Part shown: positions 1 to 64,000 of the stretch, piece by piece
Position numbering within the stretch: position 1 is the stretch's first letter
How the letters are laid out: each line of letters starts with the position of its first letter
Notes under the pieces: generated by a model
Databases searched by the model: none
The model's input: the letters and a program-made list of their open reading frames with translations, nothing else
Told to the model about the DNA's origin: nothing
Origin: Cloeon dipterum
Lineage: Eukaryota; Arthropoda; Insecta; Ephemeroptera; Baetidae
Assembly (NCBI RefSeq): GCF_949628265.1
Contig: NC_088786.1
Coordinates: forward strand, 28,355,681 to 28,419,680
Direction of reading: 5' to 3'
DNA length: 64,000 nt
Made by a program: the position numbers and the translations under genes

Positions 1-1273
1 GCCGTCCAGGCGCGATCCGCGGTGACTTGGGCGGCAGCGGGGGTGGCGACTGGGAACAAGAACGTTCCGGCAGCCTTGGCGGCGTGTTCTCCAAAAATGC
101 AGCCTGCAACCATGTTGACACAGTTTAATTTCTTACAAAGTGAGAGTGATTGAAATTTTTTGTTTACCAAACAACAACTAAAAAATCATTTTGGTGGATG
201 TTATGAACGGTAAAAAAATATTGACACTTGTCCATATATGCGTCACGTGAATGGTGCCACAAAGAGTGCATTATGTTTATTTTCTCACCTTGTCGAGGGA
301 GACGGTGCGTTGATGGTGCTGATGACTGGCTTTTTGTCTCGGGGGCAGGGGCGCAGAGCGAAGGTGACCACCGTGCACGCCAGCACGTAACACCTGCTTG
401 GCGTCGAGCACGTGCTCCGACTTAACATAGTACGCCTTCGACTCCTGAAGCAGCTCCACGGCACTCTTCCGTTTGTTGCTTCCGCAGTTGGTATTGTTGT
501 TGTTGTTGCTGTTGACGAGGTTGTTGTTGCCCAACCCGTTGCTCAACACTGACACACCAAAAAAGGAATAATCAAATATATGTATTTTACCTTTGACGTT
601 ACAGAAGAGTCAAAGGTGCTGCCAAGCAGCCCATTCGGGATTCTGTGATAAGGATAGTTTATTTCAACCGCTGTGAAAGGGAAACATTTTATCCTAATGT
701 GACATACATTAAGTCAAGGGTCTGCCTCCGGAGGAATGAATACAGGTTAGGAGATTTCTCACTTCCCAATTAAGTTGCTCAATGCAGAGCCGATAGGAAA
801 GGGTTAGAATTTCACCATTATGTACTCAATAAATTCAGATTTTTAAAAACAAAAATATACTCATTGCATCAGAACGTTACAAATCCATGCAAACTAGAGG
901 TGAGTTATCGGAAGGTGCTTTTTCAATTACCAATAATGGTCAGTTACAATTTTCGGATACTAAACGCGTGACAACGTTTATGTATAATTAACGAAAAAAT
1001 ATTGTCTCACCTGCATTGTTGGCACTGATCGGCCTGTGGTGTTGCGGGTGTTTGGCCTGTGGCAGTTGCGACGGCCGCCGCACCTCAGGCCAAATAAAAT
1101 GCTTGGGAGGCGACTTGGCGCCCGCAGCGAACTGCGGCGGCGGCGAAACCATGATGAGATTCGACTGCGCCGCCGACAAAGGCGAGCAGCACACAGGCGG
1201 CGACAGGCGTCGCAGCATGCCGCCGGCGCCGCCCAGCTCCACATCGGATAGAACGCCCGCCGCTCGCCATTCC
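1..1273 (-). CDS. FAM110-like protein, 3' partial (three exons visible)
   Basis: Minus-strand exons read as 1273-1013, 548-289 and 103 to the window edge. Splice phases agree: the first ends GCA G before a GTGAGA donor, the next starts TG after TGTCAG, then the AAG|GTGAGA donor joins in phase 0 to an exon after TTGCAG. The middle exon has an Asn run and then SAVELLQESKAYYVKSEHVL. This matches the N-terminal FAM110 motif (R-x-SAVERLEADKAKYVKS-x-x-V-I family signature). The flanking protein is Ser/Pro/Gln rich and low complexity, and the last visible exon is proline rich (PPPLPPKSPR). FAM110 proteins are small centrosome/spindle-pole-associated proteins with no known catalytic domain. The start is uncertain: an ATG near 1217 lies inside the 1273-1013 exon, and upstream exons are possible. 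What I see is the motif and consistent phases; family membership is inferred from the motif only. Confidence 0.6.
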
Positions 1274-4200
1274 CTGTGGGACAACAAACAAATAATCCAA
1301 TTAGCCAAAAGTGTGCCGACAAATGGAAATGGGCAAAAGGGGTTCGACGACCTGTGCAACCGGACAGATGCAAAACGCAGCTTCCTGTCGCGTGCAGGAG
1401 CTGTTTTGGTGCTTCCTCTCTCACCACAGGTTAACGCGTTTATTTCCGCCAGAGCTGATTTTGAGATTTGTAAACGATTGATTGCGTGGTCGGTGGTGCC
1501 ACAATTGTACTACAGTACACGTCTGAATTAATGTGAACTGACAACAAACATCACATTTATCTCGCTGCACAAGACAACATGTTTTTCGATAATTTCGACA
1601 CATATTTCCTCGACTTGTGTTGCAACCCAGCTAGCGAGCTTGAAAGGAGGCCAAAAGCCCCGGCCACGGTGACCCAGTGCCCCGCCAAGGGTGGCGAATG
1701 GGGATGATCTCCCTCTCTTTACGTATCTCGTTGTGTTCAGCTGGCGCCGGGAAAGCAGACATGCCTCCGCGCAAGTTTTCGCACGTGAATTACCGTGTGT
1801 CGTTTCCACTCGAGTGGGCACAAACAAGAATGCGAAAACTCTTTTCCACGAGGCTCGGGTTCATCATCCCAGCCTGCTTTTTTCTTTCTCTCTCCTCTCG
1901 CAGCTAGCTCATCTCAATGGGAAAAGACAGCCGCGGTGGGTCTGCTAGCCAGAGAAGCTAATTTCATGCTCTGGACAAGAGATGAAATTCGCTTATAATG
2001 CTTTCTGGTTGCGAAATCGTCACAAATATAAAACTCGGATATTTTGGACAAGAGGGGCTTAACTAGGAGATCAGCGTTTGTCGCTTTACACAAAACTATA
2101 GAATTAAATAAGTTAGTTTTCGTTCCCAAAATAATAATAGAAATAGAAAGACGTCGCTGGATGAGTTCTCATCATTCAACACCTCTCTAACAGGAAACAC
2201 AAATTGAGCTGTCCCCCGAAACGAAAGACATTCACCTCGTAATTATTTTTTTATTGCGCAAATAAACGTGAAAAGTGGGGAAAATTGAAAATCATCGATT
2301 GCTGCGAGCATTCAATCGTGAAATCTATTAGCATCAAGTTTGCCGTCATCTACGTACTACGTGCACACGTATAGTAGGCAAGGCGAGGCAAGGGGCTTCA
2401 AGTCGTGCCTCCGCCCATCCCAATCGATAAAACACGAGCCTCCCCTCACCCTCTTCCGCCCCGCAACCCCAGCCAGGCGTCGCCCTCTCGCACTCCCTAC
2501 TCACTCTCGCGGCGGAGGAAAAGCGAAAGCGGAAAGTGGCACACGCGGCACGCAAACTGAATCTTTCTCTCCCTATGGCACCCTCGCTCGACCTTTGATG
2601 TGCCGATTTGGCCCTTTCATGTTCATCTCTCGGCCAATTGTTACGTCTCCGGCGGGACTGACCATAACCGCCAACGTAACAGCATTTCGCAGACTTCACT
2701 GTCACCTTGTAATATGAGATGAAAAAGTTTGCTGGCGATTGCGAAAGTCACGACGGTTTTATCACCGCGCAAACGCCATATCAGCTGCGGATCGCCAAAA
2801 ACAATGCTTCACAAAATTGCTTGTTAGATTAGATCCCTGCAATTCCTGTTCTTGGAGCGAAATTACTCGAAATTCGTTACGTATAATCCTCTCGTGACAT
2901 TAACATCGATTTTAAAATAAAACAATATAAATTCAAGAGATAGAATTTTACGAAGGGAGCATAGCATCCAAAACATATAAATAAACTATCATATTGCCAT
3001 TTAAAAACTCTCAATGAAAAAATTAACATTATCGGCATTTTGCAGAGTTTTTATTGTATCATATGTCAGCGTCGGGAAAATGAGCAGTTCCGATATAATA
3101 AAGTGAATCTCATTAGGTTAGAAATAAAAATGTGCGTTTGTAAAACTCTTGACCAAATTAGAGAACAACTAAATTATTAATAATGAACTATATCACGGCA
3201 TCATGCATGGGGCAAGAAGTGAATAGACGCTTGAATTGCAAAATAAATCGATCAAGCAAAGTTGGGATGAAATCGGTGGCCACGTTTGCAACACAGAGCG
3301 AAAGTGCTGGGAACCGTGATTGGATCACAATCAGCGTCTCTTTGAATGGGCTTTGCGCGCACCGTGTCTAATTCAGCCGCCGGTTGTTGTACCCTGAACG
3401 AAGTTTGTACCTGAGTGCGGCGGCAGGAAGTGCTGGTGCATGGCGCCTCGGCAGCCCAGGGCCCCGTCTGAGCTTTTCAAACCTCCACATCGTCAAAGGC
3501 GACCGCACCACCGCACCGCGAGACGAAGAGTGAACAGACCGATGATTAGCTGCGTCTCTTGCATTTTCCGATTGTTTTCCGTCCATTCAGCGCAATTTCA
3601 CTGCTCACTCAGCACGGTCGGGCAGTGCACACAAAAAGCAGCCAATAAGCAAAAGGAAGAATACGCACACCAGCCGACCGACACCTGCTGCCTAATTGAA
3701 AAATAAATTGACAACTGCTCCGTTGCTCGTTTGTACTAAATCCGTTAACACTTTAGCTGGCAAGGATTTCAATGATCTTTGTCAGGAGCTACTTCATGCA
3801 CCTCTGAGTTAAAAATTGAATACTTTTCATGCAACGGTGGCAATCGACGGATTGTCCACAATTAAAATGGTGTTCACTTCACTAGTTTGTTGAGTAATAT
3901 TAAGCGTGAGTATAAAACGAAAATTGAAAATTTGGGAGGTCTCTTCCGAAAATCTGATAAATATTTCATAATAAAATCATAGCGTATAAATCTACATTAC
4001 TCAATTTCAGCTACTCATCTCTCTATAAAACGGGTCTACAAGAATGAAATTTACCTGCAGTTCAACAAATTGACATTAATTTCACCAAATCACAAAAGAG
4101 ACTGAGGTCGAAACGCTCGCCGAATCGCGACAGCCTTGCAAAATCTGAGTGACACATTTATATTGTTCCCTCGAATTTGTGTCATTTCTAGGTTTCTACG

Positions 4201-6990
4201 CGAAAAGATTATCGCTCGTCACGTGGAATGAAGAAACAGTTGGAATTCTAATGTGTGCTTTGGCAGGCTGGAATTTTGAATTGCGGCTCTCACAGCATCC
4301 TGTTCTCCTCGTTTGCGAGACAGGAAAACCAAAATAAAAGCAGGTTCGCAGTTTCGAGTCAACGATTTCGCGTTTATTGTTTCCTCACCGCGATTTGTAT
4401 TAATTGTTCACCACGCGAGTCCAATTAGCCTCTTTCCACGTTTTCAAATATACTATACTAACACGCGCACAATAATCTAACACTTCTTGCCTTAATGTTA
4501 AATTCAATTTTAAAATAAATATTATGCTCCGCAATTTTAGCAACAGTGAGATCAATTTCTGTCAATCAATTCAGTTGTATTTCTCCAAACAAATTTTTAT
4601 TTTTTAAATGTTAAAAAAATCTTCCTAAACGTAATTTGCGTTAATTTTTTAATTTTATAATAAATCTACAGTGATTTTTTTATATGTATGATAAATATTT
4701 TTTGGCAGATTTCTTTGGAGGAAAAATGAAAAATACACCCGATTTTATGAATTGCAGATTAAATTTAAGAACATGTTTAATACAAAGTTCTGCAAGTTAT
4801 GTACGCTGTTCTTGCTTTGCATTTATTCTAATGATGAATTTATTGTATGAACGCAGAGAGGAAAAAATAAACAAAAAGCGTCTTTAACAGCTTAATAGAG
4901 GGATTAAATTAAGAGAGCCAGATTAGATAAGACTCTTTTCGACGCAGCCAAGGAAGATTTTATTATATTTGTCAGTGGGTCGGATATAATAAATTATAAG
5001 TGGTTAGGCAGGCACACATAATTACTCGCAAAGAACAATTGGTTTAATTGCCTAGCGAGCGCAGCCCACTTTTCGCTCGGCAGCCCATTTTTTCGTTAAC
5101 GGAGCAAAGGCTAGGAATTTGATTGCTAGGTGATATTATTTTTGCTGTGTACCTTTTCTTGGCGCGAGATGCGTGACAAATTCTGTGAAACGCACGACTG
5201 ACGACGACGCGTGACCGTAAGAGACAAAAAATCATGCAAAGAAAGAGAAAAGGGGCAATTTGCGTGAAACTCGTCACTTGTTTAGGGGACGCGAAAATGC
5301 AGTCAGCTGCAAAATTGCAGAACTAGGCGACCAGCCTCTGATCCGTGAAAATAAAAACAGATAAATTTCGCAACGGACTGCAATTAAATTCGAAAAATTA
5401 TGTCGAGCGAAGCAAATCTACTTTCAAAACAATGAAGCGAGCCTTCTGACAATGACTGAATTTACACTCAGCATTTGTTTGTCTTTAAAGTGCAATTTGT
5501 TGAAACAGCTCAACGACAATAATTTTTGATGACTTAGATTTTGGGCGTGACAGTATTGCGCAAAGATTCAGATGAAAAGCTTTTTGAACTGCTCTCGCAT
5601 GACTCATGGCTTATCTTAAGAGGTGAATTAATTTTGAATTAAAAATAGTCGTTATTGTACATTGAAAGTGGCAAATAGCATTGAAATGAAATTTTGTAAT
5701 GAGTTTTACTGGTCGGGCGGGTTTTGCTTTGTTGCTATCGTCCCATCGGTGCAAAATCCTATACAAGTTGAGCATGTGCTGGCTCTATGGCCCCTTTGGT
5801 AAATAGGTGAAAACACAATTGTGGCTCAAAAATGTTGACTGGTAAAAAACGAAATGTGAGAGAGGATCGGTCGTGCGCGGAGTCAAGCAGTGTCGGAAAC
5901 AATGGCCCGTGTGCGTCCGCACCTGGCCGCCGCCTGCAGAAGGAAAATGACATATTTGGCAAAAGCACAGTTATTGATGCTCGCCGCCCGCTCATGAGTA
6001 GGAGAAAGTGCTTTTCGCTCTAGCTCTTCCTCCATCCCGTAACGAATTTCGCGTTTGCTCCAAACTCTACTACTTGTTAGTTAAGTTTACAATGCTTGCA
6101 AGCCGAGGAGAATCAGATTAAGTGTGCCAAAATTAGTGTGAAGAGGCAGCAAATAAATCAGAATAAGAGATAGGAAGGCCGGAGAATGTTGTTTTGTGTG
6201 CAAATCAGTGGGAAGTTTCACACGCCGTTTAATTCTACTGCGAAAATATTCGTGTTTATCTGCAAACGCCAAACAGTCGGCTCTAGAGTGTCAAATGCTG
6301 GTCCCTGATTGTTCCGAAGGTCGCATTATTTACCGAAGTGCAAGAAGCGAGAGTTGTGGCGGTTGGTGCGGCGGGTGAGAAAATAAGAAAAAACAAAAAG
6401 CAAAGAAGGAGCCGTTGAATCGGAGTTCAGCGTTGCGGGTGAGGCGCGTCCTCTGTTCTTTTGAGACGAATGTCTGCTCAGACGGTCTGGCGTCAGATTA
6501 AAAAGTGCCGAACGCGAGAAGCCCCGCCAGATCCGAGAGGGCGAGAAAAGCGACGGAAAACAAAGAGCCCGGCATTGAGCTCAAGACACACGACCCCGTA
6601 AGGACGCCCCGTCCCCCTGGCCGCCTCTGCATCTCTTTCATCGCACGCAGACGGACGGAAAAGCAAAAAAGAAGAGTGTTTAGAGGCAAAAAATGAATGA
6701 ATGGGCTGCCTCCATTAGGGCTCCAAATGATCTGACTGAAGCGTAATTCACCCTGAAGACGTAAAAACCGTCTCGCCCTGACGCAAGAATATCAAAATGT
6801 TTCTTTCACTTTTGTCATTTCACCCCCTTGATTTTCGAGGGCATTAATTATAATAAATAGACTGAGTTTGCGTCAGGTGGCAGTTACACCAGTAAGGGAA
6901 ATCCTGGCAAATAAAGGTGCACCCTGATTCTCTCCCGTTGACACCTATGTACGTAACATAAAAGCAACCTGCGAGACGGGGGGATGGAGT
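1274..6990. other. long non-coding stretch upstream of the FAM110-like exons
   Basis: No exon with convincing splice sites or recognisable protein was found. Open frames around 2340-2720, 3440-3700, 5044-5277 and 5760-6020 are short, overlap each other on both strands and lack family motifs. Composition alternates between AT-rich stretches and moderately GC-rich patches (for example 1030-1260, 2340-2680 and 6400-6680). It most likely represents intron or upstream regulatory DNA of the FAM110-like gene. Confidence 0.5.
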
Positions 6991-7500
6991 GAGTTACCTG
7001 CTGCTTCGCGGGGCGTCGAGGTGGTGGTGGGCCGCTGGGGGCGAGGGCGGCGGCGGAATGCTGTGCAGAAACACCGCCAGCGTCCCTGATCCTCAGGTCC
7101 ACACCTGCATGCCCAGCACACTGTGTCCCGGACAGGACGCGCGCGCGCCGGCCGTTTAGCTCATCCTAGATAACAGCTGGCTCGACGGCCGACTCGGCGC
7201 TTCGGCCCGACCAACAAACACTCGCCACTGCTCTCGTCTGTCGGCCCGCCAGGCAGCCAGCTTTTCGTCTTCTTTGCTCGCTGTTCGCTCTCGTCTCGCC
7301 CGCACGTCCTCGTTGGCCTGCCCGTGCCTCTGCCTGCTGTTCTGTTCGACGACCGACTCCCCTCCCTCCCCTCACGGTCCCCACCCTTGGAGGCGCCCCA
7401 CCCCCGCCAGCCTCTCGCATCTTCTCTCTTCTCACACCTCGCAGCTCCATCTGACCCGGCGGCGCCGACTCACCTGTCTGCCCTGAATGGATAATATCAA
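6990..7500 (-). promoter_or_regulatory. GC-rich segment, possible 5' exon/promoter region
   Basis: This roughly 500-bp block is clearly more GC-rich than its surroundings. On the minus strand two strong donor-like sequences are visible: CAGCAG|GTAACT near 6998 and GACAG|GTGAGT near 7476. They would suit 5' (probably untranslated) exons of the minus-strand gene ending at the left edge. No TATA box or coding frame can be assigned, and the joining of these exons to 1273-1013 is inference. Confidence 0.3.
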
Positions 7501-9306
7501 TGCATTGAAGCAGGTGAAGGCGCAAAATTAAAAGTATCCGGGAGAGTTTAATTGAGTTCGGTGTTAATATTACGGTTGAAGATTTCTTTCTGTATTAACT
7601 GATCCAGTTTCAGCAGTGTGAGCATATAATTGACGAGATAAAATTTAATTTAAAACTGGTTGGGAAAACAATTTCATACTTATATATTGATTCTATAATC
7701 TGCTCTTCATAGGAAAGTGACCTAAACTTTCAGGGCAGGTATACCGGAAGAGATCAGCATGCAATTAAAAATAAATTTTCGGTTAATATATTGACCAATA
7801 TGAAAGTCTTTTAGGACCCTTTTGAAATGTAGATTACATTGTCTAGAAACATTTTTAATTAGGTTGTAATTTTCGTTGAATTCACGAGTGAAAATATAAA
7901 GGTAAAAATTTTGATGTTTTTTTAATGAATATGACCATTTCCATTTACAATTGCGTCTCATTTTTAAATTTTACTGAGTATAATTATAGCTGGAAATTTA
8001 AATTTAAAACAAATTGTAATCATAGTTATAATTCCACTGTCCCATCCATATTCCAGATTTTTTCTGTTTATGTTTTTCTTGCGGTCTATCGTTTCATTTA
8101 AGAATTAAGGGACCGATTATTTAATTATTTTTATTAATTAGTTTTGCATGTGAAAATGAATTTTAACGTCCACTACTTTTAAACGATAATTCTGCAACTG
8201 TTACGATCTGTAGAGAAAAAAAATTAATATCTAAATAGTTTATTTGCTCAATTTAAAAATCTTAATGCTTGGACAAGTGATTTTAATTGCATTGAACTGA
8301 TGTTTTTTGCAGAACAAATATGTTTAGTAATATTTTTCAACTCAAAGAAAAGCAAATAATAGTTATTACAACTATTCGAAATAGGAAAATATGCAAATTT
8401 ATTATTCCAGCTCTCAATCAGTTTTCCATCTTTGCGAATAATATGAATCTGATTCAACCGTGATCGCACTTCCCCTCTGCCGGTGCTGCGAGCACGCTCT
8501 CCTCCCGACGATGGATGCTGGAGAACTAGGACATATAAGCTGCTGCCTGACAAAACATGCACCTTTTTACATAAGAGAGCGCTTTTTCGCTGGCAGAGGC
8601 TACATGGAAGAAGCACCCATTCCGCTTTGTACGCTGTAAAATAGCTGAGAGCTGCGCGAGCGTGGGCTACTTTTGCCTGGCCGGCGCTTTTATGTAATCC
8701 ACGCGCGCGCTCGCCCTCTCACATCCTATGTACTTTTTGCGAGCACAATACACACACACACAACGTATTACAATCAGATATAATTCGAGAGCATGGTCGG
8801 CGGTGCAACAAAAGGACCTGCTCTCGCGATCGCAGCTTATTAAGGCCGCCTATCGATAATACACGATGGGAACTAAGAAAACACAAATAAACAGGCAGCA
8901 TCTTCTCTTGTTGAGCCACAACGTCCATATGCTTGCGATGGGAACCTTCCGAAAGATATATGGACCACTTTCAGGTTGCTGATTAACCCATTCGAATGAT
9001 TAACCCATTCGAATTGCTCTAATGAATGGGAAAACTATGAGGTTGATAAACTTATTTAAGCCTCTAAGGATAAGGTGATTTTAACTTTCCCATAATTTTT
9101 ATCTGAAAAATCCAAGTAAAACTTATGCTCGACGGTTTAGGAATTATGCAAATTCTTCAGGTGTTTTTTGTTTTAAAAATAAAAATAAATTGTTTCCGTA
9201 GATCATTCGAGATTCCGTTTTCAATTTTTATTGAAACAAATTGATTTGGTGTTTAGCAAAAATTGAAAGCCATGTTGTGGTTTTGTGCAATCCAATGCTC
9301 TCGTTC
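7501..9306. other. AT-rich intergenic DNA with a short CA repeat
   Basis: No supported gene. It contains a short CA microsatellite (about 8748-8762), a GC-rich patch at about 8640-8720, and a short direct repeat of gattaacccattcgaat at about 8981-9015. Nothing else recognisable. Confidence 0.4.
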
Positions 9307-10275
9307 TCAGATCTTTACTGCTATCTCTAGCTGACCATGATTTGATTCATTAGGATTGGAAACGATTCTGATAGGAATCTCGGCGCAAATTGTGGTAGCC
9401 CCTCTTGCGTCTCTAAACTCCAGTAGAGTATGGAACTAAAATGAATAAGGTGGTAAGATAAGAATCACATTGAAGATGAATAACGAATAACACTCACCAG
9501 ACGGATTTCAGGGTCTAGGAAGAACGAGTACTCGTGCCGGGCCCTAGTGCCTGCCAAGATAGGACACTTGTTAAGGGTGAACTCTCACATCCATCCATCT
9601 GATTGGTGTTTCAGATAATTGGGATAATGCCTACTATGTAGGTGGTGATTTCTGGTTTCAGCACGGTTATGTTTTTATCTATGAAACACGACACAATAAT
9701 TTAGATGAACATTTTTGTTCGCTTTGAGGAAATCGTCTGGCATTTCAATTCATAATAAAAAAATGACTTTGTGACGAATTTTCAGGAAATTTAGATGAAT
9801 GTTTTAGATCTTAAACACAACCTTAAAAACAATCCTATCACTATTATATGTACTAAAATATCCAAAGATATATGAATTTAAAAACGTCATCAAATTAAAA
9901 TTAATTGAACTAAATACGGTTATAGTTTCGGGCTAGAGTGTATGTTGAAAATTATTATATTTAATTTTTTGTTCCATAAGATTGAAAGAAACGTTTAGAA
10001 AATTTTTTAATATTGCTACTCACCGTAAATAAAATCCACAATGCCAGAGATGTTTGTGCCCCTGACAAGGGTGCAGGGTAAATTTTCGCAGTTACTCAGT
10101 GTGGTGCTCAAAGGAGGTGTTCCAACCTCTTTAAAAATAAAATTAGCAAGCTTATAAACCTTGAAAAAACACTTACTGACGAACCAGGCTGTACATTCCA
10201 TGAAATTGGTGGCAGACGAAATGCTGAGAGGAGCGCCAGGAACCAAACGGCTGCAACAGTATCGGACGTTGTCAT
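9307..10275 (-). pseudogene. NPC2/ML-domain gene copy 1, decayed
   Basis: The four-exon NPC2 architecture of the neighbouring copies is preserved at 10275-10177, 10128-10024, 9678-9498 and 9435-9307, with usable splice sites. Exon 2 still encodes VGTPPLSTTLSNCENLPC, and exon 4 is open through an ICAEIPIRI stretch. Coding capacity is lost three times. First, a 2-bp insertion in the signal-peptide part of exon 1 (near 10230) shifts the frame compared with copies 2 and 4. Second, a TGA sits where the other copies have the Trp codon of the N-W-P motif in exon 3. Third, a 1-bp deletion follows soon after the DGC motif in exon 3. The TATA box is also degenerate. It lies at the distal end of the cluster. 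A sequencing error could explain one lesion but not all three. Confidence 0.8.
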
Positions 10276-10693
10276 CGTTGAGCTTTGTCAAAAACTGACA
10301 CTTTCTGTTGAGAGCTCCTACGCTCTTATATCCCAATATTTTTATAGAAAATGTTTTTATAGAAAATATTGACATTTTTGGCGTCATCTAATTTACTGTG
10401 CCTAAATGTGCGATTTCTGCGTGAAAATTGTGTTTTCAATTTTATCTCGTTTGCTTGTATAACTAACAAAGAGCTATGGCAAATTTGTCAAGCAAAGTGA
10501 CCTGTGCTCTATATGATTAAGGAGTATGTTATCGTTTCTTAGAAAATAATTAAGCATTAATTGTTATTTTCATTTGCTCTTCTCCAAAGTCAAAGTACAA
10601 AATCGGTACTAATAGTAAAAGACAAATAATAAAAGAATAATGAAAGGTGAATAGAAAGAGTGGAGTTGCTATATGATGCACCATCAGTACTTA

Positions 10694-11998
10694 CAGTATG
10701 ACCACTTATATTTTGAGACTCTTCCATGTTTTATTTAAAATGGCTGCTTAACAAAAACTACTTAAGTTAGGCGGACGTCATTTACATCACAGCTTTATTA
10801 CACGTTTGGTTACACATTTATTCGATATGGGCTCCATTTTTCTCAATCACGGCCTCCAGACGGGGTCGGACTCGGCTGGAAACCCTTTGAAGGTACTCTT
10901 CATCCATTGCACGCCATGCCTTCTTGATGGAGGTCTTCAGGGCTTCAATATTGGGGTGAGGCTTCTTGTAAGCATCCGCCTCGACTTTTGCCCAAACACT
11001 AAAGTCGAGGGGGTTCAGATCTGGTGAGCTAGCAGGCCACATCGTCTTGGACCAGAAGCCCGGCAGGTGCTGGTTTAGCCAATCTTGAGTCTTCTTGGAC
11101 GCATGGGCCGGCGCACCATCTTGTTGGAATGTGATTTTTGTGTCCGACCCATATGTTGACTTCACCCAAGGCAGAACTTGCTTTTTCAAAATGTCTAAGT
11201 AGACCTCAGTGTTCACTTTAAGCCCTTGTTTTATGAACACTGGATTCATCTTCTTGCCATCAGATGCGACAAGTCCAAAGACCATAACACCATCAGGATG
11301 CTTAGTTTTGAACGAAAATCGGATATTTTCTGGTACCTCAGATGCAGGTGACTTGCTCAGATACCTGTCAGTTCGGCTATTGGAAACTGCATCGACAGTG
11401 AACATTTTTTCATCTGAGTACAAAATAACACGGCGTTTCGTGCCTTTCTTCAAATCGGATAGCAGCTTCCTACTTCTTTCCACTCTCGCTTCCTTCTGTT
11501 TGGTCGTAATCAAATGTCTCTTGGTCCTGGCCCTCGACACGTACTTCAGATCATTTTTCACTATTTTTCGGACCGTTTCGCGGCCCGCTGCGTACGAGCG
11601 TGCGATTTTTCTAATGGAAATCAGCGGATTTCGTTTAATCTTCATGCGAATGGCCCTCATCAATGCTGGAGTGCGGACGGGCGTTGATTTTGCATTTCGG
11701 GGCTTCCTTGGGGTCGGGGCAGTATCACCAATAGCTTTGATGCGGAAGACGGTTGCCCTGGAGCATTTGGTGAGGGCCATAATGTCCCGAATCGAGCGTT
11801 GGGCGCGGAGCAGCGAAAGGATTTTCTGCTTGTCGTGCATGTTGCATACCTACTAAGGGTCTGAGGTGATTTTCGCGCCATTATAGTAAAAGAGCATAAA
11901 GTGGGGAGTTGAATGATACAAATTTGGCGCGAAACGCATAAATAGTTCAAAAGTTATGCGCATGCAAAGTTAGTCTCAAAATATAAGTGGTCATACTG
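10694..11998 (-). mobile_element. Tc1/mariner element, DD37D type, intact-looking
   Basis: A 1305-bp element bounded by TA dinucleotides (10692-10693 and 11999-12000), the expected Tc1/mariner target duplication. The two ends form a perfect 27-bp terminal inverted repeat beginning CAGTATGACCACTTATATTT; it diverges immediately inside. A single uninterrupted transposase frame fills most of the interior on the minus strand. Identical TIRs plus an intact frame suggest a recent insertion. It sits between NPC2 pseudogene copy 1 and functional copy 2. Confidence 0.93.
10818..11840 (-). CDS. Tc1/mariner-family transposase (DD37D)
   Basis: A 340-residue, single-exon frame. The N-terminal ~100 residues hold two helix-turn-helix-like segments (for example SIRDIMALTKCSRATVFRI at about 16-34 and ISIRKIARSYAAGRETVRKI at about 74-93) that would bind the TIRs. 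The catalytic core shows YSDEKMF (Asp143), FQQDGAPAH (Asp241) and SSPDLNPLDFSVW (Asp279). There are 37 residues between the second and third aspartates, giving DD37D, the spacing of the maT-like branch of the IS630-Tc1-mariner group. Cut-and-paste transposition is the family function. No frameshift or internal stop is visible, so activity is possible but unproven. Confidence 0.95.
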   Translation of the reverse strand: MHDKQKILSLLRAQRSIRDIMALTKCSRATVFRIKAIGDTAPTPRKPRNAKSTPVRTPALMRAIRMKIKRNPLISIRKIARSYAAGRETVRKIVKNDLKYVSRARTKRHLITTKQKEARVERSRKLLSDLKKGTKRRVILYSDEKMFTVDAVSNSRTDRYLSKSPASEVPENIRFSFKTKHPDGVMVFGLVASDGKKMNPVFIKQGLKVNTEVYLDILKKQVLPWVKSTYGSDTKITFQQDGAPAHASKKTQDWLNQHLPGFWSKTMWPASSPDLNPLDFSVWAKVEADAYKKPHPNIEALKTSIKKAWRAMDEEYLQRVSSRVRPRLEAVIEKNGAHIE

Positions 11999-12611
11999 TA
12001 CGACGCAAAAAATTCAAATAAATAAATGGCTGTCTACTCTGCGCTAATCGACTAAGGATGCACGGCAAAGAGTGGAAATTTTAACAGGCAAAATTTATCG
12101 CATGCTCCGTTGTTTAACAACATTAGCCGCGCGGAAATTTCATCATATATTTTTTCGCATTTTTAAGTGCATTAGAGCCGGACCGGTGCTTACATAATTC
12201 ACACTGTGCGATTATCAGTGGAAAATGTTTTCACCAAACCTAAATAAAAAATTCAAGATAATAAATTTTTTTACAACTTTTACGTTACCTGAATTTTCCT
12301 AATATATTTAAATTATTGTGCTTGCATGACTTTTAAAGAAAAATAAAGTTTTTCTGTTATCGTACAGTAAAAATAAATCCCATCTTAAGAGCTGCCGGTT
12401 AACATTACTACAACACTACTTGCACTTAAAAATATCGATGATCTAATGAAACTGCTGGTTCAAGATGAAAAAAATCTTTTGACAGACTAATTCGTTAAAA
12501 ATGTTAATTATTAGAAAAATGCATTCACTTCATATACTTTTCACTCGCTTAAATTGAAAAAAAAACCATAGCTATAAATGGCAAAAAAATGTTTATATTA
12601 AAAGAAGCAGT

Positions 12612-12840
12612 GGTCTAATAGCTCAGCGGGCTGGGAGGCGCACCGGCGCCGACTCGCCGCCACTTGCTGGCTTTCGCACCTTTCCAGCGGCTTTAGGGAC
12701 CAATATCTGGCATTTCAATTAAAGACCTCGGTGCGAGGCGGCGAAAAGATAGCCACATCGGGCCCCATGTTATCCGCTCCGTGGTGTTATTGGGACCCGG
12801 TGAGGTCATAGTCCATGGGATGTGCTGAGCAAAGGTTAAA
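12612..12840 (+). repeat. SINE-like repeat with tRNA-like head
   Basis: The left part contains TAGCTCAGCGGGCTGG, a good match to a tRNA box A. It is followed by a body (gcacctttccagc ... cctcggtgcgaggcgg ... ccatgttatccg ... gtgttattgggacccgg) that recurs at 37.2-37.45 kb and, reversed, at 21.3-21.67 kb. There is no convincing box B and no clear flanking duplication, so it is probably an old, damaged copy. Confidence 0.5.
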
Positions 12841-12945
12841 AAAAGTGGAAATAAATATTTGATATTTTATGTTATTTTTTATCAATCATACAAAGAAATG
12901 TAAATCTGCTTTTCAATGGAAAATATTTATTAAGTTTTAATCACA

Positions 12946-13779
12946 TTAATCAGAGGATTCAAACATCTTAGAATGGAATTTTTTCTTTGGAATGATCCTG
13001 GCGGGTATCTCGGAGCAAATCATCGTCTCTCCGCGCGCGCTCTTCAACTCAAACCGAATCAATGGTTGGACCTAAAAATGGTAGATCATAATTATACAGA
13101 GCTTTTAATATAAACAGGGCAAAGGATACTAACCAGTGGGGTTCTTGGGCCAAGGAACAGTGAGTACTCGAACCTTGCCCTGGTGCCTGCCTTGATGGGA
13201 CACTTGTTCAGGGTGAGACTCGCACAACCGTCCTTCTGATTTATTGGCCACTTGATTGGGAGTCCATTTACAAAGACGGTGAGCTCAGGTTTCAGCACGG
13301 TCAAGTCTTTTGCTGAATAATTGTAACAAGTTTCATTTGACTTTAAAATCATAAATCATGCAGTTATTGTTGAGAGAAAATTAATACATATCGCAATTTT
13401 ACAATAATGTCTGGTTTTGTGACTTTAAAAATTTTAATTCAAATCGGACCAATAATTTGATACAATTTGGTGAATCAAATAAATTCTAGGTGCCAAAGAA
13501 GCGTTCCAGAGATAAACTTATTTGCTCACCATACACAAAGTCCACTCCACCTGAGATGTTCGTACCCCTGACCAAGTTGCATGGGTATTTGTCGCAGTTT
13601 CCCAGGGTAGTGTTCAAAGGAGGAGTTCCAATCTCTTAATTTTCATAAAACCCGAATTTTTAACTGGAAATAATTTAATGCTATAACACAAACTTACTGC
13701 ATTTTTTGAAATCTGTAGCAGACGCAATGCTGACGAGCGCCAGGAGCCAGACCACTGCTGCAGAAGCGAATGCTGCCAT
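12946..13779 (-). CDS. NPC2-like ML-domain secreted lipid-binding protein, copy 2
   Basis: Four exons, 13779-13698, 13634-13530, 13312-13134 and 13071-12946, give 163 residues with closed phases. The start gives a clear signal peptide (MAAFASAAVVWLLALVSIASA). Six cysteines follow in the NPC2 pattern (KKC, GNC, YPC, DGC, NKC, MIC), which would form three disulfides, with the conserved NKCPIKAG segment and a C-terminal ICSEIPARI strand. The ML (MD-2-related lipid-recognition) fold binds sterols or other small hydrophobic ligands, in lysosomes or secreted fluids. Exon 1 lacks the five residues found after the first cysteine in copies 3 and 4. A TATA box lies about 55-60 bp upstream of the ATG. 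Which lipid or odorant it binds cannot be read from the sequence. Confidence 0.88.
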
Positions 13780-13831
13780 ATTTGCTTAGTGCTTTGTGAA
13801 ATTGAACTGATACATTCTGATGGGTGCTAAC

Positions 13832-13840
13832 CCTTTTATA
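13832..13840 (-). promoter_or_regulatory. TATA box of NPC2 copy 2
   Basis: TATAAAAGG on the minus strand, about 55-60 bp upstream of the start codon at 13779. The same sequence lies at nearly the same distance in copies 3 and 4. The upstream GCCCGCGTGAAAA block (about 13932-13944) recurs upstream of copy 4. Confidence 0.65.
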
Positions 13841-14107
13841 CTTAATACTGACGCAAAAATTGGCATTCGTTGTCATTATCAAATTTATGACTTAAAAGCA
13901 CTTGGAATATAATGTTAATTAGCATTTTCAGGCCCGCGTGAAAATCTTGTTTTCAATTAACGTCATTTGCCCGCATTCGACATTGAAATAAGCCATTGCA
14001 AATCAAGCAAGGTGATATGTGCTCTATCAAAAAGGCTATGATCCTTAGGAAATAATACAATATCAAACATTGTTACGCAACATGAGATTTAAAATGACAT
14101 AATATAT

Positions 14108-14252
14108 CAGACCCCGGCGAAAGTCCGCGGGGCCCCCGAGGACCCTCTTCCCCGAATTTCGCCGTCGCGGTTTCGACATTTGCGGTTTCGTCGCTCAACG
14201 GCTCCTCCGGTGACACGGATGGAGACGTGTCGCTCGACGGTCGGCGAATACA
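14108..14252. other. isolated GC-rich fragment of unknown origin
   Basis: About 145 bp of GC-rich DNA (cccggcgaaagtccgcgggg ... gctcgacggtcggcgaa) sits abruptly in AT-rich sequence between NPC2 copies 2 and 3. No open frame, splice sites or relation to another sequence in this window was recognised. It could be a repeat fragment; no function is claimed. Confidence 0.35.
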
Positions 14253-14609
14253 TATAACATATATTTATTACTTTACGTTATTCTATGCCGCTATAAATGA
14301 AAAGTGTTTTCCAGCTCAATCCACTTTTTAATAAAGTAAATTTCATTTTGTTGTCCACCGTAGGTGTCTAATGAATATTATATTTATCTACATGCATTAA
14401 TTGACCTTTTCTGTGTGTCTTAAGCAGCTTTTACATGTTTACAACTAACAAGAGAATATTTATGTTTTCCTAATTTACGTTCTCATGAGATTAAATCAGA
14501 TTTATTTTCGGCAGCTCATTTAAAAAATCAAGATATAATGTACAATAAACTTTTATTCTATATACATAAGTCTTATTTACAATATTTTACAAATATTTAG
14601 TGTTTGATA

Positions 14610-15644
14610 CTAAAGGTTTTGTTCGTTGCAACTCACGCCATTAGAACTTTCAACTTGTTTTTTCTCCGAATGATTTTCATTTGGATTGGAAATAATTCTG
14701 ATTGGTATCTCTAGACAAATGGCAGTGTCTCCGTGCTCATTCCTTAACTCAAACCGTATTATAGGTTGGACCTAGAACAACAATAATCAAATTATCGTCA
14801 CGGCACAAAGAAACAAAAATACCGCTACCAATTGCTCCTAAACTATATCATGGAGCAATATATTATAAGCATGTGCATGCGTAGCCTCAATCACAGGTTG
14901 CTTAAACCAAAATCACCCTTGATACTGACCAAAGGGATTAGAGGGCCTAGAAAGAGCGAGTATTCGTATCTGGCTCTGGTGCCCGCCTTGATGGGACACT
15001 TGTTTAGGGTGAGACTCACGCATCCATCCTTCTGATTGATGGGCCAGCTGATTGGGAAACCCACTAAGTAGACGGTGATCTTAGGTATCAGCACACTCAA
15101 ATCCTTATCTGCATAAGTCCTTATTATAATTTTAATTTCTTCGCGTCTTTTATTCAAAATTGAAATGTGATCCAAAGGTTGAGAATTTAATTAAAAAAAT
15201 CAACGATGCAAGAGAATCAAATTTATACATTATTTCCATTTGATGTTTTAAGAAAGAATTATAAAAATTTTCTACTCTCGCAAAATTGTGAATGTTTAGA
15301 AAAAAAATTAATTTCCCAACACTATATGTTTATATTTAAAAAGAAAACGCAGTTATAAGAAAATGTCTTCTCACCATAAATGAAGTCCATACCGCCATAA
15401 ATTTCTGAGTCCCGAGCAAGATCGCATGGGTATTTGTCGCAGTTACTTAGAGTGACATTCAACGGAAGAGATCCAACCTCTTTTTTAAAAACATCAGAAT
15501 GAATTGTTACGTAAGGAACAATAAAATATCGTTAGTGAACATACTCTTGTTGAAAAATGATCTGCATTCCTTGAAATTGGTGGCGGACGCATCACCGACG
15601 AGCGACAGGAACCAAACTGCTGCTGCGATTCCGTATGTTACCAT
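14610..15644 (-). CDS. NPC2-like ML-domain secreted lipid-binding protein, copy 3
   Basis: Exons 15644-15545, 15479-15375, 15108-14930 and 14771-14610 give 181 residues. A signal peptide (MVTYGIAAAVWFLSLVGDASA) is followed by the six core cysteines (KEC, SNC, YPC, DGC, NKC, AIC). The core keeps SWPINQKDGC and NKCPIKAGTRARYEYS. Introns fall at the same positions and phases as in the other copies. The last exon runs about 20 residues past the conserved EIPIRI strand and adds a seventh cysteine near the C terminus (VSCNEQNL). Family role: binding of sterols, fatty acids or semiochemicals in an extracellular or lysosomal fluid. The TATA box is conserved. Confidence 0.88.
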
Positions 15645-15698
15645 TGTTGGTGTTTTACGCGAGAACTAACACTAACAGGTATACTAAAGGTTCCCAAT

Positions 15699-15707
15699 CC
15701 TTTTATA
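15699..15707 (-). promoter_or_regulatory. TATA box of NPC2 copy 3
   Basis: TATAAAAGG on the minus strand about 55-63 bp upstream of the ATG at 15644, matching the arrangement in copies 2 and 4. Confidence 0.65.
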
Positions 15708-15819
15708 CTAAAGTAAATATATATTATGTCACAACTATATAAAAAATTCAGTATGTTTTAATGCTGCTTGGTAGTGAAAGTGTTGCCTGAACTTGCTCTG
15801 TTTTAGGTGCTTGTAAAAC

Positions 15820-16035
15820 TTAATTTTTTGTGCCGCCGGGTCTTGAACCAAGCAGTGCTCCTGCGGACTCGAAAGGTTCTTCTCGTTTTTTCTTCATTAG
15901 AGCGCCATGGGTAATCCCGGGGGCCAATTGTAACACCTCGCGGGACTCGTGACGAACCGATGCCAATTCGATCGCCACTACTTGCTACTGGCTTTCGCAC
16001 CTTTCCAGCGGCTCTGGAGACAAAATTTGTTGAGA
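15820..16035. repeat. SINE-like fragment
   Basis: The segment cgccactacttgctactgg ... ctttcgcacctttccagcggctctgg (about 15975-16020) is clearly related to the start of the 12.6-kb SINE body. On the minus strand at about 15830-15850, GGTTCAAGACC resembles an RNA polymerase III box B. The copy is partial and its borders are unclear. Confidence 0.4.
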
Positions 16036-16508
16036 GCAAGCGTGCCTGTGCAATTATTCGAAAATCTGATCAAAGTTTAGGGGTTGAGTGCGTTTATTTT
16101 TCCAACTCTCTAGTTGCTGTGGTTACACCTTTCCAACAAATATGTGAAATAATTTCACAGGATGACTTTTTTAATAATGTGGACCTTAAAAACGACAAAG
16201 CTTATTCCCTTGAGTGTAGTATGCTGTTCCATATTATTTGTTCGCGATGTTATTGGTATAAGCTTCTCTCTATTCACAAAATTTTCAAATTTGAATTTTG
16301 AGATCATTTTAGCAGCGTAAAATTTGTAATTAATTTTAGTTAATTTAGGTCGCTGTGCAAACGAACAAAAAATTACTTTTTGTATTTTTTCATTCAGATA
16401 ATGCGTCAAAATACTTATTTTATTCTCGTTTATTCTTATTAAATTTTGGAGAACAAAATAAAGTTCATTTTTATCCATTTTTAGATAATTCTAGTCATTT
16501 ATTTAGTT

Positions 16509-17542
16509 TTAGTTTACAATGATTTGATTGACTGCATCGTGGCTTGGTTCTCTCCAGCCCTCACTGTCAAAATCTTCAACAAGTTTTGCCCTCAGGTTTT
16601 TTTCATCAGGATTGGGAAGGATTCTGATTGGCATCTCAGCGCAAATTGTGGTATCCCCGCGCGCATTCCTGAATTCGAACCGCATCAAAGGTTGAACCTA
16701 AAATAGGCGAATCACGTCAGCAGGGTAGCTCGTAAAAATGAAACAAATGGTTACTAACCAAAGGGGTTCGAGGGCCAAGGTAGAGCGAGTACTCGTACCT
16801 TGCCCTGGTGCCCGCCTTGACGGGACACTTGTTATGGCTAAGACTCGTGCATCCATCCTCCTGATTCATGGGCCAGTTGATCGGAAGACCAGCTACGTAG
16901 ACAGTGATCACGGGTCTCAGCACGCTCAATTCCTTACCTGAGTCATTCAAAATAATTTGTTTAGGTCAATGATTATGAAATTTTAACAAAAAAGCCAATA
17001 AATGCACAGCTAAACTAAATAATTAAAAAATAACAGATATACTAAAAAAGCTTTCCACTAGATTTAAATCGTGCATTCTCAAAGACCCAGAATATTTTTA
17101 ATTTTTGTTTGTTGTTATGAAAAGATGAAACATTTAATAAAAAATTTTAAAATTGATATAACAAAAATTTAGATGCTATGTCTATTAAGCCATAATTAAA
17201 CATGTCGGGTTGTAAAAACCAGTCATCAACTAATGAGCATTCAGAAGGTAATTTGACAAATAATGTTTACTCACCATACACGAAGTCCATACCACCAGAG
17301 ACGTTCATGCCCCTGACAAGGTCACAGGGGTATTTTTCGCAGTTACCCAGAGTGACATTCAAAGGAGGAGTTCCCACCTCTTTATTAGTACACAAAAATT
17401 TAAGTTAGAAAAGTAATAATAATTATTGTAAATTAAACTTACTGTAGTTAAAAAAAGATCTGCATTCCTTGAAATTGGTTGCAGAAGCAATGCTACTGAG
17501 CGCCAGGAGCAAAATTGTTGCTGCAGTTCCGAATGTTGCCAT
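16509..17542 (-). CDS. NPC2-like ML-domain secreted lipid-binding protein, copy 4
   Basis: Exons 17542-17443, 17379-17275, 16937-16759 and 16697-16509 give 190 residues, the longest of the five. Signal peptide MATFGTAATILLLALSSIASA; six core cysteines (KEC, GNC, YPC, DGC, NKC, TIC); NKCPVKAGTRARYEYS; and a C-terminal ICAEMPIRI strand. A further ~40 residues, acidic/polar and without cysteines, extend past the ML core. The five residues after the first cysteine (RSFFNY) are shared with copy 3. Intron positions are identical to its neighbours. Secreted lipid carrier by family; ligand unknown. Confidence 0.88.
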
Positions 17543-17589
17543 TGTTTAGGGTTTAATGGGAGGACTGACGAATGGTGATGGTTGCCAGT

Positions 17590-17598
17590 CCTTTTATA
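17590..17598 (-). promoter_or_regulatory. TATA box of NPC2 copy 4
   Basis: TATAAAAGG on the minus strand about 50-56 bp upstream of the start at 17542. A GCCCGCGTGAAAA block at 17648-17660 is shared with copy 2. Confidence 0.65.
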
Positions 17599-18008
17599 CT
17601 TGCGAAAAATTGCAAATACTAAAATTGCGTATGCAGAAAATTTTCGCGCCCGCGTGAAAAACTAGTTTTCAATCCACTTTTATTGGCCCGCATGACGCAT
17701 AATGACTATATTTTTTTGGAATTCTCGCTAAATCTGGCAAGGTTATCGGTAGTTTATCAAGTAACTTACTGGTCCTCATTAAGTCGATCGGTATTCTGAC
17801 GCAATTCAAAGATTTGCCAACATTCCAATACCAGTTTAATTTCTTTTTGTTGTGTGTATTTACCAATGAATGAAACATTTTATTCTGGTTGTATATTGCA
17901 AATTTATCTGTTGGATCAGCATTATTTTTATCCGGAATTATTTAATTTATAGTGATAGTGCGTAGTAGCTGTCATGTACCTTGGTGATCAAGTGCAGATT
18001 TTTTTAGA

Positions 18009-20196
18009 TCATTTTTGCTTAACGATGATTAGGTACGGCATGACCTGACCGTCGCTGCTTCCTTCTTTCTTTCTTCTTTCTTTCCCTGTACCATCTACTC
18101 TTTTTCCTCTCAGCATCTTTTGGATGGCAAAAAAGGAGACTTCTAGCACTAAAACAAGACTGCTGACAATAAAGCCAGACGCAAGGATGGCCACCATAGG
18201 CGCGATAAAAGCCATTCCGGCAGGACGTGTACTGCTCATCCTTTTAAGTTCTCTGGCTTGGATCTGCTCTCCCTGAGTCGATCGGCGCCACCTGTCCAAG
18301 AGTCCTGCTGAGCGAGCATTTCGTATCCTATGAAACATTGAGTAAAAATAAATTTTAGCTTATCGAAAAGATGCAGTTAAGAACGTCCAAGACTAAATTC
18401 ACAATGAAAGTCTTTGTTTGTGGCTTGACAAAGGAGTTGTATGCTTTATTTAATAATCTGTCAAAACGGTGAGTCTGCAACCTGTGCACCATCTGTGTCA
18501 CGGAAGTTGCCTATATTCGACTCCTTGTTTTTAAATTTATGCTGTCAACTTCAACTCACACGGTTCAGTGCATGCTATAAAGTATAATCACCTTCAAAGT
18601 GTTCATGTTTATTCAAAGCTATCAAACTCATGCTATTTAATATTATCGACTAGTATATTTAATGAGTTTTATTTGTTTAAATAACTTAAACTAATAAAAC
18701 TCGGCCACACTGTTCTCCGATTTAATGAAAATTTAACTCTCATCCGCAAATAAAATGAATGTAACAAATCAATGAAGTAGCCGGGAATAAAAATATTATT
18801 ACGATTTTCTAATTTTGTCCGTAAGTGGTCCTTTACTGACAACCAGGCCCCACCAGCTTCTGAAGAACTTCTCTGGCAGCGTGGTCGTCTCGCAGGGCAG
18901 ACGAGTGAGGACCGGAGGTGAGGGGAGCATCAGGGCTGTTCGTGGGTCACACACCCTTGCCCAGTCCTGGCTCACCTCGACCCTGAAGGTGCTCGTGGAG
19001 TTTTTATCCAAGAGATGATTAAAATTTTCCAACAAAGCTTCAGATGGCACCAGGACTATAAGATTGCGGGTGGCCAGCCCTTGCTTGGCCGCTGGAGGAT
19101 CAGCCGCACGGCCGACGGCCAGTTGCGACACGAGGCCAGCGCTGAACGCGTTGAACACAAGCAGGCCGAATATCAGGCCCACGAAAAGCACAAAACGCCC
19201 GCCCCGGGAGGAGTCCATTGCCAGGGCACCTTTGATAAAAATAAATCGTAAGAGGGTGCAGTTTTGCATCAAAGAAATATTTTTTTAAGAATTATTTCAA
19301 CATGATAATATGAAGTAGTGTTCTCTTTCAGAATGCTATTAAATATTCAAAATCTTGATATAAAAATAAAAACAATTCAGAAATGTTTTGTTTTTTCGCA
19401 CTTATCTATTAAATTTTGTAATAACCTTGATATGAAATCATGCCTACTACAGTAATGGCAATTTCTGCAGGGTCGGCAATTTTTCGTTTTGAGGCTTCAT
19501 CTCCTGCTCCCCTAACGAGTACCATCAGTGCCAACCAGAAGAGGAGCGCAGTCAGGCCCACGAGGGCCCACGAGGTGAGACCGAACACGGCCCTTAAGTC
19601 TGCCAGCTGAGGCCCTTCGTCACGAGCCACAACTAGCTGATAACTTGAAAAGTAAAATTTTGTGAGCTATGTAGAAGGTTCATGACGAGAAAGTAATCTA
19701 TTTTGCCTTTTTTCGAGTAAAGGTCCAAAGTAAGCAATTTTTGACGACTTCCCAATGCCAGGCTCCATTGGCACCAGGGAGAATCCCACGGCTGCTTTTC
19801 CCTCGGCGACGGATCCAATGACGTCTTTAGTTTTTAAACTAATTTGTAGTCGAAACCTAAAAATATTATTTTATTTGGACGTAAATCAGCATAGCATGTG
19901 GCACTAAAACTTTTTAAAATTAGCACAGTAAAGCAGCATTAGGATGGTAAATAATTCTTTTTATTTTTATATGTTAGAGATGAAAGTTCAAGTCAACCTT
20001 AAGCTTTGTGCGAGATATGTCCAGACTTGAAGAGGGAAGTTTCTTTCGTTATGCAACTCGTTGGCAAAATCAAGGGTGACACCTTCGCTTAAAAAGTCTG
20101 CCTGATAATTTTAAACGTACATTTAAAAATCGATATAATTCGGAAGAGTAAAACTACCTCAAAAGCGGCGGCCGTCACATTGGGTGCGTCAGACAT
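18009..20196 (-). CDS. ionotropic-receptor-like ligand-gated channel (short form)
   Basis: Six exons: 20196-20158, 20101-19998, 19838-19707, 19643-19426, 19229-18803 and 18327-18009. They total 1239 nt (412 residues) with all phases closing. The order matches an iGluR/IR channel. A truncated S1 lobe includes VIGSVAEGKAAVGFS and IAYFGPLLEK, then SYQLVVARDEG. M1 follows (about residues 112-135, FGLTSWALVGLTALLFWLAL), then a pore segment (TVVGMISYQGA) and M2 (about 175-203, FNAFSAGLVSQL). S2 contains the DWARVC and FFRSWWGLVV regions. M3 lies at about 341-370, followed by a basic, poly-Lys/Arg tail. There is no amino-terminal domain and no signal peptide in this model, so an upstream exon may be missing or the gene is reduced. 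The third intron would use a GC donor (AAAAG|GCAAAA). Insect IRs are chemosensory cation channels, often needing co-receptors. It is embedded in the NPC2 cluster on the same strand. Confidence 0.75.
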
Positions 20197-20819
20197 CGCG
20201 TAGTTTGCCCTATATTTTCAATGATGCGTGATAATGGGTGCGTCAGCCTAAACCTTGACTCTCTGTGAAAATGCGGGCTAAATTTGATGATTTCCAAGAC
20301 CTTTTTGATCGAATATTTAGCTCATTGACATGACAATCGTATGGCATCAAAGCTATATTGCTAAATTTGACACATAACATATCAATTGAATATGCGCGCG
20401 CAACCATGAAAAGTCAATTTTTGCGTGCCTTGGGCCGCGTTATGCCATAGAAAAGTTTGCTGTTAGTCTGAGCTTAACAGAAGGCTTAATCAGAAATAGA
20501 TTACAATAAAAAGCAAAAGGGGATTTCTCTGTTACAGCACTTTTCATTATCAATCAATCAACAAAATGTAACCCAAATGTAAGAAGTCTATTGTGCTCTA
20601 GCTATTAACGTAATGTGGTCGCGTAGATTATACTCAATTCGGGGTTTTGCTCTCTTAATTTTGGTTCTGCGCGGCATCAATTTAGTAAAAGTGAAATTAA
20701 ACCAAAGACATTTTGTAACAAAAAATTTATTTGATTTCCCAAGCAACAAATTATCTTGCTCTTCCCGGCTCTGGGCTCATTTGAGAGCTGGTGCGCTGTT
20801 CCCAATATCAGCATTCGTC

Positions 20820-22717
20820 CTATCCCACAGTATTGTCTGCTATCTCGACAGGTAACTCGACGCAGATCGTGGTATAACCCTTCTCGTCCTTGAACTTGAA
20901 CCAAATGTTCGCACTGACCTGCATTTCAATTGATTAGGGTTATACATATTTTTTCATCATTGGTCAGGTCAATATTTCAAGTGCACTTACTAGGGGAATC
21001 CAACTTTTCAAGTACAGTGAAAATTGATAGCGGGCGCGCGTGTTAGCTTTAATTGGGCAACTGTTCATCGAGAGGGTGTCGCATCCATCGTCTTGGTTTA
21101 TATCCAAACCGACCGGAATACCTACCAAGTAAGCCGTTACCTCAGGAATAAGCACTCTCAAGTCTTTATCTGCAAAGCAAAATATATTTGTTAATTTTTT
21201 CTCGAATAATTGTTTGATAAATAAAAAGATCGTGAAATACCGAGGTAAATTAAAACCGAACTTTCCTCATTGGAAAATAGTGCCGATCGAGTAATATATT
21301 AATCTTGATTTTTTTGCTCTTTTTATCCCTGTCCGAGGACCGGCACTAGCACGAATGCTGAAACCTGGGTCCCAATAACACCGCGAACGTTAAAATGGGC
21401 GTACCGGGTCGCTCAGGGACCCAGCCCACTGAAGGGCCACTTGCCTCTGCACCAAGGACTTTTTGAAACGCTACATAGACAATTGTCCCTTGATGCCAAT
21501 CACGCATGCTGGAAAGGTGCAAACTAGCAAGTATATAGCGAGTCGGCCTAGAGTTATGCAGCCGGCTACCAGGCGGTCACCAATCCAGCTACTGCGACTG
21601 CACCTGGACTGCACTCAATGTTGCTTAACTTTGGTGATCTAACGAGAACCGGTGTGTCCAGCATGATACACCCTAGAACTCCTTTAGCTATGAGTTTAAA
21701 TTTCACACTGCAAATTTTTTTAATTTTCTAACTTCTCAATAAGAAATTGTAAGTATTATTATTGAGTTTAATTCAAAAATTTTATAAATATAGAGGTTAT
21801 ATGGAAAAGCCCTGTAGCGGTGTGCTACACGGGTTATTGCTTTGGAAGCATGGATCAGAGCCGCATAGAAGTTGCTGAACGTGCGGTATCAAAAAACGAC
21901 GGACTGCAACACTATTAATGCACTCATTTTGCATTTTAATGATATTTTTAGGCCGACTGAAGCAACGCCGCAGTGGTGAAGAGTGAATTTTTTGCTGTTA
22001 ACGTGCCGAAATGGCACAAAATATGAAGGAATAATTCTTTTTTCACAAAATATCACGGAAACCATAAAATTTTACGGTCAAACTTTTGTGCCAAGAGCAA
22101 AATATTGAGCGATTTAATGGAAAATTATGCGTTAAAGCTAATGAAATCATTTCTGCATTTAAAAGACATAACGTTGTTTTTTGTACCCAAATATAGACGT
22201 TTTAAATATATGTAATTTATCCAATCAATTATTCCACATTCCGCGAAAATATGTTTTCAGTTTTGCAGCCTGGGCGCAGCAAAAATAGTCGCGATATATA
22301 TACGACAAAATTCCCGAAATCGAACTAGCCGCTGATAATAAAAATATAGGAACCAGTGCCTGCTAGACTCTATTATGCAATTTCTGACACAATATTCAAC
22401 TGAGAAACTAACTCAACATGTTTTGCTGTACTCACCGTACATGAAGTCCATCTCTCCTGTGACATTTGAGTTCCTGCGGAAGACGCACGGATACCTGTCG
22501 CAGCCATTCAAACTAATATTTAAAGGTGGCACGCCGACTCCTATTTCGTAGGGATTAAATCTCATTAGCAATCAGAAAATCTGCGGGAATCTTAAAATGG
22601 TAACTAACTGGAGTTAAAAAAGCTGGTGCGGCAATCTTTGACGCTGATGGCGGCGGCGGCCAGCGACATCAGCCAGCAGAACGAGAACGTGAAGAGCGCA
22701 CTGGACGACCTCATCAT
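20820..22717 (-). CDS. NPC2-like ML-domain secreted lipid-binding protein, copy 5 (divergent)
   Basis: Exons 22717-22609, 22540-22436, 21169-20991 and 20918-20820 give 163 residues. Start MMRSSSALFTFSFCWLMSLA gives a signal peptide (either of two adjacent ATGs is possible). The six core cysteines persist (KDC, NGC, YPC, DGC, NSC, TIC), with NSCPIKANTRARYQFS and ICVELPVEI. The NWP motif of the other copies is replaced by VGLDINQDDGC. It is the most divergent copy and is separated from the rest by the ionotropic-receptor-like gene. Its second intron is unusually long (about 1.27 kb) because it contains a 5S-headed SINE. No close copy of the TATAAAAGG promoter was identified. Role: secreted lipid-binding carrier by family; ligand unknown. 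Confidence 0.85.
21312..21675 (-). repeat. SINE with 5S rRNA-derived head (SINE3-like)
   Basis: Read on the minus strand, the first ~115 bp follow the 5S rRNA gene: ACACCGGTTCTCGTTAGATC, then ACCAAAGTTAAGCAACATTG and GGATTGGTGACCGCCTGG. These cover the 5S internal promoter (box A, intermediate element, box C). A body of about 220 bp follows, shared with repeats at 12.6 and 37.2 kb. It ends gtcctcggacagggataaaa plus a short A-rich tail. It lies in intron 2 of NPC2 copy 5. The 5S head defines the SINE3 class; the family name is unknown to me. Confidence 0.8.
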
Positions 22718-25466
22718 GATGCCTGAAAGGATAGCAATAAAGACATGTACCTGCTATGCCAAGAGAGCCAGGGAGCAACTGAAGGGGCTGTGGGTGGAAA
22801 GGGCCATTTTACCACTACGAACCTTTTGCCTCTGTGCCAATGAAGATTTGAGGCGCGGTGAATTATTCCCGCAAAGTGCGTGTGAAAAGACAAAATCTAT
22901 ATCCGCGTGGACAGCTTTGCTCTAACTCAACCACACAAATAATTTTTGGACCTTGGACAGCAGTGTTTTGTTTATTTTCAATAATGGAGCTCCTAAATAA
23001 ACAGTGCAACGGATATTGAAATTTTGTTAATGTGTTCTTTGTGGCGGTATTTTAAGCGGTCAAAGAGACCATTTTGCAAGTTACCAGTTGCACCCTCCTC
23101 GTTCTTTTTATTTAGAAACGTGAGCATACTTGATTGCTCTGGAGAGCTTGCACAAAAATTAATTAATTTTGAATCAAATAATCTCTTCTTGCTTGCTGCA
23201 AGTTCAAAAGTTGTTGCTCTCTATACGTTTTTGTTGGAAACTATATATTTCACACATTGAGAGCAGCGAAATTTGATTTTTCAGCCAGTTTGCGGTTCTT
23301 CATTTAGCTCGCCAAGAGACGCGCGATTGAGGCACAATGACTGGTATGAGAGACACTGCAGAAGGTTTGGTGTGGTTGATGGTCTTTATAAACTTAACTT
23401 AAATTGCTCTTTTCATTTTGAATACTTCATGTTCAAAGTCAATTGCTAGGGTTGAGTTTTTGCACAATAAAAATCATGTTTTGACACTGTACCTTATTAT
23501 TGCTGCTGTTCTGGTGACGATTCAGGATTATACTGCGTAACTAAAACACTGAACGTTTTCTCAACATCCTTGTCCACTTCCAGAGAGCGTAGAACCGCCT
23601 CTTACATAATAATTTAACAATTATTCTTCCATCCCTTATATTTCGTAATACTATTATTTCTTTTGAAATCTGGAAATTACCTCAAATTTTGAAATTATTT
23701 TATTTCAAAATCTGCAGCGTGTTGAACGGTGTTGAAATGCAGATTTGTTTCAGAGGTCTCAGCCCCGAGATTTAAGACGGCTGGTAGGGCCGGATTTTAG
23801 CCGATTTTTTGCCCGGCGGCTGGCGTGGCTGATTTTCAACGTGAAGTTTGATATATAGTGCTTAAGGCATTTTTTTCTCCTGCAATTTTTAATTTTTGAT
23901 CCTTTTTCACTGGCGGCTGTTGCAGCTTAACCAGATTCAAGGCGGCTGGCAGCTGCTCACGTGAACCTGTGTGACCCAAAATTTGCCAGGTGGCAAATTT
24001 ATTATTTTTATGACAAAAATACGACTCTTTTTAGGCGGTTTTTAGCACGATTTAATGTAAATTTAGATGTTTTTACCTTGTTAGTGGTTTTTGGCTCCAA
24101 AATGAAGTGATTTTTAGGTCAGTTTCTCAAAACCAAAATGAACGTGTGTCTTTTTATTATTTTAACAAAAATATATGAATATTGTAAGGCATGTGTGTAT
24201 GATCAATCAGACGGTTAAAGAAGGTTTTGGATGATTTTAGATGGATAAATTTGGTCTAGAGAGATGGTTTTAAGTGGCTAAAACTCTTCATATGTGTTCA
24301 TTTGATATCTTTGATGTCTAAAAAGAACGAACATAAAGAAAAAAGAGTCGACCCAACCCAACGATCAAATATCCAAGCTGTATTTAGGCTGTTTAGTACA
24401 ATAAAATATCCAAAATGAATGATTCAATGAAATATCCAAAATACGATTTATGTCAGTACTAGATCTCTGACACTGGTCAGAAACTACATTTATAAATAAG
24501 CTCAATTTTGGCGTCATGCTGCATCCTTCTCTTTTTCTAATAAAGATTTTTGGAATATTTTTCGTGGTATTTGTAAATATATTGAATAATTATTCTGCAT
24601 CCATCGTCCCATATAAAGCTGGCTTGCTTTTATCTTAGATTCATATTCACATACACCTGTCACGCTGTCGTAATTCATTTGAAAAAAATTAATTTTTGAT
24701 TACTAATTGCAAAGATAACATAAATAAATTGTCCTTTGGAGTAAAAATATACATAATTAATTGACAAATTTTATGCTAGCCTCTTTCTGGATTAATCTAT
24801 ACTTTGGGTAAAAATTTTTAATTTTTTTTATAACTTATTTCGAACTGAAAATAATGAATACCTCTCGAGTGATTCTGCCGCATCTGCCTCCTTAAGCAGT
24901 ATTATACCAACAATTATAATTATAAATTTTAATATTTGAAATACTGTATATTCTAACAATTTTTAAACGTGCAGTATTTTGGTTGAAATTATGTTATTAG
25001 TTTCAGGTGCGGCTGAAATTCATTATGAAATTCAAAAACTAAATTACTTTAATTATATAGCGAAATTTTTTCGGTAATGAAAATAGAAACAAAGATAAAA
25101 ATAGAACATTAAATTTTGACATTTTTAACATAATCATTTTAGGCATTTTAGAATCCAACGTCCAAATTGAATAAGTTTATAGTGTGCCATCAGTGTGTGC
25201 TTGCCTTTAACTGCCGCTCACAATAATTAGTATTATTTCCCTCCATCCCCTCCATCTATTTCTTCTCAAGCCAATGGCAAGGCTGTAATAAAAGGGCGTG
25301 GCTGAAGAACTCTCAATATTTTGAATGTTTATGTTTATTTTCTTCAGGAATCCAGCAAAAATTTGCCGGTGCATTTTTATTTTAGCAAAAGACAAGGTTT
25401 TCTGAGTGGAAGACTGCGTTTCTTTGATCTCATCGTGACATTTGAGAGTAGACTTAGCCTAATGCG
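22718..25466. other. intergenic DNA with GGCGGCT-rich repeat traces
   Basis: No supported gene. At about 23750-23990 an agaggtctcagc sequence is followed by several ggcggctgg motifs, resembling the ends of the 34.3-36.1 kb element. The rest is AT-rich, with open frames no longer than expected by chance. The last ~70 bp before 25467 would be the 5' leader of the interrupted ALMS-motif gene. Confidence 0.45.
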
Positions 25467-25498
25467 ATGAGCGAGGGCGAATATTCGGGCCGCAGCAG
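25467..25498 (+). CDS. Alms1: 5' fragment of ALMS-motif gene, cut off by the giant element
   Basis: ATG AGC GAG GGC GAA TAT TCG GGC CGC AGC AG encodes MSEGEYSGRS and is then interrupted. The last nine bases, CCGCAGCAG (25490-25498), recur at 44950-44958 on the far side of the giant element. Joining 25498 to 44959 keeps the frame open into the ALMS-motif protein. In the present sequence the frame runs into the element and stops after a few codons. That this is the original start of the downstream gene is inference, from the target duplication and the frame match. Confidence 0.6.
25490..25498 (+). repeat. target-site duplication, left copy
   Basis: CCGCAGCAG, identical to 44950-44958. Nine bases is the duplication length reported for foldback and Mutator-like elements. 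Confidence 0.8.
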
Positions 25499-25890
25499 AG
25501 CTTCGTGAAGTTAGCCACTCGTCCCAGCCACTAGAATCCTTTTAGCCACTAGCCACTAGAGGGCGCCCAAATATCGATAGATAACGAACGATACTATCGA
25601 AATCGAACAACCGGTTGTATACAACCGGTGATTCAATTTAAAAACAATGAAATTACTGCAATATTGCTGAAATTAACCAATAAAACAATTCAACAGTATA
25701 AAATGCATCCATTAACGTTAAAATTACTTCCTCTTAGACATTATTTCATATAAAGACGGGAAAAGCCTCTAAAAAGTTGGACCGCTAGTCCAGCCGATTA
25801 TTAAACAAAAATCCTTGGAATTTAATTTTGAAAAAACAATTAGTCCATTATGGTTCTTTTACAATTTAAAACGCGTTTGTATTTCCATTC
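25499..25890 (+). repeat. left terminal inverted repeat of the giant element
   Basis: About 390 bp mirrored by 44949-44793 plus 42617-42400 (the right copy is split by a nested insertion), differing at only a few positions. From outside in it holds several GCCACT repeats; a CTCF-like CCACTAGAGGGCGCCC at 25553-25568; TATCGATA at 25572-25579; and the perfect palindrome ACCGGTTGTATACAACCGGT at 25610-25629. Confidence 0.88.
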
Positions 25891-25899
25891 ATTTAAAGG

Positions 25900-28800
25900 A
25901 TGATACCTGTGATTTTGAAAAAATTTTGTCGTCTGGAATCTCGGAAAACGGTGCCCAGTTAGTTAATTAGAAAAATTTTGGAATTTTATTTTAAAAAAAA
26001 CTGTGATGGGTCCATCAAAATGACCAACGCGATTCTATTTCTTATCATTTGAATTGTCATTCCTGTGAATTTCAATAACTTTTGTCGTCTGGTATTTTCG
26101 GAAAACAGAGCCGAGTTATTTTATAGGAAAAATTTTGGAATTTTATTTTAAAAAAACTGTGAGGGGTCCATCAAAATGACCAACACGATTCTATTTCTTA
26201 TCATTTGAACTGTCATTCCTGTGAATTTGAAAAACTTTTATCGTCTGGTAATCTCAAAATTTAAAATCAATTATTTTTTTATAAAAATTTTGGAATTTTA
26301 TTTTAAAAAAACTGTGATGGGTCCATCAAAATGACCAACGCGATTCTATTTCTTATCATTTGAACTGTCATTCCTGTGAATTTGAAAAACTTTTATCGTC
26401 TGGTAATCTCAAAATTTAAAATCAATTATTTTTTTATAAAAATTTTGGAATTTTATTTTAAAAAAACTGTGATGGGTCCATCAAAATGACCAACGCGATT
26501 CTATTTCTTATCATTTGAACTGTCATTCCTGTGAATTTGAAAAACTTTTATCGTCTAGTATTTTCGGAAAACAGAGCCGAGTTATTTTATAGGAAAAATT
26601 TTGGAATTTTATTTTAAAAAAACTGTGATGGGTCCATCAAAATGGCCAACGCGATTCTATTTCTTATCATTTGAACTGTCATTCCAGTGAATTTGAAAAA
26701 CTTTTATCGTCTGGTAATCTCAAAATTTAAAATCAATTATTTTTTTTAAAAAATTTTGGAATTTTATTTTAAAAAAACTGTGATGGGTCCATCAAAATGA
26801 CCAACGCGATTCTATTTCTTATTATTTGAACTGTCATTCCTGTGATTTTAAAAAACTTTTGTCGTCTGGTACTTTCAGGAAACAGGGCAGTGTTAATTAG
26901 TAGGAAAAATTTTGGAATTTTATTTAAAAAAAAACTGTGATGGGTCCATCAAAATGACCAACGCGATTCTATTTCTTATCATTTGAACTGTCATTCCTGT
27001 GAATTTGAAAAACTTTTATCGTCTGGTAATCTCAAAATTTAAAATCAATTATTTTTTTTAAAAATTTTGGAATTTTATTTTAAAAAAACTGTGATGGGTC
27101 CATCAAAATGACCAACGCGATTCTATTTCTTATCATTTGAAGTGTCATTCCTGTGAATTTAAAAATCTTTTGTCGTCTGGTACTTTCGGGAAACAGAGCA
27201 GTGTTAATTAGTAGGAAAAATTTTGGAATTTTATTTTAAAAAAAACTGTGATGGGTCCATCAAAATGGCCAACGCGATTCTATTTCTTATCATTTGAATT
27301 GTCATTCCTGTGAATTTCAATAACTTTTGTCGTCTGGTATTTTCGGAAAACAGAGCCGAGTTATTTTATAGGAAAAATTTTGGAATTTTATTTTAAAAAA
27401 ACTGTGATGGGTCCATCAAAATGACCAACGCGATTCTATTTCTTATCATTTGAACTGTCATTCCTGTGAATTTGAAAAACTTTTATCGTCTAGTATTTTC
27501 GGAAAACAGAGTCGAGTTATTTTATAGGAAAAATTTTGGAATTTTATTTTAAAAAAACTGTGATGGGTCCATCAAAATGGCCAATGCGATTCTATTTCTT
27601 ATCATTCGAACTGTCATTCCAGTGAATTTGAAAAACGTTTATCGTCTGGTAATCTCAAAATTTAAAATCAATTCTTTTTTTTTAAATTTTGGAATTATAT
27701 TTTAAAAAAACTGTGATGGGTCCATCAAAATGGCCAACGCGATTCTATTTCTTATCATTTGAACTGTCATTCCTGTGAATTTAAAAAACTTTTATCGTCT
27801 GGTAATCTCAAAATTTAAAATCAATTATTTTTTTTAAAAAATTTTGGAATTTTATTTTAAAAAAACTGTGATGGGTCCATCAAAATGACCAACGCGATTC
27901 TATTTCTTATCATTTGAAGTGTCATTCCTGTGAATTTAAAAATCTTTTGTCGTCTGGTACTTTCGGGAAACAGAGCAGTGTTAATTAGTAGGAAAAATTT
28001 TGGAATTTTATTTTAAAAAAACTGTGATGGGTCCATCAAAATGACCAACGCGATTCTATTTCCTATTATTTGAACTGTCATTCCTGTGATTTTAAAAAAC
28101 TTTTGTCGTCTGGTACTTTCGGGAAACAGAGCAGTGTTAATTAGTAGGAAAAATTTTGGAATTTTATTTTAAAAAAACTGTGAGGGGTCCATCAAAATGA
28201 CCAACACGATTCTATTTCTTATCATTTGAACTGTCATTCCTGTGAATTTGAAAAACTTTTATCGTCTGGTAATCTCAAAATTTAAAATCAATTATTTTTT
28301 TATAAAAATTTTGGAATTTTATTTTAAAAAAACTGTGATGGGTCCATCAAAATGACCAACGCGATTCTATTTCTTATCATTTGAACTGTCATTCCTGTGA
28401 ATTTGAAAAACTTTTATCGTCTGGTAATCTCAAAATTTAAAATCAATTATTTTTTTATAAAAATTTTGGAATTTTATTTTAAAAAAACTGTGATGGGTCC
28501 ATCAAAATGACCAACGCGATTCTATTTCTTATCATTTGAACTGTCATTCCTGTGAATTTGAAAAACTTTTATCGTCTAGTATTTTCGGAAAACAGAGCCG
28601 AGTTATTTTATAGGAAAAATTTTGGAATTTTATTTTAAAAAAACTGTGATGGGTCCATCAAAATGGCCAACGCGATTCTATTTCTTATCATTTGAACTGT
28701 CATTCCAGTGAATTTGAAAAACTTTTATCGTCTGGTAATCTCAAAATTTAAAATCAATTATTTTTTTTAAAAAATTTTGGAATTTTATTTTAAAAAAACT

Positions 28801-31800
28801 GTGATGGGTCCATCAAAATGACCAACGCGATTCTATTTCTTATCATTTGAACTGTCATTCCTGTGAATTTGAAAAACTTTTATCTTCTGGTAATCTCAAA
28901 ATTTAAAATCAATTATTTTTTTTAAAAAATTTTGGAATTTTATTTTAAAAAAACTGTGATTGGTCCATCAAAATGACCAACGCGATTCTATTTCTTATCA
29001 TTTGAACTGTCATTCCTGTGAATTTGAAAAACTTTTATCTTCTGGTAATCTCAAAATTTAAAATCAATTATTTTTTTTAAAAAATTTTGGAATTTTATTT
29101 TAAAAAAACTGTGATGGGTCCATCAAAATGACCAACGCGATTCTTTTTCTTATCATTTGAACTGTCATTCCTGTGAATTTGAAAAACTTTTATCTTCTGG
29201 TAATCTCAAAATTTAAAATCAATTATTTTTTTTAAAAAATTTTGGAATTTTATTTTAAAAAAACTGTGATGGGTCCATCAAAATGACCAACGCGATTCTT
29301 TTTCTTATCATTTGAACTGTCATTCCTGTGAATTTGAAAAACTTTTATCGTCTGGTAATCTCAAAATTTAAAATCAATTATTTTTTTTAAAAAATTTTGG
29401 AATTTTATTTTAAAAAAACTGTGATGGGTCCATCAAAATGACCAACGCGATTCTATTTCTTATCATTTGAACTGTCATTCCTGTGAATTTGAAAAACTTT
29501 TATCGTCTGGTAATCTCAAAATTTAAAATCAATTATTTTTTTTAAAAAATTTTGGAATTTTATTTTAAAAAAACTGTGATGGGTCCATCAAAATGGCCAA
29601 CGCGATTCTATTTCTTATCATTTGAACTGTCATTCCAGTGAATTTGAAAAACTTTTATCGTCTGGTAATCTCAAAATTTAAAATCAATTATTTTTTTTAA
29701 AAAATTTTGGAATTTTATTTTAAAAAAACTGTGATGGGTCCATCAAAATGACCAACGCGATTCTATTTCTTATCATTTGAACTGTCATTCCTGTGAATTT
29801 GAAAAACTTTTATCGTCTAGTATTTTCGGAAAACAGAGCCGAGTTATTTTATAGGAAAAATTTTGGAATTTTATTTTAAAAAAACTGTGATGGGTCCATC
29901 AAAATGGCCAACGCGATTCTATTTCTTATCATTTGAACTGTCATTCCAGTGAATTTGAAAAACTTTTATCGTCTGGTAATCTCAAAATTTAAAATCAATT
30001 ATTTTTTTTAAAAAATTTTGGAATTTTATTTTAAAAAAACTGTGATGGGTCCATCAAAATGACCAACGCGATTCTATTTCTTATTATTTGAACTGTCATT
30101 CCTGTGATTTTAAAAAACTTTTGTCGTCTGGTACTTTCAGGAAACAGGGCAGTGTTAATTAGTAGGAAAAATTTTGGAATTTTATTTAAAAAAAAACTGT
30201 GATGGGTCCATCAAAATGACCAACGCGATTCTATTTCTTATCATTTGAACTGTCATTCCTGTGAATTTGAAAAACTTTTATCGTCTGGTAATCTCAAAAT
30301 TTAAAATCAATTATTTTTTTTAAAAATTTTGGAATTTTATTTTAAAAAAACTGTGATGGGTCCATCAAAATGACCAACGCGATTCTATTTCTTATCATTT
30401 GAAGTGTCATTCCTGTGAATTTAAAAATCTTTTGTCGTCTGGTACTTTCGGGAAACAGAGCAGTGTTAATTAGTAGGAAAAATTTTGGAATTTTATTTTA
30501 AAAAAAACTGTGATGGGTCCATCAAAATGGCCAACGCGATTCTATTTCTTATCATTTGAATTGTCATTCCTGTGAATTTCAATAACTTTTGTCGTCTGGT
30601 ATTTTCGGAAAACAGAGCCGAGTTATTTTATAGGAAAAATTTTGGAATTTTATTTTAAAAAAACTGTGATGGGTCCATCAAAATGACCAACGCGATTCTA
30701 TTTCTTATCATTTGAACTGTCATTCCTGTGAATTTGAAAAACTTTTATCGTCTAGTATTTTCGGAAAACAGAGTCGAGTTATTTTATAGGAAAAATTTTG
30801 GAATTTTATTTTAAAAAAACTGTGATGGGTCCATCAAAATGGCCAATGCGATTCTATTTCTTATCATTCGAACTGTCATTCCAGTGAATTTGAAAAACGT
30901 TTATCGTCTGGTAATCTCAAAATTTAAAATCAATTCTTTTTTTTTAAATTTTGGAATTATATTTTAAAAAAACTGTGATGGGTCCATCAAAATGGCCAAC
31001 GCGATTCTATTTCTTATCATTTGAACTGTCATTCCTGTGAATTTAAAAAACTTTTATCGTCTGGTAATCTCAAAATTTAAAATCAATTATTTTTTTTAAA
31101 AAATTTTGGAATTTTATTTTAAAAAAACTGTGATGGGTCCATCAAAATGACCAACGCGATTCTATTTCTTATCATTTGAAGTGTCATTCCTGTGAATTTA
31201 AAAATCTTTTGTCGTCTGGTACTTTCGGGAAACAGAGCAGTGTTAATTAGTAGGAAAAATTTTGGAATTTTATTTTAAAAAAAACTGTGATGGGTCCATC
31301 AAAATGGCCAACGCGATTCTATTTCTTATCATTTGAATTGTCATTCCTGTGAATTTCAATAACTTTTGTCGTCTGGTATTTTCGGAAAACAGAGCCGAGT
31401 TATTTTATAGGAAAAATTTTGGAATTTTATTTTAAAAAAACTGTGATGGGTCCATCAAAATGACCAACGCGATTCTATTTCTTATCATTTGAACTGTCAT
31501 TCCTGTGAATTTGAAAAACTTTTATCGTCTGGTAATCTCAAAATTTAAAATCAATTATTTTTTTTAAAAAATTTTGGAGTTTTATTTTAAAAAAACTGTG
31601 ATGGGTCCATCAAAATGACCAAAACGATTCTATTTCCTATTATTTGAACTGTCATTCCTGTGATTTTAAAAAACTTTTGTCGTCTGGTACTTTCGGGAAA
31701 CAGAGCAGTGTTAATTAGTAGGAAAAATTTTGGAATTTATTTTAAAAAAAACTGTGATGGGTCCATCAAAATGACCAACGCGATTCTATTTCTTATCATT

Positions 31801-33520
31801 TGAACTGTCATTCCTGTTAATTTGAAAAACTTTTATCGTCTAGTATTTTCGGAAAACAGAGTCGAGTTATTTTATAGAAAAATTTTGGAATTTTATTTTA
31901 AAAAAACTGTGATGGGTCCATCAAAATGGCCAACGCGATTCTATTTCTTATCATTTGAACTGTCATTCCAGTGAATTTGAAAAACTTTTATCGTCTGGTA
32001 ATCTCAAAATTTAAAATCAATTCTTTTTTTTTAAATTTTGGAATTTTATTTTAAAAAAACTGTGATGGGTCCATCAAAATGGCCAACGCGATTCTATTTC
32101 TTATCATTTGAACTGTCATTCCTGTGAATTTAAAAAACTTTTATCGTCTGGTACTTTCGGGAAACAGAGCAGTGTTAATTAGTAGGAAAAATTTTGGAAT
32201 TTTATTTAAAAAAAAACTGTGATGGGTCCATCAAAATGGCCAACGCGATTCTATTTCTTATCATTTGAATTGTCATTCCTGTGAATTTCAATAACTTTTG
32301 TCGTCTGGTACTTTCAGGAAACAGGGCAGTGTTAATTAGTAGGAAAAATTTTGGAATTTTATTTAAAAAAAAACTGTGATGGGTCCATCAAAATGGCCAA
32401 CGCGATTCTATTTCTTATCATTTGAACTGTCATTCCTGTGAATTTAAAAAACTTTTATCGTCTGGTAATCTCAAAATTTAAAATCAATTATTTTTTTTAA
32501 AAAATTTTGGAATTTTATTTTAAAAAAACTGTGATGGGTCCATCAAAATGACCAACGCGATTCTATTTCTTATCATTTGAACTGTCATTCCTGTGAATTT
32601 AAAAAACTTTTATCGTCTGGTAATCTCAAAATTTAAAATCAATTATTTTTTTTTAAAAATTTTGGAATTTTATTTTAAAAAAACTGTGATGGGTCCATCA
32701 AAATGACCAACGCGATTCTATTTCTTATCATTTGAACTGTCATTCCTGTGAATTTAAAAAACTTTTATCGTCTGGTATTTTCGGAAAACAGAGCCGAGTT
32801 ATTTTATAGGAAAAAATTTGGAATTTTATTTTAAAAAACTGTGATGGGTCCATCAAAATGACCAACGCGATTCTATTTCTTATCATTTGAACTGTCATTC
32901 CTGTGAATTTAAAAAACTTTTATCGTCTGGTAATCTCAAAATTTAAAATCAATTATTTTTTTTAAAAAATTTTGGAATTTTATTTTAAAAAAACTGTGAT
33001 GGGTCCATCAAAATGACCAACGCGATTCTATTTCTTATCATTTGAACTGTCATTCCTGTGAATTTAAAAAACTTTTATCGTCTGGTATTTTCGGAAAACA
33101 GAGCCGAGTTATTTTATAGGAAAAAATTTGGAATTTTATTTTAAAAAAACTGTGATGGGTCCATCAAAATGACCAACGCGATTCTATTTCTTATCATTTG
33201 AACTGTCATTCCTGTGAATTTGAAAAACTTTTATCGTCTGGTATTTTCGGAAAACAGAGCCGAGTTAATTAATAGGAAAAATTTTGAAATTTTATTTTAA
33301 AAAAACTGTGAGGGGTCCATCAAAATGACCAACGCGATTCTATTTCTTATCATTTGAACTGTCATTCCTTTGAATTTAAATAACTTTTGTCGTCTGGTTT
33401 TTTCGGAAAACAGAGCCGAGTTAATTAATAGGAAAATTTTTAGAATTTTATTTAAAAAAAAAACTGTGAGAGGTCCATCAAAATTACAGAAGCGATTTTA
33501 TTTCTAATCATTAGAAAGTT
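25900..33520 (+). repeat. satellite array, left arm (~49 monomers of ~155 bp)
   Basis: Head-to-tail copies of a 155-157 bp AT-rich monomer: the anchor tccatcaaaatg recurs at 26011, 26167, 26322, 26477, 26633, 26788 and 26945. About 100 bp (gggtccatcaaaatgaccaa ... gtcattcctgtgaattt) is nearly invariant. The remaining ~50 bp exists in three versions, marked by taatctcaaaatttaaaatc, tattttcggaaaacagagcc or tactttcgggaaacagagca. There is higher-order structure: markers at 26819 and 27583 recur 3262 bp later (about 21 monomers). No coding potential. Confidence 0.95.
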
Positions 33521-34294
33521 GTTTCTGGTGAATGTTTCAAATTCACAGGAAAATAAGAGAATTGGCTGTTAGAGAGCTTCTATTGAAAGAAAATAAGTTC
33601 ATTCCTGCTTCCAAACCTTTTTTGTTATTGTGAATAAAATGAGTGTAAATTTTGTGTTTGATAGGTTCCAACAGGTTAAAGTGGGTGATCACAAGTCAGT
33701 GCCTCCTTAGTTGTTTTGCACATTCCCAAAGTCATTCAACAAAGAGTGTGAGATAGCAGGACTACCTTAAAACCCAAAGTAGCTCTTTTTCATCAACTGC
33801 CCAATCTCTCTGTCTCTACCTATATCTATCTTTTTTACTCTGCTGATGATAATATTTCAAATAAAAAGCACTATATACTTGTCATGGAGGATGAGGAAAG
33901 TTCTTTGGTGCGGATGAATGCGGTTGTTATTGGAGTTTAATTTTTCTTCATTGTTAGGCCCAACCTACCACCTCATCAACAGGGAAATTAGAGACTTTTC
34001 TCAGCATGACCTAGCAGCGGAGCTAACCGCTTAGGTTTCATTATTAAAAAATAGTTTCAGAAACTAATTTGATTTCATTATTAAATTGGAAAATATCTAG
34101 AAAAGAATGTATAATAAATTGTATATAGCGTTTTGCTAAGCTCAGTATACATTATACAGCCTTTTCATTTTGTTTTTGTTGCTTATAAGAATTGCAGAGG
34201 TATTAATATTTTTGATGAAATTTATCATATTTCACTATAGCCCTCGTAGCTACAATTATATTGTTGATGAAAAGAAAAATATAACCCCAAAATA

Positions 34295-36090
34295 GAGGTC
34301 TGAGCGAGCAGCACCAAGCCGAGCCGCCTTTTTTGCTCAAATTTTGAGCCAGCCGCAGCCGCCAGTTTTGGCGAGCCGCGCCAGCCAGTTGGGTACTATT
34401 TTAAAGAACTGCGACTACCATTGCAAAATTCCGCTGTAAAGGTTTTCATGTACCGATTACTTTGCGAAAATTAAATTAAAAATGGATTTCAAGAAATTCC
34501 ATTACAATCTTTAAGTAAAAATAGAATTCTTTTTCGTTTCTTTTTCAACTCGAAATCTCGGTGCAAAAAATACCCTCCGTTGAACTCGTATATACCTTCC
34601 CTAACCAACTAAAGGTTTTAGGGGTGTTTACCCTCCACCTCCACCCCTAAAGTTTCTATGCTGTAACTTCCTCGAAAAAGTAAAACATTCTCCGCCGCTC
34701 TGGATTTTTATAATAATTTGCATCTAATTTAAATTTATTTTTATTTTGGGACGAGGCATAGTGTTGTGGGATACTGGGTTCGAGCCAAAGGGGGGGGGGG
34801 GCACTGTAGCGGTTCCCGCTCACACTCACGTTAACTCGGGTTTGTAACCTTTAGATGTCACTTGTAAATTTACACGACTCATAAATATAGATGGAGAAGA
34901 AAGGGAGCAAATTATATTTTGAAAAAATCAGTCTTGCAGAACAAAGTGGCTCTGGACTGTGCCAGTATCTTTCTCCTGCCAGTGCCCTGATCAAGTGTTT
35001 TTGCGCAACAAATACCTCTCGAGCCGCTGACTCACATCCGCCCCAATCAAAATTGCAGCAATGGGGTTGAAAGGGGATGGGGTAAGCACCCCCTAAACAC
35101 TTTAGCTGCTTAGTGGCGGTCGAGACGAGTCTAACGGGGGGATTTTTTTGCAATTCTAATGGTTAGAACCCGAGATTAGGAGTTTAAAAAACGAAATTTT
35201 CACAATTGCTAGATATTTTTTCGGTTTTTCGATGTCTTTGCACCTCCAAATCTCGAGTTCTAAGCATCACAATTACAAAAACTACCCACTGTTGGACTCG
35301 TCTTCACCTCCTCTGAGTAGCTGATGGGTTTTGGGGTGTTTGCTCTCCACCCCAACGTTTAAATATACAGCTTAAAAGATGCACAGCGAGCGGCGCCAGG
35401 AAACGGTCGTCGCTTTTGATCTAAATTTTAGCGTTGGGGATGAAAGGGGATGGGAGTATGCACCTTCAAAACCTTTCAGCTGCTCTGAAGAGGTCAAGAC
35501 GAGTCTAATGGTTGGTGGTTTTAGAAATTCTGACAGTTAGAACCTGAGATTTGGAAGTACAAATAACCCAAAAAATAAAAAAAACGATTTTTTTTCATTA
35601 TTTGTTGTGGGATTTCTTGAAAACTAATTAGAAACCACTCAAATTTTCAGCTTACTTATTTTGCTGCGGCGAGAATTGTTTTTAATTTAAAAAGAAAACT
35701 GATTTTTTTATTATAGAAATTAATGTGGGTAGGGTGATCCTCTCAGGTGCTTTACCGGTTAAAATGTTTCTGGTTCCATGTGAAAAACCGGAAAAGGACC
35801 GGATCCCAGTTTCCATTTTCGGTTTTCTGTTTTGAGATACGCTCTTTTTGACTGATAGGAAAAATAAAAATAGTTACTTTATATGTGAAACCTAATTATT
35901 ACCATCTTAACAAATAATTTTGGGGAAAATTGTTCGAAAAAAATATAATTCAGAAACATGATTTGAGAGTGACTCAAGCCGCGCCGTGAGCCAGCAGCCG
36001 CCTATATTAGGCGAGCCGCCGCAGCCGCGAGATTTAGGCGGCTAAGCCGGTTTAGCCAACAGCCGACAAAAATTGGGCGGCTCAGACCTC
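34295..36090. mobile_element. 1.8-kb TIR-bounded repeat nested in the core
   Basis: The ends are perfect 11-bp inverted repeats, GAGGTCTGAGC and GCTCAGACCTC, each flanked by TA (34293-34294 and 36091-36092). Both subterminal regions are rich in GCCGCC/GGCGGC motifs. The interior carries several alternating inverted copies of a ~110-bp module with CTCGGGTTCTAA-like and GACTCGTCT-like motifs. No transposase; probably a non-autonomous element with TA duplication. Confidence 0.5.
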
Positions 36091-37189
36091 TACCCCTCTT
36101 CCAAATTAGCGCTGAATTAATTTGATTTAATTGTAGTCTAGAGTGAAAAAGTTAACAAAATTTCCCGCAAAATCCTTTAACACACATACAGATTGGGTCC
36201 TAAAAATCATGTACAGTTAAAAAATTACATAGGCAGCACTGCAAATTTTCGAAAAAATCGGCCTCAAACTTAGCATTGTTTTAAATGGAGAATTTTCAAC
36301 AGAATTGTGTAATCGTGATTTTTTTCTAAAATTCCGCATTTCCCCAAAAAAAGACTGGCTGACCGATAGATCTCGATGAGAGGATTCCAAATCATGTGAG
36401 AAAACATAGTGTAGCACTGTAAATTTTGGAGAAAATTGGCAAAAACAATTAATCTGATTGGTCAGCGCCCAGCGCTGCTGGCCAACAGAGGGGGGCGTTT
36501 CATGCTGTCGCTTCTGGTTGCATTACAGAAGGTGGCCGGTGCGCAACTCAATTATCATTTTAATAACGTTTTCATTATCAGAAAAATTTAAAATTTTCGC
36601 ACATGGTAACTAATGAATCTGCCCTTGAAAATCAATAAAAAATTTATTTATATTATACGCAGTTTCTGATAGCCACAAGGGTCTGAGTTTGCCTCTAATA
36701 TCATTTAAATGATTAAAATGAAAAAACATTTTTTCTGAGATGATTCTTGAATAAATTGACTTAATTTTGGGTATTTTGATTTTTCCCAAAACAAATTTCA
36801 AAAGTTATTGAACGGCCAGCTGAAATTTTCAGAATGAATTTTTTCGAAAATAGAAAATTTGAAAAAAAAATTTTATGAGTGGGAAAAAACTGGAAATTTA
36901 ATCAGCTTTCTGATATAGGCAGTATTTAACGCTACTATGAACTGGTGAATTTTAATGAAGCCAAACAGAGACCCCTTTTGAAAATCTGCAATTTTTGAAA
37001 AAATAAAAAATTTATTTCAATAAGCCATTGATTTTGAGAGAATAAACCAGCCCGTTGGCTCGCATTGTTAAGCCACTCTCAGGAGTGTCAAAGCAATGTG
37101 AGGTATTTGAGCAGTTTGGAGATCTAATACTGGCTACCCAATGTCAGAAATGGCAAAAAGTGGTTAGTTTAGTGACTCGAATTGCTCAA

Positions 37190-37452
37190 ATTGCTCAACG
37201 GGCTGGTTTGCACCTTTCCAGCATGCGTGATTTGGCTTCACGGGACGAATGTCTAGCGTTTCAATGCAGTCCTCGGTGCGGAGGCAAGCGGCCCTTGAGT
37301 GGGCTGGGTCCCTGTGCGGCCTGGTGCGCCCATGTTATCCGTTCGCGGTGTTATTGGGACCCGGGTTTCAGCATTCGTGCTAGTGCAGTGCGCGCCCTTC
37401 CCGGTCCTCCGGTCCTCGGACAGGGATAAAATGAGCAAAAAAAAAAAAAATA
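37190..37452 (+). repeat. SINE-like copy inside the giant element
   Basis: From gcacctttccagcatgcgtg (37210) to gtcctcggacagggataaaa and an A-rich tail (ending about 37452), it closely matches the body of the 5S-headed SINE at 21.3-21.67 kb. Its 5' end (gctcaacgggctggtttgc) resembles the tRNA-like head of the 12.6-kb copy rather than a 5S head. Confidence 0.7.
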
Positions 37453-39369
37453 AGACTCAAAAGCAAATATTTTTCATGTTCTCACTATTAAACTTTCATA
37501 ATTTTTCTCACCCCGGAAGCAATTAATTTCCTATGCTAAACATAGAGGGCGTTACCAGTAAAATTCGAAAAATTGGATTTTGGGGCACTTTTGGTCAGAA
37601 GTACATGGAAGAAATAGGTCGGTTAGGCTTAACTTTACATGAAATTTTAATTTTTTTTTAAATAAAAAATCACTGATTCCACTTTAAGAGATAGTGCACA
37701 GTATACGATTGCTGCTTATGCTGATATTGACTGCTTATATATGTTACATTGAGCAAAATTGTCCACCTAAACTTTGGATCGTATAACCCTCTGTTATTAA
37801 AATAAAACGATTAATGATTGTAAAATCAGCATATACTTATTATATGGCTAAATTATACAGTACGTAATTTGCATTGGAAACGGTGCTGAAAGAGCTTTAG
37901 GAACACGAGGTGTTTATTATTCTACGCCTTATTGTTGGCGGCAATGGCCCGTGTCTTGTCTTGACCGATAGATTTCAGTTTTGACCTGCGTCCAGATCTA
38001 CAAAATAGGAAAGTTGAATTATTACGAATTATGGTCTCTGTTTACTGCTTTTAATCTAATGCTTTCTTAAAATGTGTTTAAATTTTTGATGCCAAGGCCA
38101 CAAAGGGGCTCAGAATGGAGTCAATGCCGTCGCTATGAATGAATATTTATTGTCAAGTACATCACATGCGGTTGTGTGCAAAATTCTCATAAGTTCAAAG
38201 CAGCGTGTGTATTGAGTGGCACTTTATAGCATAAAATTCCTTCAGCTGCAATGCTTAGATAACAAGCCAGGACTATTTTAGCAATCATATTGATTATATG
38301 TGAATCCAGTTAACAGATTCAATTTAAAGTTGAGCCTCTATTCTGAAATTATAGCAAAATCAGCAACAATACACTGACTTTCCTCACTATTTTTTGACGT
38401 ACATGTACCAAGCGTACCTTATTTCAGACTCAAGACGCATTTTGACAGATCTAGTCAGGCCCGGAATGGTAATCAGGCGCACCGGGCGAAACCCCGGTGG
38501 GCCGCGGCCCAAGTAGGCCATCCGGGCCGCCCAATTTTTCCAAGACTTGACTGTCTAGCGGCATGCGTTTGTGACTGTCGCGGCCAATATTTTTTGAGTG
38601 GCTTTTCTGTGTTGGGACTGGGGCTGGAGGCAACGCAAGTTCGTATTATTCAAATATTTGTTTTGGCTAAAATAATTTCAAAATCAAAGGACAAATCATT
38701 AAAAAAAAGTAAAAGTTTCTACATCGATCGTTAATGGGCTTAATGCATATATATCAACTGCTTTGGTCGTTCAGCCCGCTCCTCATTAAATTTATTTTAT
38801 CTTATTTCTGTTGGGAAAGGAGCAAACGGGAAAAACAATGCAATCAAATCTTTGATTTTTTTCGTCTTTCCATTTCCATACAGGAAAAGAATTTAAACTG
38901 AGAGCTTGATCAGGTACTAGGACCGAATCTGCAGCCCCCACTTCGAGAGTGAAAAATTCGATTTGCGTGTTTGGAACTAGAGGAAACAATTGAATGCATT
39001 ATTTTGGACTCAATTTTATTAGATTGGGATGAGAATTAGCCAACAAACGGCCCGAGGAGCTGCAGCTTCTTTTTTCCATTTTCGAAATATTGACCGGCGG
39101 CTGGCGTGCCTGGTGAGCTAACAGCACCAAAGCGGCTAGCCAAGATTTTGTGAGTCTGGCTGATGAGAGTGCTCTATAGTAGAGTGCCCATCAGGACAGG
39201 GAAATTTTCGGTTTCCCGGGAATTCCAGAACAACAGTGGAACAATAGAAAAACTCCGATATAACTAATGAACCAATGTCATGGAGAATACGCATACTTTT
39301 TATGACACCTCCAGGTTTTTTTACTATAGAATTCCAATAATTTTAAAATTTTTTAACTCGATACTGTTT

Positions 39370-42300
39370 ATTTCAAACCTAGACGAAAAATGTTTTTCAA
39401 ATTCACAGGAATGATAGACCGCATGATTAGAAATAGAATCGCGTTGGTCATTTTGATGGACCCCTCACAGTTTTTTTAAAATAAAATTCCAAAATTTTTC
39501 CTAATAATTAACTCGGCTCTGTTTTCCGAAAGTACCAGACGACAAAAGTTATTTAAATTCACAGGAATGACAGTTCAAATGATTGGAAATAGAATCGCGT
39601 TGGTCATTTTGATGGACCAATCACAGTTTTTTTATAATAAAATTCCAAAATTTTTTAAAAAAAATAATTGATTTTAAATTTTGAGATTACCAGACGATAA
39701 AAGTTTTTCAAATTCACAGGAATGACAGTTCAAATGATAAGAAATAGAATCGCGTTGGTCATTTTGATGGACCCATCACAGTTTTTTTAAAATAAAATTC
39801 CAAATTTTTTTAAAAAAAATAATTGATTTTAAATTTTGAGATTACCAGACGATAAAAGTTTTTCAAATTCACAGGAATGACAGTTCAAATGATAAGAAAT
39901 AGAATCGCGTTGGTCATTTTGATGGACCCATCACAGTTTTTTTAAAATAAAATTCCAAAATTTTTTAAAAAAAATAATTGATTTTAAATTTTGAGATTAC
40001 CAGACGATAAAAGTTTTTCAAATTCACAGGAATGACAGTTCAAATGATAAGAAATAGAATCGCGTAGGTCATTTTGATGGACCCATCACAGTTTTTTTAA
40101 AATAAAATTCCAAAATTTTTCCTATTAATTAACTCGGCTCTGTTTTCCGAAAATACCAGACGATAAAAGTTTTTCAATTTCACAGGAATGACAGTTCAAA
40201 TGATAAGAAATAGAATCACGTTGGTCATTTTGATGGACCCATCACAGTTTTTTTAAAATAAAATTCCAAAATTTTGCCTATAAAATAACTCGGCTCCATT
40301 TTCCGAAAATACCAGACGACAAAAGTTTTTCAAATTCACAGGAATGACAGTTCAAATGATAAGAAATAGAATCGCGTTGGTCATTTTGATGGACCCATCA
40401 CAGTTTTTTTAAAATAAAATTCCAAAATTTTTTAAAAAAAATAATTGATTTTAAATTTTGAGATTACCAGACGATAAAAGTTTTTCAAATTCACAGGAAT
40501 GACAGTTCAAATGATAAGAAATAGAATCGCGTAGGTCATTTTGATGGACCCATCACAGTTTTTTTAAAAAAAAATTCCAAAATTTTTCCTATTAATTAAC
40601 TCGGCTCTGTTTTCCGAAAATACCAGACGATAAAAGTTTTTCAATTTCACAGGAATGACAGTTCAAATGATAAGAAATAGAATCACGTTGGTCATTTTGA
40701 TGGACCCATCACAGTTTTTTTAAAATAAAATTCCAAAATTTTGCCTATAAAATAACTCGGCTCCATTTTCCGAAAATACCAGACGACAAAAGTTTTTCAA
40801 ATTCACAGGAATGACAGTTCAAATGATAAGAAATAGAATCGCGTTGGTCATTTTGATGGACCCATCACAGTTTTTTTAAAATAAAATTCCAAAATTTTTT
40901 AAAAAAAATAATTGATTTTAAATTTTGAGATTACCAGACGATAAAAGTTTTTCAAATTCACAGGAATGACAGTTCAAATGATAAGAAATAGAATCGCGTT
41001 GGTCATTTTGATGGACCCATCACAGTTTTTTTAAAATAAAATTCCAAAATTTTTTAAAAAAAATAATTGATTTTAAATTTTGAGATTACCAGACGATAAA
41101 AGTTTTTCAAATTCACAGGAATGACAGTTCAAATGATAAGAAAAAGAATCGCGTTGGTCATTTTGATGGACCCATCACAGTTTTTTTAAAATAAAATTCC
41201 AAAATTTTTTAAAAAAAATAATTGATTTTAAATTTTGAGATTACCAGAAGATAAAAGTTTTTCAAATTCACAGGAATGACAGTTCAAATGATAAGAAAAA
41301 GAATCGCGTTGGTCATTTTGATGGACCCATCACAGTTTTTTTAAAATAAAATTCCAAAATTTTTTAAAAAAAATAATTGATTTTAAATTTTGAGATTACC
41401 AGAAGATAAAAGTTTTTCAAATTCACAGGAATGACAGTTCAAATGATAAGAAATAGAATCGCGTTGGTCATTTTGATGGACCAATCACAGTTTTTTTAAA
41501 ATAAAATTCCAAAATTTTTTAAAAAAAATAATTGATTTTAAATTTTGAGATTACCAGACGATAAAAGTTTTTCAAATTCACAGGAATGACAGTTCAAATG
41601 ATAAGAAATAGAATCGCGTTGGTCATTTTGATGGACCCATCACAGTTTTTTTAAAATAAAATTCCAAAATTTTTTCTATTAATTAACTCGGCTCTGTTTT
41701 CCGAAAATACCAGACGATAAAAGTTTTTCAAATTCACAGGAATGACAGTTCAAATGATAAGAAATAGAATCGCGTTGGTCATTTTGATGGACCCATCACA
41801 GTTTTTTTAAAATAAAATTCCAAAATTTTTCCTATAAAATAACTCGGCTCTGTTTTCCGAAAATACCAGACGACAAAAGTTATTGAAATTCACAGGAATG
41901 ACAGTTCAAATGATAAGAAATAGAATCGCGTTGGTCATTTTGATGGACCCATCACAGTTTTTTTAAAATAAAATTCCAAAATTTTTCCTACTAATTAACA
42001 CTGCCCTGTTTCCTGAAAGTACCAGACGACAAAAGTTTTTTAAAATCACAGGAATGACAGTTCAAATAATAAGAAATAGAATCGCGTTGGTCATTTTGAT
42101 GGACCCATCACAGTTTTTTTAAAATAAAATTCCAAAATTTTTCCTATAAAATAACTCGGCTCTGTTTTCCGAAAATACCAGACGACAAAAGTTATTGAAA
42201 TTCACAGGAATGACAATTCAAATGATAAGAAATAGAATCGCGTTGGCCATTTTGATAGGCCCATCACAGTTTTTTTAAAAATAAAATTCCAAAATTTTTC

Positions 42301-42400
42301 TAATTAACTAACTGGGCACTGTTTTCCGAGATTACCAGACGACAAAAGTTTTTCAAAATCACAGGTATCATCTTTCAAATGAATGGAAATACAAACGCGT
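39370..42400 (-). repeat. satellite array, right arm (~19 monomers of ~155 bp)
   Basis: Same monomer as 25.9-33.5 kb in reverse complement, with the same variable-cassette types. A three-monomer block is duplicated: the marker gcctataaaataactcggct at about 40276 recurs at about 40743, 467 bp later. The array is less than half the length of the left arm. Confidence 0.95.
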
Positions 42401-42617
42401 TTTAAATTGTAAAAGAACCATAATGGACTAATTGTTTTTTCAAAATTAAATTCCAAGGATTTTTGTTTAATAATCGGCTGGACTAGCGGTCCAACTTTTT
42501 AGAGGCTTTTCCCGTCTTTATATGAAATAATGTCTAAGAGGAAGTAATTTTAACGTTAATGGATGCATTTTATACTGTTGAATTGTTTTATTGGTTAATA
42601 TCAGCGATATTGCAGTA

Positions 42618-44792
42618 CATCGTTACGCGTCCGGAAAAAAAGTAAATATGCATTGTGCGTCAGCGAACAAATGGTACATATGCATTCTGCGTCAGCGAAC
42701 AAAAGGTAAACCTGCACTTTTCACGATTTTACAGGAGGAGGTTTTATTTGTTTGCTGACATTACCTAAAACTAACCGGTTTAACGACTCCAGACATTAAA
42801 TTTGAGACTGAATGCCGCTCATTTCAAAAAATGATTCGACTTGATACATGCAACAGAAACGGAGAAATGGCACATTTCTCTGCCAGCATGCACGAGAGCC
42901 AGCAAATCAATCGATCAAATTTCAAAATTAAAATAGAAAGCGAAGCTGATAAACCGATTTCCACGACACAGAACTAATGCCAACCGATTTAACTACATAA
43001 TACGACCGGTATTTAATGAATTAAAAAACCAATATAAGAAAGAAATCTGTCGATTTTTGACTTGAGCAAAAAATACGAGACTCTGGAACGCGTCTTTTTT
43101 CGTCTCTTAAATTAAAATAGCGATTGCAATTTGAGGTTGCGGCATCTGTTGACAATAAATTATCAAAAATAAATTGCAAAGTTTTCGTGCATTATCCATG
43201 AAGCACTCTGATAAATTGTGTCGCAACTAACCTCTTTTATCAAATAAAACGCATCACCAAATCTCGGGTTTGAGCCATCAGAATTGCAAAAATTGAACAC
43301 CGTTTGGCTCGTCTCAACCTCCCCTAGACAGCCAACGGGTTTTGGGGGTGATCACCTACCCCACCTACCCCACCAACCCCAATTTCTGCTTTTTTTCTAC
43401 CTCTGGAACTTTGTGCCACCCGAATCTCGGGTTTTAGTGGTCCTATTTACAAAAAATACGTACTGTTTGACTAGTCTTTGAATGAACTAAGTAACTGAAT
43501 TGGTTTGAAGAGGGCAATTACTCGTCAACGTCGTTCCAAGGTGTTGAAACGGACAAAAAATGCTAAATTTCCCGTTATTGAGGGGGTTAAAAGGGGGTTG
43601 GGGGTTGGTTGGTCCCATACCCCTTTATTGCACTTGGGTACGTCAAGACGAGTCTAACGGTATGCGGTTTTTCAAAATCAGATGATTAGAAGTTGAGATT
43701 TGGGCGATCATCGAGCATATTATTGCATCGCGTCTTGATAAAAAAAAGCTTTGTGCACCCGAATCTCGGGTTGTGGTGGTCCTATTTACGAAAAATATGT
43801 ACCGTTTGACTAGTTTTTAAGTGAACTAAGTAACTGAATGGGTTTAAAGAGGGCAATTACTCGTCAACGTCGTGCCAATGTGTTGAAACAGACGAAAAAA
43901 TGCTAAATTTCCCGTTATTGAGGGGGTTAAATGGGGGTTGGGGGTTAGTGGGTCTCGTACCCCTTTAGTGCACTTTGGGACGTCGAGACGAGTCTAACGG
44001 TATGCGGTTTTTCAAAATCAGATGATTAGAAGTTGAGATTTAGTCGATCATCGTTTTTTAACAACCTCGAAAAACAAGGTTTTTCAAAATTTCCATTTTT
44101 TTTTAATAAAACGAAGAAAAACTCCAATCCAAATTTTAATGTTTTTAACTAAACTTTCTGTACTCTACAAAATGGCTATGGAAAAAATAAAAAATTTCAG
44201 TATATTGAATTTCAAATTCGAGTTTTAAATAAAAAATCAATTTTATGACCTTGACCTTTGACCTACCACTTTGAGGTCAATATAAAAGTTGTTTGCCATG
44301 TTGAGACGAGTTAAACGGTTTTTTAATTTTTGTTCTAGAACCATCCTGAGCAAAGTTACAAAGTACTCAAAATTCCCAGATTTTGACTTTCGAACGCCCG
44401 CAAAACCCGCAAAAATTAGAAATTCGGAGTTTTTTCAACTATTTTCTCGGTCAATTAAGGCAAAGTTTGCGCAAAAAAATTTTCTTCAAAGTCCATTGAT
44501 CCCTGGACAAAAATTTGTTGATTTTCACCTTTTTCACAGATTTTTGCAAATGACATCTTTTGTCAGGCTATAAGCTAAATTTAAATTTTCCTTTATTTGC
44601 ATATAGATGTCACTAGTGATGAAAAAATGAGTCACCCCATGTATTTTGACCCGAATTTTTCATTGGTGGAATAAAATCGTTTTGCGTCAAAAGTGCATAT
44701 TTACCATTTTCACGATTTACCTTTTGACAGATGTACCATTTGTCCGCTGACGCACAATGCATATTTACTTTTTTTCCGGACGCGTAACGACA
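42618..44792. mobile_element. 2.2-kb TIR element nested in the right terminal repeat
   Basis: Flanked by TA on both sides (42616-42617 and 44793-44794). The ends are inverted repeats of at least 60 bp, sharing TCGTTACGCGTCCGGAAAAA and then subterminal TGCGTCAGCG repeats; only the outermost two bases differ (CA versus TG). The left arm of the giant element shows the uninterrupted site (GCAG-TA-ATTTC in reverse complement), which proves insertion. The interior holds a ~340-bp direct duplication (about 43420-43700 and 43760-44050) and no coding frame. Non-autonomous; TA duplication suggests Tc1/mariner-type mobilisation. Confidence 0.8.
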
Positions 44793-44949
44793 TAATTTCA
44801 TTGTTTTTAAATTGAATCACCGGTTGTATACAACCGGTTGTTTGATTTCGATAGTATCATTCGTTATCTATCGATATTTGGGCGCCCTCTAGTGGCCAGT
44901 GGCTAAAAGGATTCTAGTGGCTGGGACGAGTGGCTAACTTCACACAGCT
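44793..44949 (-). repeat. right terminal inverted repeat, outer part
   Basis: Mirror of 25499-25655. It carries the same motifs in reverse: palindrome 44819-44838, TATCGATA 44869-44876 and the CTCF-like motif on the minus strand at 44880-44895. The inner part continues at 42617-42400 beyond the nested insertion. Confidence 0.88.
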
Positions 44950-44958
44950 CCGCAGCAG
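44950..44958 (+). repeat. target-site duplication, right copy
   Basis: CCGCAGCAG directly after the terminal AGCT of the element, identical to 25490-25498. Confidence 0.8.
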
Positions 44959-47817
44959 CGGCTTGAAACGACCAGATTTGGAGGGCAATCGTCCGACAGT
45001 GTCTCCTTCTGCTTCGGTGTCGAGCGCGGCGTCGACGCGCCCTCTCGAATGGGATTCGGGGGCCGACGTCGGCTACCTGCTGCAGAATGAGGAGCGGCAG
45101 TTGGCTGACGCTATCAAGAAACTCGGCATTGGCCTCGGCGGCAACAACAAGGGAATCAAGAAGAACACTGATTTGACTCGAGTTCGATTAGAAGAGCATG
45201 ACATAAGGGCAAATAATGTAACTAATATTTTAGATCTGAGATACCTGACTGATTAAAAAACTATTGATTCAGATTTATTAACCTCATGAAAATTTTATAC
45301 CAGACATAATATTATACTAATGAACAATTTTACTCAAAGGAAAGCTTGTTGAGTGGAGGTCAAAAAGCAACAGTAGACAGTTTCGTGGAAGAGGGTCTTT
45401 TGGGGGCTGGATGCGTGCCTTTGATGGAGTCGACGCCAAAATTAGCAGGGCTGCAGGCGTCCAAGGGGGCGGCGGAAGGCGGCAGCCGCACGACGCTGGC
45501 CAAAACAGCCTCCTCGTCATCGCTGGCCACGGTGGTGTCCAAGAATGGCCAGCTTGTAGCTGACAAGAAAGGAGCCGAGCTCATCTCAGATCTAACCAAA
45601 GGCCTACACCTGGTTAAATCCCTCATTGCCGAGACCAGGGGAGACAAAGTACGTCCAGTCTTGAGTCTTGCCTGGGCATTTATTTTTAAACTTAAATTTA
45701 TTCATGATTGCAGGAGAAGCAGAGCAAGCTTCTAGCGCATGTGGTGAAGCAGTTGAAGACCGTGGAAGAGGGTCGCCAGCCCCACAGCCGCAGACAAAGG
45801 TTACGAAAACCCGCGCAGGAAGCGCAATCATCCAGTTCAACGCATGCAGAATCTTCAAGCAACTCCAGCAACATCGTACAACAGTTAAAGAATTCATGTA
45901 AATAATGACGTTCACTTATCCTGTTTTTTTTTTCTGTATAATGAATTGAATGAATTCTACTCTGCTGAAATTTATAAATGTTAGCTATTCCAAATATTTT
46001 TATGAAGGCTGCTTGAAAAAGACGTTGACATATCTATAAAACAAATAATAGTGTTATGTGCTGGAACACTCCTTGCCTCCTCCCACATATCCAGGATTTT
46101 TTTTGACTCAATAGGACACATGCTTATCATAGCAATGAAAACTCTCAGTGCCGAGGCAGTGCTGCTTTGCTTTAGACCGTTTATGTGTTTTCAAACCTAC
46201 CCTGCAATGCGCGCAGTGACTAATAATATATAAGATCATTAAACTAGAGATATTTATAACATAGTTATTATGGCAGTGCTTTCGCACTGCAAAAGAGCAC
46301 GGCCTGACTAGACAATCTCAGTTCAGCCAATTTTATATTCCTGCAGAGATAAGCTATTACAAAAAAATTCTGAAACAAAAAATAATGTATCATTCATTTT
46401 TGCAGTTAGAACTCGTCAGCAGGTGGGCGCTAGTGGAGATTCTTCAGGCAGCTTATTGACCCTGGAGTCTGCGCAAGAGGAGGACGCATGCCAGCGTTTG
46501 CTCTCAAGCATTTCCAGCCCCGAGGAGAACGGACTGTTAGAATGGGCAAATAGCCAAGAGCGTCTCGCCCTCTTCCCTCCAGATCCCAAACTGAACGAAG
46601 CCATTGGTATCTTTCCCTTTTGATTTACCACCTCCAGGGTAACCAATGTTGTAATTCTGACAGAACTGGCCGACGGCCCATTTGCTACCTTCCTGCAGGA
46701 ATTCATTGACTACGAGTGCCGGCGTCAAGCTTGCTGGCGCAGTGATCTGCTCAACCTCATATCCAGGAGGGCAGCGTAAGTGACTTTCTAGGTTACATGA
46801 CCCATGCACAGATTTATTAATTTTCAGTTTGCTTCGTCAGAAGAATGTCGAAACGAGCAGGAGGGAAAAATCTCTTTCAGTCAGCAGTGCCTCCTCTGTC
46901 AAAGCTGAGACACTTCCTCCTTCCCATCTTTTTCCCCTAAATCTAAACCCAGTTGCTCAAAATTCTCGGGATAAGGAGGAGAAGCAGCCAACCGGCAAGA
47001 TTTTCCAACATATCATAGATCCTAAAACAGCTGCACCTGATCCAAAAAGCTTGACTGGGAATTCCAATAAGGCATCTGCTGACCTAGATGCAATTCTTTC
47101 CACGCCAGGTAAACTGACCTCACGTAAACCCAATGCCAAGAAGCCAGCCAGGGCAGTAATGAAAAAGGATTCTCCTTTGAGAGACGTAGACCTTCCATTG
47201 CAGGTAGAAAAATCCACTTTTTTCATTGAAGTTTTTATTCAATGTCTAATCATTAAAAAAATTAACACTATTTATCCTATTCTAGGAGCACTTGAAAAAG
47301 CGCCGTCCTAACTTTTTGAAGCAGGCAGAACAGAGGCGCAAGTGCCTGGCTTTACTGGGTGAGCGGCGCCTTCAGAGATGTGGCCAGCGACGCCAGGGTC
47401 TGAAGGAGCAGGTGCAACGCTACAGTGGCACTCTGCCAGATCACATTGACCTTGAACCTTTGCCCCCACCGCCATTAGGTAGTTGATTTACACATTTGTA
47501 GCATTCGGCCTAATACACTACACTTATTTGATTGTAGCGGTGAAGCGGCTGTTTACTCAGAAACAATTGAGGCAGCACACTGAGAATTTGTGCCGGAACC
47601 TTGAAGAGACCAGAAAGAAGGAGGAGGAACAAAAGCGTGAAGAGGAGCACAAGATGAACAGAATCATGGCGCAGATTTTCAATAGGGTACAATTTTGAAA
47701 TTTTCTTGACTGCTTAACGTGTCTCTATCCATTTTTCTGCAGAAGCTGCAAAACCGGGTGCTGCATCGCAAAGTAGATCTGTCCAACTCTGTGAGTGTCA
47801 TTACTGCTGGAGACTGA
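44950..47817 (+). CDS. Alms1: ALMS-motif centrosomal/ciliary protein, main part (start displaced by insertion)
   Basis: Exons from the right target duplicate: about 44950-45217, 45340-45648, 45714-45897, 46406-46606, 46664-46775, 46828-47203, 47286-47478, 47538-47686 and 47743-47817. With the 5' fragment at 25467-25498 the frame would be 629 residues. The first donor (AAT|GTAACT) is the least certain. The N-terminal half is Ser/Lys rich. The C-terminal ~140 residues carry the ALMS motif: KRRPNFLKQAEQRRKCLALL, a basic helix, then RLFTQKQLRQHTENLCRNLE, a charged coiled coil, and RIMAQIFNRKLQNRVLHRKV. ALMS-motif proteins (ALMS1, CEP295 family) act at centrioles and basal bodies. This copy is short compared with vertebrate ALMS1. 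No in-frame ATG lies between the element and the first exon's end, so it may be a null or 5'-rewired allele. Confidence 0.75.
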
Positions 47818-48003
47818 TGAGCAACAAGTTCAATTCATGCAGGTGTCTTGTTGTGTCTTCAATCAAAGAGCTTCTTATCTAAAACTAGTAAGCAAAGTAG
47901 ATTTCCTCGAACACCTCAATTCTCCCAAGTAGTTTGCTGATGTACCATCAACCTTCTTGACAGTGAAGCTTTAACTTGTAAAATACTTAAGAATGTATAT
48001 TTT

Positions 48004-48009
48004 AAATAA
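48004..48009 (+). terminator. polyadenylation signal of the ALMS-motif gene
   Basis: AATAAA about 190 bp after the stop codon at 47817. It lies about 60 bp before the end of the convergent ERCC6 coding region, so the two 3' untranslated regions probably overlap. Confidence 0.6.
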
Positions 48010-48068
48010 ATACGAAAATGTTTTGAATATTAAGAAAATATATATTTTTACTGTGGAAAACATTGTGA

Positions 48069-53523
<5,455 letters not shown>

Positions 53524-54505
53524 TCTAAGAGTCAGTCCTGCAAAAATTTTAACTTCATGTTACTTAATTAGGAAAACGTTGAAAAAATGCGTGGGAAAAA
53601 CTAACTGCTGTCAGATTCAAATGCTGGATAAAATTTATTCTAATAATTGAACTAGATAATTATGTAATTTTTTCATTATTTATTTTGAAAAAATTACAGT
53701 TTTCACCGCCAAGTTAAAGTTTTTGAGACTCCTACTTTTAAATGGAATTCTCATAAAAAACTGGCGAGTTGATGTGTAGCCTGGCAGAAACTGTAACTTA
53801 ACCATAATATCATAATTAATTATTTTGACCAAAGAAAATTTGTAGGCCAACAGTTGACAGAAGGCATCAATATTAAAAAAATAAAGCCACTCGATTTCCG
53901 GTATTACAACCTTGAACAATTTTCCTTTAATAATGTTCTTCAGACTTGAAGTTCATGCGCCAAGTGATGAAACGCATGAGTGTGTGTGTACTTTACTCTA
54001 GGTCTGCTATGTTCTGTAGTTCCGTCATTCAACATTCAACCAAATCAAACAGGAACATGAAATACGTAAAAGAAGAGCTGTAGACTTCAGCTTTGACGTA
54101 TTAAATACCTCATTGTTTTCATGTCCAAAATGGAAGTTTTTGAGGGAGTAGATAAATAGCGTTGATATAATGGCGACCAGGATAGCATAGATCCAAAATA
54201 TTTGTGTTGCAGATCAAATAGGTGAAGTTAAAGGCGAGAAGTATTTAACTCTGTTATGCACTCCATTATCACTCCTAATTTTGTGGCGACTGCGCGCAGG
54301 CTGCTGCGCATTTGTTAGAAAAATACTGCTGCTGGTACTCCCTCATTCGTTGCTGGCAGATCCTTGTTTCTTTTCCTCCTTCGTGTCTTGTGACCAGTCG
54401 AGTCGGCGGCTAAACCGTTTCGTCGCCAGGGCAGTAGCCGGAGGAAAGCGAGGAAAGAGTGTTTTTGGCGAGTTAAGTTCCGGAAAGAGCTAAAGATCGT
54501 GCACG
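53524..54505. promoter_or_regulatory. shared upstream region of ERCC6 and CD164-like gene
   Basis: About 980 bp separate the two divergent start codons. The half nearer CD164 is moderately GC-rich (about 54280-54500) and probably holds its leader; the half nearer ERCC6 is AT-rich. No TATA box is evident for either gene. Confidence 0.4.
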
Positions 54506-56814
54506 ATGGCCGCCTGGACAACGGCACTGGCCTGCTTCGTGGCCTCTGCACTGCTGGTACTCACCACAGCCCAACAGATTCCCACAGGTGATTGCCTTAA
54601 CCGATGTTCATTGCACATTTTGGACATTATCGACGATTGCGTCGGATCCTGACGTGTTTTGCCGTCACCTGGTCTGACGGTCACCAACGTCTAAAGTCGC
54701 TTGACGCGTGGCTAGCATAATATCTATTTGAAACCCAACTCGGCAAAAGTGCTGGAAACGTCTCGCGTTATCAGCAGAGGAAGCTGAAACTGGCCTCTGC
54801 CGCCTCTGGCCTTTAAAGAATGCCTATCCATTCAGAGCCGGGACCTGACTTATTATGATAATAATTATTACAAATTATGATTTTGAGGGGCGTTAATCTT
54901 CTACATAATAACTTGGTTCAAACACACATTAACACCAATCATGATGAAATTTTAGAAGCAAATTTAACCTTGGATAGAAGATATAAACTGTATTACATGT
55001 ATTTTCGCCAGCGGAATCCTGCACTGATCAATCGTGATACTTCGCTAAATTTTGATAATATATCACCTACATAAATATCTAACTTATTGTGTAATCCGGG
55101 ATGATATATATGTCCATAATAAAAGCTTAACGTAATCCACCGTAAATGTGTCTCAACGAATTAGAGAAATCCGATAATATATTGTGTTGATTGAACTGAA
55201 ACACCCGGTCGCACCCTCTCTTTGATACAAAGCGCAGTTAAATTTCCTGTTCACTTCTCTGTACTTTTTGAAGTTTTAAAATGTTTGGTTAATGCAAATA
55301 AAATATGTATGTTTTCAGATTGTTTGTCAATTAAGAATTGCAGCAGCTGTGTGTTGGCCAATAATTGCACATGGACTTTGAACGAGAACAACCAATCATC
55401 CTGTACCAATGTGGACACAAAATTTGCCTCAAAGGCAAGCAAGCTTGATGAGTGCAAATGGCTGACTAATTGCAATCTCAAGGAAAATTGCTTGAGTTGC
55501 ACTGAATTGAAGTACAATGGCAATCAAACCTGCCAGTTTGACACAAAACACAATCTGTGCTCTTTCCTTATCACTCACACCGACGCTGCTGATGATCTTG
55601 TGGATCAACCAGATAAATGTAAGTTATATAAGTCAGGTTGAAATTGAGAATTCCCGGGATATATTCATGTATTTCTGTGCTAGTCAAGTAGCTGAAAAGT
55701 TAAAATCAGCCGAGCTGTGATTAAATTTTCATACAAGGAAAGTGAGCGCCTATGATAAGAAAATATTTTTCAATTTGATTATTGAATCACTAGTGGGACA
55801 GGATGTGTGCTTTAACGTTGTGGTAGTATATTATGTTGATTTACTAGAGATGTTTTAATATCTCTGTGCTGTTTTATTCCATTTAAAATAACATAGTGAT
55901 ATTAAAATGTAAAGAACGAGGCACGTTTGACCACAACGTGCTCTTGTGTCAAATGCACAATGTAATTGTACTTACAAATATATGTTATTTTTTTATATTT
56001 GACCTTTTTTAATTCAAAAATATTCTTTGAACCTTACGCTCTAGTATAATCCTATGTCAATATAATTAAGTCTTGGTTTTAACATATTATTTGATATCAA
56101 CACTAGGCAAAGATTTTCCAACACCGTCTGTTCCAACCACAACCCCCACTACAACCACAAGCAGCATCAACACCACCACATCTACCAGCACTACTTCAAC
56201 CACCACTTCAACCTCGACCAGTAAGGCCCTTCATGCTTATTTCATTGTTTGTCAATATTCTTATATTGTGATTCTTTCCAGCGACCCCGAGTACCACTAC
56301 ACCTACGACGACTGTTCCAACTACCACATCAACTAAAGCCCCATCCACCACAGTCGCTCCTGTTCCTCCTGTGCCTGGGCGCAAGTTTGATGGCCCCAGC
56401 TTCATAGGTAGATGAATTTTTTACCATTTTGCTTATTTAAAAGAACATTGAAAGGAATCTAACTGCATAGGCATATGTCTTCAGAATTAAAAATTGGAAA
56501 TTATGCTATGAACAGATTAGACCATTCAGAATTTTGTATCATATTCAGTCAAAATACTTAGAACGTGATTAGAGCACTTAGAGGATGTCAATATTAGTTC
56601 AGATTTAACGATTTTTAGCTGTCGTGTTATGCGATCTTATTTTAGCAAACTCTTGCTTCAGCAACCCTGAAAATTTAAATAACTCATCAAACTAATATCA
56701 TTCATCAATTGGTTTGCAGGAGGGATAGTTCTGGCTCTGGGCTGCATGGCCATCTCTTTTGTCGCCTGGAAGTTCTACAAGGCGCGCACTGAGCGCAACT
56801 ACCACACTCTGTGA
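54506..56814 (+). CDS. CD164/endolyn-like sialomucin
   Basis: Exons 54506-54587, 55319-55618, 56107-56220, 56282-56407 and 56720-56814 give 238 residues. Signal peptide MAAWTTALACFVASALLVLT; then a cysteine-rich ectodomain (about residues 28-128) with repeated C-x2-C and NCTW-type motifs, e.g. CSSCVLANNCTW and CLSCTELKYNGNQTC, and several N-glycosylation sites. A Thr/Ser/Pro mucin stretch is encoded by exons 3-4. The last exon encodes one membrane span (GGIVLALGCMAISFVAWKFY) and a short tail ending ERNYHTL. The YHTL tail is the endolysosomal sorting signal of CD164/endolyn; the Drosophila relative is visgun. It is a type I endosome/lysosome membrane mucin. Likely ortholog, high confidence in family. 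Confidence 0.88.
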
Positions 56815-57411
56815 TAAGCGAAAACGTTTGATGCTGTTTATTGTAGATGCCTACAGAATCTGATGCACTCAGAGTTCATGATGTTTGGGTTTTTATGTTC
56901 TTCAAGCTACTTTGGTGAGAAACGAGGTGTTATTTTTCTACATTTCCATTTTTATCTAAATGAATTGTAGTGTCCAAAATTATAAAGTAGAAAAATATTT
57001 TTGTTTTTGCAGCTACTAATAATAATAGTTCGTCTAGGATATCATATTTGGAGCTGTGTTGACCATTTTTTTTAATTGGTAGATTAGAGCTATTTTTTAA
57101 TCAATTTGCCTTTGATGATCATACTGTTTTCTTTGTCCTAATGACAACCGATATTGAGCAACAGTATTTTTCTGGGGATTGGGACGTTAAATTATGTTTA
57201 ACACAATAGAATGTTAAAAACTAGCCAGTATCGAGTTGCGTAGTGAACAACTAAGCAATGGGATTGTTAGCTGAGAAGGCAAGGATGATATGAAGAATGG
57301 AAATGCTGATTTAGCAAAAGAGATTCTCTGAGTTAGTTGCAAACATTGAGAGCTGCGTCAGTAAGTGAGTTTCGTAAAAACAGTAATGAAAGTAAAGTAC
57401 GCAAAAATAAA
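56815..57411 (+). other. 3' untranslated region of the CD164-like gene
   Basis: No open frame of note. An AATAAA at about 57406-57411 is a plausible polyadenylation signal, placing the transcript end about 600 bp after the stop codon. Confidence 0.45.
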
Positions 57412-57858
57412 CACCTCATTAATCATCAAAGTAGGAAAGCCAAACTCATGAATTTAATGGGTGAATGGGGGTGGGGGGGCTAGTTACATCAAGGAGTAAA
57501 GGAGGGAGAGAAAAGAGAGCTGTTCTTGTTTGCCATTTCACCGCACCGTCCAGTGGCATTCCTTTTCTATTAGAATTCAATTTAACTCAACTGAAGTGTG
57601 AAACTTTGGTAACACTTGTTTCGGGGAATATGAACAAAATATGGAATCTCTGAGGCCCAGGATCCGTCACATGTTTGTACGTAAACACAAGCGTGGCTTT
57701 TATTGATGCAATTTAATACAATAGAAGTTACAATTTGCTATTCACACACTTTCACAACATATAATACAATAGGCTTAGTCTGCTGTGCGTGCTCTTTGCT
57801 GACCCTCGAGCACAATTTCTCGCTATTCACACATAAGTAATGTAAGTTGCGGTAAATC

Positions 57859-59092
57859 TCATGACAGCACCTCGCCTGGCTTCTCAATCACCAATTTCTC
57901 AGTCTTGAACATGCGGCTGATCATCGCCTGCAAAAAAGCATCACGTTGTGACTGAGGATGCGGTATATATGTCGGGGAGGAGTCAAACACAAAGAGCACA
58001 GCTTTTTTGTTTCAAACGTTGAAGCGCAGGTGCATTCAAGAAACTAGAAAATTAGTAATCCTAACGTTTAACTATTTCTGATTGTAAACCCAAATAAAAT
58101 ATAAGAAAGACTTGCTCTGAATATATTAAAGAGACCAAACAATATGAAGAATATATTTAATTTGACAATGTTGACCTGAGTGTTTTAATTTGAGCTATAC
58201 CCCTAACAAAAACCGATTATCTATTTCTTCCAAGAAGTACAATTATGAGCGGAGTGTATACTTCTACTTTTCTGTCACCATGTGGCCCCTATTAAACAAT
58301 CGCTAGTGGTGGTCAGTTTAAATGGTCAGAGACAGCAATTTTATTATATGCGCCACAGGAGCAGAATGCTCCACATTCAGCGTTTAGCCATGCCTACCAT
58401 AATGCAGTGATATTCTTGTTTTTTTTTTTGTTTGAGCCACTGGAAAGGTGAGAAACACTGCAGTCAGTGGAGAGTAGGCGCTAGTGCGCCAGCCCATTCA
58501 GCTATTTCAGCATTTCAAGTCACTACACCGAAACCACCTCTGGCCATCTCTAACATTTGGCAGCCAGTATTAGATCCCCGAATTGCTAAAATATCTACCA
58601 CTGCTCTGATACTCCTGAGAATGCCTTAACAATGCGGGCTCAACTACTAATATCAAATAAAATTATACGAATATTTCATGTAACATCCAAAATAAATTGC
58701 ATGATTTAGAAAATTGTCGCTGGAGCTATATGTATGATACTTGAAGGTTTTGTGTCTCATGACTCATGATGTCCACCGGTCCCACCCACCAATGAAGAGA
58801 ATATGAAAACAAACAGCAAAAATCTGGTACCTGTCTCTTGATCAAATCAAGCTGTTGTTGTCCAAACTTGATTTCTTTCTCAATGACAGACTGATCAGTG
58901 AGCTGCTTGTTCTCTTTGAACGCGTCTCTCGTCCGTCTTGCAGCATAATTCCTGCGTGTCAAGTAAGGTTTAGAACATCAGGACGTCAGATTGCGAAATT
59001 CCAACAAACCGAAAGTTGTAACCATCAAACTTCTGGCCCTCTCGCATTAAATCCTTGAAGAGACGCAGAATCCTCACCTTACTTGCGGCCAT
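57859..59092 (-). CDS. LYRM4: LYRM4/ISD11, mitochondrial Fe-S assembly factor
   Basis: Three exons, 59092-59010, 58951-58831 and 57927-57859, give 90 residues, the usual length for the family. It begins MAASKVRILRLFKDLMREGQ and the LYR-type core continues FDGYNFRNYAARRTRDAFKE (spanning the first intron). The last exon encodes MISRMFKTEKLVIEKPGEVL. Here the canonical L-Y-R tripeptide reads L-F-K, so the name motif is not strictly kept, although the F-x-x-Y-N-x-R-x-Y-x-x-R-R-x-R-D-x-F pattern is. ISD11 stabilises the cysteine desulfurase NFS1 with acyl carrier protein in the mitochondrial matrix. The Drosophila orthologue is bcn92. A reverse-strand AATAAA at about 57698-57703 fits the 3' end. 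Confidence 0.93.
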
Positions 59093-60083
59093 CGTTGTCG
59101 ATTTTCTGCTTTGAATGAATCACGTGACTGCAAGAGTCTGTTATGGGCTAGACGCAACGCACACGCTCAAAACAGGTCTTACTTAGCCAGGCGCGGCCAG
59201 GCGCCACGTTAAAAGCAGCAGGCGAAGGGGCTACGGGCTCCTCCTTCTTTCATCCGTTCCCTGCGGCCTGCTGCCTGCTCAGCCTGCTTTGGAAATTTGT
59301 GTGAGTTAGGCGCGAAACGGTTCCTATTAACATGTAATTCTGGCTTCGCCATTTCTTCTCATCCTCTTTAGATTAATATTATGGTTTATTAAACGCAAAG
59401 AGTTGGATTTAATAAAATATTTTAATAAAATTAATGTACATACTGCCATTTTTGATAAAGCTGAGAAAAGAGAAAACTTGATCGTCATAAATTTATTATT
59501 TTTATTACGTAAAAAGACAATAAAAATGTAACTATCACGCCATTAAGGCAATATTAACTTCTCATGATATTAATTGAAGAAAATGTATTCCAGAATTCCG
59601 CAGCTATTTAATATACGGCGTCGTTTATATCAAGATTTAGGATGTTTACGAAATTAATATTTAAGATTATGTATCATAGAATAATATACAGTGTTTATGA
59701 TAGCCATAGTATAGTCCGAGTTTACCTCTGAAAATCATAGTGAAATAATAATAATTATAATGAAAAAGATGTTTTTTCTGAGATAATTCTTTAATAAATT
59801 AACTTAATTTTGGGTATTTTCGATTTTTGTTGTTTTTCTATCGACTCGAGGTGGCGTATGTAGTCCTCATTTTGGCCGGTAACTAGCGCAGGCGCCATAC
59901 CACTCCGTTGGCAGCAGTGCTTCGCCTTTGCCAGCCTTTGCCTTGCCTTCTCGAAGTCAATAGGTGTGCTTGGTAGCTGTGCGTGCGAGTTTGCTGAAAA
60001 ATCAATATCAAGTGGAGACTCGAGAAGGATTGTGTAGTTCATTGATCGACTTGCCTGTTCCAGAACTCCAGACGTACTCCACG
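59093..60083. promoter_or_regulatory. divergent region between LYRM4 and NSF
   Basis: About 990 bp between the divergent start codons. A GC-rich block at about 59160-59290 lies close to LYRM4. An AT-rich middle follows, and the last 290 bp before NSF hold an antisense open frame (59791-60042). No TATA box was identified for either gene. Confidence 0.4.
59791..60042 (-). CDS. possible small protein (83 aa), unrecognised
   Basis: An ATG-to-stop frame on the minus strand, starting about 42 bp from the NSF start codon in the opposite direction. It has even composition and a helical, charged second half (FEKARQRLAKAKH ... DYIRHLESIEKQQKSK), unlike the low-complexity shadows elsewhere. There is no signal peptide or membrane segment, and no family is recognised. 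Its last ~12 codons overlap a ~75-bp sequence also found at about 36715-36795. It may be a real microprotein or exon, or chance. Confidence 0.3.
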   Translation of the reverse strand: MNYTILLESPLDIDFSANSHAQLPSTPIDFEKARQRLAKAKHCCQRSGMAPALVTGQNEDYIRHLESIEKQQKSKIPKIKLIY

Positions 60084-63869
<3,786 letters not shown>

Positions 63870-64000
63870 TGAGTTTGGTCATTGTTTAATTCAAGTGTTC
63901 ACCGCTGGTTATTTTTTGACGCCAGAAATTCTAAACAGAAAATTAGCAGGATTTAATGACATGAGAAAACATAAGTGCAAAATATTTATTTTCTGGAAAT

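Follow-up and report, generated by a model that had tools for sequence, protein, structure and literature searches.

How did the start codon of an ALMS-motif gene in the mayfly Cloeon dipterum come to lie some 19 kb away from the rest of its coding sequence? We addressed this question in a 64-kb window, the whole stretch of DNA analysed around the gene, and in the genome assembly G000 (190.1 Mb in 10 contigs). The features recognized are listed in Table 1.

Position and structure of the element

The gap was occupied by a foldback-like element of 19,451 bp, bounded by perfect 9-bp copies of CCGCAGCAG. This 9-mer was found twice on the forward strand of the window and never on the reverse strand, and both copies are the element flanks. 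In a chance check, identical 9-mers occurred in 5 of 200,000 random pairs drawn from host 9-mers. The first-pass annotation had placed the element at 25467–44990; a large element is present there, but that range takes in flanking coding sequence, the element proper covering 25499–44949. The 9-bp duplication that it had noted was recovered at nine of nine positions. The inverted termini, which it had called nearly perfect, are outer terminal repeats of ~407 bp in inverted orientation, and the left and right repeats differ at 9 of the ~407 aligned positions, two of these being adjacent.

Table 1 Features of the foldback-like element and of the ALMS-motif gene, in window coordinates.
Feature	Position	Strand	Evidence or remark
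First coding exon, start, 32 nt (10 codons + 2 nt)	25467–25498	+	In-frame TAG at 25455; matching residues in P0005
Left copy of the 9-bp target site duplication CCGCAGCAG	25490–25498	+	Sequence, 9-mer count
Foldback-like element, 19,451 bp	25499–44949	.	Inverted AGCT ends in inverted orientation, 9-bp duplication, P0005 implying an empty allele
Left outer terminal inverted repeat, ~407 bp	25499–25905	+	Repeat alignment
Left array, 155-bp units, 48.9 copies	25906–33516	+	Tandem repeat analysis; 1,584-bp exact repeat at 3,262-bp shift
Middle domain without detected coding capacity	33517–39380	.	Longest stop-to-stop ORF 127 aa; no Pfam match, 4 ORFs
Nested dispersed repeat, self-interrupted near 37021–37437	36159–37689	.	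At least 39 other genome copies, 88–92%
Right array, 155-bp units, 19.4 copies, inverted	39381–42401	-	Tandem repeat analysis
Right terminal repeat, inner part	42366–42617	-	98.4% to left repeat
Nested 2.17-kb inverted-repeat element, core ends TCGTTACG	42618–44792	.	Splits right terminal repeat
Right terminal repeat, outer part	44793–44949	-	96.8% to left repeat
Right copy of the 9-bp target site duplication	44950–44958	+	Sequence, 9-mer count
First coding exon, remainder	44959–45217	+	Donor AAT/GTAACT implied by P0005
Remaining ALMS-gene exons	45340–45648, 45714–45897, 46406–46606, 46664–46775	+	Open frame, hand-set; PF15309
Remaining ALMS-gene exons, continued	46828–47203, 47286–47478, 47538–47686, 47743 to stop (45340–47817 overall)	+	

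Inside the terminal repeats, the element had the structure of a foldback transposon: unequal inverted arms built from tandem 155-bp units (48.9 vs 19.4 copies), running in opposite orientation. Units of the left array were on average 90.2% identical to one another, those of the right array 90.5%, and units from different arms 90.4% (48 left and 19 right whole units). Exact repeats stood out from this background. Within the left array, 1,584 bp recurred exactly after 3,262 bp, and the two arms had a stretch of 710 bp exactly in common, in inverted orientation. These exact repeats suggest that the arms were changed by recent tandem duplication and exchange between arms, or that they contain an assembly error.

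The first pass had described the element as transposase-free, in agreement with our searches. None of six element-internal ORFs (from 30 listed between 33000 and 45000; four of the six in the middle domain) had a Pfam match. MULE and PHD proteins compared with the whole element gave a best E of 0.086, while the control locus L033 was recovered at E near 0.

Folded as single-stranded DNA, the left terminal repeat had a z score of -2.62, and 2 of 200 shuffles folded as well. Each terminal repeat carried an exact match to a CTCF core consensus (25553–25566 on the forward strand, 44882–44895 on the reverse), the two facing each other. With up to one mismatch, the window had three matches vs 0.15 expected, the third being at 12657, outside the element. 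Two relatives of the element, on contigs C1 and C2, retain the CTCF-type core with one mismatch (read by eye).

Nested insertions

Two other repeats were nested in the element. The first, in the middle domain, is dispersed through the genome; its copy number was taken from the 40 candidates scored out of 4,319, itself included. A likeness between the middle domain and the C2 relative had been considered as a sign of a common family and was rejected, a separate high-copy repeat explaining it. The second, of 2.17 kb, had at least 11 other copies at 99–100% identity over its first 583 bases, which points to a recent spread of this family. Set against the left arm and the C2 copy, its insertion site fits a TA duplication; the outermost two bases mismatch between its ends. 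These ends read TCGTTACGCGTCCGG.

With other transposons nested inside, the size of 19.45 kb is composite. The very large size stressed in the first-pass annotation is real as a length, but array duplication and nested insertions have added to it.

The interrupted gene and protein P0005

An in-frame TAG (25455–25457) precedes the ATG of the gene, after which the frame is open for 32 nt to the element. Continued into the element, it meets a stop at 25506–25508, giving a 13-residue product if unspliced. A two-codon upstream ORF (ATGCGATGA, 25462–25470) overlaps the start codon. When the flanks were joined at the duplication, a single open frame continued over nine further exon pieces, with 629 codons. 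Exon joins were set by hand; an earlier version of 617 residues used donor 45182 for the first coding exon, which was dropped for donor 45218, as implied by P0005 (see below). The 617-residue version matched the Pfam ALMS_motif (PF15309) with E = 1.9e-16.

The gene is the single clear ALMS-motif gene found in G000. Its protein gave three matches in the assembly, all exons of this locus. A search with the motif recovered the gene above the cut-off, and below it one match on contig C4 (E 0.094, two internal stops).

We searched a protein database with the 617-residue version, scoring the 7,989 candidates with the most words in common. Three proteins came in at E ≤ 0.001: P0005, a Cloeon dipterum protein (94%, full length), P0006, of Neocloeon triangulifer (57%), and P0007, of the pea aphid (42%, covering 22%). 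With the first exon corrected, the ALMS protein and P0005 matched at 605 residues, differed at 23 and had one gap, which places the window in C. dipterum or a closely related lineage. P0005 begins with MSEGEYSGRSSGLKRPDLEG, as predicted for an empty site, and across the insertion junction it reads MSEGEYSGRSSGLKRP, identical to the joined flanks. An intron that removed exactly the element and one duplicate would have GT-AG or GC-AG borders in none of its 10 possible registers. The exact join and the lack of such a register together imply an empty allele: on protein evidence alone, we infer that the genome behind P0005 would carry the empty site. The central claims of the first pass were upheld by this comparison. 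The gene starts at 25467, where P0005 opens with identical residues. Removing the element and one duplicate restores a frame whose residues at the junction are those of P0005, and the element splits the first coding exon, since its ends, the duplication and the frame coincide and P0005 spans the junction.

Over 616 aligned residues, the 23 differences from P0005, polarised with Neocloeon, were 2 window-derived, 4 P0005-derived and 17 unpolarised, and the last 150 alignment columns were identical. This comparison gave no sign of decay in the gene body, which would fit a recent insertion or continued function equally. A 251-residue query from the gene matched four metagenome proteins, among them P0004 (14% of the query at 94%). 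The likeness of P0004 to the start region was dropped as support, its score being reached by 149 of 2000 shuffles, and that of the first 20 residues by 126 of 2000.

Related copies in the genome

The end pattern of the element, with up to three mismatches, occurred at five places in G000: the two ends in the window, and one place each on contigs C1, C2 and C5. The C1 locus (C1:21257332-21258868) is a diverged copy of 1.5 kb that has retained both ends, its inverted 155-like units matching at ~68–80%. The C2 locus (C2:6097012-6097232) has one end of the terminal repeat (88%) together with some two and a half 155-bp units; its second end was not found in ~69 kb. At C5 there was no more than a 35-bp end and two short fragments of the unit. 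Among the best candidates scored (6 of 6), the 155-bp unit was found only in the window and at these three loci. The C1 and C2 loci have both the ends and the repeat units in common with the element, as is typical of foldback-type elements. As telomere patterns, neither (TTAGG)5 nor a tardigrade repeat was found in G000; the clade was read from P0005 and P0006.

The first-pass annotation had named related copies lacking a 9-bp duplication as evidence against its reading, and this was borne out in part. Of the 8–11 bp expected of Mutator-like elements, the window copy has a duplication of 9/9 bp. Near the ends of the C1 copy, the only other one with two ends, there was none of 7–11 bp with up to one mismatch; C2 and C5 are one-ended. 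The C1 copy makes the 9-bp duplication less secure as a mark of the family; the insertion in the window is unaffected.

Potential transposases

A MULE domain was detected at nine loci in G000. The terminal repeat and the 155-bp unit gave no match to the nine MULE regions at E 1e-5, and only short matches (E 0.013 or worse) when four of the regions were retested. Two MULE families were traced to their ends as candidates for the autonomous partner and were rejected, the ends starting with GGGT or GGAAAT, not AGCT. Thus, among the fetched regions of the nine loci, with the ends of two families read, no MULE carrying AGCT ends was found.

The first of these families is represented by an element at C2:35601001-35612626 (L049-L036-L050), with a PF10551 transposase and a PHD-finger ORF (31.5 bits, above the Pfam cut-off of 24). 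Its arms of 2,463 bp are 100% identical and contain tandem repeats of 173 bp and 44 bp. Its GGGT ends (read by eye) are flanked on either side by a 9-bp duplication, AACTAAAAT. A 99.9% copy was observed on C4 (L037), from which it follows that this element has probably been active recently. In the second family (L031), the arms measure at least 2.46 kb, match at 97% and contain 174-bp arrays; one end, read in two copies, is GGGTATAGATATATATAC and GGAAATAGATATATATAC. The PHD match beside its transposase was below the cut-off (22.6 bits). Five near-identical copies of it were present (L031–L035, 99.8–99.9% over long blocks). An ORF adjoining the transposase (L031:1475-2407) matched PHD and peptidase-like Pfam domains, in each case below the cut-off.

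Tandem-repeat arms, once with a 9-bp duplication, thus accompany MULE transposases in this genome, and the element is likely a non-autonomous one of the Mutator/Rehavkus type. The membership in Mutator suggested in the first pass was not confirmed directly, as an AGCT-ended transposase was not found and the MULE ends read differ.

Origin of the insertion

Transposition is supported by the inverted ends, the duplication, the restored frame, P0005, which needs an empty site, and the related copies. We consider it highly probable that the locus arose when a non-autonomous foldback DNA transposon inserted into the first coding exon and duplicated 9 bp. In this scenario, a cut-and-paste element of the foldback type would have entered the exon of the single ALMS-motif gene, most likely mobilised in trans by a Mutator-like transposase, presumably of the Rehavkus/foldback type. 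The arms would then have been altered by tandem duplication and, seemingly, inter-arm exchange, and other transposons lie inside. The element-bearing allele would leave the start codon cut off from the remainder of the protein, barring a new promoter or a splice pattern that bridges the gap. The allele may be silenced or rewired, as the first pass proposed, or spliced.

An origin other than transposition, from inverted repeats arisen by chance or from a rearrangement next to a gene that starts elsewhere, is scarcely conceivable and contradicted by P0005. The only point in its favour is that CAGCAG in coding DNA is of low complexity, against the coincidence of element ends, duplication and frame, the identical residues at the start of P0005 and the relatives elsewhere in the genome. 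An appreciable minority chance goes to a foldback element of another superfamily (P/Galileo-like, hAT or other). No MULE with AGCT ends was found in the regions fetched from the nine MULE loci of G000. P and hAT elements make target duplications of 7–8 bp, whereas the duplication here is 9 bp, outside what is expected of the P superfamily, and two MULE families in G000 have long tandem-repeat arms. Foldback anatomy can nevertheless arise within the P superfamily, as described for Galileo (PMC3573991).

It is unlikely that the gene still works because the element is spliced out as an intron through its ends, in the manner of introners, or supplies a promoter. In-frame donor-acceptor pairs do exist: donor 25505 can be paired with an acceptor before 44956 or before 44959, for a gain of two or three codons. 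CTAAC lies upstream of these acceptors, the one at 44956 is in the 87th percentile among AGs, and introners that add codons are described in PMC9860276. The donor, on the other side, is at the 53rd percentile of the GTs in the window (generic matrix) and scores under seven of the eight scored donors of the gene, the eighth (45182) having since been replaced by 45218. The introner families described in PMC9860276 have median lengths of 30–654 nt, and P0005 is without added codons. The intact gene body is compatible with a working gene, but is equally expected after a recent insertion. Because the donor is weak and P0005 shows an exact join, splicing was set aside as the main reading.

The right terminal repeat contains a branch-point-like CTAAC, acceptor-like AGs and the exact CTCF-type core mirrored in the left repeat. 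It is very unlikely that this repeat is the source of a new first exon or of a splice acceptor, which would turn the 19-kb element into a new 5' intron or a portable boundary of a centriole-type gene, one that would still vary between lineages; the host would then tolerate the insertion because of this exon or acceptor.

The locus offers both an occupied site and, as the protein implies, an empty counterpart for a large foldback element in the start exon of the only clear ALMS-motif gene found in a mayfly genome. Carriers and non-carriers would be directly comparable for centriole or cilium function. The exact recent duplication and the apparent inter-arm exchange bear on the growth of foldback elements and on the ways in which these elements may give rise to satellite arrays.

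Comparison with known systems

In titles and abstract starts of the literature on the Cloeon dipterum genome and its transposable elements, an AGCT-ended family was not described among the matches listed, nor among the best 8 of 311 on foldback elements, Mutator-type transposons or terminal inverted repeats of mayflies. The family may be undescribed, as the first pass proposed. In literature on cryptic species and chromosomal assemblies, Cloeon did not appear among the 10 matches listed. The MULE families read in G000 have other ends than the mayfly element. In Drosophila, FB-NOF has a 9-bp duplication and a minisatellite and is grouped with Rehavkus, and the duplication of Galileo is 7 bp, shorter than the 9 bp here. 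Like the mayfly element, Galileo has long tandem-repeat arms, which expand and contract independently, but it differs in its P-type transposase (as described in PMC3573991).

Foldback families with tandem-repeat arms and 8–10-bp duplications are described from flies, nematodes and mosquitoes, and those published are mostly assigned to Mutator (PMC4079207, PMC3169594, PMC5225508). Tm1, a Mutator/foldback family of root-knot nematodes, resembles the element in its composite tandem-repeat arms, 9-bp duplications and non-autonomous members, but its units are ~14 bp vs 155 bp here, and its transposase-coding member was identified via common repeats, whereas none was found for the mayfly element (PMC3169594). 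Tetris of Drosophila virilis, as described in PMC4079207, is alike in having an outer TIR domain, long-unit tandem repeats in both arms, a non-coding middle (of variable size in Tetris), few complete copies and an autonomous partner that was not found; its duplications are of 8–10 bp. The likeness is one of description, with a unit of ~220 bp in Tetris vs 155 bp. Unlike Tetris, the mayfly element has arms of ~8.0 and 3.4 kb (nested insertion excluded) and a duplication at one copy only (PMC4079207). Rehavkus is defined by a 9-bp duplication, a PHD finger and a minisatellite (PMC6446971, Table 1). Its DDE transposase and PHD finger were not detected in the mayfly element, which shares with it the 9-bp duplication and the minisatellite, and the MULE+PHD elements of G000 fit the description of Rehavkus in that source (PMC6446971).
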